The translations under genes were made by a program, and so were the position numbers. A stretch of 64,000 nt of DNA. Source: Desertivirga arenae (lineage in GTDB: Bacteria; Bacteroidota; Bacteroidia; Sphingobacteriales; Sphingobacteriaceae). The notes beneath the pieces were generated by a model, which ran no database searches, was not told the origin of the DNA, and saw nothing but the letters and a program-made list of their open reading frames with translations. Positions 1 to 64,000 of this stretch are shown here, piece after piece. Numbering within the stretch: position 1 is the first letter of the stretch; each line of letters starts with the position of its first letter. The stretch lies in assembly GCF_017355785.1 (NCBI RefSeq), contig NZ_JAFEWE010000001.1, positions 310,001 through 374,000 on the forward strand, given 5' to 3'.

Positions 1-331
1 GTTCATTTTCTTCCTCCAACTCTTCCTCCGATTCATAGCCCTCTGCTTCAGTCAGCTCTTCCTCCGAGAGGGCATTCAGGTTAACCAGAGAACTTTGCAT
101 TTTTATAAGTAATTCAATGATCCTTACAAATCCAGCAATAACTTCGCTTTCCAGCCCTTTTAAATAATTCAGATCGCGTGGTATTTCATCATCTTCTTCG
201 AAAATGTCCTGCATATCCGAAAGCTCACCTTTTACCCCGACCCTTATTCCGAAAATATAAAGTTCGTCAATGAAGTACTGAAGGTCGTGGTAGATATTAA
301 TCAAGTGCTGGCGGTAATTAAAATTTTGCAT
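1..331 (-). CDS. Acidic hypothetical protein (3' end beyond the left edge)
   Basis: An open frame starts at an ATG at 331-329 and runs off the left edge after 110 codons. It starts MQNFNYRQHLINIYHDLQ. The visible end is a Glu-rich tail with the pattern SEEELTEAEG then SEEELEEE. The N-terminal part is predicted helical. I recognise no family. It lies 98 bp downstream of the HTH gene on the same strand and may share its transcript. The length and the absence of stops make it likely to be real. Confidence 0.55.
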   Translation of the reverse strand, partial: MQNFNYRQHLINIYHDLQYFIDELYIFGIRVGVKGELSDMQDIFEEDDEIPRDLNYLKGLESEVIAGFVRIIELLIKMQSSLVNLNALSEEELTEAEGYESEEELEEENE

Positions 332-429
332 AAGGCTTTAAAAAAATGTTATTAAATATTGAATAAAAAATACTAACTGAACTAATCAAACAAAAGGGGA
401 AGTAGCTTGCACCTCCCCTCTTCCAAACT

Positions 430-714
430 CTATTTTCCCTTTTTCCTTTTCCGGTCCTCCAATACCTGCAGGAGGTATTCTTTGGTGTAATAATCCCGAC
501 CACCCAATTTTGATCCGACCAGGATACCACGTCGCTTCATGCGCCAAAGCGTTGTTTCGCTAATTCCTAGAAACTCTTTCACATAGCCATCGTCTTTCAA
601 GCTCTCCTGAGAACTTCGTTTAGGCTTGAAGAAATCTTCGAAAAATTTACGAATGTCTTTGAGCACCTGGAGTTGCTCTACCAATAAGGAATGGATTTTT
701 ATTTCATTTAACAT
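430..714 (-). CDS. Small helix-turn-helix DNA-binding protein (HTH_17/excisionase-like)
   Basis: This 94-aa protein has a helical N-terminus (about residues 1-40). The C-terminal half (about 43-88) follows the pattern of MerR/excisionase-type winged HTH proteins of Bacteroidota mobile elements: YVKEFLGISETTLWRMKRRG, a turn with LGGRDYY, then a helix EYLLQVLEDR. Such proteins usually bind DNA as small regulators or recombination directionality factors. No integrase is visible nearby, so a regulatory role for the adjacent genes is inference. It is divergent from the DUF6266 cassette, across a 0.7-kb non-coding region. Confidence 0.75.
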   Translation of the reverse strand: MLNEIKIHSLLVEQLQVLKDIRKFFEDFFKPKRSSQESLKDDGYVKEFLGISETTLWRMKRRGILVGSKLGGRDYYTKEYLLQVLEDRKRKKGK

Positions 715-1094
715 AGCAATTAGGGGTCTTGCCCATTAAAACGTTAATATTTATTTGTTGTAATAAAGTAGATGGATATTAACAAAGCAGAAAGAGTAGT
801 ATTAAACTAGTAGCTGCCTATTAAATCCAATTTTCAATGAATGATTATGAAAAAATTAAATTGATCTTCAACCAGGAGGACTCCTCGATGTTTCGGAATA
901 AGATTTAGTAAAATTTCCAAGCATAAAACCTCCTTTTTTATTGTTTAAATAAAATTAGTTGGGATGCAAGGCCGAAGTGGTGACTTATCAAAATAAAGTA
1001 ATCAACAATAACGATCTTATTAACATTTGGAGCACAATCTAGCTTCCTACCCCTGTTTGAGAACGGTTCAAGAATGATATGTTAACCCTCCAAC

Positions 1095-1116
1095 TCTCCT
1101 CCGAGTCTCCTCCGAG
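1095..1116. repeat. Perfect 11-bp tandem duplication (TCTCCTCCGAG x2)
   Basis: The unit TCTCCTCCGAG occurs at 1095-1105 and again, without a gap, at 1106-1116. A similar string occurs inside the acidic gene at the left edge (CCTCCAACTCTTCCTCCGA near 13-31). It lies about 320 bp upstream of the first DUF6266 gene. It could be an operator pair or a duplication scar. Confidence 0.6.
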
Positions 1117-1270
1117 TATTGGCCCACTTTTTTAAAAGAAAGCATAAGAAAAGTAAAAGACACCTAAAAGAATAGTAAAGCCTGTCCCGAATCTGCCTCG
1201 AGCCAGTCTTAGCCAGCAATAAAAGAAAGGGCGAAAAACCGACGAAGAAAGCCGCATTTTAGCAGCGTTC

Positions 1271-1320
1271 TCTTTTCAAATCCTTTCAATTTCTTTCAAT
1301 TTCTTTCAAATCCTTTCACT
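1271..1320. repeat. Five-unit 10-bp tandem repeat, consensus TYYTTTCAAW
   Basis: Five consecutive decamers read TCTTTTCAAA, TCCTTTCAAT, TTCTTTCAAT, TTCTTTCAAA and TCCTTTCACT. The period is exactly one helical turn, so the T-tracts lie in phase on one face of the helix. The array ends 115 bp before the start of the first DUF6266 gene. Phased tracts of this kind can bend DNA or serve as stacked binding sites. Confidence 0.8.
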
Positions 1321-1435
1321 CATTTTTCCAGGAGAAATTCTGCCCTTACCATTGCATCATCAAAACAGATAATACCGGTATTCAAAGGTTTTGAGAGATA
1401 ATTCACAAATGGTTAAACTTTAAATTTTAAAAAAA

Positions 1436-2083
1436 ATGGCAGAATTTAATAATGGAGCAAATGGCTCTTTCAGTGGTAAAGTTGGAAGTGTGGTAGGCAG
1501 TAACTGGCGGGAAATTAATTACATCCGCGGAATTGCAAAACGTAGTAAAAAAGATCCCAGTCAGGGGCAGATCGAACAGCAAATGAAGTTCGCGATGATG
1601 GTGGCCTTCCTGGGTCAGGTGAAAGATCTATTGAACCTTGGATTTGCCGGTGGTAAAACAGGACGCGCAACTGCCTATAACCTGGCGGTACAATACAACC
1701 TTACCAATGCGATTGCCGGAGTATATCCTGAATTCAGCATTGACTACTCTAAGGTGCTACTCAGTAAGGGAACGCTCAATTTACCTGGTGCTGCAACGCT
1801 CACTGCAGATACAGCAGGACAGGTTAAGGCAAGCTGGGATCCTACACCAAATGAGTTCAATGGCAGCGTATCCGACAAGGTTACGGTGATCCTCTATAAC
1901 AGTATTAAAAAACTGTTTATGAGTAACAGTCTTAGCCCAGCACTTAGGGGTGATGGAACGATCGATATTGAGGTTCCGGCTACCTATGCCGGCGATACTG
2001 TTCATGGTTATATCTTCCTTACTTCTCCGGAAAAAGGAAGGCTTTCCAACTCGTATTACATGGGCGAGGTAACCGCATTTTAA
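1436..2083 (+). CDS. DUF6266 family protein (copy 1)
   Basis: This 215-aa protein starts MAEFNNGANGSFSGKVGSVVGS. The signature GxxGxFSGKVGxVVGxxWR and a conserved tail (GYIFLTSPEKGRLSNSYYMGEV) match the DUF6266 proteins common in Sphingobacteriaceae. The function is unknown. There is no signal peptide and no long membrane segment. The middle region looks beta-rich. It is the first gene of a plus-strand cassette with a second DUF6266 copy, a membrane protein, a CHAP hydrolase and a holin-like peptide. It is preceded by the 10-bp repeat array and followed by a GC-rich hairpin. Confidence 0.85.
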   Translation: MAEFNNGANGSFSGKVGSVVGSNWREINYIRGIAKRSKKDPSQGQIEQQMKFAMMVAFLGQVKDLLNLGFAGGKTGRATAYNLAVQYNLTNAIAGVYPEFSIDYSKVLLSKGTLNLPGAATLTADTAGQVKASWDPTPNEFNGSVSDKVTVILYNSIKKLFMSNSLSPALRGDGTIDIEVPATYAGDTVHGYIFLTSPEKGRLSNSYYMGEVTAF

Positions 2084-2090
2084 TTAACCT

Positions 2091-2110
2091 AGCGGGCCTG
2101 GCGGCCCGCT
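2091..2110 (+). terminator. Hairpin between the two DUF6266 genes (attenuator or weak terminator)
   Basis: AGCGGGCC (2091-2098) pairs perfectly with GGCCCGCT (2103-2110) around a TGGC loop, followed by CTTTTC. The tail is poor for a full terminator. The hairpin may partly terminate, or stabilise the upstream message so that copy 1 is made in excess of downstream genes. Confidence 0.6.
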
Positions 2111-2135
2111 CTTTTCAAATTTACCCTTAAAAAAT

Positions 2136-2771
2136 ATGGCAGTAATTCGCAATTTAAAAAATATGTCCTTCTCCGGTAGGATCGGAGATATCATCGGCTG
2201 CGTTGGCAGCAAAAGAAAATACATTAGGAGTGTTCCCAGAAAGAAGACGCAACAGGAGTTCAGCGCTTTGCAATTAGCTTCGCACAGGAAACTCGCTATG
2301 GCTTCGGCCTTAATAAGCCCCATCAGAAGTCTTTTGGAGAAGACGATGACACGAAGAAGTAAAACGCATTCGACTGGATACGGTGCAGCCATTTCGCACC
2401 TTCTTCAGAGCGGATTTAAGGGAGAATACCCCGATCTGGAGATCAATTACGCCCAACTCATGGTTAGCTCAGGAAACCTGGCAAGAACGCGCGCCACCCT
2501 GGAATTGCATGAGCAATCTAACATCCTTTTGAAATGGGATCTCGACTGCACCTCTATTGATGCTATCAAAGAACAGGCGGCCCTTTTAATTTATAATCAG
2601 GATCGGAATGAATATGCTATGAAATGGAATATTGCCAATCGTTTAACGACTCAAGCCACAGTACCGCTCCCCGAGCATTTCAAAAATCAGCGACTGCACT
2701 ACTATTTCTTCTTCCATAATAGTGAGTTCAAAAAGGCCTCGGCCACTCACTATCTAGGATTCACTTCTTAA
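2136..2771 (+). CDS. DUF6266 family protein (copy 2, divergent paralog)
   Basis: This 211-aa protein shares the N-terminal layout of its neighbour: MSFSGRIGDIIGCVG aligns with SFSGKVGSVVGSNWR, and a conserved YIR follows. Both end in a similar aromatic tail (LHYYFFFHN...SATHYLGF). It is more basic than copy 1. The pair looks like an old tandem duplication. The function is unknown. It lies 18 bp upstream of the next gene, so co-transcription with the membrane protein and CHAP genes is likely. Confidence 0.8.
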   Translation: MAVIRNLKNMSFSGRIGDIIGCVGSKRKYIRSVPRKKTQQEFSALQLASHRKLAMASALISPIRSLLEKTMTRRSKTHSTGYGAAISHLLQSGFKGEYPDLEINYAQLMVSSGNLARTRATLELHEQSNILLKWDLDCTSIDAIKEQAALLIYNQDRNEYAMKWNIANRLTTQATVPLPEHFKNQRLHYYFFFHNSEFKKASATHYLGFTS

Positions 2772-2789
2772 ACGAACAATTAGAAAAAG

Positions 2790-3128
2790 ATGAACTTATT
2801 ACTTAAAAAAGAGTACGCTATGCTAGGCATATCGTATCTTATCTTCCTTGCTTTCCCCTGGCTTATCAGGGTGATCGACATTACTTCAGCCCCGCTGGAC
2901 CCCGGGATTTTAAGCGCCGTCTTTGTCGCTATCCTGGCTGTGCTCACTTTCAAAGCAGTTACCTGGATTATCATTCAATCGATCTGGCCCGACTTTGCCC
3001 ACTATGCACAGGTTGACCTGATCGGTGATTTCCTCCGGCTTCATGAGCTTTACCGGGTACTAATCTTTCTGAGCTTCTATCTCGTCTTGCTACTAAGCTT
3101 TGTAATGACCCTGGCGGCTTTGATATAG
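2790..3128 (+). CDS. Small integral membrane protein, function unknown
   Basis: This 112-aa protein has three hydrophobic segments, at about residues 10-28 (GISYLIFLAFPWLIRVI), 38-62 (ILSAVFVAILAVLTFKAVTWIII) and 88-111 (VLIFLSFYLVLLLSFVMTLAALI). No family is recognised. It sits between DUF6266 copy 2 and the CHAP hydrolase with short gaps. Its stop codon overlaps the ribosome-binding site of the CHAP gene, so the two are probably translated together. A spanin-like, holin-like or anchoring role would fit the neighbour but is inference. Confidence 0.65.
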   Translation: MNLLLKKEYAMLGISYLIFLAFPWLIRVIDITSAPLDPGILSAVFVAILAVLTFKAVTWIIIQSIWPDFAHYAQVDLIGDFLRLHELYRVLIFLSFYLVLLLSFVMTLAALI

Positions 3129-3141
3129 GAGGAGAATTGAT

Positions 3142-3687
3142 ATGACGAGAATTTATACGATTGTAATCCCGCTCTTCCTGCTGGCATGGTTGCCCAAATT
3201 AAATACAGGGATTTACAAGGGCCAGGATTTAAAAACCCGGCAGAACTTACACGCTATCTATACAGCCGAGATTGGAGTTAGGGAGAAGAGCGGCAAGAAT
3301 GATGGCGTACGGGTGGAAGAGTACCTGGCCTATGTCGAGTTAAAAAGAGGCTCTCCCTGGTGCGCAAGCTTTGTGTGCTGGGCACTAGGGAGAGCTGGAA
3401 TAGCCAATCCAAGATCTGGGTATAGTCCTGCCCTCTTTCCTAAATCGAAATTGATCTGGATCCGGGGAAGTCCCCTGCCCAAAAAGCTATTACCAGGAGA
3501 TGTCTTTGGAATTTACTTCCCAGAAAAAGGAAGGATAGCGCATGTTGGCTTTATCGACCAGATCGAAAGTAATCTTTTGATTTCGGTGGAAGGCAACACG
3601 AATGAAGCCGGTAGTCGTGAAGGCGACGGAGTGTTCAGAAAAAGAAGACTGCTTAGCAGCATATACGAAATATCGAGGTGGCAATAA
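3142..3687 (+). CDS. CHAP/NlpC-type cell-wall hydrolase with N-terminal signal anchor
   Basis: This 181-aa protein has a hydrophobic start (residues 3-20) that would send it to the inner membrane or periplasm. A CHAP-like cysteine peptidase fold follows. The likely nucleophile is Cys74 in SPWCASFVCW, His134 lies in AHVGFI, and the EGNTN segment (Glu150, Asn152) probably completes the active site. Relatives are amidases or endopeptidases that cut peptidoglycan, often as phage or conjugation lysins. An AGGAGG-type site lies about 9 nt before the ATG, which is unusual in this phylum and suggests strong translation. The next gene encodes a holin-like peptide. Confidence 0.8.
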   Translation: MTRIYTIVIPLFLLAWLPKLNTGIYKGQDLKTRQNLHAIYTAEIGVREKSGKNDGVRVEEYLAYVELKRGSPWCASFVCWALGRAGIANPRSGYSPALFPKSKLIWIRGSPLPKKLLPGDVFGIYFPEKGRIAHVGFIDQIESNLLISVEGNTNEAGSREGDGVFRKRRLLSSIYEISRWQ

Positions 3688-3740
3688 GCTATCGAACAGC
3701 TGAATAAATAACAGATGGTTGAACCTAAAAATACGATACA

Positions 3741-3971
3741 ATGAAAAATCAAAATACCTTAAGTTTAAGTACCCGCATAAGCTCCCCTTGTCCTCCCTTT
3801 TTTCAGAAGTTGAGGAACGCGGGCCTAGTGCTTGCCGCAATCAGTGGAGCAATATTAACCGCGCCTGTAAGTTTACCCGCAGCAGTGATCACCGCTGCAG
3901 GGTACCTGGCAACGGCAGGAATAGTAGCTTCTGCAGTATCAGCGGCTACCGTGAAGCAGGAGACTAAATAG
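3741..3971 (+). CDS. Holin-like small membrane protein
   Basis: This 76-aa protein has a short polar start (SSPCPPFFQKLRNAG), then an Ala/Gly-rich hydrophobic stretch at residues 26-70 that can form two membrane helices split by the Pro of LPAAV, then a short charged tail. This is the usual form of small holins. It follows the CHAP hydrolase and is closed by a strong terminator, so it is the last gene of the cassette. The ATG at 3741 is preferred to an overlapping frame that starts at 3719 and reads a low-complexity polar protein. Confidence 0.65.
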   Translation: MKNQNTLSLSTRISSPCPPFFQKLRNAGLVLAAISGAILTAPVSLPAAVITAAGYLATAGIVASAVSAATVKQETK

Positions 3972-3988
3972 CATTTTAGACATTAAGC

Positions 3989-4025
3989 AAATGAAGAAAG
4001 CCCGGCCCTCGGGCTTTCTTCATTT
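3989..4025 (+). terminator. Strong terminator hairpin after the DUF6266/CHAP cassette
   Basis: A perfect 16-bp stem is formed by AAATGAAGAAAGCCCG (3989-4004) and CGGGCTTTCTTCATTT (4010-4025), with loop GCCCT. It lies 18 bp after the holin-like gene and separates the cassette from the Crp/Fnr gene. Confidence 0.85.
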
Positions 4026-4092
4026 GGAGAAATTTCTCATGTCACCAGTTTTGTAAAAATAGCAGGGTAATTTAGTTCCATGAATTATTGCT

Positions 4093-4671
4093 ATGACTAT
4101 ACATCCTATTTTTGTAAGACTGACAGAGCTTACCTCTATCTCCACTGAAACTAAAACCTCTCTTGTAGCCAGCTTTATCAGACAAGTATATTCCCCAAAT
4201 CAGATCCTTCTTGGAGGAGGGCAAAAGGCAGGATGCATCTATTTTGTAGAAAAAGGATTGCTTCGCTCGTACTACCAGGTTAAATCAAATGAAATCACCC
4301 GCGACTTCTTTGCCGATAATGAATTTCTCATACCAGGCAATTTCTTCAGCAGAGGTATCAGCACCGATTATATTGAAGTTATGGACAGGAGTATTGTACA
4401 CCTAATCAGTTACGAAGACTTGATGCTGGTGTTGAAAGACAATCCTGAACTGAACCAGGGAATCAGAGAATTACTGGAGTACCAGTATGAGCGAGTACAG
4501 CAGCGGGATCAGTTCCTACGGATCAACTCAGCTGCAGAAAGATACCGGCTATTCCTGTCGCGATACAGGTCCATAGCAGATCGAGCTACACTACCCATGC
4601 TTTCCTCCTACCTGAACATGTCGAGAAAGCACCTTAGCAGGATTAAGAACCAGGAAGCCTATCGCAGATAA
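4093..4671 (+). CDS. Crp/Fnr family transcriptional regulator
   Basis: This 192-aa protein has the Bacteroidota Crp/Fnr layout. A cyclic-nucleotide-binding-like beta-roll spans about residues 25-115, with GGGQKAGCIYFVEKGLLRSYY and TRDFFADNEFLIPGNF. A linker helix (about 120-145) and a short winged HTH at the end (MLSSYLNMSRKHLSRIK) follow. No cysteine cluster for an iron-sulfur centre is seen, so it is not an oxygen-sensing Fnr in the strict sense. It stands just upstream of the MauE and DUF6520 genes and may control them, which is inference from position. Confidence 0.85.
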   Translation: MTIHPIFVRLTELTSISTETKTSLVASFIRQVYSPNQILLGGGQKAGCIYFVEKGLLRSYYQVKSNEITRDFFADNEFLIPGNFFSRGISTDYIEVMDRSIVHLISYEDLMLVLKDNPELNQGIRELLEYQYERVQQRDQFLRINSAAERYRLFLSRYRSIADRATLPMLSSYLNMSRKHLSRIKNQEAYRR

Positions 4672-4788
4672 GAACGCCGAGCGGCACATTTGCTCCCTAC
4701 TTCAGCCTTATTCTTCCTTGCATCCTGCGACTTTCGACCCTTTACTTCCCGCTCCAGCTGATCTAATTTTAGGATAAGAACATCAGCT

Positions 4789-5253
4789 ATGGAAATCGAA
4801 TATAAGATCCTACATAAGGCAAGGCTTAATCATATATCTTCTGAACTGGTTACTACTACTTGCTACCTACTATTAAGTTTAGTCTATACCTATTCCTCCT
4901 TGAGTAAACTACAAAATTTCGAGGAAACTAAGAGGCAGATGCTCAACCAACCTGTTCCAGATTGGCTTGCTATAATCCTTGCCTGGTTTATTCCAGCGGT
5001 TGAATTGCTAACTGTCATTCTTTTATTTTTCCCTAAAACAAGAACGCTGGGCTTCAAGCTCTCGACTGGACTCCTGCTCGCGTTCACTTTTTATGTCGTA
5101 ATGGCTCTTCTTGACCTTTTAGGAGATACGGCATGCACTTGTGGCGGTCTTATCTCCTATCTCTCCTGGGATGCTCATCTTCTATTCAATATAACGCTTC
5201 TCATCCTATCCATCACCGGCTTACTTATTAAAGAAAGGAGGACAAGGCAGTAA
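4789..5253 (+). CDS. MauE/DoxX family redox-associated membrane protein
   Basis: This 154-aa protein has four hydrophobic segments, near residues 22-40, 60-82, 88-110 and 126-146. The signature TYSSLSKLQNF near the start and CTCGGLISYLSWDAHLLFN near the end are typical of the MauE branch of the DoxX family. MauE relatives work with thioredoxin-like partners in periplasmic disulfide formation. The Cys pair (CTCGG) would face the periplasm. A TlpA-type thioredoxin is encoded 5 kb away in the opposing SusC/D operon and could be a partner, which is inference. Confidence 0.8.
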   Translation: MEIEYKILHKARLNHISSELVTTTCYLLLSLVYTYSSLSKLQNFEETKRQMLNQPVPDWLAIILAWFIPAVELLTVILLFFPKTRTLGFKLSTGLLLAFTFYVVMALLDLLGDTACTCGGLISYLSWDAHLLFNITLLILSITGLLIKERRTRQ

Positions 5254-5269
5254 TTCCAAGACAGCAGCA

Positions 5270-5292
5270 GCTTTTTCACCAGGTGAAGAAGC
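5270..5292. other. Imperfect hairpin between MauE-like and DUF6520 genes
   Basis: GCTTTTTCACC (5270-5280) and GGTGAAGAAGC (5282-5292) are complementary with one mismatch and almost no loop. It could weaken read-through from the MauE-like gene or act as an operator for the DUF6520 gene. Confidence 0.35.
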
Positions 5293-5339
5293 CGTTTAAC
5301 TCTACATCTATTATTATTTAAAACACAAAAATTCAATCT

Positions 5340-5630
5340 ATGAAACGTTACATTTTAAGCACAGCGGTAATTGCATTAGCAGTAATTGGAAGCGCGTTTA
5401 CCAGCGCCAGAAGAACAAGCACCTGGGTATTTACAGGAAGTTCCAGCTCACAAATTCGCGATGCCTCTGCCTATCAGCAGGGAATATCAGAACATCCGGA
5501 TTGTGGTTTGGGATCAGCCCTCCCTTGTTCCATCAGCACTGAGGCTTCCAATGCCGAGCAATTACAAAGTTTCCTTAATTCTAAGACAGATGCTCAAGTA
5601 GTTAGCATGTCTACAAATAAGAGAGACTAA
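5340..5630 (+). CDS. DUF6520 family secreted peptide
   Basis: This 96-aa protein begins with a clear signal peptide, MKRYILSTAVIALAVIGSAFTSA. A short mature part contains TWVFTGSSSSQIRDASAYQ and two cysteines (HPDCGLGSALPCS). This matches the small DUF6520 proteins often found beside MauE and TlpA genes in Pedobacter relatives. The function is unknown. The Cys pair would suit a substrate of the neighbouring redox proteins. A terminator hairpin follows at once. Confidence 0.75.
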   Translation: MKRYILSTAVIALAVIGSAFTSARRTSTWVFTGSSSSQIRDASAYQQGISEHPDCGLGSALPCSISTEASNAEQLQSFLNSKTDAQVVSMSTNKRD

Positions 5631-5636
5631 AGGAAC

Positions 5637-5656
5637 GCCGGAGCGCAGGCTCCGGC
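5637..5656. terminator. Hairpin terminator between convergent DUF6520 and susD-like genes
   Basis: GCCGGAGC (5637-5644) pairs with GCTCCGGC (5649-5656) around the loop GCAG. It lies 6 bp after the DUF6520 stop and 16 bp from the stop of the convergent susD-like gene, so it may serve both transcripts. Confidence 0.7.
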
Positions 5657-5672
5657 CTCCCTTAGCAACTCC

Positions 5673-7025
5673 TTAGGGGTTCTGCAGCATCCCCGTGATG
5701 TCTATTACCTCCTCGGGTATTGGTGCTGCAAATCGGACATCATTTGCCGGTAGTTCAAATTGCTTGTCTCCAATACTTCGTTTTAAACTCAAATTCAATC
5801 CCTCCTTATTGAGCCTTTTTATGTCCGGCCAGCGAAGGGTACGAAACAAAAGCTCTTTTCGCCGTTCGCGGAGGATAAGGCTTAAGGCCTCCTCAGCATT
5901 CGCTGCTACCAAAGGAACAAAAGTTCCGGTTTTCCATCGTCTACTTAATAAGACATTTAATGCACTCATCGCTTCGCTTACTTTTCCCTCCCTTGCATAA
6001 CATTCAGCACGAATAAGGTAAATCTCATCTGTAGCAAGCCCTCCAAAAAAGCTTCCATTACCTTCATAGCCGCCTCTAAAGCTATAGGTATTGTCAGCAT
6101 TTTTCATAAAAAACAAGGTTTTGCGAAGATCATTTGTCTCGTAAGACCTGTAAAGATTGGTGTCAATCTTCCCGATAGGACTTCTTAAAGCGGATGGAGA
6201 GCCAATTCGATTAAGTAGGATCACCTCTGGATTAGTATACTTAATGGGATAAGTTTCTGTTGCATTCAAGGTATTGTAATCTAAAAGCGAACTTTGCAAA
6301 CGAAGACAAGAATCAGCATAAACTCCTGCGTCCCTGTAGTTCCGCATAAATAGGCAGGCCCTCGCCAACAAACCAAAGGCAGCGGTTTTAGAAGGTCGAA
6401 GAGGATGGGCTTTAGGCTGATTCAGTAATGCTGCTGCCTGCCGGAGATCAGCCAGTATAAGGTCATAAGTTTCTCCCAGAGGTGCCCTGACTGATTTTAC
6501 ATTGAAATCTGTACCTGTTCTTAGCGGTAAGCCTAAGGCAGTAGTAGCATTGGCCGGATCATAAGCCTGGCACCAAATGCTTGCTGCAAGAAGGTAAAAT
6601 TTAGCCCTGTAATAATGTGCCTGGCCTTTAATATCCTCCATCTGTTTTATATTCGAACCTGTTTGTGGCACCGCATCAATCTGTTCCAGAACTGTATTGC
6701 AATAGTAAATCCCGTTATAGGTATTATTCCAGGCCGTGGAATTAATCCTAAAAAGATCCTTGCTCCAAACGTAGCCATTCTTCACCCCATCATCCTCAAT
6801 TGCATTATAGTTGCTGTGATTGATATAGAAGTCGTCTGAAAATAGCTCCGGCAAATAGGAATGATTAAGACCAACTAAGGAAGGATTATCCAGCAAGCCT
6901 TGCAAATCAGCCAGCGTTTCTGGTACGACTAGCTTCTGACTCGGTTTGTCCTGAAGAAAACTGTCGCAGGAAGTAAGTATGGACAATACGAACAGGATAG
7001 AGATATAATGTTTAAGAGATTTCAT
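5673..7025 (-). CDS. SusD/RagB-type nutrient-binding outer-membrane lipoprotein
   Basis: This 450-aa protein has a lipoprotein signal ending in LTSC (Cys20) and then DSFLQDKPSQKLVVPETLADLQGLLDN, the usual SusD N-terminus. The C-terminal half holds the family signature ATDEIYLIRAECYAREGKVSEAMSALNVLL then WPDIKRLN. SusD proteins cap the SusC channel and bind the ligand on the cell surface. It follows its SusC gene by 12 bp. No glycoside hydrolase is adjacent, while a TlpA-type thioredoxin is, so the ligand may not be a glycan. Confidence 0.92.
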   Translation of the reverse strand: MKSLKHYISILFVLSILTSCDSFLQDKPSQKLVVPETLADLQGLLDNPSLVGLNHSYLPELFSDDFYINHSNYNAIEDDGVKNGYVWSKDLFRINSTAWNNTYNGIYYCNTVLEQIDAVPQTGSNIKQMEDIKGQAHYYRAKFYLLAASIWCQAYDPANATTALGLPLRTGTDFNVKSVRAPLGETYDLILADLRQAAALLNQPKAHPLRPSKTAAFGLLARACLFMRNYRDAGVYADSCLRLQSSLLDYNTLNATETYPIKYTNPEVILLNRIGSPSALRSPIGKIDTNLYRSYETNDLRKTLFFMKNADNTYSFRGGYEGNGSFFGGLATDEIYLIRAECYAREGKVSEAMSALNVLLSRRWKTGTFVPLVAANAEEALSLILRERRKELLFRTLRWPDIKRLNKEGLNLSLKRSIGDKQFELPANDVRFAAPIPEEVIDITGMLQNP

Positions 7026-7037
7026 AAGATGCTTTGA

Positions 7038-10000
7038 TTAAAATGAGGCTTTGATTCCGGCAGCTAGAGTAAGAGGCTGTTCTAAGGTATTATAGGTGTA
7101 GTAATAGTCAGGATCTATGCCTTTGTCATTTGCCCGCCACAGGATCCCAAGGTTACTGGCATTCATATACAACTGGGCTGATCTAAAACCCAGAGACCTG
7201 GTTCGTTTATTATCAAGACTGTAAGCGAGATAAAGGTAACTCAGGCGAACATGATCCCCTTTCTCAATGAGTACTTCCGAACCGCTATAAAAATTATCCC
7301 TGGCTGTTGGCGCCGGATAAACCATAGAGGGAACATAAGTACTGAACTCGTCGCCTGGCTTTTGCCAGCGCTTTTCAAAGTCAGTATCCCCCCGCCAGTT
7401 ATTATAAAGCGTTGAATAGGAAATACTTTCCCTACGGAAATAATATCCCAGTTTAAAGGACAGGGCAGCAGCAAAGGAAAGCTTGCCGTAGGAGAAGGTG
7501 TTACGCATCGAACCATAAACTGTTGGAATAGCAGAACCATGATATTTGAGGTCGTCAATGGTTGTAGCAGCTCCGGTAAGGGAAGCATAATTTTTGCTTA
7601 CCTGTCCGTTCAGGTAACCCTGAGGATCACCTGTTGCAGGATCAAGCCCAGCCCATTTATAGGAGAAAATGGCGTACACAGGAAGCCCCTCTACTCCGGA
7701 GATAGCACTCTTGGTGTTGATAAAAACACTGCCCTGCTTGTTCTCCAGGTAGTAGCGCAGTACCTTATCCTTATATTTACTTAGGTTTAAATCCGTATTC
7801 CAGGAGAATTTTCCTTTAAAATTTTCAGTGTTTAACTCCAGATCCCAACCCTTAGCAGCCATCTTGGCTACGTTCTTCAATACACTAGTGCCAATGCCAG
7901 CAGTAGGGTCAACAAGGGCAGCTCCGAAAAGGTTATCGGCCTTCTTTTCATAATACTCTACGGATCCCTTTAACCAGCCACCCTTCAAACCAAAGTCAAG
8001 CCCCAGGTTTGTTTGACGCACCGTTTCCCATTTCAATTCCGGATTGGAAAAGTTGGTAAACCGGCCATAAGGCACACCACTAAGTGCAAAAGCAGGAACA
8101 TATTCCATAGTAGTTACAGCGGTCATAGCCGGATTAACATTACCGCTAAAACCGTAAGTGGCGCGCAGTTTTAATTCAGGCAAAAAGCTTAAGGGGTAAA
8201 AATCCTCCTTCGAGACAGCCCAGGAAGTGCCTATGGACCAAAGCGGATTCCACTTATCGTTTGTCTTTAATCCAAACATGTTAGAGGCATCCCTGCGCAC
8301 ACTTGCAGAAAAGGAATATTTTGACAGCAAAGTATAAGCAGCATTGGAATAGATAGAAATAAAGCGATTGTTTGTTTTCGTGAAATCAGCCGGGTTGGGG
8401 ATAAAGTTTGTTATACTGTTGATGATAGAAGGAAAAGCTGTTGTATAATCTACCGGTATGCTAGTAAGAATATTCCCGTTGTAGCCATAGGTACGGTAGA
8501 GGTTTCCCTCGGTAAGGGTTTCCCGCACTTCAGCACCTGCAATAGCATAAAGAGAATGGATCTTGCCATTGTACTGGTAATTGAGCTGGCCACGCAAATT
8601 ATGGTTTGAAATGCGCGTTTCAGAAAGATCAAGGATGCCGCCCAAGGGCACCTTATAACTCAACGCTCCTGTTGATGCATTCAGTTGCGTATAGGTATTT
8701 ATCAAATTCCGGGTGAAATAACTCTTTTCATTTTGATTGAGCTCCCCTGAACTTTGCTGCCTTTCATAGAGGTATTTCAGATCGAGTGTTAAAGAATTCA
8801 GGAGTTTGTACTCTAGTCCAGCATTCAGATTAAGATCCAGCATATTCCTTTTAGCAATAGCATTCTGATAATCTTCCAGAGGGTAATAATTCCAGTCCAG
8901 CAACTTCCCCGCTCCTGCTGTTGCTTTATAGTTTTCACGCAGGTCTTTCGGAAGGGAAACCGCCTCGCCATTAGCTCCCGCCAGCTGAGCATAGGGGTAA
9001 AAAGAAGTTCCGAGCTTAGAACCGATTTCGCCATATCCTGGCTTTCCACTTTCCGTTCTGGTGCTGGTTATAAACGCACCCGTATTTATTTGCAGATTTT
9101 TAAGCGGTTTTATACTGCTTCCAAAACGGAGGTTCAAGCGCTTATTTTGAGCATCCAGGCTGGAGGTATTATCATCATAACCAGAAGAAAGGTTCCAGGC
9201 AAAGTTGTCAGATCCTCCTTTCAAGCCCAGAAAGTATTGCTGATTTACTGATCGTTTATAGAAGTATTTATGAAGATCATCCCGAATATCATGCGACTTC
9301 AAATCATTCAACTGCAGTTCGGCACCCTCAGCACTGATCAAGCCCTGTTGCTTTTTCAAAAGGATTTCCACAGCAGGGGTCAATACAGGTTTATCGCCGG
9401 ATGTAATCTGACTATTGAAAAATCCTTTATCGAAAAGCATTCGCTCTACCTCAATTTCATCTGTAGAAGAAATCTGGCGCACATAGTTCAGATCCGGCTT
9501 CTCTCCTACTTGTATATTGGTATTAAACTCGACACTGATTTTATGGTTATACCTGGCCTTCTTCGTGGTAATTACAATCACGCCGTTACCAGCCCTGGTT
9601 CCCCAGATAGAAGCCGCAGCCGCATCTTTCAGGATCGTAATACTTTCTACATCGTTCGGATTTATATTACTGATATCGCCTTCGTAAGGAAAGTTATCTA
9701 CCACAACAAGCAAATTCTTTGGTCCGTTAATGGTACTTAAGCCTCTTACCATCATCCTGCCACTCATGGAAGTAGAGCGATCCACGGTAAAGGCAGGTGC
9801 TACAGCCTCCAGCCTTTCCATTATGCCGGGACTGATTTGCTGATTAAGCACTTTAGAATCCAGGAAGCTGAAGGAGCCCGTTGACCTTTCCTTCGGCAAT
9901 TGCTGGTAGCCTGTAGAAACAGTCACCTGGACGGCAGCCATTTCCGAACGTGATGGAGTTAATTGAAGGACAAGAAATGTGCGAACTGAGCTTAACGCTA

Positions 10001-10286
10001 TTTTTTTATGCTGGTAACCAATAAAGCGTATTTCCAGTGAATCGCTCTCCCTGGAAATCCTTAAGTTAAACTTTCCAAGATTATCGCTATGGCCTATTGT
10101 CTTCCCATCTATCAGCAGTGCCGCGCCTGCCAGAGCTTGGCCGTTTTCATCCGTTACCTTTCCACTTACTTCGAATGCTGTTGGTTGGGCAATAGTTCTT
10201 TTTCCCAGAAAGATTCCGGAAAGTGCAAGCAGAATCGCTATCAAGTTTATTTTAAAAGCTAAAGATTTTGTAGAATGCTGTATCAT
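7038..10286 (-). CDS. SusC/RagA-type TonB-dependent outer-membrane transporter
   Basis: This 1082-aa protein has an N-terminal signal, then a carboxypeptidase-D-like regulatory domain (about residues 35-110: FEVSGKVTDENGQALAGAALLIDG). The plug follows, with GTRAGNGVIVITTKK near 230-245, and then a large beta-barrel ending in an aromatic residue (AAGIKASF). It forms the energised pore of a SusC/D pair. It is the middle gene of a tlpA-like, susC, susD operon. Length and motifs are normal for the family. Confidence 0.93.
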   Translation of the reverse strand: MIQHSTKSLAFKINLIAILLALSGIFLGKRTIAQPTAFEVSGKVTDENGQALAGAALLIDGKTIGHSDNLGKFNLRISRESDSLEIRFIGYQHKKIALSSVRTFLVLQLTPSRSEMAAVQVTVSTGYQQLPKERSTGSFSFLDSKVLNQQISPGIMERLEAVAPAFTVDRSTSMSGRMMVRGLSTINGPKNLLVVVDNFPYEGDISNINPNDVESITILKDAAAASIWGTRAGNGVIVITTKKARYNHKISVEFNTNIQVGEKPDLNYVRQISSTDEIEVERMLFDKGFFNSQITSGDKPVLTPAVEILLKKQQGLISAEGAELQLNDLKSHDIRDDLHKYFYKRSVNQQYFLGLKGGSDNFAWNLSSGYDDNTSSLDAQNKRLNLRFGSSIKPLKNLQINTGAFITSTRTESGKPGYGEIGSKLGTSFYPYAQLAGANGEAVSLPKDLRENYKATAGAGKLLDWNYYPLEDYQNAIAKRNMLDLNLNAGLEYKLLNSLTLDLKYLYERQQSSGELNQNEKSYFTRNLINTYTQLNASTGALSYKVPLGGILDLSETRISNHNLRGQLNYQYNGKIHSLYAIAGAEVRETLTEGNLYRTYGYNGNILTSIPVDYTTAFPSIINSITNFIPNPADFTKTNNRFISIYSNAAYTLLSKYSFSASVRRDASNMFGLKTNDKWNPLWSIGTSWAVSKEDFYPLSFLPELKLRATYGFSGNVNPAMTAVTTMEYVPAFALSGVPYGRFTNFSNPELKWETVRQTNLGLDFGLKGGWLKGSVEYYEKKADNLFGAALVDPTAGIGTSVLKNVAKMAAKGWDLELNTENFKGKFSWNTDLNLSKYKDKVLRYYLENKQGSVFINTKSAISGVEGLPVYAIFSYKWAGLDPATGDPQGYLNGQVSKNYASLTGAATTIDDLKYHGSAIPTVYGSMRNTFSYGKLSFAAALSFKLGYYFRRESISYSTLYNNWRGDTDFEKRWQKPGDEFSTYVPSMVYPAPTARDNFYSGSEVLIEKGDHVRLSYLYLAYSLDNKRTRSLGFRSAQLYMNASNLGILWRANDKGIDPDYYYTYNTLEQPLTLAAGIKASF

Positions 10287-10315
10287 ATTTTCTAGAATAA
10301 AATTTCATCAAGGGG

Positions 10316-11641
10316 CTACTTATCGTCTTTAATACAGAGCATTTCAAGCTCACGAACCTTTTCGGTAAGTTTCAGTCCCTGTTTTAAAAAGGCAGATTTC
10401 AGGTCGGTAATGCTGGTTGGGACCGAGGCGAAGGATAGATCAATATTTTCATTAAGACCCGTTTCGTCTACTACCGGCAGGGGAAGAAAATCTAATTCGT
10501 TAAGATTTATCAATAGTATCTGGGTTGAATAATTGACCATCTTAAAAATCGGTCCCCTGAAAAGTGAGAATTCCGCTTCCCCTCCCCTGGTCTTTAAGCG
10601 ATCCTTGTATCCCGGGAGGACTGTTAATACATAGCACTTCACTTTACGTTTCTCTATCGAAGCTTGATAAGGCGTATAGCGGTTTAAGTCTTTCAACATG
10701 TAGGCATACAAACTGTCTGCTTCTTTTAAAGGGACCCTGATTTCGTAGGTACAAGAATTCTCCCTGGTGTCTGAAAGAGAAGGTTTTGCCGGACGGAAAA
10801 AACCTGATGAATCTTTAATACTTATAAGAACTCTTTTCTTACTGAAGCCAGGCATGATTTCGGATGCGGCGTGCTGATACATCTCATTCAGGTGCCAGTT
10901 ATGAACTAATCTGCCGTACAGGATGTCACCAGATTTTCGAAACCGACCGCCGCTACTTAAACCGTCGATCTTGCCTTTAACAAAGAGCGAAAAAGTTGCA
11001 GAGGGTGGCAGATCGTCGTTAAAGAACAGAGGTTTTGTAGGATCTTTATCCTTCTTTTGATAGGGAGGGGTAGATCCTTGAAGAACTGCGGTAATGTTTT
11101 CGGCAGTAAGTTCTTCCCCGCTGGTTGTAGCCACTACCCTACCCGACTTGAGCCATACCAAATGAGGAATGAAGCGATGAGGAAAAAGCGCTTTCAAGTG
11201 CTTGTCTTCTGCAACACAAGGGAAGGAATAAGGCGTTCCATCTGTGTAGCGGGCTGTTTGAAAGAAAGAGCTCAGCTTTGCTCTGCTTTCATCACTTACT
11301 ATTACTAACTGCATTTCCTTGCTGAAGCGATTCTGCAAAGCCTGGTGAGAAGGAAATTCAGCGCGGCAGGATCCACACCAGGTACCAAAGAAGATCAGGA
11401 CTGTGAGGTTATCATCCTTACTTGTGATACGAATCGTTTCTGCGGGATCTTTGGTATTCACCAAGTTGCTAAGCGTAAGATCAGGGACAGAATCTCCTTT
11501 TTGCAAAGCTCTAAACCCAGCTAAGGGTTGCGCCTTCACAACAGACATCACAGAGGCTGCTATGAGAATTAAAATAATGTAGATTATTGCTTTGATCCCC
11601 CTTCGTTCAGGCGATTCCTTCGGATCATAGTAAACGGACAT
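10316..11641 (-). CDS. TlpA-like thioredoxin-fold protein with long C-terminal extension
   Basis: This 441-aa protein has one N-terminal membrane segment (residues 17-36). A TlpA/AhpC-type domain follows (about 46-190) with the redox motif W88-CGSC (Cys89, Cys92) and a later FIPHLVW that supplies the cis-proline. The remaining 250 residues match no domain I know. They form an alpha/beta region containing LYAYMLKDLNRYTPYQ and a Lys-rich end. TlpA proteins reduce periplasmic disulfides. As the first gene of a SusC/D operon it may process Cys-containing ligands or keep the transporter reduced, which is inference. Confidence 0.8.
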   Translation of the reverse strand: MSVYYDPKESPERRGIKAIIYIILILIAASVMSVVKAQPLAGFRALQKGDSVPDLTLSNLVNTKDPAETIRITSKDDNLTVLIFFGTWCGSCRAEFPSHQALQNRFSKEMQLVIVSDESRAKLSSFFQTARYTDGTPYSFPCVAEDKHLKALFPHRFIPHLVWLKSGRVVATTSGEELTAENITAVLQGSTPPYQKKDKDPTKPLFFNDDLPPSATFSLFVKGKIDGLSSGGRFRKSGDILYGRLVHNWHLNEMYQHAASEIMPGFSKKRVLISIKDSSGFFRPAKPSLSDTRENSCTYEIRVPLKEADSLYAYMLKDLNRYTPYQASIEKRKVKCYVLTVLPGYKDRLKTRGGEAEFSLFRGPIFKMVNYSTQILLINLNELDFLPLPVVDETGLNENIDLSFASVPTSITDLKSAFLKQGLKLTEKVRELEMLCIKDDK

Positions 11642-11830
11642 AGTATAATTTTTAAAGAATTGAATTAATGATCGAGTAATGTTTCAATAATATTCTGGCC
11701 CAGAAAGGCAATAGAATTCCCCTAAGGCTATTTTCAGCTTTTTTGCTGGCCTAGAATTATCAAGAAAAATTGTATTAGAAAAAGAAGAGGTTGACTTGGA
11801 ATGGATCGTTTAGAATAGGCATCTAGCATT

Positions 11831-11886
11831 CCCCTCTCCTTGAGGAGGACCTGTCCCGATTCATCGGGAGGGATAGGGTGAGGTGA
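11831..11886. repeat. REP-like intergenic hairpin element
   Basis: The 344 bases between the tlpA-like gene and the next gene hold no coding frame. This part contains a small hairpin (CTCC TTGA GGAG at 11836-11847), a second hairpin (TCCCGAT TC ATCGGGA at 11854-11869), and the string GGATAGGGTGAGGTGA. Elements with this wording recur between genes in many Bacteroidota genomes. I see only this copy in the window. Confidence 0.45.
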
Positions 11887-11985
11887 CGTCTCCCATTTCC
11901 TAATCCCAGTCTTCTTTAGGTAGTTTCTATTCAGGAGGACAAATGAGAAGGGACCATTTCCTGGTCTTCAGTTCAGCGTTCATGT

Positions 11986-12252
11986 TCATGCGCTTTCCCC
12001 TTTCTTTAGCTGACTCTGTTGCTCATTGTATTGCTCTTGAAGCACCACTTCCAGACGATGAAGCTTCTCGAAAAAATCAGAAAACTCATGCATATCATCC
12101 TGAGATATGCCAGTGAAATCATTTTTCACACTAGCCAGCAGCCAGCGCCATAAGATCTTCTCCGTCTTTTCAGGAGGATAGGTTTTGAAAAAGTTTTCTA
12201 ACAAGCTAGGGTCTGAGTCGGATTGAAGCTGTTGATTTAAAATTGTATTCAT
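11986..12252 (-). CDS. Small hypothetical helical protein
   Basis: This 88-aa protein has no recognised domain. It reads as mostly helical: SLLENFFKTYPPEKTEKILWRWLLASVKN, then MHEFSDFFEKLHRLEVVLQEQYNEQQ. No signal or membrane segment is seen. Short proteins with a similar W/L-rich helix and acidic tail occur next to mobile modules in Bacteroidota, so it may belong to the accessory island that begins here. The complex inverted-repeat region lies directly upstream of its start. Confidence 0.55.
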   Translation of the reverse strand: MNTILNQQLQSDSDPSLLENFFKTYPPEKTEKILWRWLLASVKNDFTGISQDDMHEFSDFFEKLHRLEVVLQEQYNEQQSQLKKGESA

Positions 12253-12394
12253 ATGTTAACTGGTTTGGTGAAATCATTTTGACGATTGTTTGTGATTGCA
12301 ACAGAGAAGCCAATATGGCTAAAGGGAAGTACCTACGCTACTCAGGCGCTGAGATTAAATTTTGCAGAAGGGTTTTTAATGATAAATGCTTCAT

Positions 12395-12590
12395 ACTCGT
12401 ATTGGGATTACGAGTCTTCGAACTGATTCCAATAGATGTGGGGGAACCGTATTCGTGATCGCTTAAAGTTTCTGACGCCTTACGTGCCACGTATAACAGC
12501 AGCCCCACATCTATTGAGGTAGGCAAATATACATACCTACTAATAGAAAGTGGGGTACTAATCTGCTGTCTTACATCACGGCGTCAGAAA
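12395..12590. other. Interlocked inverted-repeat element (possible structured RNA or MITE-like element)
   Basis: Three sets of perfect inverted repeats lie in 200 bases. ACTCGTA/TACGAGT is at 12395-12401 and 12409-12415. CAATAGATGTGGGG/CCCCACATCTATTG is at 12430-12443 and 12503-12516. TTTCTGACGCC/GGCGTCAGAAA is at 12469-12479 and 12580-12590. A small palindrome TACGTG-C-CACGTA occupies 12481-12493. The second and third sets interlock in the order A-B-A'-B', the topology of a pseudoknot. Short frames crossing this region follow the repeats and look spurious. It lies between the small helical gene and the XRE gene. Confidence 0.6.
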
Positions 12591-12702
12591 TGCGATTGTA
12601 AGACTCTTATTAATACCTAATTATTTAACTCAAATATAAAAAATAAAATGGGAAAGTAAACATATATGTTGACCTTTAATTTTTTTTTCTTTTGAACTTG
12701 CA

Positions 12703-12942
12703 TTGGTGGATAATGAGCTTGAAAAGTTTAGGGAAAATTTAGGGAAGCGTATAGGTCAACTGCGTGAGCAAAAAAACATTCCTCAATCTTCTTTAGCCGC
12801 AATTTTGGGCGGTAAGGATAAACAAGCTATTAATAGATACGAAAGGCAAGGAGCCAACCCTACAGCTTATAACTTATGGTTGATTGCTAAAGCACTAGAT
12901 GTTACATTGAATGATTTAGTGGATTTCAGCAAGTTGAAATAG
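12703..12942 (+). CDS. XRE-family HTH transcriptional regulator
   Basis: This 79-aa protein is a single Cro/C1-type HTH: LGKRIGQLREQKNIPQSSLAAILGGKDKQAINRYERQG, then LWLIAKALDVTLNDLVDF. The frame has no ATG. The start is a TTG at 12703 or the GTG at 12706, after an A/T-rich leader. Such short XRE proteins usually repress their own promoter or accompany mobile and defence genes. The interlocked repeats lie about 110 bp upstream and could be its target, which is inference. Confidence 0.85.
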   Translation: MVDNELEKFRENLGKRIGQLREQKNIPQSSLAAILGGKDKQAINRYERQGANPTAYNLWLIAKALDVTLNDLVDFSKLK

Positions 12943-13431
12943 TTGTATTCTTGCCAATAGCCCTCACTCGAAAATTCATGCTGAAGACCTAAATTCAGTT
13001 TTGTTAGCTATCTAAGCGCCAAAAGAAGAAATTTGAGACTAACTTTTCACCGACGTGTTTAGAATGATCGCGATATACAAGCAGCAATAAAGTTTTAATT
13101 AGGGTTGAAGAATCAGAAGTAACATGCATAAAACAGAAAAATTTTGAAATCTAACCTTGCAGTAGAATTATAAACACTTAGTGCAGATTCCGGAGATGCT
13201 CCTATATAAAACGGAGGTCAATGGGCCAGTATTCTCGATGATCATCGTTCTTCCCTAATAGCGGTGGCAATGCTGGGGCAATATAACGGTTTTTCCCAAC
13301 TTTTGGTCGTCGTTACCTTACATCTCCAGTTTGCGCTTTGGTACATAATTTGTATCCTTTATAAAATTTCATTTTAAATCATCATTGGGAAACCAGCCCT
13401 TATATAAATAGATCTACCAAAACAGCACGTC
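12943..13431. other. Intergenic region without recognisable genes
   Basis: These 489 bases between the XRE gene and a 44-codon gene contain no frame longer than a few dozen codons, no clear hairpin terminator and no RNA gene that I can recognise. Base composition resembles the flanking island. Confidence 0.5.
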
Positions 13432-13566
13432 ATGAGTACCAAGGCAGCAGAGCAACAAAAGAAGCAGCGTCAAAAAGAATTTAAGGAAAAAAAAGCACAT
13501 CAGGAGTATGCTAAAGCCGAGGCAAAAAAAGCTAAAAACAAACATGACAGTGAAGCGGGCGGCTAA
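13432..13566 (+). CDS. 44-aa Lys/Ala/Glu-rich small protein
   Basis: An ATG at 13432 opens a 44-codon frame, MSTKAAEQQKKQRQKEFK and on, ending SEAGG. The product is almost entirely Lys, Ala, Glu and Gln and would form one long charged helix. Such strings can be stress or nucleic-acid-binding micro-proteins. The opposite strand also shows a long open frame, but that one encodes a run of Phe and Leu that is the expected shadow of this composition. Confidence is limited by size. Confidence 0.4.
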   Translation: MSTKAAEQQKKQRQKEFKEKKAHQEYAKAEAKKAKNKHDSEAGG

Positions 13567-14080
13567 GTCAGCTAGCTTTCGTAAGCCAAGTACCCGGTAA
13601 ATATTCCGAGGAAAGTACACTAGCATTCCACTGCAAAGTACACTGTCTCGTCCAAAAAATCTTTACAGATTTAGTTATTAGTCCTATAGGAATCTTACAG
13701 GCAGTGGATATTCTTCTCAATGTTGCCCTCCTTTTGCCTGCAAATAAAAATTAGGAAAATGCGTTTCCTGCGCTTAAACAAATTCCATTCCCGCTGATAC
13801 TAAAAACATTTAGGGTAAGAACATTTTGCACATATTGTGTTCAAAGTTGTCATGCAGCCTCTTCCTATAACAATAAATATAGACAATCCGCGGAAAAGGA
13901 GAGTCGTTTTTTTAGACGCAAGAAGATTATCGGTCCAAATAAAACCTCACCCAGTAGAACGGCAGGCTCCACTTAAACATTGAATCGTAACATTACTTAC
14001 TTTTGATCTTTGGTTTATCAAATTTCTGCCGCCTTCCCTCCGTTGGCGGAGGCGGTGGAGTAAATAATTTTTAGTTTCAC
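13567..14080. other. Intergenic region downstream of the STAND ATPase gene
   Basis: No gene is seen in these 514 bases between the 44-aa gene and the 3' end of the STAND gene. The only notable structure is a GC-rich hairpin at its right end, listed separately. Confidence 0.5.
14029..14056 (-). terminator. GC-rich hairpin just after the STAND gene
   Basis: CCTCCG (14037-14042) pairs with CGGAGG (14047-14052) around TTGG, and an outer CCGCC/GGCGG can extend the stem. It lies about 30 bp beyond the stop of the minus-strand STAND gene. There is no T-run, so termination there would be weak. Confidence 0.35.
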
Positions 14081-17000
14081 CTACAATGTCACAGTTTTAA
14101 ACCTCAACCGCTTATCATTATGAAAATGCTTACCACCTAAAACATAGTCTCTAATAATTGTGTCTTCAAGTTCGCCCATCTGATCTTCAGACATTATACT
14201 AACCTCTGCCACTTTTTCGAATCCAAAGCCACCATAAGAACTTCCTAATCTCAGTCCTTCATCCCCTCCTGCAACTAAATACCGATCATGAAATGGTGTT
14301 TTATCTGTTCCGTCTATCCATACAATCTTTATTGTGGTTGTCGGAGCTCGTTCGTCAGATATAGCAATCCAAGATTCCATGTACTCCTTTTCATAATCTA
14401 CAATATCTTTGAGGCCTTCTTTTGATGTGAGTACGAAAACCTCTAATTTTGGATTAACTTCTTTGACTAATTTAAGAAACTCTACATCATGTGGCTTGAA
14501 ATAGCTATCAATAAGAGTTATAGATTCGTATGTTACATCTTCCAACCACCTTTTAAAGAAATTTAAAGCCAGTTCTCGCTCTCCTAAACGAAAAAACTTC
14601 TTTTCTGCTGTTTTTGCCCTATTTATAATAGAATACCTATTACGCATATTTTGTATTGAAGATTGAGTCAAAGCGGAAATAAGTTTAGCATTAAATATTG
14701 TCGCCTCAAAAGCCAACCGTACTAAATCTTGATGCTTCATCCCATTTTGATACTTGCGAACTAAATTCTCAATGCAATAAGCATAGGTATTGTAAGAATC
14801 AGATAAATTGTACTGGGCGGCTGCCTCTAAAAGAGAAAATGTTTCCTTTGGATCTTTAGGAGTAAAAACACCCGCTTGTACTTTGGATAATAACTTGTAG
14901 GAAAACTCAGAAAGCTCTCCTCCTGATCTAAACTTTCTAGCCTTGGTAATATCATCCCGATATTTAGCATCTCGTTCTAATAAATCAAGTCGATCCTTCA
15001 TTGTCTCAGTTAGTTGTCGATTTCGAGCGGGATCTTTATCTAAGACGTCTATATAGCTGCCAATATTTTTGGGATCATACTGATGCAGCAGATCAACTAA
15101 TTTCCGATGCTTATAGTAAATATTTTCATCCTCTTTATCAATTATGATGGTCGAAATAAGCTCCTGAATAATTTTTTTAAACTGGCTTTTTTCTAAATCA
15201 GCCATAGTCGGAAGCATTTCTTCATGACGCATTAGCATATCAAAAGTCGAAGGAATTTTCTTTGCTTCCGCAAACGCATCCAACATCACCTCGAGTCTCT
15301 GAGCAGTGGATTTAAATTTTAATTCACGGGCAAGTATATGAAGGATTAGAGATCTATCACTAGTATTTGGTATCAGCTTGATTCTTCCAACTAAGTGTTC
15401 AATATGTGCTTTTTCCTGAGCACCTTTTAGGCTATCTAAAAAAATAGTAGCAGCTATCTTGTAACCATCATGTTTCACGCCGGTTACCGGGTTTGGTAAC
15501 TTAGAATTGATAATAATTTCAAGATCTTTAGCAATAAGATTTCTTTGATTTACAGAAATTTCCTTAGTAACTTTTAGACTTTGTATTAATTCACTTATTC
15601 CAATATAAATTGAATTGTCATAGTCCATCTTCCTAATTAGTTCCAAAACATCAGTCGCTCTTTCGTAGCTTAGTGTCGGTCTATAATCTCCAAGATCATA
15701 ATGATCGTCAGAATACAATTTTCTCAAAAGAAAATATACACAATCCATCAGAACTGAATCTCTGTCGAAACTATCTACCTTCTCTAAATAACTTGTGAAA
15801 GTATTTGGATGATAAAGATATAATGCCGGGCCTATTCTCTTAAAAATGAAGGTGTAATACTCCTTGTCCAAGCTATTTGACAGACTTGAAAAAGCTGGAA
15901 TAACAAATTGTTTAAATATACTTTTAAATGTAGACTCTTCATTCTTATTATAAAAATTGATAGCCAAATTTGAATACAAACGAATCCTTTCTCCATAACA
16001 AGGTATAACTTCGATTAGGTCATAGAGCGTTTGCAAATCATCGTCATAGCTATGACCCTGTTTTATCAAGCCTCCAAACGAGCGGATACTTAATTTGAGG
16101 CTAAGGAAATATGCATGAGCAGAAGAATAAGACTCAAATACGCTATCGCATTTCTCTTGCAACCCATCGTCAAGATATTTTTTTGCTAGCTCTTTAGAAT
16201 AATCAGCTATTTGAATAGCTATTTGAGAAGCTACCTTTACTTTTATCCACAGCGTATCAATTGCCTCCCACGATTTTTTTAAGAGATCAAGTAAATTTGC
16301 CACTACACTATCTTTCCCCCCCTTTTCAAAAACCTTTATAACCTCACAAAGCGCGTAACAGCGACTTTCTGAATCATTAATCTGTTTAATATCATCCAAT
16401 ACCTGAAAAAAGTATGTAATATTATCTAATTCTTCAGCAGCAACTAAATAATCAATAATTTGTATTAAGATGTGGTCTTTTATCGCTTTATAGCAAATTA
16501 GTCTGTAGCATTTAAGAATAAAGTCAATGTTTGCTTCGCTAGCTTTAACCCCCTCCACATATTTTTCAATTGCTAGCTTGTACGCAAAATCTCGCCTTAC
16601 CTGTGTATTTAATCTATTAATAATATTTAGAACGAAGTCACCATCAAATTCGACAGAATATGAAATTACATATTCCATTACTTCAAAATGCATGGCAGTT
16701 TGGCCAATGATATTATTCAACAATTGATCTGCGTCCTGCTTCGCCAGAGCTTTTAAGCCTTCTTTCTTCTCAATCTCATCCTCTGGATCAATCAACTTTA
16801 ATTTTAGCCATAAAAGAACTAAACAGTCATTTTTAATAGCAACATCATCTAAGGAGGCGATGTAATAATAAATATCAATAAGCCTGCAAGCTGCTCTCTT
16901 TTTTTCAAATTTGCCTTCACCTTCCGCCAAGAGTAATTGCAGCTTCACGTAGTCTCTAGTAGGAGTGATGATAGTCTCCTTTTGAGTATCAAATATTTCT

Positions 17001-19000
17001 ATAATGTGCTCTAATGATTCATAATTCCTTATAAAAGGTAATGGTTGAGCTAGCTCCATTAAGGTGTTAGCGTTGGGGGTATCATCACCAGAGCTTTTGA
17101 TTACCTCTTTAAGAGCTTCATTAATGACTTCCACAACATCAATATTTTTGATATTGAACTTAATCCAATTTTTCAGTATGTATAACTTTCTTGCAGAAGA
17201 ATTTAGTGCATTTGCCTTTTCTATGATTTCAGAAGCATTATATTCTTCACTTAGATGAGATAGAGCAAGCACCAACTCTCGCTCTTCTGTATTTGATATT
17301 CTGTCTTGCAAAACCGTTAAGTCAGCAACGCTCGAATCAGAATTTTTATTAACTCGAAGTGCAGTTAAAGACAATAACGTGTAAACCTTATCAAGTTTTG
17401 TTCCCTCTTCCGTTTCTTCGGTAGTTTTCTCAACTAAATCTATTGCTAAATCGGGACATGAGTACAAAAGCGTGGATGCTAGTTTCACCGCTCCATCTTT
17501 CAAGGCCTCAACATTAACCGAATCATACAATTCTTTAATCTGGTTGATGATAGATGGGTCAATTTCAACGTTATTTATCTTTTGCTGTTTGGCCAGATTG
17601 GCGAGTAGTTTGAGTCTATCTTCAACAAGGAAAGTGCTATCAAGCAACGCTAACGCTCCTTCATTGTCCCCTAGTGCTACTCTTGCTTTAATTTCACTTT
17701 CAAGGCCATCTATTTTTTCTATTTCTTTAAATGAAGATTTGGGAAGTGAGAATCTCAAAAAGTCAAAATAGGCATTATTAGAGTCCTTCGAGGCTTTAAG
17801 GCCTATATTTAATTGATTTGTAACTGCATCAAATGATTTACTTTCTTCTATTAGCCTTAAAAAGGTTTCAAACGAAAGGTATTTCAATAGATCTTTCCAC
17901 CTCTTGGCTTGCACGTATAAATTAGAAAGTTGATTGCCATTTCCAGCACCGGTATTGGAAACGTAAAAGTCTATCAGCAGTGCTAACGTTTGTTGTTCCT
18001 TATCGGCAAGTTTTTTTCTTACCAATGTTAAATATTCTTGATTAGCAAACGAAAGCGTATTTCCTTTTAAGGTTAAAAAAGGGATATTAGATGCAGAGAA
18101 TTTAATGTCTTCTTCCTTAATCTGGAGAATTTGAGAAAGAGTTTTTAGTATATAAAATGGTTCGGAGAAAGCTAGGACAGAAAGAATCATTACTTGAAGC
18201 TCTGTATCCACTTTCTGCCAGTCCATCTCGAATAATGTAAGTCTTTTTTCACTCAATTCGTTCAACACATCAGACACTTCCTTTTCATTAAAATTCCTTT
18301 TGATTCTGGATAAAATCTCCGGCAATCCGCGGTTTGATAATAAATGAATGTCTTTAATTTGCTCAATAGTCAAGTTGAATCCTGAAAAATATTCAGCAAT
18401 TTCCTCGATAGTAAAAAAACTTATAGGAAAAGACCTTATTTTCAATTTTGAAGTTGAAGGCAAAAGCGATTTTAACAGGTCAATATCTCCTGTAAAAATA
18501 AATTTTGCCTTTCCCCACGGCAAATCACTTAATACTTCTTTGAAAATTTCTAATGCCTGTTTAGTAAGGCACTCAAGACCATCAAATATTAAAAAAAGAT
18601 ATTCCCCTTTTGGTAGTTTTCGGATTTTTCTATCTAATTGTGGTCTCAATTGATAGATAAAGTTATCAGGAATTTGTACTATTTCTTCATCTGAAAAACT
18701 TAGATAATTATTAAGCTGATTGTATAAATTTATATTAAGCGACTCCCTTGATTGAGAATACCTGTCAATACTACTAACAAAATAAGAGATTGAATTTTTG
18801 AACTGTTTATTTATAAATTGGCTTATTATAGTCGTTTTTCCACTCCCTGATTTACCTTCCAAAAAGATCACATCGCTATCTTCTTCAATAAGTAATCTTT
18901 CAATAGTTTCAATAAAAACGTTTCGTTTTAGTTCATCATCTAAGGGTTCAGGAAAGGTAAAGTTAAAGTTAAAAGGGGCCACAATTTTTGCAACTGTCAT
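14081..19000 (-). CDS. Giant STAND-type P-loop ATPase with helical-repeat body and C-terminal PLD-like domain (candidate anti-phage protein)
   Basis: This 1639-aa protein begins with a STAND/NACHT-like ATPase. Walker A is GKSGSGKTT (residues 49-57, Lys55), Walker B is LFLIFDGLE (135-143, Asp140) and a GLP motif lies at 225-227. From about 330 to 1440 it is nearly all short helices, as in TPR or HEAT-like sensor repeats. The last 170 residues look like a phospholipase-D-type domain: SITLIDSYFKPHDVEFL, then HDRYLV (His1571) and GSSYGG (1586-1591). In known antiviral STAND proteins a repeat domain senses a phage protein and an attached enzyme domain kills the cell. Here the candidate effector is at the C-terminus. 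No partner gene is adjacent. Anti-phage function is inference. Confidence 0.8.
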   Translation of the reverse strand: MTVAKIVAPFNFNFTFPEPLDDELKRNVFIETIERLLIEEDSDVIFLEGKSGSGKTTIISQFINKQFKNSISYFVSSIDRYSQSRESLNINLYNQLNNYLSFSDEEIVQIPDNFIYQLRPQLDRKIRKLPKGEYLFLIFDGLECLTKQALEIFKEVLSDLPWGKAKFIFTGDIDLLKSLLPSTSKLKIRSFPISFFTIEEIAEYFSGFNLTIEQIKDIHLLSNRGLPEILSRIKRNFNEKEVSDVLNELSEKRLTLFEMDWQKVDTELQVMILSVLAFSEPFYILKTLSQILQIKEEDIKFSASNIPFLTLKGNTLSFANQEYLTLVRKKLADKEQQTLALLIDFYVSNTGAGNGNQLSNLYVQAKRWKDLLKYLSFETFLRLIEESKSFDAVTNQLNIGLKASKDSNNAYFDFLRFSLPKSSFKEIEKIDGLESEIKARVALGDNEGALALLDSTFLVEDRLKLLANLAKQQKINNVEIDPSIINQIKELYDSVNVEALKDGAVKLASTLLYSCPDLAIDLVEKTTEETEEGTKLDKVYTLLSLTALRVNKNSDSSVADLTVLQDRISNTEERELVLALSHLSEEYNASEIIEKANALNSSARKLYILKNWIKFNIKNIDVVEVINEALKEVIKSSGDDTPNANTLMELAQPLPFIRNYESLEHIIEIFDTQKETIITPTRDYVKLQLLLAEGEGKFEKKRAACRLIDIYYYIASLDDVAIKNDCLVLLWLKLKLIDPEDEIEKKEGLKALAKQDADQLLNNIIGQTAMHFEVMEYVISYSVEFDGDFVLNIINRLNTQVRRDFAYKLAIEKYVEGVKASEANIDFILKCYRLICYKAIKDHILIQIIDYLVAAEELDNITYFFQVLDDIKQINDSESRCYALCEVIKVFEKGGKDSVVANLLDLLKKSWEAIDTLWIKVKVASQIAIQIADYSKELAKKYLDDGLQEKCDSVFESYSSAHAYFLSLKLSIRSFGGLIKQGHSYDDDLQTLYDLIEVIPCYGERIRLYSNLAINFYNKNEESTFKSIFKQFVIPAFSSLSNSLDKEYYTFIFKRIGPALYLYHPNTFTSYLEKVDSFDRDSVLMDCVYFLLRKLYSDDHYDLGDYRPTLSYERATDVLELIRKMDYDNSIYIGISELIQSLKVTKEISVNQRNLIAKDLEIIINSKLPNPVTGVKHDGYKIAATIFLDSLKGAQEKAHIEHLVGRIKLIPNTSDRSLILHILARELKFKSTAQRLEVMLDAFAEAKKIPSTFDMLMRHEEMLPTMADLEKSQFKKIIQELISTIIIDKEDENIYYKHRKLVDLLHQYDPKNIGSYIDVLDKDPARNRQLTETMKDRLDLLERDAKYRDDITKARKFRSGGELSEFSYKLLSKVQAGVFTPKDPKETFSLLEAAAQYNLSDSYNTYAYCIENLVRKYQNGMKHQDLVRLAFEATIFNAKLISALTQSSIQNMRNRYSIINRAKTAEKKFFRLGERELALNFFKRWLEDVTYESITLIDSYFKPHDVEFLKLVKEVNPKLEVFVLTSKEGLKDIVDYEKEYMESWIAISDERAPTTTIKIVWIDGTDKTPFHDRYLVAGGDEGLRLGSSYGGFGFEKVAEVSIMSEDQMGELEDTIIRDYVLGGKHFHNDKRLRFKTVTL

Positions 19001-19184
19001 AAAATAAGGTTAAGTACGAGTATAAAAGTTTCGATAATGCAAAATAGAAAAAAAACATCAAACATTATTCAAAAACATCTGTTAATAGCCCTTATTAATT
19101 TTCTATTAGAAACCCTGAATAAGATTAACTATCAATACATTTTCTGATACACAATCATAAGATTAAAAAGGAAGTATACGGTTC

Positions 19185-19939
19185 CTATGTTAAAGGTCTC
19201 CATCTAGAATTACGAACATCTGAACTTGATGGTTGGGAGGTATTTTTAATCATATCGTTTTCACAAGCCCCAAAATCTTCAAAAATTCTTTTGTGCCCGA
19301 TGTAACGGTACTTTGTTTGGACCTCCGTCATCGTCTACATACTGTTTTTGAATAGGACAATCCTCCCAAAAACAAATAGAACAAATATCATAACGACCTG
19401 GAGGTAAAATAAGAGTCTTGTAACCACAACAAGGACATGTATATCTTTCCATATAACTACCTACTGCAATTTCTTTGATCGTCTTCTTAATACCATTACA
19501 TACAAGTAAACCAATTGTGAATGCTATTACCGGGGTAATCAATCCAAAAGCAATAAGGGATATCACTGCAATTGACGACTTATCCCGATGAGGATTATCA
19601 AACAAGGCAATCGCAATAAATACAATTCCTGATATAGAAGTAAATCTTGAAGATAACCAAACCGAAGCAGAAAGCGCGGCTTTACCATTTCGTAGCGTTT
19701 CGAATGTTCTATATAATAGATCCCGATATTGATATTAAAACCATACTACCTCCTACATATGCTCGACCGTAAATTCCAACAAAACCTGCAAGAGTAACAC
19801 TCTCACCTATAACAGCAAGAAAGATGTAAAGAATAAAAGCAACTGCTATTGAAAGCACCATTGCTGCACCATAAGAAAGAAATACCCATTGCCGTTTTAA
19901 ATCTGCAATAGCTTGATTGTATTCTTGATCAACTTGCAT
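19185..19939 (-). pseudogene. Membrane protein with C-terminal CPCC domain, broken by two small slips
   Basis: Three frame segments join into one protein. A first part (19939-19709) starts MQVDQEYNQAIADLKRQW and has two membrane segments. After a two-base slip in a TATATA tract near 19709-19715 the frame continues YRTFETLRNGKAAL, with two more membrane segments and then YTCPCCGYKTL, PPGRYDICSICFWEDC and the CPCC pattern DDGGPNKVPLHRAQKNF. A stop at 19279-19281 follows a run of five A. Removing one base restores EDFGACE, then RNSRWRPLT and a stop at 19185, which fits the usual CPCC-family end. CPCC domains are found among toxin-immunity proteins. Both defects lie in short repeats, so phase variation or sequencing error are alternatives to decay. 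Confidence 0.6.
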
Positions 19940-19999
19940 GCTTTCGACTTCTAATTACTATTGTTACTACAAGGAAGATCATGATTGCATATAATAAAG

Positions 20000-20596
20000 T
20001 TAGGTCTGGTTCGGTTCTTTTTCCGGTAGGATCACCGGTGACCATAAATACCCCTCAGTTATAACTCTCGCCCCCAGTAAGCTTACTATTATTCTGATCC
20101 ATACATTTTGTACTGAATTTAGTAGTGAATAGGTTTTATGTGGTTTGTTTAAATCATCTATATATTCTGTCAATGATCGTGTATCGACTCCATAAGCATT
20201 AAGATGGAAAATTAAGTTTATGACACCTGTCGGATAAAGTCTAAACCTGCGTTGCAGGATCCATGTTACTTTTTCATGGGGAAGAGATGTTAGACAAGGA
20301 CGAAGAAATACTCGATTAAAGCTAGGGTCATCCCATGCCACTGCTGTGTTAAGTAATTTAATTACAAGTTCTATTGGTAAAGAGTCATATAAGTAAGCCA
20401 AATCAGCAACGAAATACATTCGTTTGTTATCGCCACTCCAATCCTCTAAAATAACAATCAACTCTTGAGCATGTGCAGCACTCAAAATAGGATTGTCTTT
20501 TTTAAACATGTTTAGCACCTCATTTTCACGTCCGTATTCGGGATCAAAGTAACTTCCAAGTTCCAGGTATTGTGTAAGGGCATCAGATATTGTCAT
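20000..20596 (-). CDS. Hypothetical protein, possibly immunity-type
   Basis: This 198-aa protein has no signal peptide and no family that I recognise. The N-terminal 120 residues are helical and acidic (MTISDALTQYLELGSYFDPEYGRENEVLNMF at the start, and IVILEDWSG). A hydrophobic helix near 160-178 (VWIRIIVSLLGARVI) may pack inside the fold. It lies in a series of small minus-strand genes, several of which belong to families used as immunity proteins, so an immunity role is plausible but unproven. Confidence 0.5.
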   Translation of the reverse strand: MTISDALTQYLELGSYFDPEYGRENEVLNMFKKDNPILSAAHAQELIVILEDWSGDNKRMYFVADLAYLYDSLPIELVIKLLNTAVAWDDPSFNRVFLRPCLTSLPHEKVTWILQRRFRLYPTGVINLIFHLNAYGVDTRSLTEYIDDLNKPHKTYSLLNSVQNVWIRIIVSLLGARVITEGYLWSPVILPEKEPNQT

Positions 20597-20751
20597 TTGA
20601 TGATTGCTGTTTCGTTTTCTCCACTGTCAATATACCTTAACCTACCCTTCTAAAGCTTTATGCTTAGGTTTACAATTAGATTAAGGCAATCACCCTCAGA
20701 ATAAATTGATCTATTTCCTTCTGTAAAACACCCTGAGCACCTACCAATAAG

Positions 20752-20940
20752 CTATTTACTGTTCCTGGAAATTAATTTGAAAGACTCCACGTAATGTGAG
20801 ATGACTTCTGGCTTCTTGTTCAAGTTGGATATATACAGATCTTTTTCTCCTGTTAAGGTAGTTATTACCAAATGAACTTTATCTGCTTCTTCAGAATCAT
20901 GTAAACTTCCAGTTGTTCCTCTTTGTGTCTTTATATTATT
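20752..20940 (-). pseudogene. Possible gene remnant without a start codon
   Basis: The minus strand is open for about 60 codons and reads like a real protein (ADKVHLVITTLTGEKDLYISN, then a basic end KLISRNSK and a stop at 20752), but no start codon is present in frame. It lies directly after the lipoprotein gene in another frame. It could be the tail of a lost gene. The rest of the 348-base gap (20597-20944) shows nothing else. Confidence 0.3.
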
Positions 20941-20944
20941 AGTT

Positions 20945-21514
20945 CTACTGCTGTTTTATAGTTTCAACATCGAAATAGCACTCTCTAACAGACTTTTCGT
21001 CTGTTAATTCCTCATTACAAGGAGTTTGCTTCTTCTTACGCTGCTTAATTCCATTTTCATATTCTACCATTAACTCATTAACGTTTGATACAGGAGTTAT
21101 TGAACCTATTCCCACTTTGCCTCTATCAACTTTTATTTGACTAATGACCTCGTATTGTTTTAGTCCGTCAGTGTTTAAATACGCCAGGTCAAGAAGATTA
21201 AGACATTGAGAACTAATCCAAGCACTTGGTATCTGCCTTCCAAAAAGCTTTGTTTTATTAATAAAACATAAGCCGATCCAGATACCGCGTTCATCTTTAT
21301 CAAAATCCACAATGATAGCATCAATAACATTACTGTCTTTCTTAAACCTCAGTATTTGTCCGAATTTTACGGGTAGCTCACTAATGTCTATTCCTTTCCA
21401 ATCAGGCTGCATCTCAATAGGAATTTCTTCGAATGTTTTAGGAGTGCGATTGTTACACCCCAGCTGTAGAATAGCAGCTGTTATAGCTGCAATGGAAAAA
21501 ATTCTAAACTTCAT
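20945..21514 (-). CDS. Hypothetical lipoprotein
   Basis: This 189-aa protein has a lipoprotein signal ending LQLGC (Cys19). The mature part looks like a small beta domain: KFGQILRFKKDSNVIDAIIVDFDKDERGIWIGLCFINKTKLFGRQIPSAW. A Lys-rich segment (KQRKKKQTPC) precedes the end. I know no family. It may be an envelope-located immunity protein, given the neighbours; that is inference only. Confidence 0.6.
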   Translation of the reverse strand: MKFRIFSIAAITAAILQLGCNNRTPKTFEEIPIEMQPDWKGIDISELPVKFGQILRFKKDSNVIDAIIVDFDKDERGIWIGLCFINKTKLFGRQIPSAWISSQCLNLLDLAYLNTDGLKQYEVISQIKVDRGKVGIGSITPVSNVNELMVEYENGIKQRKKKQTPCNEELTDEKSVRECYFDVETIKQQ

Positions 21515-21659
21515 TGTTGTAATAAGATCGGAAGCTTAAATGTAAGAGTTCCCCTTTTTATTTCAAAAGACAATGTATTTGTCGTTTTTCCAACTCTTAG
21601 CGCATTAACTTGTAATATAAGTGTTTTAATAATCCGGCTATGATAATTATAGCCTCAAA

Positions 21660-22172
21660 TTAATGTCCAGTATAATACATTCTTGAAATATAGCGCCAGT
21701 TATTATTGACAATTGAGTCGACAAAGATTGTATCGCCATTAAGAGTTGTAAAATTATCAAGGCAATTGCATTTAATGCTTATAAGCTGCTGTTCGTAACG
21801 ATGATTATAATCACTGGCGTTTCTATCTACATACTCCTTTAATATGAACCCGCAATTCCCGCTTTCATCCACCGCAAAATTATCTACATATTTACCTTTT
21901 AACCTTTTTAATAATGGGGTGTACTTGATCGAATCAACCTGGTTTAAATAGTAGGAATTTGTAAATACCCATTCCTCGTCGGAATCCGGCATAACCTTCC
22001 TGATTCTGGCCAGATCGTTCAATAATTCCTGCTTCAACAACTCGAACGCTTCCAAATCTTCCTTGCTAAGGTTGACTGTTTCTTTAGGATTGTATACATT
22101 TAAGACATCAAAGCATGATATGAAGCATAGCATGATTGACATGGTTAAAACTTTAATTCTCAGTGTCATCAA
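21660..22172 (-). CDS. Hypothetical lipoprotein-like protein
   Basis: This 170-aa protein has a hydrophobic start ending in CFISC (Cys20), a likely lipid-attachment site. It continues with an acidic helical part (LSKEDLEAFELLKQELLNDLARI) and a beta-rich end with three cysteines (SIKCNCLDNF, NCGFILK). No family is recognised. It is separated from neighbours by about 140 bp on each side and so probably has its own promoter. Confidence 0.6.
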   Translation of the reverse strand: MMTLRIKVLTMSIMLCFISCFDVLNVYNPKETVNLSKEDLEAFELLKQELLNDLARIRKVMPDSDEEWVFTNSYYLNQVDSIKYTPLLKRLKGKYVDNFAVDESGNCGFILKEYVDRNASDYNHRYEQQLISIKCNCLDNFTTLNGDTIFVDSIVNNNWRYISRMYYTGH

Positions 22173-22310
22173 GTTAAGGACAACTAGGTATTATTGGTGT
22201 CGTCAATTATTACTTCTGATTCGCTAATTTAACCAGTGTAAGGACAGTTCCGAACCCTTTGCGATTTACCTCTAGAAATCAGGGTTTTTAAATAAAGTGT
22301 CCGATAATTC

Positions 22311-22814
22311 TTAATTAAGAAACGTAATGACAGCTTTATTCTCTTCCGATGCTATTTTATAAAACTCTTTCAATTGCTCGAAATAGTCCGTGACATAGTC
22401 AAGCGATTCTTCTCTATCCCATACTTCAGGATAGATCCCGGCTTCATTCATCTCCTGTCCGTTATATTTCCCTTTCAGTTCATCAATACTTATTTTATCA
22501 AGTTCAGCATCGAGTTGTTTAACCTGGTCAACCCTTAGATAATGTGCCGGTCCGTAGCCCATATCTTGTTCTTCGTCGACAATCTGCCCGCTGAATAAGC
22601 TCCATGATAAGGGAGCCTGCGCATCTTCGATTTCAGCAATGCTACATCCGGTTAACAAATAGAAGATAGCTTCCCACGATTTGTCAAGATCAAGTAGATC
22701 CTCCAGGTTTTCACCTTCATCAGCGTAAACCTTACTTTCAAGAATAGAGGAGTCTTTCAATATTTCTTCTAAGTCCTTTTCCGAAACACGGTAAAGGTTT
22801 CCAATCATTCCCAT
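22311..22814 (-). CDS. YfbM/DUF1877 family protein
   Basis: This 167-aa protein starts MGMIGNLYRVSEKDLEEILKD. It carries the DUF1877 signature of a WEAIFYLLTG segment followed by a PLSWSLFSGQ segment and GYGPAHYLRVDQVKQL, and ends with a helical YVTDYFEQLKEFY. Length fits the family (about 160 aa). DUF1877 proteins are cytosolic, of unknown activity, and have been listed among immunity proteins of polymorphic toxins. Here it stands among other immunity-type genes without a toxin. Confidence 0.8.
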   Translation of the reverse strand: MGMIGNLYRVSEKDLEEILKDSSILESKVYADEGENLEDLLDLDKSWEAIFYLLTGCSIAEIEDAQAPLSWSLFSGQIVDEEQDMGYGPAHYLRVDQVKQLDAELDKISIDELKGKYNGQEMNEAGIYPEVWDREESLDYVTDYFEQLKEFYKIASEENKAVITFLN

Positions 22815-22889
22815 ATTATATTATTAGTTTTAATAGATGAGTTCTTACCTTGATCAAGCGTGGTAGTCAAATCATTTATTTTAAATATA

Positions 22890-23393
22890 TTAACTTTCCC
22901 AAGTAACGTGATCTAGCTCTCCTCGTTCATTTGTTTTAACAACTACTAGTTGATTAGATAGATCTCCATCTATTTCAATTGAATAATCGAATACGGCGAA
23001 ATAGGATGTTTCATACTTTCCATCAGGATATAGACCTATTCTAACAAGCCTGAGGCTGTCAAGGATTTGTTGGTCTTTAGATTGCGAATCATTGTTATCA
23101 ATAATACTGGCGAGCTCTTCTTCGCTTAATTCCTCGAGGTGAAATTGGATATAATCTACAACTTCACCACCTTCTTTGAAATTTCTTTCAATTATAGACT
23201 TGTTCTGATTATTGAATTCCCGAATGTTATCAAGAAATGCATTGATTCGCTGATAAACTCCTTCGCTTATGGAGGTGTTAAGGAAATTAATGTCAAGGCT
23301 TACTTGTTTATTATCAAAAGTCGTGTTGACATTATAATAGTCTAAAAGGGCTGCGATGTCTATCTCTCCAAAATAAGGCAGTGGTTTAATCAT
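22890..23393 (-). CDS. DUF2004 family protein
   Basis: This 167-aa protein starts MIKPLPYFGEIDIAALLDYYNV and has VSLDINFLNTSISEGVYQRINAFLDNI in the middle. It ends GLYPDGKYETSYFAVFDYSIEIDGDLSNQLVVVKTNERGELDHVTWES in pattern. These features fit DUF2004 proteins, which are small, cytosolic and commonly found in immunity gene clusters. It probably shares a transcript with the following 125-aa gene's region, separated by only 26 bp. Confidence 0.75.
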   Translation of the reverse strand: MIKPLPYFGEIDIAALLDYYNVNTTFDNKQVSLDINFLNTSISEGVYQRINAFLDNIREFNNQNKSIIERNFKEGGEVVDYIQFHLEELSEEELASIIDNNDSQSKDQQILDSLRLVRIGLYPDGKYETSYFAVFDYSIEIDGDLSNQLVVVKTNERGELDHVTWES

Positions 23394-23419
23394 TAAACAT
23401 TTTATTTAGTAGCTACTTG

Positions 23420-23797
23420 TTACTCTATCGTAATTCCATCGAAGTTAATTAGGTATTCGTTGTTTTCGAAGTCTGTTAAATAAAGTTTGTCATTTATAGC
23501 GAAGTAGTCTTCTTTGTCCTCAGGCTGTTTTGTAGCAAAAATTTTTCTTCCTACTATTTTACTCCCATCTGAATTAGTTTCTGCCCATTCTATTTTTCTG
23601 ACATTTTGTAGAAGGAGATAAGCGAATTCCACCCTACTATAATTTTTCAATTCCAAAAACTTGCCGTGTAAAAAATCGATATTTATGAATGGGATTATCA
23701 AGTAGCTTTTACCCAGGTAAGTCCTTTCCGAATGGGATTCTGAAGTGTTTATTCCATCGATGTGATCTTTTATGTTTATCAGCTTGGCAAATATCAT
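23420..23797 (-). CDS. Hypothetical protein upstream of the DUF2004 gene
   Basis: This 125-aa protein has no signal peptide. It appears beta-rich, with HSERTYLGKSYLIIPFINIDFLHGKFLEL, then a helix (VEFAYLLLQNVRKIEW) and a C-terminal beta part (DYFAINDKLYLTDFENNEYLINF). I recognise no family. It lies 26 bp upstream of the DUF2004 gene on the same strand, so the two are likely co-transcribed and may be a matched pair of immunity-type genes. Confidence 0.55.
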   Translation of the reverse strand: MIFAKLINIKDHIDGINTSESHSERTYLGKSYLIIPFINIDFLHGKFLELKNYSRVEFAYLLLQNVRKIEWAETNSDGSKIVGRKIFATKQPEDKEDYFAINDKLYLTDFENNEYLINFDGITIE

Positions 23798-24022
23798 TCT
23801 TATTTAAAGGTAATAAAACAGTTGGTTAACCAAGGACCAAAAACCTTCAGGGTGTTCAAAAATATGCATCCTCTAGGAGCTTATCTTTTAGAAAGTAATA
23901 CAGGCAATGGGAATTCAGGAAGTTTAACCTTTTAAAAGAGTAAGGATATTGAATATCTTTATCTTAACTGTATATTAGAATTATAACAAGAATCTGAATA
24001 TGCGTACCTTTTACCCAAACAA

Positions 24023-24676
24023 ATGACGGATAAACTGATATTCTACCCTGAACACAATTGTATTTGTGCTTATGAAGATGAGCCTATCCTTTCTTTCTAT
24101 CAAGGTTACTTTGAATGTGTCTACGTTATGCTTAACCCATTTCAAAAGGTTGATAAAAGGGGAGATAATATAGGGTATCTATCCTGGAAAAAAGTTATTG
24201 AGCTCGCTGGATTTAAAAACATAAATCAACTTGATATTGCGTTAAGAAATGCGATTGGAGGTCTTGTAAGCAAGTACCGAAATTATGAAGATGTTGAGAT
24301 ATTGAAAGACACATGTGAAAGAAATGGATTAATTATACCAGGTGAAGGTTGTTTTTCTCAAGCAAACAAAATTGATATGCTAAGAAGCTTACTTGATGCT
24401 GGGTATCCACACATGTTTGTGGCAGATGAATTCGGATTTGAAAGGAAGCTTCATTATGTACAAGATGTAATAGACAAGAATGGAGAGGTAGAGCTAGCTA
24501 CTGCTCATGAGAATTGGTATACTCCTAAAAACGAGATTCTTTACACCGCTCATTGGGATAGCTTCTATACAATGCTTTGCGCTGATAAGAAAACAGTTGA
24601 AAGAATAGTTCAGCAATATGGGTTCGAAGGTTTCTACTGTGACGAGAAAACGCAGATTTATTGGAGTGTACAATAA
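24023..24676 (+). CDS. DUF2711-like protein (immunity-type)
   Basis: This 217-aa protein is on the plus strand, opposite to its neighbours. Residues 30-50 (FECVYVMLNPFQKVDK), DIALRNAIGGLVSKYRNYE, and MFVADEFGFERKLHYVQDVI resemble the DUF2711 pattern known from Firmicutes toxin-immunity loci. The assignment is from memory of the motif and is uncertain. It is cytosolic, with no signal or membrane segment. Confidence 0.55.
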   Translation: MTDKLIFYPEHNCICAYEDEPILSFYQGYFECVYVMLNPFQKVDKRGDNIGYLSWKKVIELAGFKNINQLDIALRNAIGGLVSKYRNYEDVEILKDTCERNGLIIPGEGCFSQANKIDMLRSLLDAGYPHMFVADEFGFERKLHYVQDVIDKNGEVELATAHENWYTPKNEILYTAHWDSFYTMLCADKKTVERIVQQYGFEGFYCDEKTQIYWSVQ

Positions 24677-24785
24677 TCACTGTTTGAGAGGTATTATACT
24701 TCGGATTGGAGTTGCTTTTGCTCTCATTACTCTTGTAACTGTTAACGAAAATAAAGCAAGTGATGGCGTAAAATGATTATTAATT

Positions 24786-25508
24786 ATGGTAAAGTATTTG
24801 AAAATCACCCTGCTATATTCGATAGTCATATTCGTTCTCATTACGCTTTCAACAATTGTTGAACTTTCTGTTGAATGTCAGAGGTGTAATTATGATTCAG
24901 AAACGCAATACGGCTATCCGTTAACTTTCTTGAGGCATGTCCACTTAAAGGACCTACGTATAGGGGAGCAATACATTTTTAGTGCTGTAAACATTTTAAT
25001 TGATTTTGTAGTAGCTTTAGTCATTGGTGGAGGTATAGTAGCTATCCATAAGTTGATAGGGAAACCGGTGAGTGAACCTAAGCACCCATGCAGAAAACCA
25101 GATATGAGATTTCAGATTGAAGAGATGATACTTGAAGTAGACTTTGATGCTACAGCTAAATACTATGCTGAACAGCCTCAAATAAAGGAAAACTGTTCTT
25201 GTGGAGATTGCAAGTATTTTCAAGATGAGTTAATCAGACAGCCAATTAAGCTTTTCGAGTTATTAAAGCAGATGGGAGTAGACCTTTCAAGGCAGCCAGA
25301 TATCAATCCAGACGGTATTTTTTGTATTAATGATGATATAACCTTTAGAAAGAAATATGTGTGCTACTACCTTGTTGTTGGGCAAATAGTGGAATTTAAA
25401 GAGAAATCTTACACTGATAATGAAAGTAATTCACTGACTACTTGGGAAGTTAAGCAACAGGATGAGTTTTTAAAGTTCGATTTCTTTATCCAATACGATA
25501 GGATTTAG
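24786..25508 (+). CDS. Membrane protein with cytosolic Cys-rich domain, function unknown
   Basis: This 240-aa protein has two membrane segments (about residues 6-26 and 66-90). A soluble domain follows with NCSCGDCKYFQDELIRQPIKLFELLKQMGVD, probably a small metal site (the three Cys of CSCGDC), and a beta-rich end. The design, a membrane stem carrying a Cys-motif domain, recalls the broken CPCC protein at 19185-19939. It is 109 bp downstream of the DUF2711-like gene in the same direction. No family is recognised. Confidence 0.55.
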   Translation: MVKYLKITLLYSIVIFVLITLSTIVELSVECQRCNYDSETQYGYPLTFLRHVHLKDLRIGEQYIFSAVNILIDFVVALVIGGGIVAIHKLIGKPVSEPKHPCRKPDMRFQIEEMILEVDFDATAKYYAEQPQIKENCSCGDCKYFQDELIRQPIKLFELLKQMGVDLSRQPDINPDGIFCINDDITFRKKYVCYYLVVGQIVEFKEKSYTDNESNSLTTWEVKQQDEFLKFDFFIQYDRI

Positions 25509-25659
25509 GTGCGTTATTATTATTCATTGATCATTCCTAAAATTAAGCAGGGTGATCCATCGAAAAGGCTCCCTTAAAGATCACAAAAAATGAGTTCTGA
25601 TAACTTTACTGACTAGTGCTCGGCAAAATCATGAATAATAGAAAGATACAGGACTGACT

Positions 25660-26215
25660 TTACTTCAACACCTTTTGCTCGAACTCCTTAATATCCCCAA
25701 CAGTATCAATGGTTACGGATTCCAGGAAATCCTCTCCAACTGGTTGAATCACTTTTAATCTTTCCTGAACAGGAATTTCTCTGTCCAGCCAGATCTTAGA
25801 ATCTTCTCTGGTTACGAAAGCAGGCATTCGGTCGTGGATTTTACCCCAGGCTGCTACTGCTTTGTGCGTGATCACCGTACAGCTGCTGATGATTCCCCGG
25901 TACCCTTGTTTACCCAATCCCTCCCAAGGCCAGCTAGGAGGGTCAGATCTTCACCCTTCTGCTTTATGAAATGCGGCTGTTTTTTCTTTTTCTTATGCTT
26001 GTCGTCGGCCCATTCATACAACTCCTCCCATTCGTAATAGCCATTCACCACCATCAAACAATGCCTTTTTCCTACCAGGGGCTTCCAGATGTTGGAGTTG
26101 AGAAGCTTATCATAACGGGCATTGAAAGTACTAAGTTTGACAGGGGCTTGCCGGTTTTAGGATCAGGCTGCGCGAAAGGAGGAAAAAAAGTCCATCTCTT
26201 ATAAAGTAATCTATT
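25660..26215 (-). pseudogene. SRAP/HMCES-type DNA-abasic-site protein, frameshifted and missing its start
   Basis: Parts of an SOS-response-associated peptidase (YedK/HMCES family) lie in three frames. RWTFFPPFAQPDPKTGKP comes first, then FNARYDKLLNSNIWKPL and CLMVVNGYYEWEEL with GLGRDWVNKGTGE, and then IISSCTVITHKA with KIHDRMPAFV. A single lost A after GAA near 25892 explains the second break (GE-IISSCTV). The first break is near 26140. The catalytic N-terminal Met-Cys is not found. The family crosslinks abasic sites in single-stranded DNA. This copy cannot be active. Confidence 0.7.
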
Positions 26216-26316
26216 GAAGATTAAAATGGTGGAGCAGGATGCTCAGTTTCCTCGGCAGGGATTGATAAGGAGTTAATGAAGGTATGTCTCAATTTACCAT
26301 CAAACTGAATTTAATC

Positions 26317-26505
26317 CTACTTTTTCTTGATTGCCTTCAGTTCTGCCATAAAAGTCTCAGCGTCTTTTGACGTACGAATTGCGATAGATAAACCATCACG
26401 ACTTTGAGTTGCGTAACTATAAGTTATCTTCCCAGTTTTTTTATTTTGGTCAGACAGCCTTTTAATCTCAGCTATTTTTCCCTGGATGCGCGAATTCATA
26501 CTCAA
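26317..26505 (-). CDS. 62-aa hypothetical protein
   Basis: This small basic protein reads MSMNSRIQGKIAEIKRLSDQ, then a short beta hairpin (GKITYSYATQSRDGLSIAIRTS) and a C-terminal helix ending KAIKKK. It starts 6 bp after the stop of the broken gene 26512-27063 on the same strand, so the pair was probably a two-gene operon. No family is recognised; size and pairing would allow a toxin-antitoxin-like module, but there is no direct evidence. Confidence 0.5.
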   Translation of the reverse strand: MSMNSRIQGKIAEIKRLSDQNKKTGKITYSYATQSRDGLSIAIRTSKDAETFMAELKAIKKK

Positions 26506-26511
26506 ATATAC

Positions 26512-27063
26512 TTAATCTTTCAATTGAAACATATAATATCTATAAAGATCATGCCGGTTCCGGGTATAGTCAAAGGCTTCCGGCCGGGGTTTGAAAAAAG
26601 GATTACCATTATAATCACGCTCGATATCTGTCTTATTTCGTAGTAACTTTACATACCAATCAACTCCAATTGTCATAAAATATTCATCCATTACTCTCTT
26701 GTTGGTTATAAACATACTATGATAAAGTATTGCCCTTAGATCATCTGACCCATCTAAACCAATAAGCGTTTCCGGAAAATCTATTAGAAAGGTAAGTGCG
26801 AATAAAATTGCTGTTGAAAAAACACGGCTCGAATCCCTATGTCTTAATCTGATACTATCATTAATCCTTTCTGCACCTTCTGGGGGGCCCATAGCCAGAT
26901 TTTAAACGTTCCTTAATAACGGATCTGGATGAGGACTAAATACTATGCGCATTAGAACACTGTACCCATCAGTTTGAGGAGAAACAAATTCCGCAACGCT
27001 GAGCGCTGATTCTATAATAACTGAATCTAAATTGTACGTCTTGTCTAAATTTATATTAATCAT
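26512..27063 (-). pseudogene. Conserved hypothetical protein (DUF6934-like) interrupted by an in-frame TAA
   Basis: An ATG at 27063 opens a frame, MININLDKTYNLDSV to DPLLRNV, that meets a TAA at codon 54. The same frame then continues NLAMGPPEGAERINDSIRLRHRDSSRVFSTAILFALTFL in pattern to a stop at 26512. In the Bacteroidota family I have in mind the sentence runs through (VYNLA), so TAA probably replaced a Tyr codon. The second half alone would lack the N-terminal domain. The family name is uncertain; the in-frame interruption is direct. Confidence 0.6.
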
Positions 27064-27309
27064 TCAATCCTTTATTCCATTATGATTAAGGTAATTCCGA
27101 AATACAAAAGTCCAGGCTAAGGGAGCACCGTGCTTTTGTATAATTCATCCGTGCTGCTATAGGAACAGCATTACACTAAATGAATACGCCAGTTTCTCTC
27201 ATCCTAGTGCACTCTTATCACTTAATTGAGCAAGACTGATAAAGCAGCTACGCTCTCTACCGTTAAGTTCTAACCATAGAAAGCGCAGCCATTTCTTACC
27301 AGTACTTGC

Positions 27310-27951
27310 TTAAAAAAGCCCTGTAGCTTTGAAAACCAGATCCACCACCCAGTCAATCCCCTTCTCAACGCTATCTCTGCCTTCTTTAGTGTTAATATCT
27401 ACACCACAGAAGGTTGAACCGTTATTGATGGCATGTAAGATCAGGTAGTAAATACCCGCTGTTAGCAGGGCCATTACCGTACGAATATTAAGACCGGATT
27501 TTATAAATATCGGGTCTATTTTTTCAAAGATATCTTCACCTAATAATTCCCTAACGCGGGCGATACTTTGTAAAAGCTCCTCCTCCTCTCCACAAATCTC
27601 TGCCAGTATTATAAGCTGGGCTTCTTTGTTTTCGTAATAATAGTTGAACTGATTTTTTAATATCGTTGCGACAACTAAGGGGTAATTTTTAATGTCAATT
27701 ACATTATTTATTGATTGCCGAATCTCGTTCTTATATTTTATCCAATAGTCTCTATCTGCAATATATGCATCCAGCAGTCCGTCACGTGATCCGAAATACC
27801 GGTTAATTAGATTCTTGTCATAACCCGCTTTTCTGGCTATATTGTTAAGTCCTAAACCCTTAACTCCGTCTTTTATAAAAATCTCCCCAACTGTTTCGAT
27901 AAGTCTCGCCATTGTTAAATCTTTGTTCCTGCTTTGTTTAAAATCCATCAT
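27310..27951 (-). CDS. TetR/AcrR family transcriptional regulator
   Basis: This 213-aa protein has an N-terminal TetR HTH (residues about 14-60: ARLIETVGEIFIKDGVKGLGLNNIARKAGYDKNLINRYFGSRDGLL in pattern), followed by a helical ligand and dimer domain with GLNIRTVMALLTAGIYYLILHA. It lies 30 bp downstream of the oxoamine synthase gene on the same strand, so it is likely made from the same message and controls it. Confidence 0.88.
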   Translation of the reverse strand: MMDFKQSRNKDLTMARLIETVGEIFIKDGVKGLGLNNIARKAGYDKNLINRYFGSRDGLLDAYIADRDYWIKYKNEIRQSINNVIDIKNYPLVVATILKNQFNYYYENKEAQLIILAEICGEEEELLQSIARVRELLGEDIFEKIDPIFIKSGLNIRTVMALLTAGIYYLILHAINNGSTFCGVDINTKEGRDSVEKGIDWVVDLVFKATGLF

Positions 27952-27981
27952 AGTTTTTAATGATTAATGTGAATTGAATAT

Positions 27982-29226
27982 TTAATGAATTATTGTTTTT
28001 ACTTTTTGGAATGCATTCAAAGCTTTATCCAGCTGCTCGGTGGTATGAGTAGCCATAACAGAAAGCCTAATGCGGGCGTCTTTTCGGGAGACAGCAGGAT
28101 ACATAATTGGGTTGACGTATATTCCTGCATTTAGAAGAATGCGCGCCGATTCTGCGTTTAGTACAGGATCGCCTATTTTAACCGGGATTATCGCCGATTG
28201 TGTATTTCCTATATTGAAGCCAAGATCAAGCAATCCCTTTTTCAGATAGTCTATGTTATTCCACAAGCGGTTCATCCATTGGGGTTCCTCATCGATAAGG
28301 TCAATTGCTCTTATTATTCCATGTACTGCTGGGGTTGCCGTTACAGAAAACAAGTGCTGTCGGGATTGATATTTAAGGTAATTTATGATCTCAGGTTTGG
28401 CGATAACATATCCACCAATATTGCCAAAGGTTTTGCTAAAGGTTCCAGTGATCATATCAATCTCCTGAAAGAGGTTATACACTTCAATCAGTCCCCGGCC
28501 TGTTTTTCCTAATACACCTGTTCCGTGTGCATCATCTACAATTAAAAAAGCTTTGTATGCTTTAGTGAGCTCAACGATCTGTTTTATTGGAGCGAGGTCT
28601 CCGTTCTGACTATAAACGCCATCGATAACTACGGCACGGGTACGGTAAGTACCTTTTGTATTTTGAAGGATCCTTTCCAGGGCATCCAGGTTATTGTGAG
28701 GAAAGGTTTTAACATTGGTGTAAGCGCAGCCTTCGTACATACTGGCATGTACTGCCATGTCAAGAATAGCGATATCCTGCTTCCTCAGTAAACTCATCAG
28801 TGAAGCACTGTTGGCTGTATAGCCAGTGGTATAAAGAATAGCATCTTTCCGTTTAAAAAAGGCAGCTATTTTATCTTCCAGAATCTGGTGGTAGCTAAAG
28901 TGGCCTCCTATCGCCGGCGAAGCACCAGAACCTGCCCCAAATTTCTCCACTCCTTTTATCACCGCCTCTTTCACTTTAGGGTGTTGGGAAAAGCCAAGGT
29001 AATCGTTCGAAACGAAGCTTACCATTCTTCTTGGTTTTGAACTTCCTTCAACATGTACATCCATTTCAGGCGAACAGGGACTGCTGGAAAGTAAACGGTA
29101 ATTGAGGCGATCCTGACTTTTCAGGTAGCTTAAGAATTGTGTAAAGTAAGCTGAACGTTCATAAACATTAAGACCAGGAACATCTTCGAAGTCTTTAAAG
29201 CTGGCAGAGTAAAAGTCGATAGACAT
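27982..29226 (-). CDS. Alpha-oxoamine synthase family PLP enzyme (BioF/serine palmitoyltransferase-like)
   Basis: This 414-aa enzyme has the fold-type I signatures. His160 in AVHASMYEG stacks on PLP, Asp231 and His234 lie in DDAHGTG, and the Schiff-base Lys265 lies in GTFSKTFGNIGG. The family condenses an acyl-CoA with an amino acid and includes BioF, KBL, Spt and the autoinducer synthase CqsA. The first 60 residues differ from the Sphingobacterium serine palmitoyltransferase, and no biotin genes are nearby, so the substrate cannot be named. It is followed by a TetR gene, which suggests that its product or substrate is a sensed ligand. Confidence 0.82.
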   Translation of the reverse strand: MSIDFYSASFKDFEDVPGLNVYERSAYFTQFLSYLKSQDRLNYRLLSSSPCSPEMDVHVEGSSKPRRMVSFVSNDYLGFSQHPKVKEAVIKGVEKFGAGSGASPAIGGHFSYHQILEDKIAAFFKRKDAILYTTGYTANSASLMSLLRKQDIAILDMAVHASMYEGCAYTNVKTFPHNNLDALERILQNTKGTYRTRAVVIDGVYSQNGDLAPIKQIVELTKAYKAFLIVDDAHGTGVLGKTGRGLIEVYNLFQEIDMITGTFSKTFGNIGGYVIAKPEIINYLKYQSRQHLFSVTATPAVHGIIRAIDLIDEEPQWMNRLWNNIDYLKKGLLDLGFNIGNTQSAIIPVKIGDPVLNAESARILLNAGIYVNPIMYPAVSRKDARIRLSVMATHTTEQLDKALNAFQKVKTIIH

Positions 29227-29548
29227 TTTGATATGATTTTAGGATTTTGTTTCCTAAAACTACCAGGCTTATGTTAATAAAACTATGACTTTTCTCACTT
29301 TTGTAATTTTTTTTAACAATTATTTAATATTAATAATAGAAAAAGTTGAAAACATAAAGCTATCGGTCAATTTTGACTTAAAAAGCGACCTAGTGAAAAG
29401 ATATCCCTATTTATGGGTTTAAAAATACTATAACTGAAAGGGAAAACCTGACGAACTCTCAAAACTGCATGTGACAATCACTAATAGCCAGGATTAGGCG
29501 AATAAATGTCTTAGCATTGAGATAATAGTTCAGTATTTTCCAAACCAA
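29227..29548. other. Promoter region of the oxoamine synthase gene, otherwise empty
   Basis: These 322 A/T-rich bases lie between the start of the oxoamine synthase gene and the end of the CPBP protease gene. I find no gene and no clear hairpin. Confidence 0.45.
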
Positions 29549-30262
29549 CTAGGTTACCTTCATTCTGAACAAAATAAGCCACAAGGTAGACAAGCTTATG
29601 CAAAAGAAAACAAGACTATTAATTGGGTTCATTGTAGGTATTATAGTTGTTGTAAGTAGGACAGCTGAAATGTTTGTAACACTATGCGCAATAATAGAAG
29701 TTAACAAGTTTCCTGATTTGAGATAGATATATCCGAATACAATCCCCGCAAAAATATGGCCAGTAAAATTTAGTAATGCCCGAGTGTCGAAGGGGAAGCT
29801 TAAATGAAACAATGCAAAGAGTATTGAAATAAATAGTAAACGAAAAAACGTATTGTTTACAACTAATACCTCTTTAAGTAGCACCCCTCTGAAAATAATT
29901 TCTTCATAAATTGGAGCAATAAGTATTGAAAGAAGGATGGGACTAAGAGGTAATTGATTATTTATATCTAGATACTGGAACGGAAGGATGAAATTCTTCA
30001 TCGTAGAAACCGATAAAAACAATAAGATACCACAAACTAAACCATAACCAACCTGAACACTCCTAACTGGGGTAAAAGTCAAATTAAACTTTTTCCATAA
30101 ATAAATTGCAACAACAGAGTTATAAACGGTGGCAGTAGTTAATCTTACAAACTCCTTATAAGAGCCGGATAAAAAAAAAGTTGGAATAGTACAGAAAATA
30201 GCCATCCCTATTAAAATTAGAATGGCTATTAAAGTTACTCTTAAATATTTAGAAATGATCAT
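29549..30262 (-). CDS. CPBP family intramembrane metalloprotease (Abi-like)
   Basis: This 237-aa protein has about seven hydrophobic segments and the three CPBP motifs: EEIIFR (Glu120, Glu121, Arg125), FALFH (Phe149, His153) and HSVTN (His193, Asn197). Family members are Rce1/Abi-type proteases of the cytoplasmic membrane; several help to mature peptides or protect bacteriocin producers. Its ATG overlaps the TGA of a broken upstream gene (ATGA), so it was the second gene of an operon. No prenylated or bacteriocin substrate is visible. Confidence 0.85.
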   Translation of the reverse strand: MIISKYLRVTLIAILILIGMAIFCTIPTFFLSGSYKEFVRLTTATVYNSVVAIYLWKKFNLTFTPVRSVQVGYGLVCGILLFLSVSTMKNFILPFQYLDINNQLPLSPILLSILIAPIYEEIIFRGVLLKEVLVVNNTFFRLLFISILFALFHLSFPFDTRALLNFTGHIFAGIVFGYIYLKSGNLLTSIIAHSVTNISAVLLTTTIIPTMNPINSLVFFCISLSTLWLILFRMKVT

Positions 30263-30565
30263 GCTGCCACATTTTCAAAAGTTCGTCCCTTGGGCCCATC
30301 TTCAAATGAATTTGATGCAATCTCCTCCATTACGTTGCTGATATCGTTATAATCTTCAGGAACAGGGGAATTTTCAAGTGGACAGTTCCATCATTCATAC
30401 AAAGCATCATAAAATGCGCCTGATACTTGGTACCATGTCTCCCCTCCTGCATAAGATTCTTTTCAATTTATAAATACAAAGATAAACCTGAGACTTCCCT
30501 TTGTTTCTTTTTTCTTCTTCTTGCGCAGTAATGAAAAAGCCATCATAGTAGCTCTGGTAGCTCAT
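30259..30565 (-). pseudogene. Frameshifted gene upstream of the CPBP protease
   Basis: Three frames carry consecutive pieces of one small protein. MSYQSYYDGFFITAQ starts at 30565. The next piece is EKNLMQEGRHGTKYQAHFMM (in part), and the last is PVPEDYNDISNVMEEIA then FEDGPKGRTFENVAA with stop at 30259. The last stop overlaps the CPBP start as ATGA, a translational-coupling arrangement that supports a former real gene. I do not recognise the family. Confidence 0.5.
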
Positions 30566-30604
30566 GCTTTTCCGTTCTGATTAAATCTATTAAAGCCGTA
30601 AGAC

Positions 30605-31237
30605 CTACTCTATATAAGTTATAAATTGCTCTGGCAATTGCCGAACTTTTTTCATTTTAACCAACCAGTCGTTTTGTTCATCCCGATAACCAAGGGGTAA
30701 AAGAACAGTGCTCTTTAACTCTAATTTATCCAAATCCAAAAGCTTATCCAGATCTTTATTAACAAAGCCTTCGATTGGAGTTGCATCAACCTTCTGTTCG
30801 GCAGCGGCCGCTATCGCCATACCAAATGCAATATAGCTTTGCTTCGCTGCATGCTGCGCCTGCCAGTCGGTTCCAAGTGGTAAATATAGATCCAGTAGTT
30901 GTTTTTTGTAGTCATCCATCGTGCCGGGAGGTAAGCCCCGTTCTTTTACAATAAAATTGAAAACGTTTGAAATCCGTTCATCGCTATATCCATTCCAGGC
31001 AGCAAATACTAAAAGATGTGAGCAATCAGTAATCTGAGTTTGATTGTATGCTATCTTTTTTATTTCTTCTAATAGTTCCTTATTAGCGATCACAAAAATT
31101 TGATAGGGCTGTAAACCAGAGGATGATGGAGCTAACCGGGCCGCTTCAAGGATGTAGTCGAGCTTTTCTTTAGAAACCTTTGATCCATTCATCTTTTTTG
31201 TGGCGTAACGCCAGTTTAAATCTTGTAGTAAACCCAT
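30605..31237 (-). CDS. NAD(P)H-dependent nitroreductase-family oxidoreductase
   Basis: This is a flavin nitroreductase of the NfsB type. It has LNWRYATKKM at the start, EAARLAPSSSGLQPYQIFVI for FMN binding, and AAKQSYIAFGMAIAAAAEQKVDATPIEGF in the second half. I chose the internal Met at 31237 (MGLLQDLNWRYATKK), as family members begin there; a further 8 codons upstream are open. It reduces quinones or nitro compounds using NAD(P)H. It is divergent from an HxlR regulator, a frequent pairing in which HxlR represses the reductase until an electrophile appears. Confidence 0.88.
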   Translation of the reverse strand: MGLLQDLNWRYATKKMNGSKVSKEKLDYILEAARLAPSSSGLQPYQIFVIANKELLEEIKKIAYNQTQITDCSHLLVFAAWNGYSDERISNVFNFIVKERGLPPGTMDDYKKQLLDLYLPLGTDWQAQHAAKQSYIAFGMAIAAAAEQKVDATPIEGFVNKDLDKLLDLDKLELKSTVLLPLGYRDEQNDWLVKMKKVRQLPEQFITYIE

Positions 31238-31284
31238 GTTATATTCTATTTTAGGATGCAAAGCTATAATCAGAGTAGTGCATT

Positions 31285-31300
31285 AGCTATTTTTGTAGCT
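31285..31300. promoter_or_regulatory. Inverted repeat over a -7 box between nitroreductase and HxlR genes
   Basis: AGCTA (31285-31289) and TAGCT (31296-31300) form a 5-bp inverted repeat around TTTTTG. The string TATTTTTG (31288-31295) fits the Bacteroidota -7 element TAnnTTTG on the plus strand. A protein bound there would block the HxlR promoter, so it is a candidate HxlR operator. No good -33 TTTG is seen at the expected spacing. Confidence 0.4.
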
Positions 31301-31341
31301 GGTAATAATGGTGACATTTGAGTCACCACCAATTTAATGAT

Positions 31342-31725
31342 ATGGATGAGCAGGATATACTTAATTCAGAAGAGTGCCGTAAACGGGTAATGGCAATTTA
31401 TGACGCAATGGACGTAATAAACGGTAAATGGAAAGTTTCGATCATGTCTTGTCTGTGTTTTAGTCCTAAGCGATATTCCCATCTGCTAAAGAAAATACTG
31501 GGCATTTCAGGTAAGGTGTTGAGCAGAGAGCTGAAAGATCTGGAAATGAACCAGCTGATTAAAAGAACAGAGGGAAGTGGTTACCCAAAAACGGTAATCT
31601 ATGAATTGACAGAGTATGGCGAAACTTTAAAAGAGGTTATTGATGTTATTGCTAATTGGGGGCTACAGCATCGGGAGCAGATCATCAGTAGTAGTAGAAA
31701 GAAAGTAGCTGATCTTCAAGAATAA
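31342..31725 (+). CDS. HxlR family transcriptional regulator
   Basis: This is a winged-helix protein of about 127 aa. It reads KRVMAIYDAMDVINGKWKVSIM, then KRYSHLLKKILGISGKVLSRELKDLEMNQLI in pattern, the wing with KRTEG, and YPKTVIYELTEYG. The ATG at 31342 is chosen; a TTG 24 bp upstream is less likely. HxlR proteins often sense electrophiles through cysteines; Cys at the start of the domain (EECRKR) and the pair SCLC are available. It faces the nitroreductase gene. Confidence 0.88.
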   Translation: MDEQDILNSEECRKRVMAIYDAMDVINGKWKVSIMSCLCFSPKRYSHLLKKILGISGKVLSRELKDLEMNQLIKRTEGSGYPKTVIYELTEYGETLKEVIDVIANWGLQHREQIISSSRKKVADLQE

Positions 31726-31910
31726 ATTACTGCTTCCCTTTTCAATAAGTTATCGATTCCTTTTAAAAATGTCCTATCACCAGGCCTTATATGGTGAACA
31801 ACAACAAACAAACGATCATCTTTAAAAAGTAGCTTCTTAGGATTAGCATCGGTAATAACAGGCAAACTTGCCGTAGGAGACACATTAATAACAATATGAT
31901 ATTAATTCGT

Positions 31911-32435
31911 TCATTTGACAATTTCTTTCTTCATCATAATGTCAGTCTGTTCATCTTCACCCAGCTTAAAAATATGCTTGTCAAAAGCCACAAAACCATT
32001 CTTTTGATAAAACCGGATCGCCCTGGTATTTTCCTCCCAAACGCCCAACCATAGGTAAGTTGCATTTAATTCCTCTGCTACCTGTACTGCTTTGTTGTAA
32101 AGTACTTGACCGACCTTTTTACCATGATATTTTGCAAGCACATAGATTCGCTCTATTTCAAATGCATGATCGTCTTGAGCCTCGGTTTGAGCGTTACCAG
32201 TATTCAACTTTAGATAACCAACCACTTCCTTATTAAGTAGTGCAAAGTAAAATTGAGACGCCCCATTATGTACTTCCCTGGTAAGCTTTTCTATTGAAAA
32301 GCCTTCGTCCAGATATTTGGCCATGTTTTCCTCGTTGTTACTATCGGAAAAGGTTTCTGCAAAAGTTTCCTTGGCAATACGTTGCAAAGCTTCTAAATCG
32401 TCTACGGTTACTTTCCTGATTTCTATTTCTTCCAT
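31911..32435 (-). CDS. GNAT family N-acetyltransferase (PaiA-like)
   Basis: This 174-aa protein has the GNAT fold. It has EIRKVTVDDLEALQRIAKETFAETF at the start, EIERIYVLAKYHGKKVGQVLYNKAV (acetyl-CoA binding loop with HGKKVGQ), and LWLGVWEENTRAIRFYQKNGF. These match spermidine or small-molecule acetyltransferases near PaiA. The substrate is unknown. It lies about 100 bp after the AraC gene of the mannan operon; whether it is co-transcribed is open. Confidence 0.88.
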   Translation of the reverse strand: MEEIEIRKVTVDDLEALQRIAKETFAETFSDSNNEENMAKYLDEGFSIEKLTREVHNGASQFYFALLNKEVVGYLKLNTGNAQTEAQDDHAFEIERIYVLAKYHGKKVGQVLYNKAVQVAEELNATYLWLGVWEENTRAIRFYQKNGFVAFDKHIFKLGEDEQTDIMMKKEIVK

Positions 32436-32533
32436 TATCGCTTGCTAAATGCTGCTTTTTCAAAACTGGGATTTTTTCTATTAACTCTACCAGCTTTTCT
32501 AAATTATTTGACAAAGGTTTAGCCATCATTACA

Positions 32534-33406
32534 TTAAATAAATTGCATCTTCGTTTGAAAACCTCTCCTATATTCTCTAGGAGTGCAGCCATTTTTACGC
32601 TTGAAAATGCGGTTGAAGTTAGAAAGATTCCGGAAGCCGCAGGCGCTGGATATTGTAGCAATTGGCTGCGAAGTTTCTATAAGCATTCGTGAAGCTTGAC
32701 TGAGACGTATTTTTGTAAGACTTTCTGTGAAAGTACAACCAGTATGTTTTTTAATAAACCGGCAGAAGCCTTCCTCTGTCATATTTGCCATCGAAGCCAT
32801 ATTTGACAAGGAAATCTGTTGCTCAAAACAGCAGTTCATAAGTTCTAAAGCATTTTCTATTATTCTGCTGGTATAATTTGAATTGCAGCCTGACTCATCA
32901 TCGTCATGTAAAACGGTTCGATAACCTTTTGCAAGAGAAAGTTCATTCAGTATGCCCATTATTTCTGCGAAGGCAACAAAGCCAGACTTTCCCTTCAAAG
33001 CCAGCATTCTAGGTAATACATTTAAAATTGAGTCCTTCGAGAAAGCAATTCCCTGAAAGCTTTTGTTCAACATTGCCTTCAGGTAGTTCATTTGACTTCG
33101 TTGCAGGAACTTGTCAGCAAAAAGGTCTGCCGGCCATTGAACACTAACTTCTATTATTTCAACACTGTTGCATGCCTTTCCCGTCCAGCCATGCATGAGA
33201 TCAGGCCCTAGCAGTACCATATCGAAATCGGTGATTGTTTCTTCTCTGCCTTCTACTACTCTCCTGGCACCTCCTGCATTTAGCAGTAAATGCAGTTCAT
33301 ATGTTGGATGGGAATGGGCAGGAACACTAATTGTGCTTTTGCTTCCCGAAAAAACTGCAAAGCAGTCGCCATTCTTAAATGGTGTTACTTCCTGAATTAG
33401 CTGCAT
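32534..33406 (-). CDS. AraC family transcriptional regulator (mannan operon)
   Basis: This 290-aa protein has an N-terminal cupin domain (HSHPTYELHLLLNAGG, about residues 32-46) and a C-terminal double-HTH AraC domain (about 190-285: ISLSNMASMANMTEEGFCRFIKKHTGCTF, then IATISSACGFRNLSNFNRIFKRKNG). Its ATG directly abuts the stop of the epimerase gene, so it is the last gene of the symporter-GH130-epimerase operon. A sugar product of the pathway is a likely ligand, by analogy to other cupin AraC regulators. A short piece of nearly the same DNA occurs at 54837-54893. Confidence 0.9.
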   Translation of the reverse strand: MQLIQEVTPFKNGDCFAVFSGSKSTISVPAHSHPTYELHLLLNAGGARRVVEGREETITDFDMVLLGPDLMHGWTGKACNSVEIIEVSVQWPADLFADKFLQRSQMNYLKAMLNKSFQGIAFSKDSILNVLPRMLALKGKSGFVAFAEIMGILNELSLAKGYRTVLHDDDESGCNSNYTSRIIENALELMNCCFEQQISLSNMASMANMTEEGFCRFIKKHTGCTFTESLTKIRLSQASRMLIETSQPIATISSACGFRNLSNFNRIFKRKNGCTPREYRRGFQTKMQFI

Positions 33407-34609
33407 TTAGATCCTTTTTATAATCTCTATACAAGCCCTGCTATTATGATAAGGGCATTTCCACAATCCTGCTTTGTCCTGATCGGCCATAATACTTCCA
33501 TCGTCCAGCACTCCCCAAAACCATTCCCCGTTTTCTCTGTCGAGGATCTTGTTTTGTATAAACCGCCAAACCTTGATGGATCTTTCGAGCTGTTCTTCGT
33601 TCCCTGATAATTGCCATGCATTGAAGAAGCCAACCATTGCTTCTGCCTGCACCCACCAGTGTTTTTCATTGATCAGCTGCTGATGCCCTGGCTCGAATTC
33701 GTAATACAGACTGCCATCAGCTGCCAGGCCCCTGGCTGCTGCATTCGCTAATCCCAGAGATGCCTCCTTCACTTCCTCAATCAAATACTCATCCTGCATC
33801 TGCTCTGCTGCTTCCAATAGCAGCCATGCCGCTTCAATGTCATGACCGAAGGAAATGGTATCCGACTTTCGATTCCAGTTTTCGTCAAAGAACAGGATCA
33901 GATGGCCACTTTCTGCATCAATAATATGGTCGAGGAAATTAATCAGCAACAACTGAATCTGCTCTTTCAAGCCCTCATCCCTCCATATTTTGTATAAGGT
34001 GGTATACGCTTCCAGAACATGAAGATGTGTATTCATCGTTTTCTTCTCGTTAGCGTCTTTGTCGCTTAACCTGAAATCTGATATTTCCCCCCATTCACGT
34101 GTAAAGGCTTCGTAATAGCCGGTCTGCTCCTGGTCGAAACTCCTTTCCAGTAAAAGTTTATAGAGCTCTATTGCTTTGTCTTTTGCTTCAGGTCTGTTGC
34201 TTGCCAAAAAGTATTCAGCAAAAGCATAAATGGTAAAAGCCACAGCATACACCTGTTTCTTTGTATCAAGGGGTTTTCCTTTGTGATCCACTGTCCAGTA
34301 GACACCCCCAAACTCTTTATCAATCAGGTAATCTATTATGTATTGGTAGGCCCGGTCGGCTGCTTCAAGGTATGATTCCTTAGGTTCAAGATTATAAGCA
34401 GCAGAGAAAGACCAAAGGATGCGGGCATTTAGCACCGCTCCTTTTACCGCGGTATGATCACAGGCATTATCATTATCAATCCTTCCAACGAACCCACCAT
34501 CCACCTTATCTGGTGCATGCTGCAACCAATAGCCCAAAATATTGACCAGTTCACGTTTTGCCTCTTTCTGGTATTCCTCCAGTGATGAGTTTAGTTGGAT
34601 TGTTGACAT
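33407..34609 (-). CDS. AGE-family epimerase: cellobiose/mannobiose 2-epimerase
   Basis: This (alpha/alpha)6-barrel enzyme converts the reducing-end sugar of beta-1,4 disaccharides, here most likely mannobiose to mannosylglucose. Counting from an ATG at 34681, the catalytic set of the Rhodothermus enzyme is matched in spacing: Arg88 (NARILW), His280 and Glu283 (SFGHDIEAAW), and His412 (PYHNSRACIE). I start at the Met of MSTIQLNSSLEEY (34609), as family members begin there; the longer form starting at 34681 would begin 1 nt after the GH130 stop. It sits between GH130 and AraC in one operon, as in known mannan pathways. Confidence 0.88.
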   Translation of the reverse strand: MSTIQLNSSLEEYQKEAKRELVNILGYWLQHAPDKVDGGFVGRIDNDNACDHTAVKGAVLNARILWSFSAAYNLEPKESYLEAADRAYQYIIDYLIDKEFGGVYWTVDHKGKPLDTKKQVYAVAFTIYAFAEYFLASNRPEAKDKAIELYKLLLERSFDQEQTGYYEAFTREWGEISDFRLSDKDANEKKTMNTHLHVLEAYTTLYKIWRDEGLKEQIQLLLINFLDHIIDAESGHLILFFDENWNRKSDTISFGHDIEAAWLLLEAAEQMQDEYLIEEVKEASLGLANAAARGLAADGSLYYEFEPGHQQLINEKHWWVQAEAMVGFFNAWQLSGNEEQLERSIKVWRFIQNKILDRENGEWFWGVLDDGSIMADQDKAGLWKCPYHNSRACIEIIKRI

Positions 34610-34682
34610 TGATGTAATGCTTACCGCTTGTGTTATTATTTTGTGATCTTCATTCGCAGAGAATCCTCTGCCCCTCTTCATT

Positions 34683-35873
34683 TTAAATCTTGTTATTATC
34701 GATAATGCTATAGATCGTCTCTACAGATTTCGCAGAGCAAAGGCCATCTTCAGGAGTATTAATTGCGTAATCCAGCAACTGATCTATTGTTGAAGTTGCT
34801 ACATGCTGACGGGTATCGGATGAGGCGTAGTAGATGAATACCCTGCCATCTTCGTCAGCTATCCAGCCATTACTGAAAACGACATTAGATACATCTCCTA
34901 CTCTTTCTTCATTTTCAGGTGCGATAAAATATCCATTTGGCTTATGGATCACTTTGGTAATATCTTGCAGATCTGTTACGAAAACATAAAGTACGTAACG
35001 CAAACCAGCGGCCGTATTACGAACTCCATGGGCAAGGTGAAGCCAACCTTTCTCTGTTTTTAGGGGAGCGGGCCCTAAACCGTTCTTCGACTCGTAAACG
35101 GTATGATACTGTTTCCTGTCGATAACTACTTCCTTTTCTATGATAGCGTTCTCAATGGATTCACTTAATCCAAATCCTATTCCGCCGCCTTTTCCGGCCT
35201 CAATAAAGCTGTCTTGAGGGCGGGTATAGAAAGCATACTTTCCATCCACAAATTCCGGATGAAGGACCACGTTACGCTGTTGGGCAGAGGGAGTTTTTAG
35301 ATCTGCCAATCTCTCCCAGGTAAGTAGATCCTTAGTGCGAACAATGCCACATTGTGCTACAGCTGATGATTGGTCTCCGTCGGAAGCAGCAGGATCTCTC
35401 CGCTCGGTACAGAATAGCCCATAGATCCAGCCATCTTCGTGCTGCACCAGGCGCATATCATAAATATTAGTATCAGGATCGTTGGTTTCGGGAATTAAAC
35501 AAGGGTATTCCCAAAAGCGAAAATTATCAATTCCATTGTCGCTCTCTGCCACCGCGAAAAAAGATTTCCTGTCTGCTCCTTCAACCCTTGCTACCACTAT
35601 GTATTTCCCTCTAAATTTGATAGCTCCCGAATTAAAGGTGGCATTGATTGCAAAACGCTCCATCAGGAATGGATTGGTTTCAGGATTTAGATCATATCGC
35701 CACTCCAGTGGAACATGGGCTGCGGTGAGAATTGGATTTTGATAACGGGTAAAAATGCCATTACCCAATTCTTCAGCTTTATTGGTCCGTTTGAGCAATT
35801 CATCTTGAGCCAGACGTAATGCGCTTAAACGCTTTTCAAAAATTTCGTTTGTTGTTAATGTTATTTCCTGCAT
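34683..35873 (-). CDS. GH130 4-O-beta-mannosyl-glucose phosphorylase
   Basis: This 396-aa protein belongs to glycoside hydrolase family 130. [23 protein letters not shown], then NIYDMRLV with the likely general acid Asp139, and [18 protein letters not shown] are typical of the subfamily that phosphorolyses mannosyl-1,4-glucose to mannose-1-phosphate and glucose. There is no signal peptide, so it acts in the cytosol. It follows the symporter gene and precedes the epimerase gene, which provides its substrate. Confidence 0.92.
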
Positions 35874-35928
35874 CGCTAAATGGTATGTGTTAGGGATATA
35901 TTTGTAATTGTGAGTTATTAGAGATTAT

Positions 35929-37833
35929 CTACCGGAAGCTCTGGTAAACGGGTTCTGTAAGCGGGACCAATTCCTTCGCTGCCTTTTCTTTAGATTCCCG
36001 GGCTTCAGCCTGAAGTTTGTCCCACCAGGTTCGCTTTAAAATGATTCCCAACACTACCAAAACCAGCACTGTTACTAAAAGAGGCATTTTCATACCGAGA
36101 ATGAGATACATGGGAAGTACGGTGAGGCAAAGCTGGGCTGCTATACCTACAACTACATTGAACATGTCGAGCTTAAAATTCCGGTTTGGTTCAAATGAGG
36201 GATCTTCGACTTTTACCTTTTCCAGAACAGGTGTCCAAAATCCCCAGGGACGCACTGTTTTATAGAACTTTATAAGGATAGCTTCGTCTGTTGGAGGCGC
36301 AGAATATGTTCCGAATAAACAACCGGCCAGAGAAATAAGGAATAACAAAGGCCATACGTAAAGCGGTAAAGTATCCGGAAAAATAAAAGGGAAAACAAGG
36401 GCCGCGGCAATTCCTGCTGCCATTCCCCAGAAGAATCCGTTGGCATTGAAGCGCCACCAGTACCACTTAAGCACATTTGCTGAGATATAACCACCATAGA
36501 GCGCCCCCACTATCCATTGAAGGATACTGTTGACGTCTTTGGCAAAGAAGCCTAGGGTTACGCCGATAGCCACTACCACAATACCTACCAGGTAGTTGGC
36601 AGAGATGATCTTTTGAGTAGAAGCCCCGGGATTAACGTATTTAAGGTAGATATCATTCACGATATAAGCCTGAGCTGCGTTCAACGTACCAGAAAATGTT
36701 CCCATGAAAGCGCCTAGCAAACCTGTTAACACAAGTCCCAGTATACCCACCGGCAGAAAGGTATTGATAGCTGCAGGAAGGATCCGTTCGAAGTCAGAAG
36801 CTCCACTTTCAGTAGTAATGTCAAGCTTATTGAAATACAGTAAGGCAAGAACAGTAAGGCCTATCACCATGGAGTAACGGATCGGAAGCAGCACAATTGA
36901 AACGAAGCCGGTCATTTTAGAGGCATCCTCAGGAGAGCGGGTAGATAGTACTTTCTGCATATCGTAGTTCGGTGCTGGTCCTGCCAAACTCGAAAGCACT
37001 CCTTTAAACAACATCATCATGAAAAATATTCCAAACAGACCAAACCCGTCTTCTTCGATCTTTTTATTTGCTGCTGGTATGATATTACTCCAATCCAGAT
37101 CCAGCTTCCAACCGAAGAATGGATCACGCCATCCCTCTGGCACATGCAGATCATTTCCTTGCAGATTACTTACCGCAATAATGGCGATGGCAATACAACC
37201 CACAGTCATGATGGCATACTTGATCACGTCGCCTAAAACAATACTGTGCATGCCACCCAGAATGGAGTAGAACATGGCGAAAAGGGTAAATATGATCCCA
37301 TAGAAATGCGCTACGTAGCTGGCAGGAACATAAAAGGGCAGATAGGGCTGCACGATATTCCATGGAACAAAGATCTCAATGAATTTGCCCAGGCCTACAA
37401 AGCCGTAAGCAAGGAAACCAAGACAACCGATCAGGGCAAAGGCTACCACAATATTATGTGAAGCTTTTACGCCTTTCCCTTCGAGACCGAAGCGGGTAGC
37501 CAGCCATTCTGCACCAGTATCGGCATTAGAACGGCGTAGCCACTTCGCCAGGAACATCATATTGAATACCTGGTTGAAAACCGGCCAAAGCCAGGGAATC
37601 CAGATACTTTTTAATCCATATACAAAGCATAAGGAGACCATCCACATTGTCCCGCTGATATCGAACATATCTGAGGCATCGCTTAATCCCAGCATATACC
37701 ATGGTAATTTCTTTCCTCCCATCAAATAACTTTCCTTGTTCTGGCGGGCTTTATTGCGATAATACCAACCGATCATTACCATCATAATGAGGTAAAAGAC
37801 GATCAATGAGACGTCGATAAGTGTTAAATTCAT
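35929..37833 (-). CDS. Sodium:solute symporter (SSS) family sugar transporter
   Basis: This 634-aa protein has about 13-14 membrane segments. The N-terminal pattern is typical of SSS sugar carriers: WYYRNKARQNKESYLMGGKKLPWYMLGLSDASDMFDISGTMW in outline. Such carriers use the sodium gradient. As first gene of the GH130-epimerase operon it should bring mannobiose or mannosylglucose across the inner membrane. A copy of the shared upstream motif lies about 110 bp before the start. Confidence 0.9.
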   Translation of the reverse strand: MNLTLIDVSLIVFYLIMMVMIGWYYRNKARQNKESYLMGGKKLPWYMLGLSDASDMFDISGTMWMVSLCFVYGLKSIWIPWLWPVFNQVFNMMFLAKWLRRSNADTGAEWLATRFGLEGKGVKASHNIVVAFALIGCLGFLAYGFVGLGKFIEIFVPWNIVQPYLPFYVPASYVAHFYGIIFTLFAMFYSILGGMHSIVLGDVIKYAIMTVGCIAIAIIAVSNLQGNDLHVPEGWRDPFFGWKLDLDWSNIIPAANKKIEEDGFGLFGIFFMMMLFKGVLSSLAGPAPNYDMQKVLSTRSPEDASKMTGFVSIVLLPIRYSMVIGLTVLALLYFNKLDITTESGASDFERILPAAINTFLPVGILGLVLTGLLGAFMGTFSGTLNAAQAYIVNDIYLKYVNPGASTQKIISANYLVGIVVVAIGVTLGFFAKDVNSILQWIVGALYGGYISANVLKWYWWRFNANGFFWGMAAGIAAALVFPFIFPDTLPLYVWPLLFLISLAGCLFGTYSAPPTDEAILIKFYKTVRPWGFWTPVLEKVKVEDPSFEPNRNFKLDMFNVVVGIAAQLCLTVLPMYLILGMKMPLLVTVLVLVVLGIILKRTWWDKLQAEARESKEKAAKELVPLTEPVYQSFR

Positions 37834-37941
37834 TTCTCCTGATGCAATTGTTTCGTTTGTTTATAATGGCGAGTAGAATGGGCACTTCCGGCCTACTCAT
37901 TTGTTAATTAATGGATCAAATTTGAGCAGGATTAAAGGCCT

Positions 37942-37972
37942 TATTGCTTAAAAAAGGGGGTCGAAATGTTTA
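37942..37972 (-). promoter_or_regulatory. Mannan-locus motif, site A (symporter operon)
   Basis: On the minus strand the site reads AAACATTTCGACCCCC, then TTTTTTAAGCAATA. It shares ACATTT, ACCC, the T-run and GCAATA with site B upstream of susC, at the same spacing. It lies about 110 bp before the symporter start and is a candidate regulator-binding and promoter site. Confidence 0.65.
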
Positions 37973-38035
37973 TTTACAATCGGATCATACGCTATATATG
38001 ACCCAGGCTGAGTGTAAAGGATAGGCTGGGCTTGT

Positions 38036-38072
38036 ATAAAAAAAGCAGGCTCCGAATTGGGAGACCTGCTTT
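38036..38072 (-). terminator. Rho-independent terminator after the GH26 lipoprotein gene
   Basis: AAAGCAGG and CCTGCTTT form the outer stem, with an inner CTCC/GGAG around GAATT. On the minus strand the stem is followed by seven T. It lies about 30 bp after the stop of the GH26 gene and ends the susC-susD-SGBP-GH27-GH26 transcript before the symporter operon begins. Confidence 0.85.
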
Positions 38073-38104
38073 ACCATAAACCAACTTTTAGTATATATTT
38101 TCGT

Positions 38105-39331
38105 CTACTTTGGAGACGTGTACATTTGCCGTTTGAGCTCTGAAGCAAACATTACATAAGAACTGCTTTTGAACACACCAAAATCAGCCTCAGCCGGATG
38201 ATTTTTGTAAGGTGTCCAATAAGACGAAGTTGTATTAGCCCAAACCAGCACATAAGCCATTTCAATCTGTTGCAATTGCAGACTGGCAAGAAGTTTTTGC
38301 GTGTACCAGTTAGTAGTGGTCAGGTTTTGCTGTCCCGCTTCGGTAAAGGCAGCTATTTTATTCTTCTGTTTGGCGTAATCAGAAACGATCTTTAGTTTAT
38401 TAGAAATGGTGGAATTGCTTACATTGCTATTCAAGGCATAGTTATCGGTACCTATAATGTCAACATAATCATCTCCGGGGTAGAACTCCAGGTATTGCGT
38501 TAAGCCATTATATTCTCCACCCGGCGACCAGCAATAAAGGAAGTTGTGAACTTCAAGTTCGTTTTTAAGGTAGTTAACCGTAAATTGAAAAAGCTCCTTG
38601 TATTGGGCAGGAGTACAATGCGTTTTGCCCCACCAGAACCAGGCCCCATCCATTTCATGAAAAGGCCTGAAGATAACAGGTACGAGCTTGCCGTCTGCTC
38701 CAACAAGGGATTTAGCATAGTCCGCAATCTGCTTTAAGGAGCCTTTGTACACCTCGTGATGCGATCCGCCAGGAAGAATTTTACTTACTGCTTCCACTGG
38801 CGATTCATTCCAATTGAAACTTCCTTTTGAAACGGGGTTGCTGTAATGCCAGGAATAGGTATTTATCCCTCCCCTGTTATAAGCCTCTATCGTTAACTCT
38901 TTGGCAATCTTTCTCTCGTAATCAAACCATCCACCTTCTGCCCATCCGGCTATATAATTAAAGTCGTGTCCGTAAACTACAGGGTAAGAGCCGGTAACAT
39001 CCTTAACGTCTGACCTTTCTTTTGATACAGCCGGAAGATGCTGTTCGTTTGCCCAACCTGTTGATGCATTTATTACTCCCCTTTTGGTTGCATCCTGGTG
39101 TCCAAAAAGGATGTTCTTCTTCGAAACCTTTTTCAGGTTATAGAAGAGCCAGGCTGTTTCTTGTGTGACATTTTTATCTACCAACCATAACTTCACTGTC
39201 GATAGTTCAGGCACTACCTCCGTCTCCTCTGGTGCCGGCTCAGGAGCTGGCTCTCCTCCACTCTTCTTTTTGCAGGAAACTAAACAGAAACCTGCAAGGA
39301 TCAGGAAGACCGCTATTTTGTTAAAATGCAT
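38105..39331 (-). CDS. GH26 endo-beta-mannanase, lipoprotein
   Basis: This 408-aa protein has a lipoprotein signal ending LVSC (Cys20), then a Pro/Glu linker (about 26-42). A GH26 catalytic domain follows: acid/base Glu226 in FRPFHEMDGAWFWWG and nucleophile Glu331 in AAFTEAG. GH26 enzymes cut beta-1,4-mannan. The lipid anchor would place it on the outer membrane, on either face. It is the last gene of the susC operon. The domain is close to that of the GH26 at 51466-52602 (shared GHQDAT/GHQHAT, FRPFHE, WGKxHCT). Confidence 0.93.
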   Translation of the reverse strand: MHFNKIAVFLILAGFCLVSCKKKSGGEPAPEPAPEETEVVPELSTVKLWLVDKNVTQETAWLFYNLKKVSKKNILFGHQDATKRGVINASTGWANEQHLPAVSKERSDVKDVTGSYPVVYGHDFNYIAGWAEGGWFDYERKIAKELTIEAYNRGGINTYSWHYSNPVSKGSFNWNESPVEAVSKILPGGSHHEVYKGSLKQIADYAKSLVGADGKLVPVIFRPFHEMDGAWFWWGKTHCTPAQYKELFQFTVNYLKNELEVHNFLYCWSPGGEYNGLTQYLEFYPGDDYVDIIGTDNYALNSNVSNSTISNKLKIVSDYAKQKNKIAAFTEAGQQNLTTTNWYTQKLLASLQLQQIEMAYVLVWANTTSSYWTPYKNHPAEADFGVFKSSSYVMFASELKRQMYTSPK

Positions 39332-39366
39332 ATTGCGTGCTTTATTTATTTTTTAATCAACCACTC

Positions 39367-40602
39367 TTATCTTTTTCCTAATCTTAGCATCAATACATCC
39401 TGTGCAGGTATATTGGCTTTTAAGACCTTCTTCGTAGTGCCCTGATCTTTTTTCGACCATAGGTTACGAACCTTATATGTCGTAGTCCGGGCGTTTAACT
39501 CCCGTTTGGCAAAAGAATCGCTGATCGTATTGGCCTCCCAGTTCATTTCTATGGTCTTAGGACTTTTAGAACGATTAAGGAAGCAAACTGCCCAATCGCC
39601 GTTCTTCAATGGCTTATACCATGTTTCAACGCTGTCTTTCACACTATGCCGGAATCCCTGGATTCCCAACTCGTCCTGATCAACGGCGATAACCTCTTTA
39701 TTAGTCAATATCTCTACCGTTTGCCTGTTCATGTTTCTTAGGTCATTGCCTGAGATCAAAGGAGCAGCAATCATTGCCCACATAGAAAAATGAGCCCGGT
39801 CTTGATTGGCAGGCATTCCGTTCCCTACTTCCAGCATATCCGGGTCGTTCCAATGCCCTGGTCCAGCGTACTCGCGAAGTCCTTCTTGTTTGTCAAGGAT
39901 CTGCATAACTCCCCAGGATTTCCAGGTACCATGATCTTCGATACAATCAAAGCAGTTGAAAATATCTCCTGTAGTTCTCCACAAGTGGCCGACATTCTGG
40001 CCCCATTCCCAGGGCTTATCAGTTCCCCATTCGCAGATGCTCAATACAATCGGCCTTCCTGCTTTGCGTAATGCAGCAGCAATGGTTTTATAAGCGCCTT
40101 CCGCTTTTAGCCCCTCTGTATTACACCAATCGTATTTCAAATAGTCAATACCCCATTTCGCATACATTTGTGCATCCTGGAATTCAAAACCTCTGCTGCC
40201 AGGACGGCCCCCGCAGGTTTGGGATCCTGCATCAGAATAAATTCCCAGTTTCAACCCTTTTGCATGAACATAGTCAGCAAGGGCCTTGATTCCTGAAGGA
40301 AAGCGTTTGGGATCGGGGTGAATAAAGCCAAGACTGTCCCTGTCTCCATGCCAGCAGTCGTCGATATTGATATAGGTATAACCCGCGTCTTTCATTCCGG
40401 ACGATACCATGGCATCTGCGATTTCCCGTATCATTTTTTCATCCACGTTGCAGGCAAATTTATTCCAGCTGTTCCATCCCATAGGCGGAGTTAAAGCCAG
40501 GCCTTCAAACTTGGTGTAATTTTGAGCATAGTTGTTTCCCTGGGCGAAGCCGCTTAAGGATAGGCCCAATGCCGCAACCAGGCCAAGTATTGTTTTTCTC
40601 AT
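39367..40602 (-). CDS. GH27 alpha-galactosidase
   Basis: This 411-aa protein has a signal peptide (cut near residue 21, GFAQG). The GH27 barrel reads TPPMGWNSWNKFACNV, then INIDDCWHG. The nucleophile is Asp158 in YLKYDWCN and the acid/base is Asp213 in RTTGDI. A C-terminal beta domain follows. It removes alpha-1,6-galactose side chains from galactomannan so that GH26 can act further, probably in the periplasm. It is encoded between the glycan-binding protein and a GH26 lipoprotein. Confidence 0.93.
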   Translation of the reverse strand: MRKTILGLVAALGLSLSGFAQGNNYAQNYTKFEGLALTPPMGWNSWNKFACNVDEKMIREIADAMVSSGMKDAGYTYINIDDCWHGDRDSLGFIHPDPKRFPSGIKALADYVHAKGLKLGIYSDAGSQTCGGRPGSRGFEFQDAQMYAKWGIDYLKYDWCNTEGLKAEGAYKTIAAALRKAGRPIVLSICEWGTDKPWEWGQNVGHLWRTTGDIFNCFDCIEDHGTWKSWGVMQILDKQEGLREYAGPGHWNDPDMLEVGNGMPANQDRAHFSMWAMIAAPLISGNDLRNMNRQTVEILTNKEVIAVDQDELGIQGFRHSVKDSVETWYKPLKNGDWAVCFLNRSKSPKTIEMNWEANTISDSFAKRELNARTTTYKVRNLWSKKDQGTTKKVLKANIPAQDVLMLRLGKR

Positions 40603-40689
40603 TTTATTAATTATCTAAGTGTTTGTTTAATGTTCAAATCAACTCTAATCGAAAGGATAGTTCCCCGTTTACGGACGCACCCTTATACT

Positions 40690-40768
40690 CCCGGAATAAT
40701 CCGGGCCAGCCACACGAAAGAGAGGGTGGTTCAAGCCATAAACTCCCTGGTTGCCTATGCAACCAGGG
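40690..40768 (-). other. Two hairpins between SGBP and GH27 genes
   Basis: CCCGGA-ATAA-TCCGGG (40690-40705) and CCCTGGTTGC-CTAT-GCAACCAGGG (40745-40768) lie in the 187-base gap. The second has a 10-bp perfect stem but no T-run on the minus strand. It may protect the upstream susC-susD-SGBP message or reduce read-through into the GH27 gene, a usual way to make more of the surface proteins. Confidence 0.55.
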
Positions 40769-40789
40769 ATAGGTGCAGTAGAGCCTGCT

Positions 40790-41821
40790 TTATTTAACCA
40801 AGAGAATATTGTCCAGATAAAAGGTAGCCGGATCGCCGTTAACCTGCATAATAAAGTCGTCGAGTTTAGAAACTCCGGACCCTTTGAATAAATCGAGGTC
40901 GAATTTGAAATAGGTCCATTTGTTAGCTGGGATATTAAGCGCCTGAGTATTGGCCCAGTTGAAGTTAAAGCTTATTACCTTATCAACCTCAGCTCCCTTT
41001 ACCCAGAATGTAACGTATTTATATTGTGCCAGATCTACCGGATTCTTCATGTGTAACTGAAATCCTCCCCATGAACCAGTGTAGGTAGCCTTCAGGGAAT
41101 TGGAACCACTCACAGAAAAGGTATTTGCAGTTGCATAATTAATACTCCATCCCCAGTAATCAACATTCGCTGGTTGCCCTTCAGTAAAAATCTGGTAGGC
41201 ATTGGAGATGTATACCACCTCCTGCTCTGTTGCTTTGGTACCTGAAGAATTGGTGATTAAGAGCTTTGCGCGGCTTTGTGTACTTGCTGGCATATCTATC
41301 ACCAGTTCTTTCTTAGATTTTGAAACCACAACAGCTTCATCCGTGGTTCCGTCAATCAGCACTTTGCTTACATCTTCAAGGTTTATTCCAGTAAGCGTTA
41401 CCCGTGATCCTGCCTCAACATCTTTCGCTGATACCTCGCTGACTGTTGGAAGGGCGATAACTTTAAAAGGTACTCTTACAACTTTTCCAGCCTTATTCGT
41501 GAATATAATATTTTGAGGACCGCCGCTTGCTGTATCCGGTACGCGGAACACAATAGCGTTCTCGTTATTAAATACAGGATTGAATCCTGCAGGTACGCTG
41601 TCTTTCTCGAACACAACGCTCTCTATGGCTCCTAATCCCGAACCCTTGACAATCAGAACGTCGCCTCCTGAGCCTTCTCCCGGGCCCACCTCCTGAATAT
41701 TGAGCTCTCCCGGACCCGACTCGTTCATGCCATTAGAGTCTTTTTCACAAGAAGTAAAGAGGATACAGGCCCCGGCAATTGCAGCCGTGCAATTTATCCG
41801 GATATATTTTAATAAGTTCAT
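40790..41821 (-). CDS. Surface glycan-binding lipoprotein with IPT/TIG domains
   Basis: This 343-aa protein has a lipoprotein signal ending LFTSC (Cys25) and an acidic stretch after it, favouring surface export. Two IPT/TIG beta domains (about 42-125 and 126-205: GGDVLIVKGSGLGAIESVVF; AGSRVTLTGINLEDVSKVLIDG) precede a C-terminal beta-sandwich with aromatic residues (WGWSINYATANTF, WTYFKFDLDLF) likely to bind mannan. It occupies the SusE/SGBP position directly after susD, 18 bp away. Confidence 0.85.
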   Translation of the reverse strand: MNLLKYIRINCTAAIAGACILFTSCEKDSNGMNESGPGELNIQEVGPGEGSGGDVLIVKGSGLGAIESVVFEKDSVPAGFNPVFNNENAIVFRVPDTASGGPQNIIFTNKAGKVVRVPFKVIALPTVSEVSAKDVEAGSRVTLTGINLEDVSKVLIDGTTDEAVVVSKSKKELVIDMPASTQSRAKLLITNSSGTKATEQEVVYISNAYQIFTEGQPANVDYWGWSINYATANTFSVSGSNSLKATYTGSWGGFQLHMKNPVDLAQYKYVTFWVKGAEVDKVISFNFNWANTQALNIPANKWTYFKFDLDLFKGSGVSKLDDFIMQVNGDPATFYLDNILLVK

Positions 41822-41839
41822 TTCAATTTCCTTTTAAGG

Positions 41840-43411
41840 TTAATAATAGTTTACTGATGGCTGAGCTAACATTGGGTTTAATAAGATCTCAGCGGCAGGA
41901 ACTGGAAGGAACAACTGGCTTTCTGATGTAAAATATCCTTTAACATCTGCATGATTAATAGTTCTTACACCGTTGTTTGTTACATACTCACCACGTTCCT
42001 GGTTTTCAAGGATTTCCTTTGCTTTTGCAAAGCCCTGACGCTGGACATCGAACCAGAACTCGCCTTCAAAATTGAACTCGATCATTCTCTCATGCAGGAT
42101 CATGTCCTTCGTTATTGAGGTCTTTCTTTCTGTAAATCCAGCCCTCTTACGAACTTCGTTAAAGGCATCCAGCGCTGTTGCATCTGAGGTAGATGCATTG
42201 TCTCCTAGAACGGCTTCAGCATATATGAGCAGAACATCCGCGTATCTCAAAACATAGGTACACATGTTATTACTTACACCAATAACCTTTGTGACGCCGT
42301 CGCCGGGCCCAACTATGTATTTAGCAGTATTTGTACGTGTTGCTGTATAACTTCTTTTGGAGTTGTCTGTGGTCAGGGTATCGTAGGTAAAACCCGTGGG
42401 AAAATTATTGTTCACCCAATCGGTACGATGAAAGCCATGCTCCATTACGCTTCTCCGCCTTAAGTCGCCTCGTTCAAAGGCCGTAAGTAAATTAATAGAA
42501 GGGACTACAGAAGAATAACCGCCTGCTCCCAGAGGGTCAAGAAGAGCACCAGGACCTATGTTGGTTTGAACGTGATTTGCAGAAGACCAATCGCCATTTT
42601 CTATCCATTGAAAAGCGAAAAGAGACTCCTCATTACCATTTGCTGCAGCAGTTGAAAACAACTGGTAGTAGTCGGGATATAACTTATACTGACCGGATTT
42701 TATCACTTCCCATGCTTTTTCCTTTGCATTGGCATAATCCTTCATGTACAAGTAAACTTTGGCCATCATCCCTTTGGCAGAATAGGCATTTACCCTTTTC
42801 CTTGGAATTGAGGTTATTAAAGGAAGCCCGCTTTCTGCAGCTTTCAGATCCTCTATGATGAATCTTAATACGTCGGCCTGTTTATGCCTGGGAACATTGA
42901 AGTCTGAACCGGCAGCCAGAGCTACAGGATCTGTAATGATAGGCACATCTTTAAATACTCTCGTCAGATAGAAGTAGGCAACGGCCCGCATAAACCTTGC
43001 TTCTGCAATTCCCTTATTTAAAAATTCCTGGTCTCCAATTTTAGCTTTCTTTTGTTCGAAGGCATTGATGAGTATAGTTGAAACGCCAGCTACTTTGTAG
43101 AACGATTTCCAGGCCTTCATTACCTGGGCATCGTTTTCAGATACGGTGAAGTTCATATAGGGGGCATAATCACCAGGACCAGAAGTGATCCCTGTGCCGC
43201 CCATGATATCTCCTATACTTAACCAGGCACGATCCATGAAAGGTTGCCAGGCTGCACCGTATAGCAAACCGGTTGCTCCCTCCACTTGTGCAGCGTTTGT
43301 ATAATATGTCTCCAGTGTAGGAGCATTAGGGTCTGGTTTTTCTAGAAAATCTTTGCTGCAGGAGACCATGCAAGTGGCCGCTGTTAGCAGGACTAATAAT
43401 TTATGTTTCAT
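41840..43411 (-). CDS. SusD/RagB-type mannan-binding lipoprotein
   Basis: This 523-aa protein has a lipoprotein signal ending MVSC (Cys18), then SKDFLEKPDPNAPTLETYYTNAAQVEGATG. TPR-like helices follow, and the C-terminal signature is YVLRYADVLLIYAEAVLGDNA then FNEVRKRAGF. It caps the adjacent SusC channel (gap 21 bp) and binds imported manno-oligosaccharides. Length and signatures are normal for the family. Confidence 0.93.
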   Translation of the reverse strand: MKHKLLVLLTAATCMVSCSKDFLEKPDPNAPTLETYYTNAAQVEGATGLLYGAAWQPFMDRAWLSIGDIMGGTGITSGPGDYAPYMNFTVSENDAQVMKAWKSFYKVAGVSTILINAFEQKKAKIGDQEFLNKGIAEARFMRAVAYFYLTRVFKDVPIITDPVALAAGSDFNVPRHKQADVLRFIIEDLKAAESGLPLITSIPRKRVNAYSAKGMMAKVYLYMKDYANAKEKAWEVIKSGQYKLYPDYYQLFSTAAANGNEESLFAFQWIENGDWSSANHVQTNIGPGALLDPLGAGGYSSVVPSINLLTAFERGDLRRRSVMEHGFHRTDWVNNNFPTGFTYDTLTTDNSKRSYTATRTNTAKYIVGPGDGVTKVIGVSNNMCTYVLRYADVLLIYAEAVLGDNASTSDATALDAFNEVRKRAGFTERKTSITKDMILHERMIEFNFEGEFWFDVQRQGFAKAKEILENQERGEYVTNNGVRTINHADVKGYFTSESQLFLPVPAAEILLNPMLAQPSVNYY

Positions 43412-43432
43412 TTCTGATTTCGTTAGTAATGG

Positions 43433-46400
43433 TTAGAATGTGATATTAGCTCCTATGGTAAAAGTCCGGGGATTAGGATAATTGCCATTATCAACATTAG
43501 ACATCAGGGCATTATTATTATATGAGCCCAGTTCCGGATCTAAGCCGGAGTACTTTGTGAAGGTATATAGGTTCTGGCCCAGAATGAACACTCTAGCGTT
43601 AGAAATCTTCGCTTTACTGATCAATGTTTTAGGTAAGTTATACCCTAGTGTTACATTCTGTATTCTTAAGTAGGAGCCGTCCTCTACAAACCTTGAGGAT
43701 AAAGATAGGTTGTCGCCATGCCATTGATTATAACGAGGCAATGAACCTTGAGGATTATTAACAGAATAACGATTGTTTAAAACGTCTACCGACTGGTTAT
43801 AGTAAACTTTGTATGAACCCTCTGTCAATAGCTTGGTGAAATTTAAGATATCTGCTCCATAACTGCCTTGAAGGAATACAGAAAGATCAAAGCTTTTGAA
43901 AGTAAAGTTATTGGTTAAACCAAATGTGAACTTCGGATTGGGGTTACCTATAGATGTGATATCATAGGAGTCGATCTTTCCGTCAGGACTACCATTGGGT
44001 CCACTAAGATCCCTGTATTTCACGTCGCCCATCCAAATACCTTTTGGTCCGATAGCAATTAGTGGATTTCTGGCACTGCTGTTAATTTCCTGTTCGGACC
44101 TGTACAGACCATCTGCAATGTATCCGTAAAACTGACCTACCGGTTTGCCGATAACCGTTCTTGTAACAACCCGGTCAGCATTCAGGGCATCAGTAGCTGA
44201 ATAAGTAATTGCACTTGTACCTGCATTCAACTCCTTCAGCACGTTCTTATAATGGGTAATGTTAAAGGAGGTTCTCCAGGTAAAAGGCCCCCGTTGAATG
44301 TTGTAGCTAGTAGCCGAAACATCGATACCAGTGTTTTGGATCTTGCCAGCGTTTGTAATCGGAGATTGAATATCATCCCAATTGGTTCCAATTCCGGTAA
44401 ATGCAGGCAAATTAGATGGCAAAAGCATATCGGTAGTAATTTTCCTGTACACGTCAATGGTTAGTTCCAGTTTCTTATTAAAAAGGGTTGCATCCGCAGC
44501 GGCGTTATAGGTATTTACCGATTCCCATTTTAAAGCTGGGTTAGGAACATTACTAGGCCAGCTTCCGGGACCAAATGCACCTGTTTGTTGTCTTAACCCC
44601 GCAGTATAGGCATTTGCATAATTAGTTACACCTCTTCCTACAGCACCTGCGCCAAAGCGGAACTTCAAATAATTCAACAGTTTCAAGTTATCAGCAAACT
44701 TCTCGTTAGTAACTGTCCAACCGAAAGAAACGGCCGGGAAATAACCATACCTGTTATCGGGACCGAAATAGGATGTACCGTCCCTTCTGATAGAGAAGTT
44801 AACCGAGTATTTATTATCGTAAGAGTATCCGGCACGGCCAAAATATGAAGCCATTGCCTGCTCGCTTAAACTTCCCCCGGTTTCCTGCCCTACCGCCGAT
44901 CCTGCAGCGATGGATTGGAAGTTCAGGTTCAAATCTCTTCTGCCTGCACTTAAACCATCCCATTTAGACTCCCAGGCTTCTTGTCCTAATTGAGCTGAGA
45001 CGTTATGCTTATTGAATTTCTGATTATAACTTAGATAGTTGGTTATACTCCAGAAAGAGGCTATTCCTCTTGATAAGTTGATCCGGCTAACAGGGATTAT
45101 TGCAGTAGTGCCGTAAATTAATTGCGGCTCGAAAAAATTGCCTTCGTTGACTGAATAATCTACTCCAAGCTGAGACCTGAAAGAGAAATTCTTGCTTAGC
45201 GAAACCTCACCATATAAACTTGCTAAGGCCTTCGCCTGAATGTTACGAATATCTCTCAGGGAAGCGAGAGCTATTGGATTACGGTTTTCACCAAAGTTAT
45301 AGCCACCGATGCGAATTGCAGGTGCGAATTGATCACCAACAAGAATAGGAGCAGCAGGGCTGTTTGATACGGCAACACTGATAGGGGTAGCTGAACCATT
45401 CGTTAATGAAACTTGCTGATTAGAACGGGTGAAGGTTGAATTTAGTCCCACCTTAAACCAATCTTTCACCTGCTGATCCAGGTTGACCCGTATGGCATAT
45501 CTCTTCAAGCCAGAACCAATAACCACACCTGACTGATCGTAATAATTTACAGAGGTATAATAGGTTGTTTTATTGGCTCCTCCTGAGAATGAAACCTGAT
45601 GTTGTTGCGTGTTCCCTCTTTGAAATAATGCATCCTGCCAGTCGGTTCCTTTTCCCAATACAGATGGATCCCGGTATTCAGGAATTGGTACATAGGAATT
45701 CTCGTTTACAGTCGCAATCTCTTCGAGCACTTCATTCTCATATTGAGCAAACTGACTTAGGTTCATCATGTCAAGCTTCCTCTGAATCTGAGAAACACCA
45801 GCAAATACGTCATAGGAAATCTTCGATTCACCTGCCCTACCCTTTTTTGTTGTCACAATTACAACCCCATTAGCAGCGCGGGATCCGTAAATAGCTTGAG
45901 CTGATGCATCTTTAAGGATATCAATAGAGGCCACATCAGCTGGATTTATATTCGCAAGTGGACTTTGAGCGGTTTGGGCAGCTCCAGCACCTCCGTCTGT
46001 GAAATTGGTACTTGGCGCACCGCCGATAGGAACACCATCGATAACATAAAGGGGTTCGTTGCCATTTACAGAGGTAATACCCCCGATACGTACGGAAACA
46101 CCGCCTCCAGGTTGACCACCGTTAGTACTTATAGTAACGCCGGCTACTTTACCCTGAATTGCCTGATCAACACCTGCAACAGGTGTATTTTTAATGTCTT
46201 TTTCTGATACTGAGGCAATGGATGAAGTTATTTCGGCTCTTCTTGCTGCGCCGTAACCTATAACCACAACTTCGTTCAGCTTGTTACTCGCAGATGGATT
46301 TAGGGTTACTTTCACAATGTTGTTGTTTCCTACACTTACTTCCTTTGTTTGAAAGCCAACAAAGGAGATCTGCAACACTGCATTACTTTGGGGAACCCTG

Positions 46401-46606
46401 ATCGAGAAACTACCATTATCCGCTGTTTGAGCTGAAGCGGTTCCATTTTTTAGTTTAACAGAAGCGCCGGGGAGAGGCAATCCCGTATCATCTATAACAA
46501 TACCGGTTATCACCCGGGTATCTTGAGCATAGGCCCCAAATACTGATAGCAGAGCTAGCAGGAGGCATACCAGTGGAATAAATTTTATACTATTATCTTT
46601 CTTCAT
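43433..46606 (-). CDS. SusC/RagA-type TonB-dependent manno-oligosaccharide transporter
   Basis: This protein of about 1057 aa has a signal peptide (MKKDNSIKFIPLVCLLL, cut after AYAQ). A carboxypeptidase-D-like domain follows (VITGIVIDDTGLPLPGASV), then a plug with YGSRAANGVVIVTTKKGR, and a beta-barrel ending NITF. I chose the ATG at 46606 (MKKDN); four more codons are open upstream. It is the first gene of the main mannan transcript and has motif site B about 200 bp upstream. Confidence 0.93.
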   Translation of the reverse strand: MKKDNSIKFIPLVCLLLALLSVFGAYAQDTRVITGIVIDDTGLPLPGASVKLKNGTASAQTADNGSFSIRVPQSNAVLQISFVGFQTKEVSVGNNNIVKVTLNPSASNKLNEVVVIGYGAARRAEITSSIASVSEKDIKNTPVAGVDQAIQGKVAGVTISTNGGQPGGGVSVRIGGITSVNGNEPLYVIDGVPIGGAPSTNFTDGGAGAAQTAQSPLANINPADVASIDILKDASAQAIYGSRAANGVVIVTTKKGRAGESKISYDVFAGVSQIQRKLDMMNLSQFAQYENEVLEEIATVNENSYVPIPEYRDPSVLGKGTDWQDALFQRGNTQQHQVSFSGGANKTTYYTSVNYYDQSGVVIGSGLKRYAIRVNLDQQVKDWFKVGLNSTFTRSNQQVSLTNGSATPISVAVSNSPAAPILVGDQFAPAIRIGGYNFGENRNPIALASLRDIRNIQAKALASLYGEVSLSKNFSFRSQLGVDYSVNEGNFFEPQLIYGTTAIIPVSRINLSRGIASFWSITNYLSYNQKFNKHNVSAQLGQEAWESKWDGLSAGRRDLNLNFQSIAAGSAVGQETGGSLSEQAMASYFGRAGYSYDNKYSVNFSIRRDGTSYFGPDNRYGYFPAVSFGWTVTNEKFADNLKLLNYLKFRFGAGAVGRGVTNYANAYTAGLRQQTGAFGPGSWPSNVPNPALKWESVNTYNAAADATLFNKKLELTIDVYRKITTDMLLPSNLPAFTGIGTNWDDIQSPITNAGKIQNTGIDVSATSYNIQRGPFTWRTSFNITHYKNVLKELNAGTSAITYSATDALNADRVVTRTVIGKPVGQFYGYIADGLYRSEQEINSSARNPLIAIGPKGIWMGDVKYRDLSGPNGSPDGKIDSYDITSIGNPNPKFTFGLTNNFTFKSFDLSVFLQGSYGADILNFTKLLTEGSYKVYYNQSVDVLNNRYSVNNPQGSLPRYNQWHGDNLSLSSRFVEDGSYLRIQNVTLGYNLPKTLISKAKISNARVFILGQNLYTFTKYSGLDPELGSYNNNALMSNVDNGNYPNPRTFTIGANITF

Positions 46607-46807
46607 GTTGATTAGCATTTTTGGAATTTGTCATAATTGGTCGAACTTGTTTTTAGTAAATTTTTCACTTCATGGTTTCATTTGTTTAAATAATTAGTCA
46701 TCTTTTTACCCGGTTAATTTTTCGCTTACTAACAAAGGTTTCAGTGCTCCACTGATGTTGTTGGTTAGTAATTGGTTTGTGAAGTAAAAGTAGATTGGTT
46801 ACAAAAC

Positions 46808-46842
46808 TGTATTGCTAAAAAACAGGGTCTCAAATGTTAAAC
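46808..46842 (-). promoter_or_regulatory. Mannan-locus motif, site B (susC operon)
   Basis: On the minus strand it reads TTTAACATTTGAGACCCTG, then TTTTTTAGCAATACAG and a TTTTG. It is the best match to the shared pattern. TTTG, 19 bases and TACAGTTTTG inside it come close to the Bacteroidota promoter (TTTG / TAnnTTTG), so the regulator site may overlap the -33 region. Confidence 0.65.
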
Positions 46843-46990
46843 CACGAAAAAGATACTTATAATCAACTAGTTAAACCATTGCCTTAATGAAAATCGAGGA
46901 GAATATGGGGATTCTTTTTGCGTTTGTTGACTGGCGTGTGCCTCTGGAAAAATCAATTCAACGCAAGTGGCAGGTAAAGCTCTCCGCCGA

Positions 46991-49900
46991 TCATTCCTCC
47001 CCGCTATGTTCCTTACTCTCCGCGTATTTGGAAGGTATTACGTCGAATTCGGCTTTAAAGGATTTTACAAAATTTTTGGAGGTTTTAAATCCTACTTTGT
47101 AACAGATCTGGGAAATAGTAAAATCTCCTCTTTCCAGCAATTGGGCGGCTCTTTTGAGGCGATAGGATTTAATAAAATCTAGAGGAGTTTTGCCTGTTAA
47201 GTTAAGGATCCGTTTGTAAAGGGTAACCCTGCTTACATATAGGAGGCTACTAAGCTCGTCTACAGAAAAATTGGTATTGGAGATATTCTTTTCAATGATC
47301 TGTATGACTTCTTGCAGGAACCTTTCATCTGCCGATTCTAGTTCCACATCTGCTGGTTTTACTTCCACCTGTTTCTGATAGGTTTTACGGAAGGATTCCT
47401 GCTGTTGTAGGATGTTACGTAATTTGGTTTGAAGGATCTCGAAACTAAATGGCTTGGTCATATAGTCATTGGCACCCGAATCCAGTCCTTTCAGTTGACT
47501 TTCTTCCCCTGTCATCGCCGTCAGCAAGATCACTGGAATATGGAAGGTCCTGTTATCGCTTTTGATCTTTTTACAAAGTTCAATACCTCCCATTTCAGGC
47601 ATGGAAATATCACTAACAACGATATTAGGGTGATAGAACAAGGCTTTCTGCCATCCGTCCTTCCCATTATTGGCTTCGATAACATTGTAATCTTCTTTCA
47701 GGTTGTCTTTAAGATAAAACCTGAAATCAACGTCGTCTTCTACTATTAGTACTGTCAGCTTTTTACTGGAAACCACCATTTCTGCTGGCTTCATTATGTC
47801 TGCAGGTTGTTTTTCTTCAACTAGGATTTCTTCTAGTAAGTCCTCCGTTTTTGTGAGTTCAGAAACCCTTTCAAGCGGAAGAATAACCGTAAAGCAACTT
47901 CCGAAATTAAGCTCACTCTCTAGAACAATATCTCCTCTGTGCAAGCGAGCAAATTCTTTTGCAATAGACAAGCCTATACCGCTTCCCTGGTTAATAATGA
48001 CATCAGGAATCTCGCTCTGAAAAAAGCTTTCAAAGATTTTGTCCTGCTTGTCCTTTTCAATGCCGATGCCCGTATCCCTTATTTTTATTTCTACCTTTTC
48101 GTCGGCAGTCAGGTCAAGCGCAACGTTCACCTTGCCATTCTCGAGGGTAAACTTAAAAGCATTCGATAGCAAGTTAAACAGGATACGTTCCAGCTTATCG
48201 TGATCGAAGGAGAATAGAAGGCCTTCGAATGCCGAATTGAATGAAAGTTGGATATTCTTCTGTTCTGCAATGTCTTTAAAAGAAAAAGAAATCTCTTTCA
48301 CAAACTTCACAAAGTCCCCAGGTCGCTTTTGCACTCTTAACTCTTTCAACTCCATCTTCCGGAAATCCAGCAACTGATTTACCAAGTGTAAGAGTCTTCG
48401 CGCATTGCGTTGGATCATACCGATCTGCTCCAAGGCCTTTTTATCTTCAGTATTCTGCTTAAGCAATTTCTCTACAGGAGCCAGAATTAAAGAAAGAGGC
48501 GTACGGAATTCGTGACTGATATTAGTAAGGAATTTAATTTTCAGAGCATCGAGTTCTCTGTAACGCATTGCTTCAACCCTTTCCTGCTCAATGATCAGCC
48601 GAGCTTCCGCTTTCTCTTGTTCAATAAGCCTTTGCACTTCCAACTTTTCCTGTTCTGCTGCAAATTCAGCTTTGAGCTTCCGAATGCCTCTTTGTCTCAA
48701 CAGGTACAAACAGGCAATAAAGGCCAATGCGTATAATACATAAGCCCACGAAGATTTATAGAAAGGGGGCAAAATCCGAACTTTCAATGAGGCTGCATTT
48801 TCCGTCCATGTACCATCAGGATTGGATACTCGTACCTTAAAAGTATATTCTCCGGGGTCTAGATTGGTGTAAGTTGCTTTACGAATATTATTATCGGCGG
48901 TGGTCCATTGATGGTCAAAGCCTTCCATCATATATTGATGTTTAACTTTGTGCGCTTCCAAATAGTTAAGGGAAGCAAAAGCTATGGTGAAAACGTTCTG
49001 GTAGCTTTTCAAAACAATCTCTTTGGTATCAAGGATGGACTGCCTGAGAATAATATCCCCATCTATAGCTTCTCCGACCTGCACTGTTTTGTTAAAGAGC
49101 TGAAGGTCGGTTATATAAACCGGGCTTTTGGTTTTATTGGTTTTGACCATTTGGGGATCAAAAAGATTGAAACCATCGGCACCCCCGAAAACCAATTCTC
49201 CGGATCTTAATTTTAAAGAAGCATTCCGGTTAAATTCCTTCCCTTGAAGTCCGTCGCTCTCATCAAAAGTTGTGAAGCGCAGGCTAAGTGTCGATTTGTC
49301 TCCAATGGTTGCCTTTGTTAATCCGTTCGAGGTACTTATCCAAAAAGCGCCTTTACGATCTTCTTCCAACTCCTGAATATTATTGTCTGGCAGGCCATTT
49401 TCGGTGGTATAGTTTATATACCGTTTCTTAGAGGGGGTATAAATACTTAAGCCTTCTCTCGTTCCGATCCAGATGTTCCCGGCTCTGTCTTGCCTGAGAC
49501 AGTTAATCGTATTATTGATTAGGCTATTTCCGTTATCTCCACTATTGATAATGGCTCTAAACTTTTTTGCACCCCGGTCCAGTACGCTTAGTCCGTAGCC
49601 GGTTCCAAACCAAACACTTCCCTTTGAATCTTCTAAGATACAAAACACGTAATTAGAGTTGAGCTGCTTTCCCTGCAGGGTAAAGGCTTTAAACGTTTTG
49701 GTGTTCCTATTAAAAAGATTTATACCCCCTCCCATGGTGGTCACCCAAAATCTATTTGCAGAATCTTCATAAATTGCTGAGATCCTGTTATCGCTGATAC
49801 TGGAGGGATTGGAAGGATTATTTTTAAAATGCAGGAAGTTTTTTCCATCGAAGCAATCCAGTCCACCGGAGTAGGTCCCCACCCAAAGCTTCCCGGTTTT

Positions 49901-51190
49901 GTCAATATATAAGCTTACAACTGCATTATGAGCCAGGCTTTGAGGATCGGAAGGATTGTGCTGGTAGGTTTTGAAAGTCCTTGTTTTGCGATTAAAATAT
50001 ACAAGCCCCTTTCCATTGGTAGCGATCCATAAATTCCCCGATCTATCTTCAACGAAATCGTTAATATCATTATAAATTAGACTATTAGGAGAACTGGAGT
50101 GCTTTATCAGATCAAACTTAACGATTCCTGGATGGTAATAATTAACTCCTCTTTTATAAGTGCCAACCCATACCGTGCCGGTGTTATCGTAGTAGATGGT
50201 TGAGAGATTATTCTGACTTAAAGACTTGTCATTATCTTCCTGGCTCGAAATGTACTCTACTTTCAAATTTGCCTTATCCAGCAAAGTAAGACCGCCGTGA
50301 TCGGTTGCAACCCATAACTTATTCTTATCATCCTGAACAATACCTGAAACGATATTAGAGCTCAATCGAAGCGGAGACGAGGCCTTGTTAATTGTAGTAA
50401 TTGAGCCAGAAGCAGCGTCGATCAGAAATACACCGGGAGAAAACATACTATCGTACACCCAAGGATCACCATCATTATCTACAAAGATCCTGTAGGTATC
50501 ATTTTCAGTCTTAATAACATTGCTTTGAACATGTACCCGCTTTACAACCTTAAGGGTTGCTCTGTCTATTTTTTCTAATAGACCATCCGCATGAATAATC
50601 CAGATGTCGTTTCTAGTTCCAAACCGCAGATCGATGATAGGACTGGCTGATATACTGTATTTATCACGAAGAACGTGGTTTAAATAATCGGTTTCATTTG
50701 ATTTGGGATCATAATGATAGAGGCCGGTATTAAGCGAGATAAACCAATACCAACCTAACTTGTCTTTTCTTACTCCGCGTGCAGAGTTTTCTGAAATATT
50801 TATTTTTCTAAGCTCGTTAGTAACAGAAGAGAAACGGTCGGTGCCTGGATCGTAAACCTGATTTCCAATTCTGCTTTCTACCCAAAGCTTTCCGCCCGGC
50901 CCCTCCGCTATACTTCTTATGTCGTTATCGCCAACTGTTGTAGAGTCGGATGATCTATGCTGAAAAGTTCTGAACGAATAGCCGTCATAACGGGCAAGGC
51001 CTGCCATAGTGCCAAACCAAACGAACCCCTTCTGATCTTTATAAATGCAATTTATCTGGCTATGAGGCAGCCCGTCTTTTATTGTCAGATGAGAAAAATG
51101 ATATAAATGCCCCTGTGCATAACCCCTGCTTATATTGAAGGAAACTAGTAAAATGATTATCAGTCTTGTAAACATAAACAGGCTATTCAA
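46991..51190 (-). CDS. Hybrid two-component system regulator (HTCS) of the mannan locus
   Basis: This 1399-aa protein joins a full signalling path in one chain. A signal peptide is followed by two-component-regulator propeller repeats (about 28-720, repeated GxxWxGT/LWVGTY-type strings), a Y_Y_Y domain (about 730-790) and a membrane helix (SWAYVLYALAFIACLYLL). The histidine kinase has His893 in NISHEFRTPL and an ATPase part (GTGIGIEKDKQ-type box and GSGIGLSIAKEF). A receiver domain (Asp1194 in VVSDISMPEMGG) and an AraC HTH domain at the end (about 1290-1390) follow. HTCS proteins bind oligosaccharide in the periplasm and activate their locus. It is placed upstream of susC on the same strand and has motif site C at its own 5' side. 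Confidence 0.95.
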   Translation of the reverse strand: MNSLFMFTRLIIILLVSFNISRGYAQGHLYHFSHLTIKDGLPHSQINCIYKDQKGFVWFGTMAGLARYDGYSFRTFQHRSSDSTTVGDNDIRSIAEGPGGKLWVESRIGNQVYDPGTDRFSSVTNELRKINISENSARGVRKDKLGWYWFISLNTGLYHYDPKSNETDYLNHVLRDKYSISASPIIDLRFGTRNDIWIIHADGLLEKIDRATLKVVKRVHVQSNVIKTENDTYRIFVDNDGDPWVYDSMFSPGVFLIDAASGSITTINKASSPLRLSSNIVSGIVQDDKNKLWVATDHGGLTLLDKANLKVEYISSQEDNDKSLSQNNLSTIYYDNTGTVWVGTYKRGVNYYHPGIVKFDLIKHSSSPNSLIYNDINDFVEDRSGNLWIATNGKGLVYFNRKTRTFKTYQHNPSDPQSLAHNAVVSLYIDKTGKLWVGTYSGGLDCFDGKNFLHFKNNPSNPSSISDNRISAIYEDSANRFWVTTMGGGINLFNRNTKTFKAFTLQGKQLNSNYVFCILEDSKGSVWFGTGYGLSVLDRGAKKFRAIINSGDNGNSLINNTINCLRQDRAGNIWIGTREGLSIYTPSKKRYINYTTENGLPDNNIQELEEDRKGAFWISTSNGLTKATIGDKSTLSLRFTTFDESDGLQGKEFNRNASLKLRSGELVFGGADGFNLFDPQMVKTNKTKSPVYITDLQLFNKTVQVGEAIDGDIILRQSILDTKEIVLKSYQNVFTIAFASLNYLEAHKVKHQYMMEGFDHQWTTADNNIRKATYTNLDPGEYTFKVRVSNPDGTWTENAASLKVRILPPFYKSSWAYVLYALAFIACLYLLRQRGIRKLKAEFAAEQEKLEVQRLIEQEKAEARLIIEQERVEAMRYRELDALKIKFLTNISHEFRTPLSLILAPVEKLLKQNTEDKKALEQIGMIQRNARRLLHLVNQLLDFRKMELKELRVQKRPGDFVKFVKEISFSFKDIAEQKNIQLSFNSAFEGLLFSFDHDKLERILFNLLSNAFKFTLENGKVNVALDLTADEKVEIKIRDTGIGIEKDKQDKIFESFFQSEIPDVIINQGSGIGLSIAKEFARLHRGDIVLESELNFGSCFTVILPLERVSELTKTEDLLEEILVEEKQPADIMKPAEMVVSSKKLTVLIVEDDVDFRFYLKDNLKEDYNVIEANNGKDGWQKALFYHPNIVVSDISMPEMGGIELCKKIKSDNRTFHIPVILLTAMTGEESQLKGLDSGANDYMTKPFSFEILQTKLRNILQQQESFRKTYQKQVEVKPADVELESADERFLQEVIQIIEKNISNTNFSVDELSSLLYVSRVTLYKRILNLTGKTPLDFIKSYRLKRAAQLLERGDFTISQICYKVGFKTSKNFVKSFKAEFDVIPSKYAESKEHSGEE

Positions 51191-51356
51191 ATACAGTATA
51201 ATACATGGTTAGCTCAAATCGTATACGTTATTGTTTTATAACGGTTACCAGGAGTGTTTCTATGCAGCTTTTCTCCTTTGTAAATCGGGCTATTTACGCT
51301 TAACAAATGGAGAACTCTCTGTTAACATTGCAAATCTAATAAGGGCAGAGGGCTAA

Positions 51357-51386
51357 TTTGGTAAAAAATAAGGGCTGAAATGTTAA
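51357..51386 (-). promoter_or_regulatory. Mannan-locus motif, site C (HTCS gene)
   Basis: The minus strand reads TTAACATTTCAGCCCTTA, then TTTTTTACCAA. It matches site B at AACATTT, AG, CCC, the T-run and CAA. It lies about 170 bp upstream of the HTCS start, which suggests that the regulator gene is a member of its own regulon. Confidence 0.6.
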
Positions 51387-51465
51387 GGAAGGAACCATAA
51401 AACAGCAAAGCAGGGTCTTTTAAAACACCTGCCATTGCTATCTTCATATCAAGAAAAGATTTGCC

Positions 51466-52602
51466 TTATTTGTAAATCTGCTTAAGATCCGACTCAAACA
51501 AGGTATAGGGATCATTATAAAACTTTAAGAAATCCGGGACGGAAGGATGATCGGGGAATGGCGCGTAATAGTGCGTGGGACTAGTTGCATCATTACGCCA
51601 TACCAATACGTAGGCAATCCGGATCGAGTCTCTTTTTATAACTTTTAATAAAGCTTCTGTCCACCAGTTTGGGTTAGCTACAGATTCAAGTCCGGTTTCG
51701 GTAAAGGCAGCGAGTTTACTGGAACGGGCAGCAATATTTGAAACAATGCCAAGTTTCTCTGCAGCTAAATCAAGCTTGTACCCATCGCGCCCCATATCGC
51801 CATAATTATCGGTTCCGAGCATATCTACCCATTCATTACCGGGATACCTTTCTAAATATTCAGATTCTGTAGTGAAAGTATTATCAGGCGAGAATGCGTA
51901 AATAAAGTTGTGAACGTTACATGAATCTCGCAGGTAAGAAATAGTAAACCGCCACAGATCCTTGAACTCCTGCTCGGTACAATGTGACTTTCCCCACCAG
52001 AACCAATCTCCATCCAACTCGTGAAAAGGCCTGAATATCACTGGAGCCAAAGTTCCATCAGAAGTTCTCAGGCTTTTAGCCCAATCACCAACCGTAGATA
52101 GTATTTTCTTATAATCCTCGTGATTCTTTCCTCCGGGAATAATATACCTGACTGCTGGCAAAGAAATTGAATCCTTCCAGTAAAACCCGCCTCCGGATAC
52201 AGGATTTGAGAAGTGCCAGGCTACAGTAGTCACCCCTCCCCTTTTATAGGTATCTAATACGTTCTGTTTTAAAAAAGCTGCATTTTTCTTTATCTGATCT
52301 TCAGGCAATCCAGACAAACCAGAAAGGTCAATACCGATCACTGCAGGATGAGTGCCTACGACAGATTTCACATCTGATCGCCCCTCATCACCTTTCCATC
52401 CGTGCCCGTATTCGGTGGCATGTTGGTGCCCAAAAAGGGTATGTTTGGCTGAGAGTTTAAATAAGTTCCTGAAAAGGGCTTTTGTTTCTTTTGTGGCCTT
52501 CTTATCGATCAGCCTGCGCTTTTGACCAATTACATCCGCTACGAAAAATAACATCATAAACGACAGTAATAAAACCGTTTTAACATCTTTAACTTTGTGC
52601 AT
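51466..52602 (-). CDS. GH26 endo-beta-mannanase or mannobiohydrolase, secreted
   Basis: This 378-aa protein has a plain signal peptide (VADVIGQ, cut near residue 26) with no lipobox, so it is probably periplasmic. The GH26 domain has acid/base Glu195 in FRPFHELDGDWFWWG and nucleophile Glu302 in AAFTETG. It is about as long as exo-acting mannobiohydrolases of the family, which would release mannobiose for the symporter and epimerase; exo action is inference. It has its own upstream motif (site D). Confidence 0.92.
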   Translation of the reverse strand: MHKVKDVKTVLLLSFMMLFFVADVIGQKRRLIDKKATKETKALFRNLFKLSAKHTLFGHQHATEYGHGWKGDEGRSDVKSVVGTHPAVIGIDLSGLSGLPEDQIKKNAAFLKQNVLDTYKRGGVTTVAWHFSNPVSGGGFYWKDSISLPAVRYIIPGGKNHEDYKKILSTVGDWAKSLRTSDGTLAPVIFRPFHELDGDWFWWGKSHCTEQEFKDLWRFTISYLRDSCNVHNFIYAFSPDNTFTTESEYLERYPGNEWVDMLGTDNYGDMGRDGYKLDLAAEKLGIVSNIAARSSKLAAFTETGLESVANPNWWTEALLKVIKRDSIRIAYVLVWRNDATSPTHYYAPFPDHPSVPDFLKFYNDPYTLFESDLKQIYK

Positions 52603-52661
52603 TCTACGTGTGTATTATTTTTTCCCCAAAGGGTATTAGCAAAATTAGACCGCGTTCAGGG

Positions 52662-52696
52662 CTGCATTGATTAAAAAGAGGTATTGGTTTGTTAAA
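52662..52696 (-). promoter_or_regulatory. Mannan-locus motif, site D (GH26 at 51466-52602)
   Basis: The minus strand reads TTTAACAAACCAATACCTC, then TTTTTAATCAATGCAG. Compared with site B it keeps TTTAACA, CCT, the T-run and CAAT-CAG at identical spacing but has changes in the middle. It ends 60 bp before the start codon. Confidence 0.55.
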
Positions 52697-52732
52697 TTTC
52701 TCTAATTGTCTCTTGTGCTTTTGAAGTTGTCA

Positions 52733-52772
52733 TTAAAAAGAGAACCTCGCGGCCTGGGAAACCGGAGGTTCT
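52733..52772 (-). terminator. Hairpin with T-run, minus strand, upstream of the GH26 gene
   Basis: AGAACCTC and GAGGTTCT (52741-52748 and 52765-52772) form the stem, with an inner CGG/CCG. On the minus strand the stem is followed by CTTTTT. It lies between the orphan motif site F and site D, so it would end any short transcript begun at site F. Confidence 0.7.
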
Positions 52773-52807
52773 GCATAACCAATAAATATAATAAACCAAT
52801 TTAGAAG

Positions 52808-52838
52808 GGACTTAAAAAAACCTTCCTAACGGAAGTCG
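52808..52838 (-). terminator. Small hairpin followed by seven T on the minus strand
   Basis: CTTCC-GTTA-GGAAG is followed on the minus strand by GTTTTTTT. It lies just after the possible promoter of site F. The stem is only 5 bp, so it is a weak candidate. Confidence 0.4.
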
Positions 52839-52898
52839 ACGAGGGAATTATCTTCCTTTTCGTACTACAAATGTAGAAGAGCTTAATGCTGTGAACTT

Positions 52899-52925
52899 TC
52901 ACAAATAGGGTTTGAAATGTTAAAG
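52899..52925 (-). promoter_or_regulatory. Mannan-locus motif, site F (orphan copy)
   Basis: The minus strand reads CTTTAACATTTCAAACCCTA, then TTTGTGA. The first half equals site B closely, while the T-run is short. About 30 bases further on, CTACATTTG fits a TAnnTTTG -7 box. No gene starts after it before two terminator-like hairpins, so the copy is orphan or drives a short RNA. Confidence 0.5.
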
Positions 52926-52976
52926 TTTCGCCTTTAATACCTTTAAGTTTGCCTCCTATGCGTACACTGTAAAATA

Positions 52977-53010
52977 GAACAGCGGCTATATGTTTATAAA
53001 GCCGCTGTTC
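52977..53010 (-). terminator. Terminator after the CBM35-GH26 gene
   Basis: GAACAGCGGCT (52977-52987) pairs perfectly with AGCCGCTGTTC (53000-53010), an 11-bp stem. On the minus strand it is followed by CTATTTTAC. It lies 55 bp after the GH26 stop. A frame that overlaps it (52801-53058) is therefore unlikely to be a gene. Confidence 0.8.
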
Positions 53011-53064
53011 GAACATTAAGAATAATCTCAACCAACCACCCGGGTTGAAAATTATCACTATCCT

Positions 53065-54525
53065 TTATTTCAGGGATGGCATTTCATCCAAGGTAATTAC
53101 ATAAGGATGTGCCATGATCTTTTTCCAAAGCGTTAAGGTATTGTAAGTTCTCATTCTTGTATAATCGCCATACCAGGTCATAAACCAAGACCATGCTGCT
53201 GCATCTGCAACAAGGTTATCTGGGTCGGGATTAGAACCACATTCAGAAAGTGCTACCATTTTCTTGCCCCCATACAACGCGTTCATATTGTTAAACTCAA
53301 TTGATTGAGAGCTATGATCACCCTGCTTATAAATGTCCCTTCCAACGATGTCAACATAAGCATCACCCGGATACCAGGCTTCATCATTAGGTTCGCGAGT
53401 CCACACCCAAATCAAGTTTTTTAAGCCGTGATAATTAACCATACGGTCATACATAATCTGATAAAGCTTTTTGCAAGGTTCAGGTCCTTTAGCTCCCCAC
53501 CAAAACCAGCCCCCTGCTGCTTCATGTAAAGGTCGCCAGATAACTGGTACATTCTGAACTTGTAATTCCTTTAATAAGCCAGACACGTAGTCAATATCAC
53601 TGATCATCGCATTATACTCAGGAGAACCAACAGAAAGTATCTTTGAAACATCGAAAGTTGTTTTATCTGCATAAAACTCTTCGGTTTGGCGGGAAGGATC
53701 CCTCCAGTGCCAAAGAAATACAGGGATACCATTCCTATCCCACCACGTTTTAGCATCACGAACACTGGTTTTATCATCATACCAGGTATAGCCACGGTTT
53801 ACATGCATAAAATCGACGCCCATAATTGCAGGTTCCTTGCCTGTATTCTGCTTCAGCCAATTTGTTTCGTCAAAACTATTCAAGGTCATTACGCCTGATA
53901 GTATTTTCTTACCATAGTTATCTCGTAAAAACTGATAAACCTTGTTAGCTTGTATACTTGCGCCCTGGGTGACTAGTGAGGTGTTAATATTGAAGCGAGA
54001 GCTGGGATCAATGGCTTCTAATTTCAGGAAATCTATTTGCATATATCCCCATGAATTATTGATTGCAAGGGTATGTGTTCCCGCTGTTAGTTTGAAGCTA
54101 TTTACAATTTTATAATCAGTAAAAGTTGCACTGGCCGGAATTGTAAAATTGGAGGATACCCCATCAATGGCAACAATGTTTGTTTTCTCTCCATAAGGAG
54201 AAGCTGCATTGATATAGATATTATAGTAAGCGTCTGAGGGTATACTTACCTGAAAAGAAACGGAACCAGAGTTCTGCTCGACAAAAAAGCCTCCGGAACG
54301 CCCAGCATCTGCCACAGCTACTGCACCACCTGATAATGTGCCTTGTTCAGCTTCTAATATTGGCCCTGTAAGTGGTGGAGTTGTTGTTCCCCCGCCCGGT
54401 TTACCAGAAATTACCTCTTGTAACTTCAGTGATGTACCTTGTTCGTCTTCCTTCTTACATGCTGAGAGGAGGCTCTGAATAAACAGGAATGCTAATAGGA
54501 CTTTTGTAAGATTTGTTACTTTCAT
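53065..54525 (-). CDS. GH26 beta-mannanase with N-terminal CBM35-like module, lipoprotein
   Basis: This 486-aa protein has a lipoprotein signal ending LLSAC (Cys23) and a Gly/Thr/Pro linker (about 40-54). A CBM35-like beta-sandwich follows (about 57-172: EAEQGTLSGGAVAV, then GYMQIDFLKLE), and then the GH26 barrel with acid/base Glu335 (WRPLHEAAGGWFWWG) and nucleophile Glu428 (VALSECGS). It differs from the other two GH26 copies in the active-site text, so it likely has a different cutting preference. A surface endo-mannanase that starts breakdown is the simplest role. Confidence 0.92.
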   Translation of the reverse strand: MKVTNLTKVLLAFLFIQSLLSACKKEDEQGTSLKLQEVISGKPGGGTTTPPLTGPILEAEQGTLSGGAVAVADAGRSGGFFVEQNSGSVSFQVSIPSDAYYNIYINAASPYGEKTNIVAIDGVSSNFTIPASATFTDYKIVNSFKLTAGTHTLAINNSWGYMQIDFLKLEAIDPSSRFNINTSLVTQGASIQANKVYQFLRDNYGKKILSGVMTLNSFDETNWLKQNTGKEPAIMGVDFMHVNRGYTWYDDKTSVRDAKTWWDRNGIPVFLWHWRDPSRQTEEFYADKTTFDVSKILSVGSPEYNAMISDIDYVSGLLKELQVQNVPVIWRPLHEAAGGWFWWGAKGPEPCKKLYQIMYDRMVNYHGLKNLIWVWTREPNDEAWYPGDAYVDIVGRDIYKQGDHSSQSIEFNNMNALYGGKKMVALSECGSNPDPDNLVADAAAWSWFMTWYGDYTRMRTYNTLTLWKKIMAHPYVITLDEMPSLK

Positions 54526-54716
54526 CTGTGTTTAATTTATTTAGTTTAATTGGTGGTTTCGCTGTCTGATGAGACAATCCTGTTTTTCCGTATAAAAAGA
54601 CCGGAAGTATTGTTCTTACAATTGCATCTGAACTCCTTTGGATAAACTCTGCTGAGAGATCCTGAATTCAGTTGCTATAATTAGTTGTCAGGTCAAAAGT
54701 AGGGGTAGCAAAAGTT

Positions 54717-54751
54717 CTGTTTGTATAGAAAAGGGGTTGATAATGTAAAAG
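54717..54751 (-). promoter_or_regulatory. Mannan-locus motif, site E (CBM35-GH26 gene)
   Basis: The minus strand reads TTTTACATTATCAACCCC, then TTTTCTATACAAACAG and a later CTTTTG. It keeps ACATT, ACCC, the T-rich block and CAA-CAG of site B. It lies about 190 bp before the start, nearly the same distance as site B from susC. Confidence 0.55.
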
Positions 54752-54833
54752 GGATAAGGGAGGAATTAACAATTGATGATGTGAAGAAGTAAAATTTTCC
54801 TATTTATTTTTTCAAGGGCTGTGGCATTTAATT

Positions 54834-55205
54834 CTTGGTTGAAGTTAGAAAGATTCCGAAAACGGCAGGCGCTAGATATCGTAGCGATTGTTGGTATTTA
54901 AAGCCAGGTGACCCTGAGCAAACCCAAGGTCTGTGCCTTGTCCGATTTAAAATAGTCTTCAAGCAGGTTTCCAAAGCGTACCAGAAGGTCTTTATTCAAA
55001 TTATTCCTGGGTATAAATTGCCTGCCATAGTACCGAATACAGTAATTGAGTAGAAGCTCGATGTTGGAAACAATAAGTGTTCTACTATGCTTATCAATGT
55101 TTTGGTCTATTTCTTCCTCTATTTTTTTCGACAACCAACGATAGTATTTCTTTCTTTTTTCAATAGATAAAGCGCCTCGATTGTTGAAAAGGATATCGCA
55201 ACATA
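54834..55205 (-). pseudogene. Remnants of AraC-type regulator(s)
   Basis: The minus strand carries an open part (about 55205-54898) that reads KKIEEEIDQNIDKHSRTLIVSNIELLLNYCIRYYGRQF in pattern, the typical middle of Bacteroidota AraC regulators, without a start codon. It stops soon after DKAQTLGLL, where the HTH should begin. The next 57 bases (54837-54893) read ATISSACRFRNLSNFN and are nearly the same as the HTH DNA of the AraC gene at 32534-33406. So two AraC pieces meet here. A divergent AraC regulator would suit the alcohol dehydrogenase gene to the right. Confidence 0.7.
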
Positions 55206-55243
55206 AGTTAATCTAACCTGTTATAAAAAAATAAAAGAGACCA

Positions 55244-56302
55244 ATGGAAGTAAAAGAAATTAAAGCATACGGAACGGCGGAAGCAACAGCTCCCCTGGAT
55301 CAACTGAATATTAACCGCAGGAAGCCTACTCCACACGATGTAGAAATAGAGATCTTGTTCTGTGGAGTTTGTCATTCAGACCTCCATACAGCAAGAAGCG
55401 AATGGGGCCCTTCCATGTATCCTTGTGTTCCCGGACATGAGATCGTAGGTAGAATTGTTAGCGTGGGTGCTCATGTTAACAAATTTCAAGTGGGCCAGAT
55501 GGTTGGTGTAGGGTGTTTGGTTGATTCTTGTCAGGAATGTCAGTATTGTAAAGAGGGGCTGGAGCAATACTGTGAACCGGGCGCGACGCAAACGTATAAT
55601 TCTCCGGACAAGCACTTTCCCGGAAATCCAACTTTCGGTGGCTATTCTGAAAGCATCGTAGTAAATGAAAACTTTGTTCTAAGTATCCCTGAAAATCTTG
55701 ATCCCGCTGCGGCTGCCCCTTTACTTTGCGCAGGGATCACCACTTATTCACCTTTACATCATTGGAAGGTGGGCCCCGGTCAAACTGTTGGTATTGTAGG
55801 CATTGGAGGCTTGGGACATATGGGCCTTAAGATTGCGAAAGCAATGGGTGCACATGTAGTAGCCTTTACTACTTCTGAGTCTAAGTTTGCAGAAGCCAAA
55901 AGGCTTGGCGCTGATGAAGTAGTGCTATCAAAAGACGCTGAACAAATGGCGGCCTATCGAGGTAAGCTGCACTTTATTCTCGATTGTGTTTCTGCAGAAC
56001 ACGATATTAATGCTTATCTAAATCTTCTCCGGGTAGACGGTTCTTTAGCTTTGGTAGGAGCCCCCGAAAAGCCGCTTCCGGTTGCTGCTTTCAGCTTAAT
56101 CCCCGCACGCAGAAGCTTTGCCGGTTCAATGATAGGCGGAATTGCCGAGACTCAGGAGATGTTGAACTTTTGCGCTGAACATAACATTCCTGCCGATATT
56201 GAAATCATCAATATCCAGAATATCAATGAAGCTTACGAGCGCCTGCTTAAAGGCGATGTGAAATACCGCTTTGTAATTGATATGGCTTCATTAAAGAATT
56301 AA
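55244..56302 (+). CDS. Zinc-dependent NAD(P) alcohol dehydrogenase (YahK/CAD-like)
   Basis: This 352-aa medium-chain dehydrogenase has catalytic-zinc ligands Cys43 (GVCHSDLH) and His65 (PGHEIVG) and structural-zinc cysteines 96, 99, 102 and 110 ([16 protein letters not shown]). The Rossmann motif is [12 protein letters not shown]. The sequence resembles the YahK/cinnamyl-alcohol-dehydrogenase group, which reduces a wide range of aldehydes with NADPH. It is divergent from the AraC remnant and is followed by a cupin tail. Confidence 0.92.
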
Positions 56303-56306
56303 TGAT

Positions 56307-56411
56307 ATGGAAATTACGAGGATAGGGTCTCACATTGCTATCCAGGAACAACTTGATGGAAAGGTGGTCGACTGGATGGAAAAGGTTACAGATGAACAGT
56401 ATAAAAAATAA
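56307..56411 (+). pseudogene. C-terminal remnant of a cupin-domain protein
   Basis: A 34-codon frame reads [20 protein letters not shown] then [12 protein letters not shown]. This is the usual end of small cupin proteins of the carboxymuconolactone/mandelonitrile-lyase-associated group ([21 protein letters not shown]). The rest of the cupin is absent, as the dehydrogenase gene ends 4 bp upstream. A deletion joining the two genes is the likely cause. Confidence 0.6.
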
Positions 56412-56426
56412 ATAAATTTATATTAG

Positions 56427-56459
56427 AAGGCAATCGTTTGACGATTGCCTTTCTTTTTT
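56427..56459 (+). terminator. Rho-independent terminator after the dehydrogenase gene
   Basis: AAGGCAATCG (56427-56436) pairs with CGATTGCCTT (56442-56451) around TTTGA, followed by TCTTTTTT. It is a classic plus-strand terminator that ends the dehydrogenase/cupin-remnant transcript. Confidence 0.9.
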
Positions 56460-56460
56460 G

Positions 56461-56487
56461 GGTCCAAAAGTCATAACTTTCTGGACC
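56461..56487. repeat. Hairpin element related to the one at 63217-63293
   Basis: GGTCCAAAAG-TCATAA-CTTTCTGGACC folds into a hairpin with one bulge. The loop side (TAACTTTCTG) and the following CTGAAC resemble the element at the other end of the TonB cassette. It lies directly after the terminator. Confidence 0.45.
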
Positions 56488-56647
56488 TGAACAGAAAACG
56501 TCGCAATCCAAGACCAAAAAGTAGTGTCAAAAGCCCTTGGTAACAGTCTTAGATTTCAGAAGGAAATATGCTCTTAAACGAAAATCCTATTAACGCAAAC
56601 AATCGTATTTCTACTCTTATTTAGACAAATTAAAAATAATTTGTAAC

Positions 56648-56703
56648 ATTGCATTGCTTTTGAAGCAACTTCTGTTCTTTAATAGAAACAAGTGTAATGC
56701 AAT
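56648..56703. promoter_or_regulatory. Inverted repeat upstream of the first TonB receptor gene
   Basis: ATTGCATT (56648-56655) and AATGCAAT (56696-56703) are perfect inverted copies spaced by 40 bases, 46 bp before the start of the TonB receptor gene. They may be a pair of operator half-sites. A Fur box is not seen. Confidence 0.4.
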
Positions 56704-56748
56704 CTTACTTCTCAAACAAATTTTGATCTAATTATAACTTTCTTTGAA

Positions 56749-59100
56749 ATGAAATCTTTTTTACTTACTCTGAACATTCTTCTGGCTTGTATTGGACTTC
56801 AAGCACAAACCGGAGATTTATCAGGAAAGGTGTTTACTGCAGATAAAAAACCTGCTGGTAATATTTCGTTAACAATTAAAAACCTAAAATCTACGATTAC
56901 AAATGAAACGGGTGAGTTTTGGATTAAAGGTTTAAAGCCTGGTACCTATACTATTTCAGCTAAAACCATTGGCGGTACTGCTCAAGGGTCAGTTACAATT
57001 GAAGCTGGAAAGGCATCTAAAATCGAATTAACTCTTGACCAAAATTCCACCGAATTAACCGAAGTAACTGTTAAGAGCTATGTTTCCTATCGTAATGAAA
57101 GCACCAATTTGGCAACCCGTACCTCTACTCCACTGATAGAGATCCCTCAGTCTGTGCAGGTTATCACACAGCAAGTGATTAAAGATCAGCAGGCCTTTAC
57201 CATTAACGAAGTAATTAGAAATGTAGCCGGGATGAACAATTTTTCCACCTACCAGGATTATACTATGCGTGGTTTTCGGTCAAATGACGGAAACTTTGCC
57301 TATAATGGGGTACGGGGAGCACTTTACCAATTTGATATTCCTGGACAGTTGTATAATGTGGAGAGGATCGAAGCCATAAAAGGCCCTGCTTCTTCCCTTT
57401 TTAGTACTGCAAGTCCCGGAGGCGTGGTAAATATTGTCACCAAGCAACCCTTGTTTACTAAAAAATATGAAGTTCAAGCCACCTATGGGACCTATAATCA
57501 ATACCGGCTTATGGCTGATGCCACTGGTCCTTTAAGTTCAAAACTTGCTTATCGCTTCATTGTTGGGTACGAAAATGCGGATGCCCTTAGTAAAAACCAG
57601 GAAATAAGCCACCTCTTCATTGCACCTTCATTAAGGTATAATTTCTCAGAGCGAACTAATGCTACTTTAGAATTAAATATTTACAATGATCAACGCACTA
57701 TAGGATATGAAAGAGGCATTCTGGCTTTACAGAGAGCGGATGGCACCTATAACCTTGAGGCACTACCTATCCGTTGGTCCAGGAATAACCCTAATGATAA
57801 TAGTCACACCAAAGGTATTTCGAGCCAACTTCGGTTCAGTCATAAGTTAAATGATCAAATTTCTTTCCATTTCTTAGGTCGTGCGGTAAATACAACCCAG
57901 GAAGAGGAAGATTACACCAGCAACTTTAATAGTTTGGTAAAAGAGGGAGAAAATATACTTAAAAATCGTTACTGGCAATTCTTTAAACAAGATCCCTTAT
58001 ATGCTTATCAGGCGAATGCTTATGCTGAAGTTAAGCTAGCTACTGGTGGAATTCATCATACCATTGTTGGAGGATTAGACCTTGGTAGCAGCGGTCGTAC
58101 GTATTATTATGGAGCTTGGGGTGGTCCTGATTTAAATATCTATTCTCCAAATTTTTCTAACGATTTTCCGGTAGATAAAAGTGCTGATAACTTGAACTTT
58201 GGTGGTGAAACGAAAGAAAAAACTGTTTTAGCAGGAGGATATATTCAGGATCAGATTGATTTCGGCAGTCGCTTAAAGGCCTTAATAGGCTTACGTTTGG
58301 ACACCTATGATTATACAACGAGCTCCACGGATGATACAGCACCTGGTGCTATCACAAGAGATTCATCAAAGGCAGACGCCTTTTTACCTCGACTAGGGCT
58401 TGTTTATCTTCCTCATCCTAATGTTTCTATTTACGGAAGTTACAGTGAAGGCTTCAAACCCCAATACTCCAACTTCTCCACCGCCGGCGGTCCCTTCGAT
58501 CCGGAAAAAGGAGTTCAGTACGAAGTAGGGGTAAAAGCAGAGTTACTTCATGGGAAATTAGTACCAACGCTAGCGTTATATGATTTAAAGAAATCGAATA
58601 TCCTTATTCCTGACGCTACTGATGAGACCGGATTAAGACAAACTTCGGCAGGTGAGGCCAGAAGTAAAGGAATCGAGATCACCGTTCAGGGAAATGTATC
58701 TGAGCAGTTGAGCGTCGTTACCAATTACACATATAACGAAACTAAGAATACAAACGGGGGGGAATTCGGAGGACTGCAAGGTGAATGGTATGCAAACGCC
58801 CCTCAGCATACCGGTAACCTATGGGCAAAATATAGCTTTATCAATGGCGCTATTAAAGGCCTGAGCATTAACGGAGGACTACAGCATGTGGGAGAGCGGA
58901 ATACATTCACGGCTGGATTTAAACTTCCTTCCTATACGATAGCTGATGCAGGATTAAATTACCGCGTGGCAGGAGCATCCTTTGCTTTAAACGTCTATAA
59001 CCTTACTGATAAAAGGCATTATACCGGAGGATATGGCAGAGGGATTTTCTGGGCGGGAATGCCACGTAGTTTCCGTTTAACAGTTGGGTATCGCTTTTAA
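56749..59100 (+). CDS. TonB-dependent siderophore-type receptor
   Basis: This 783-aa protein has a signal peptide (cut after LQAQ) and a carboxypeptidase-like beta domain (about 22-95). The plug reads TPLIEIPQSVQVITQQVIKDQQAFTINEVIRNVAGM in pattern, then TMRGF and GPASSLFSTASPGGVVNIVTKQP, and a beta-barrel follows that ends in GYRF. The plug text is that of ferrichrome/hydroxamate-type siderophore receptors. It starts a plus-strand operon with a PepSY protein (1-nt overlap) and a ModE-like regulator, so the cargo could also be another metal complex. Confidence 0.9.
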   Translation: MKSFLLTLNILLACIGLQAQTGDLSGKVFTADKKPAGNISLTIKNLKSTITNETGEFWIKGLKPGTYTISAKTIGGTAQGSVTIEAGKASKIELTLDQNSTELTEVTVKSYVSYRNESTNLATRTSTPLIEIPQSVQVITQQVIKDQQAFTINEVIRNVAGMNNFSTYQDYTMRGFRSNDGNFAYNGVRGALYQFDIPGQLYNVERIEAIKGPASSLFSTASPGGVVNIVTKQPLFTKKYEVQATYGTYNQYRLMADATGPLSSKLAYRFIVGYENADALSKNQEISHLFIAPSLRYNFSERTNATLELNIYNDQRTIGYERGILALQRADGTYNLEALPIRWSRNNPNDNSHTKGISSQLRFSHKLNDQISFHFLGRAVNTTQEEEDYTSNFNSLVKEGENILKNRYWQFFKQDPLYAYQANAYAEVKLATGGIHHTIVGGLDLGSSGRTYYYGAWGGPDLNIYSPNFSNDFPVDKSADNLNFGGETKEKTVLAGGYIQDQIDFGSRLKALIGLRLDTYDYTTSSTDDTAPGAITRDSSKADAFLPRLGLVYLPHPNVSIYGSYSEGFKPQYSNFSTAGGPFDPEKGVQYEVGVKAELLHGKLVPTLALYDLKKSNILIPDATDETGLRQTSAGEARSKGIEITVQGNVSEQLSVVTNYTYNETKNTNGGEFGGLQGEWYANAPQHTGNLWAKYSFINGAIKGLSINGGLQHVGERNTFTAGFKLPSYTIADAGLNYRVAGASFALNVYNLTDKRHYTGGYGRGIFWAGMPRSFRLTVGYRF

Positions 59101-60155
59101 TGAAAGGGAGAAAGCTTTTTGCTCTCCATAGCATTTTAGGACTAATCACAGGAGTTTTACTTCTTGTGATTAGTCTTTCTGGTTCTATTCTTGTTTTTAG
59201 CGATGAGATAGATCATGCCTTAAATACGGATATATTAAAGGTTACTCCTCGCCATGAAAAGGTCTCCCTGGATTCCGCCTACCGCACAGCACTCAAAAGC
59301 TTTCCTGGTGGATTTGTCAGGATTAGACAACTGCCTGCCCAAAGCAATCATTCCATTGAATTTTCTGTAGAAAAAGGAGAAAACTGGACGTTTGCCTATA
59401 TAAATCCTTATACCGGCAAATTGACAGGCAGTCGGAATGCAAGAACGTATTTTATCGGTTGGGTACTGTTATTACACTACTCTTTATTGGGCGGGACTAT
59501 AGGAGAACTTTTAGTGGCAATACTTTCCATCACGCTGATGCTTTCAGTAATTACCGGATTAGTGGTTTACAGGAAGCATTTATTTAAAGTAATTACCTTT
59601 AAAATTAAATTCTCCTTTTCCAACTGGCGCAAAGCTTCCTCATCTTTACATCGCATAATAGGGGTTTGGTCGTTAATATTTAACCTAATATTTGCAATTA
59701 CTGGATTTTGGATGTTGCGTTATGTTTTCCAACCCTCCACTTATCAGCAGCAAAGTAAACAGCAGCTGGTTAATACCCCCTTTTCAGTGAGTCTTGATTC
59801 GTTAGTCCACACTTCAAAATCTACTTTCAAAGGCTTTGCTCCAGCGGCTGTTCTGCTTCCTGAAAGTAAGGAAGATAATATGCGAATATATGGAGCCGTG
59901 TCCAGTCAAAATTCTTTATTTGATAAATATTCGAACTTCATCGAATTTCAAACAGATCAGGTGAAAGAAGTGAGACGATCTAATATTACTTCTACCTCAC
60001 TGATGGAGCAATGGGATGCTATCGATTATACTTTGCACTCAGGACATTGGGGAAACACTATTATTAAACTGATCTACTGCCTTGCCGGATTAACTCCTGG
60101 TTTACTGTCTATAACAGGATTCGCCCTATGGTATAGAAAGAAGAAGCGCAGATAA
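59100..60155 (+). CDS. PepSY-associated membrane protein (reductase-like)
   Basis: This 351-aa protein has four membrane segments (about residues 8-30, 130-155, 186-210 and 325-345), with PepSY regions in the periplasmic loop (LDSAYRTALKSFPGGFVRIRQLP and AYINPYTGKLTGSRNARTYFIGWVLLLHYSLLGG). PepSY_TM proteins are found next to siderophore receptors and are thought to reduce the imported ferric complex with help of membrane-bound haem or flavin partners. Several His (His130 region, HRIIGVW) could bind haem. Its ATG uses the last base of the receptor's stop codon, so the two are coupled. Confidence 0.88.
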   Translation: MKGRKLFALHSILGLITGVLLLVISLSGSILVFSDEIDHALNTDILKVTPRHEKVSLDSAYRTALKSFPGGFVRIRQLPAQSNHSIEFSVEKGENWTFAYINPYTGKLTGSRNARTYFIGWVLLLHYSLLGGTIGELLVAILSITLMLSVITGLVVYRKHLFKVITFKIKFSFSNWRKASSSLHRIIGVWSLIFNLIFAITGFWMLRYVFQPSTYQQQSKQQLVNTPFSVSLDSLVHTSKSTFKGFAPAAVLLPESKEDNMRIYGAVSSQNSLFDKYSNFIEFQTDQVKEVRRSNITSTSLMEQWDAIDYTLHSGHWGNTIIKLIYCLAGLTPGLLSITGFALWYRKKKRR

Positions 60156-60222
60156 GTTAAGGAAGAAGGTGCCTCATAAAGCAGAATTTAGAAACTGATG
60201 CGTTTAAGATTATTTTTACAGC

Positions 60223-60558
60223 ATGAAACTTATAGCAAATGGCCGGGTTTGGATTGATTCGCCGGAAGGAGCTTTTCTAGGATACGGGAGAATTGAACTT
60301 CTTGAAAAAGTTGAAGAATTAGGGTCAATCAGACAAGCAGCTTTAGAAATGAAGATTTCTTACAAGCAAGCCTGGGATTTTATCGACCAAATGAATACTC
60401 GTGCCAACACAGCTCTGGTTATTTCGAAAAGAGGAGGTAAAGGCGGAGGTTCTGCAGAAGTGACCGAGGAAGGGAAACGTCTAATTTCACTATTCCAACA
60501 GTTTAATAAAGAATTCCAGGCCTTTCTCGCTGAGCAGACCGCCAAATTTGCTACTTAG
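60223..60558 (+). CDS. ModE-like winged HTH regulator
   Basis: This 111-aa protein is the stand-alone N-terminal domain of ModE: GRIELLEKVEELGSIRQAALEMKISYKQAWDFIDQMN in pattern, then ISKRGGKGGGSAEVTEEGKRLI. Full ModE has C-terminal molybdate-binding domains that are missing here. Such short forms regulate molybdate or other oxyanion genes in many bacteria. It is the third gene of the TonB-PepSY operon. It overlaps the convergent second TonB receptor gene by 8 bp. The long palindrome at 63141-63171 is a possible target. Confidence 0.85.
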   Translation: MKLIANGRVWIDSPEGAFLGYGRIELLEKVEELGSIRQAALEMKISYKQAWDFIDQMNTRANTALVISKRGGKGGGSAEVTEEGKRLISLFQQFNKEFQAFLAEQTAKFAT

Positions 60559-63109
60559 ATTTCCCCAAGTCGGCAGTAATACTTGTGTAGTAATAAGCTC
60601 CTATCTGAGGCCCCCCAAGGAAAGAATAATAACTCCTGTTCGTTAGATTTGAGCTACCAACCTTTAGCGTTAAGTTTCTTTTTGTAAACCTATAATTCAG
60701 TTGTCCATCCAGCGTGAAGAAGGCAGGGACCTGGCCATTCACAAGGAAAGATTGCCAGTAATAGGAACTTTGCCACCTTCCTGTTAGGTTAAAACCAATA
60801 GCTCTGAAAACTGATGGATTTCCTACAGAAATATTAGTCATCCACTTAGGCGTATTAAAGCCGTCTTCCAACCCATCATTCCCCGTCTTCCTATCCAGTT
60901 TAGCAAAGGATACATTACCCGAGGTCTTAAATCCTTTCGGCAGCTTATAATTTATACCAAAGCTTCCGCCGTAGTTGTAAACCGTGGTATTAGAATTGGT
61001 CCACATCCTATATCTATCCTGAAGTTTCTTATCATTAAGAAAGAAAGAGATGGAATCTGGATTTTTTGTTTTAGGGATATTAACTTCAATCTGGCCTATG
61101 AAATTTTTGTAGCGATTATAATAGAAGTCGACATCCAGAGACAGCTTCTGTTGGAAATATATACCGCGGTATCCTAACTCAAAAGATCGTAACTCTTCCG
61201 GTTTCAAATACGAATAGCTGTTCCTTTTTAACAAACTTTCATTTCTGATAATTGCCTCAGTCTTTGACACCCCACTATTAGCATCCTTGATTACTGCAGC
61301 CTGGAAAGCATCTATAGATGTTCTCAGGTATGAATTTTCGTAAATTCCACTCGACATTACGGGCAGGCCACCTACCCGTTTGACTCCGCCACTATTCACA
61401 TTCGAAAAAGCTTCAAACACAGAAGGGAAACGATATCCTTTTTGGTAAGAGCCTCGAAAAGTATGCAGAGTCGCAGGCGCAAAAACAGCAGTAAACCGTG
61501 GCGTCGATTTTAGGTCGAAGTAGTCATTCTTATCCACCCTTAAGGTTGCCCCCAGCTTTAGTTTATCATTCAGCATTTTCTTATCCAGCTGAATAAATGC
61601 TCCTGTTTTCGAGTAAAGCAAGTCCTTCCCTTCTTTTCCCTGCACTGGATTAATAAAGTAGTTGCCGTCCGGCGTGATGCTGTAAGTTCGATGATCTGCT
61701 CCCAGCAAAATAGTCATCCTCATTCTTTGCCATAGTTCATCAAAAAGAAAAGAAGAAACATTAAGCTGAGTCTCGGCATGGTAGAGTCTTGACTTTACAC
61801 GAAGCGCGGCTCCTATATCCCAGTTATTAATATCCTGAAGCCTTGTTAACTCTTGATTAAAAGCAGAACTACCCGGTTCAAATCTCCCCAGATCTGCTGC
61901 CTGTCTTGCACTTTCCATAGCACCTGCTATATTTTTCCCTGCAGCGGTCGCCTCTGTGAAGCTCCTTGTAAAATCGTTGAACCAGGTATCATCACTTTTA
62001 AAGCTTCTGTCTAAATTTTCAGCCATAGACCTTAAGTTGTAGGACTTTCCTGTATTTTCTGTTGTTTGGTATCCCTTGAATTGTAAAACCTGGCTCTTAA
62101 AGGAAAGTACCTGCTGTCCAAGAAAATATTCCTGCAGCCTGAAGCGATTGGAGCGCTGGTAAATATTGTTTAGCAAGGCAAAACGATAGGTGTAGGTAAG
62201 CTCGGTCAAAGGACGGATGCGATAGTGAAATGACCCGTCGCCTTTCAGATTTTGGAGACTGTAGTCTGCCACCTCATTCTCAAAGTAACCTGTGCGTGCA
62301 ACAACATAATTTTTACCGCCCAGGTTAAGCGTTCTCCTATTGGAAGACTCGTTCCCATACCCATTTACAGCATCATAAGCAGGATTAATACCAGAAAGAC
62401 CGGACGTAGCATTGATGGCTGGATTTAAGTCATTAATATTGTTGGCTGTAAAATCATTTCCCCTGGTAAAAGAACCTGTCAGTTTAAGCGCAATCTTTTT
62501 AGAAAAGGGATTAGCAAGACGGAAACTTGTTTCAGTAAAAAGCTTTCCTGAACTTTCGCCCACCCTGTTCACTCCGGTTTTTTGAATAAAGGAAATGCCG
62601 GGGTAATCGAAAGGGCTTTTGGTTAAAAAATTTGCAAGACCGTTGATTGCATTCATGCCATACAAGGCAGAAGCCATTCCTGGTATAATCTCAACACTTT
62701 GTATATCCAGATCATTTGGGCCCAGTGCATTCCCGATAGGTCCCCCTATATGCGGAGCCTGGTTATCTATTCCATCTACTAATTGCACGAAACGGACATT
62801 GGTAGGGTTAGCAAAGCCACGAGTATTAATAACCTTGAAACCCACACTTGGAGTGATCATTTGTACGCCTTTAACGTTTTCCAGAGCATCGAAAAAAGAA
62901 ACACTCCCTTTTGAAAGTAAATCTTTGCCTGAAACTTTCTCAATACTAACCGGGGATTGCATTATTTTCTCGGACACACGCGAGGCTGAAATAATAACCT
63001 CATCTAAGGTGTCTTTCTTCAAAGAATCTCTTGTTATTTTAAGTAATACCTGTGCTGATAAATTACCAGAAAGTAAAAAAATAGAAAGAAAGACCAGGTT
63101 GCGAGACAT
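60551..63109 (-). CDS. TonB-dependent outer-membrane receptor
   Basis: This 852-aa protein has a signal peptide (cut after LSAQ), a TonB-box-like start (DTLDEVIISASRVSEKIMQSP) and a plug with DALENVKGVQMITPSVGF, then TRGFANPTNVRFVQLVDGIDNQAP and MNAINGLANFLTKSP. The barrel ends in ITADLGKSK. It has no carboxypeptidase-like domain and differs from the SusC type. The cargo is unknown. It is convergent with the ModE-like gene and has a 10-bp palindromic operator 32 bp before its start, which hints at metal or oxyanion control. Confidence 0.88.
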   Translation of the reverse strand: MSRNLVFLSIFLLSGNLSAQVLLKITRDSLKKDTLDEVIISASRVSEKIMQSPVSIEKVSGKDLLSKGSVSFFDALENVKGVQMITPSVGFKVINTRGFANPTNVRFVQLVDGIDNQAPHIGGPIGNALGPNDLDIQSVEIIPGMASALYGMNAINGLANFLTKSPFDYPGISFIQKTGVNRVGESSGKLFTETSFRLANPFSKKIALKLTGSFTRGNDFTANNINDLNPAINATSGLSGINPAYDAVNGYGNESSNRRTLNLGGKNYVVARTGYFENEVADYSLQNLKGDGSFHYRIRPLTELTYTYRFALLNNIYQRSNRFRLQEYFLGQQVLSFKSQVLQFKGYQTTENTGKSYNLRSMAENLDRSFKSDDTWFNDFTRSFTEATAAGKNIAGAMESARQAADLGRFEPGSSAFNQELTRLQDINNWDIGAALRVKSRLYHAETQLNVSSFLFDELWQRMRMTILLGADHRTYSITPDGNYFINPVQGKEGKDLLYSKTGAFIQLDKKMLNDKLKLGATLRVDKNDYFDLKSTPRFTAVFAPATLHTFRGSYQKGYRFPSVFEAFSNVNSGGVKRVGGLPVMSSGIYENSYLRTSIDAFQAAVIKDANSGVSKTEAIIRNESLLKRNSYSYLKPEELRSFELGYRGIYFQQKLSLDVDFYYNRYKNFIGQIEVNIPKTKNPDSISFFLNDKKLQDRYRMWTNSNTTVYNYGGSFGINYKLPKGFKTSGNVSFAKLDRKTGNDGLEDGFNTPKWMTNISVGNPSVFRAIGFNLTGRWQSSYYWQSFLVNGQVPAFFTLDGQLNYRFTKRNLTLKVGSSNLTNRSYYSFLGGPQIGAYYYTSITADLGKSK

Positions 63110-63140
63110 AATTAAGATAGATAAAAAGCGTTGTATTAAT

Positions 63141-63171
63141 TTTTATATAACGGTGGTGAAATTATATAAAA
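63141..63171. promoter_or_regulatory. 10-bp perfect palindromic operator before the second TonB receptor gene
   Basis: TTTTATATAA (63141-63150) and TTATATAAAA (63162-63171) are perfect inverted copies with 11 bases between them, so the half-sites are 21 bp (two helical turns) apart. TATATAACG within it resembles half of the ModE box known from Escherichia coli. It is the best operator candidate in this part of the window. Confidence 0.6.
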
Positions 63172-63216
63172 CTTCTGAGGAAGTGAAAATTTATCTTCTA
63201 CGACCTATGTAAAATC

Positions 63217-63293
63217 AGGTTCAGAAAGCCGTAACTTTCTGAACTTCAGTTGCAATCCTCCGTTTGGCGGGCTAAAAAGGCAGGTTCAGAAAG
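63217..63293. repeat. Hairpin plus direct repeat (GTTCAGAAAG element)
   Basis: GTTCAGAAAG (63219-63228) and CTTTCTGAAC (63235-63244) form a perfect 10-bp hairpin around CCGTAA. AGGTTCAGAAAG recurs at 63282-63293. A related hairpin lies at 56461-56487, so the TonB cassette is flanked by similar elements. Confidence 0.55.
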
Positions 63294-63354
63294 TCCTTAA
63301 ATAATGAAATTTCAAACGAATTGGTATCATGAAGAATGATTACATACAATAATA

Positions 63355-64000
63355 CTATTTGGAATAGAACCTATTTCTAAGCCAGAACGAGACGTTCACT
63401 AAGGCTATCAGAGCCGGCACTTCAACCAATGGCCCAATTACACCCGCAAATGCCTGTCCCGAATTAATACCAAAAACCCCGATAGCTACGGCAATGGCTA
63501 ATTCAAAATTATTGCCGGTAGCAGTAAAGGCAATCGCCGTACTTCTTGAATAATCAGCACCAAAACGCTTACCTATAAAGAAACTGGCTAAGAACATCAG
63601 TGCAAAATAAACTACTAAGGGAATTGCTATCCTTATCACATCCATCGGGATTTGCACGATTAGCTCCCCTTTTAGACTGAACATAATAACAATCGTAAAT
63701 AACAGAGCTACAAGAGTGATTGGAGAAATTAGGGGAACATATTTTCTTTGAAACCAATCTTCGCCTTTGATCCTGATTAAAGTATAGCGACTGATAATCC
63801 CCAAGGCAAAAGGAATTCCTAAATAGATTCCTACACTTTGTGCAATCTCACCAATAGTGATATTAATTTGTAGTGATTTTAAACCAAAAAACGGAGGTAG
63901 TACAGTGATAAAGATATAAGCATAAACACTGTATAACAGAACCTGAAAAATACTATTTAATGCAATTAACCCTGCTCCATATTCACGGTTTCCCTCGGCC
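63355..64000 (-). CDS. ACR3-family arsenite efflux transporter (5' end beyond the right edge)
   Basis: The minus-strand frame is open from 63355 to the right edge (215 codons). The first residues at the edge, [20 protein letters not shown], and [41 protein letters not shown] in pattern are signatures of ACR3/Arr permeases, which pump arsenite out of the cell through the inner membrane. The conserved Glu of NNFELA is present. The start and any ArsR or ArsC partners lie outside the window. Confidence 0.9.

Follow-up and report, generated by a model that had tools for sequence, protein, structure and literature searches.

Predicted HTCS operators at a fixed distance from the promoters of a beta-mannan utilisation locus in Desertivirga arenae

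Introduction

HTCSs are major regulators of glycan use in the Bacteroidota; few of their operators have been defined and fewer still have been tied to promoter geometry. One collection comes from Bacteroides thetaiotaomicron, for which motifs of 16 HTCSs were predicted as direct repeats with an average spacing of 21 bp (Ravcheev et al. 2013, PMC3878776). Binding of HTCSs at PUL promoters has been demonstrated by ChIP-seq and EMSA (PMC3404733; PMC11253607). The B. thetaiotaomicron set includes the mannan-related regulators HTCS_Man-1/2/3 (BT2628, BT3302, BT3786), whose operators are composed of 16-bp half-sites separated by a 5-bp spacer (PMC3878776). In Bacteroides ovatus, BoManPUL is reported to be induced by galactomannan and combines GH26 mannanases and a GH36 alpha-galactosidase with an HTCS (PMC5217682).

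The locus analysed here, contained in a 64,000-nucleotide stretch of DNA from the sphingobacterial species Desertivirga arenae (hereafter the window), resembles the B. thetaiotaomicron regulons (PMC3878776) in that its HTCS carries an AraC-type HTH, two half-sites in direct repeat lie about two helix turns apart and several operons of one PUL share one motif. When layout rather than motif letters is compared, the period is 22 here and 21 on average there; moreover, the present system belongs to the Sphingobacteriaceae, its distance to the -7 box is fixed and was measured, and its second half-site is degenerate. In half-site layout it resembles the likewise mannan-related HTCS_Man-1/2/3, which are associated with alpha-mannan (PMC3878776), and differs from them in that GH26, GH130 and GH27 enzymes indicate a beta-mannan target. 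With BoManPUL (PMC5217682) it has in common an HTCS, an alpha-galactosidase, here of the GH27 type, and GH26 mannanases.

The original prediction held that HTCS sites are seldom so clearly defined within one locus, which is not supported in view of the 16 motifs predicted for B. thetaiotaomicron (PMC3878776). In a search of the open-access literature neither this motif nor any Sphingobacteriaceae HTCS operator was seen described, and a literature search for a Pedobacter mannan HTCS returned nothing relevant. Since direct-repeat HTCS operators are known and this motif is undescribed in that literature, the operator appears to be new, the type of control is known and the case is unusually well supported.

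Results

The beta-mannan locus and its regulators

The window lies on contig C12. The genome to which it belongs measures 6.19 Mb, contains at least 15 HTCS-like matches and, among named organisms, is closest to Pedobacter sp. SYSU D00535 and Mucilaginibacter. All coordinates given below are window positions on the minus strand. In the direction of transcription the cluster comprises GH26c with a CBM35 (53065-54525), GH26b (51466-52602), the HTCS gene (46991-51190), susC (43433-46618), susD (41840-43411), a gene for an IPT/TIG-domain protein that is probably a surface glycan-binding protein (40790-41821), an alpha-galactosidase gene (Melibiase_2, GH27 type; 39367-40602), GH26a, encoding a mannanase-family enzyme (38105-39331), a sodium:solute symporter gene (SSF; 35929-37833), a gene of the GH130 mannoside phosphorylase family (34683-35873), a GlcNAc 2-epimerase family gene, probably encoding a cellobiose/mannobiose epimerase (33407-34681), and a gene for an AraC-family regulator (32534-33406). 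With its susC/susD pair accompanied by GH26, GH130, alpha-galactosidase and epimerase genes, the cluster is a beta-mannan utilisation locus.

The HTCS unites in a single chain a periplasmic sensor of propeller repeats and Y_Y_Y, followed by HisKA, HATPase, a receiver and an AraC-type HTH. The alpha3-beta4 loop of its receiver reads FHIP, which keeps HIP and has F in place of the S or C of the (S/C)HIP motif; S or C occupies this first position in 84% of HTCSs (PMC11253607), so that (S/C)HIP is a common trait and not a defining one.

Six related sites with a tandem structure

The six related minus-strand sequences from which this study started (A to F) are all present where they had been placed and exceed chance expectation by far, and five of them lie, as claimed, upstream of the SSF symporter operon, susC, the HTCS gene and two GH26 genes. 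The motif had been described as AACATT, ACCC, a T-run and CAAT; this string does occur, and it corresponds to one half-site plus the start of a second, within a direct repeat with a period of 22 bp. In sites A, B, C, D and F a half-site of about 16 bp, TTAACATTTGnGnCCC, is repeated directly, giving a predicted operator footprint of about 38 bp; within the window the second copy is weaker or degenerate. Among the self-matches of these five sites lag 22 was the best (46/85), a value reached in 0 of 20,000 permutations; this matches the direct repeat about 21 bp apart expected of an HTCS operator.

The sites were scored at every window position with a model built from sites of the relatives only, which picked exactly six, with 18-44 bits, the next window position scoring 8.8; as the relatives' sites had been found by their resemblance to the window sites, this model is not fully independent, a dependence from which the test of the lag-22 repeat and that of the -7 spacing (see below) are free. 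Site A (37935-37972; half-site 1 at 37972-37957, half-site 2 at 37950-37935; 32.4 bits) is predicted to drive the SSF-GH130-epimerase-AraC operon, and site B (46803-46840; 46840-46825 and 46818-46803; 44.1 bits) the susC-susD-TIG-GH27-GH26a operon; these two sites are identical at 23 of 31 ungapped positions. Site C (51349-51386; 51386-51371 and 51364-51349; 28.1 bits) precedes the HTCS gene, site D (52658-52695; 52695-52680 and 52673-52658; 21.3 bits) GH26b, and site F (54712-54749; 54749-54734 and 54727-54712; 18.0 bits) GH26c, all three being likewise predicted HTCS sites. Site E (52908-52923; 18.3 bits over model positions 3-29 only) has no gene directly downstream. The original description of the six sequences is to be corrected in that E matches in the first half only and D deviates in its weak half-site 1 (AACAAACC).

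Enrichment was gauged by leave-one-out searches of 77,886 positions with a weight matrix, in which each of sites A-D came next after the four training sites and F took 6th place. Beyond the locus, the best match in the 6.19 Mb of the same genome reached 15.5 bits and falls inside a coding frame, and none outscores sites A-F; these scans with sequence-only models took 150 first-look candidates per genome into account and may have passed over weak distal sites. The runner-up matches (C38, C40 and C12:513082) lie in or beside unrelated frames and look like chance occurrences.

The repeat is plainer in relatives, as in G004 (TTAACATTTGTGCCCC-TATTTC-TTAACATTTACATTC) and L187 (TTAACATTTCTATACCCATATTTAAACATTTCAATACCC). 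In the intergenic DNA of the relatives, lag 22 accounts for 10 TWWACAW pairs, and any other lag for 1.07 on average.

A fixed distance to the -7 box

Distances to the -7 box (TAnnTTTG), the phylum consensus (PMC7366714; PMC9723704), were counted from an anchor base, the first A of ACA in each site. In 6/6 sites the box starts at exactly +45: in promoter A at 37917-37924 (CAAATTTG; anchor at 37969) and in promoter B at 46785-46792 (TACTTTTA), both with 5/6 letters, and as a perfect match in promoter C at 51331-51338 (TAGATTTG), promoter D at 52640-52647 (TAATTTTG), at site E at 52868-52875 (TACATTTG) and in promoter F at 54694-54701 (TACTTTTG). The summed -7 score of 34 was attained in 0 of 20,000 shuffles (maximum 24), and 20,000 sets of random window positions gave a maximum of 26. 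When half-site 1 alone was used for the search, the distance was 45 or 46 in 23 of 26 intergenic cases from the window and the relatives. Neither the direct repeat nor the -7 box at +45 formed part of the original prediction.

The flavobacterial -7 box spans -12 to -5 (PMC9723704), which would place half-site 2 at about -38 to -23 and half-site 1 at about -60 to -45. Accordingly, the earlier placement of the motif at the -33 region applies to half-site 2, which covers -33, and not to half-site 1, which lies upstream.

Site E as a probable relic promoter

Site E, in which half-site 2 is absent and half-site 1 is accompanied by a perfect -7 box, is situated between GH26c and a terminator-like hairpin with a T-run just downstream of its promoter (CTTCCGTTAGGAAG; 52822-52835). 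At the matching position in the C20 locus of G001, a genome of the same genus, a site serves a phosphofructokinase gene and a UxuA-like gene, and in Mucilaginibacter dorajii GH26c is followed by an orphan site in the same place as E, behind which comes a short open frame that looks truncated; together these two loci suggest gene loss at E, which is probably the relic promoter of a lost gene. No trace of the sequence of pfk or uxuA was found between E and D and, since no pfk sequence is left in the window, the relic is a reading that we infer. Alternatively, the perfect -7 box at the right distance and the terminator-like hairpins that follow could belong to an active promoter from which a short regulatory RNA is transcribed between GH26c and GH26b. 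This is rather unlikely, because half-site 2 is missing, the z-score of the fold is just -1.14, no match to Rfam was obtained and the counterparts in G001 and M. dorajii point to the loss of a gene.

The HTCS as the predicted binding protein

Either the HTCS or the AraC-family protein had been proposed to bind the sites, and the comparison of related loci separates these two candidates. The loci of relatives were chosen by homology to the HTCS alone and not by the motif, which is present in 18 of 22 of them, mostly before PUL genes, and also in held-out Mucilaginibacter loci. HTCS homologues of about 50% identity that are encoded beside GH31-PA14 or GH5 genes have the same motif; for this reason a "mannan regulon", the name first given to the set, is not supported as its defining trait. 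In G001 two copies of the PUL carry about a dozen sites, among them copies before the phosphofructokinase gene, before an MFS transporter gene accompanied by a ROK kinase gene and before a GH5/acetylesterase pair in divergent orientation. The motif thus follows the HTCS clade, and its predicted binder is very probably the HTCS and not the AraC protein.

AraC-family proteins also bind direct repeats near -35, and the gene for the AraC-family protein sits in the cluster, from which it could be argued that this protein binds the sites and activates the regulon. This is highly improbable, since the presence of the sites does not track the AraC gene: G001 (99% complete), with its dozen or so sites, has no AraC homologue at E<=1e-30, and none was found when the 39-kb loci of G259 and G155, both of which keep their susC sites, were examined. 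In Mucilaginibacter the AraC gene adjoins SSF; the motif is absent from those promoters, which have another element in common, GTTAAAnTnGTATYA. The AraC homologue of M. dorajii (35%) is preceded by a site of its own, which, together with the position of the AraC gene at the end of the site-A operon, makes it more likely that this gene is a target of the HTCS regulon than that its product is the binder.

Also highly improbable is the explanation that the block is nothing more than a Bacteroidetes housekeeping promoter in extended form, to which no particular regulator belongs. It draws on the phylum-consensus -7 box (PMC7366714; PMC9723704) being part of the conserved unit. Against it, the half-sites are conserved 20-50 bp upstream of that box, the motif follows one HTCS clade and the scan of the 6.19-Mb genome, which has at least 15 HTCS-like matches, found no other strong copy.

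Discussion

Proposed mechanism of activation

The upstream position of the sites at the HTCS-linked PUL operons and their conservation in orthologous loci fit HTCS operators. We are confident, though short of certain, that the sites are operators of the HTCS encoded at 46991-51190 and that they act through a mechanism of the following kind. Mannan oligosaccharides reaching the periplasm would bind the propeller sensor of the HTCS, after which its receiver domain would become phosphorylated. Two AraC-type HTH domains may then bind the tandem TTAACATTTGnGnCCC half-sites, which follow one another on the same face of the helix, 22 bp or about two turns apart. As the downstream half-site would cover the -33 region and its spacing to the -7 box is fixed, the bound dimer could contact RNA polymerase and replace a weak -33 element, a mode of activation that would be class II. 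In this manner five promoters are expected to fire together, namely those of the symporter/GH130/epimerase/AraC operon, of susCD and the enzyme genes behind them, of the HTCS gene and of two GH26 genes.

Through site C the HTCS would drive its own gene. Such positive autoregulation, already suggested from the position of this site, is probable, given that a weaker site precedes the HTCS gene in the C20 copy of G001 as well. In G283 and G259 a site stands at the start of GH26 genes, with the HTCS gene close behind them.

Covariation of recognition helix and site

Eighty-two HTCSs were grouped by recognition helix, and sites were called at a threshold of 11.5, which no control stretch reached (maximum 10.4 among 164 controls). 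In the GFK.. class, which includes the HTCS of the window, 24 of 31 members have a site above this threshold; the remaining 7, among them the one represented by the window's own susC site, score 10.4-11.4, and most of these are recovered with a fuller matrix or model. Members of the GF(N/S/T)NPK class have related repeats, many with an ATACC tail, and none of the 34 HTCSs with other helices has a site above the threshold. Within the GFK class, considering sites above the threshold, SRYTLYK in HTH1 goes with TTGACA in 15/15 cases and SRVTLYK with TTAACA in 9/9.

These pairings raise the tentative idea, somewhat less probable than its opposite, that this HTCS clade has a readable recognition code composed of two helix rules, one for TT(A/G)ACA and one for the tail. 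By the first, the third residue of SR(V/Y)TLYK would set A or G in TT(A/G)ACA; by the second, GFK(S/T).. as against GF(N/S)NPK.. would set a CCC or an ATACC tail. On the tree the helix classes require 4 parsimony changes over the 82 proteins and the covariation reflects single clade events; hence the link between helix and site is consistent with a recognition code and rests on few events.

Concluding remarks

The locus and its relatives provide a predicted operator at the level of single bases, a fixed distance to the promoter and a clear decision between the HTCS and the AraC protein as candidate regulators. Where the HTCS lineage occupies loci of different enzyme content, the operator is retained. 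The link between helix residues and bases can be tested and offers a concrete handle on the choice of DNA by HTCS-type regulators. If the recognition code is true, the operators of uncharacterised HTCSs would be predictable from the protein, across PULs for different glycans.

The hybrid two-component regulator (HTCS) encoded at 46991-51190 (-), the proposed binder of the operators, carries FHIP in its receiver domain instead of the (S/C)HIP motif, which has been linked to interdomain inhibition in HTCSs of Bacteroides. In the same mannan locus, the stretch containing site E, a lone first half-site between two GH26 genes, is bounded on either side by hairpins (52735-53010), one at the GH26c end (near 53010-52970) and the other, GAACCTC..GAGGTTC, near 52769-52735.

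In Mucilaginibacter-type loci (L070-L075, L078-L081, and L094-L095) a common element, GTTAAAnTnGTATYA, is found 30-120 bp upstream of the AraC and SSF genes. This element differs from the HTCS motif; it may be either a site for AraC or, in this genus, a general promoter element. In M. dorajii (L105, 17536-17800) a complete tandem site lacks a -7 box; after it come a short open frame, which resembles the beginning of a truncated gene, and then the working susC site.

Many HTCS genes of the "other" class, with a recognition helix neither GFK nor GF(N/S/T)NPK, have TTAACATTTGT about 150-250 bp downstream (L191, L193, L196, L204, L210, L212, and similar loci), suggesting that the half-site core is common to the wider HTCS clade. 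In some of these loci TTAACATTTGT repeats at 22 bp with a differing tail, as in L204 (TTAACATTTG...TTAACAATTG).

In the congeneric genome G001 (C18), two predicted operators lie back-to-back in L063, near 14705 (-) and 14751 (+), and would drive divergently arranged genes: a GH5 enzyme gene on one side and, on the opposite side, an acetylesterase gene with another gene for a large enzyme behind it. The same predicted operator as in the window also precedes phosphofructokinase and UxuA-like genes (L060, 6178-8190) as well as MFS transporter and ROK kinase genes (L062, 5403-7901) in G001, so that the predicted regulon of this organism would extend to central sugar metabolism.
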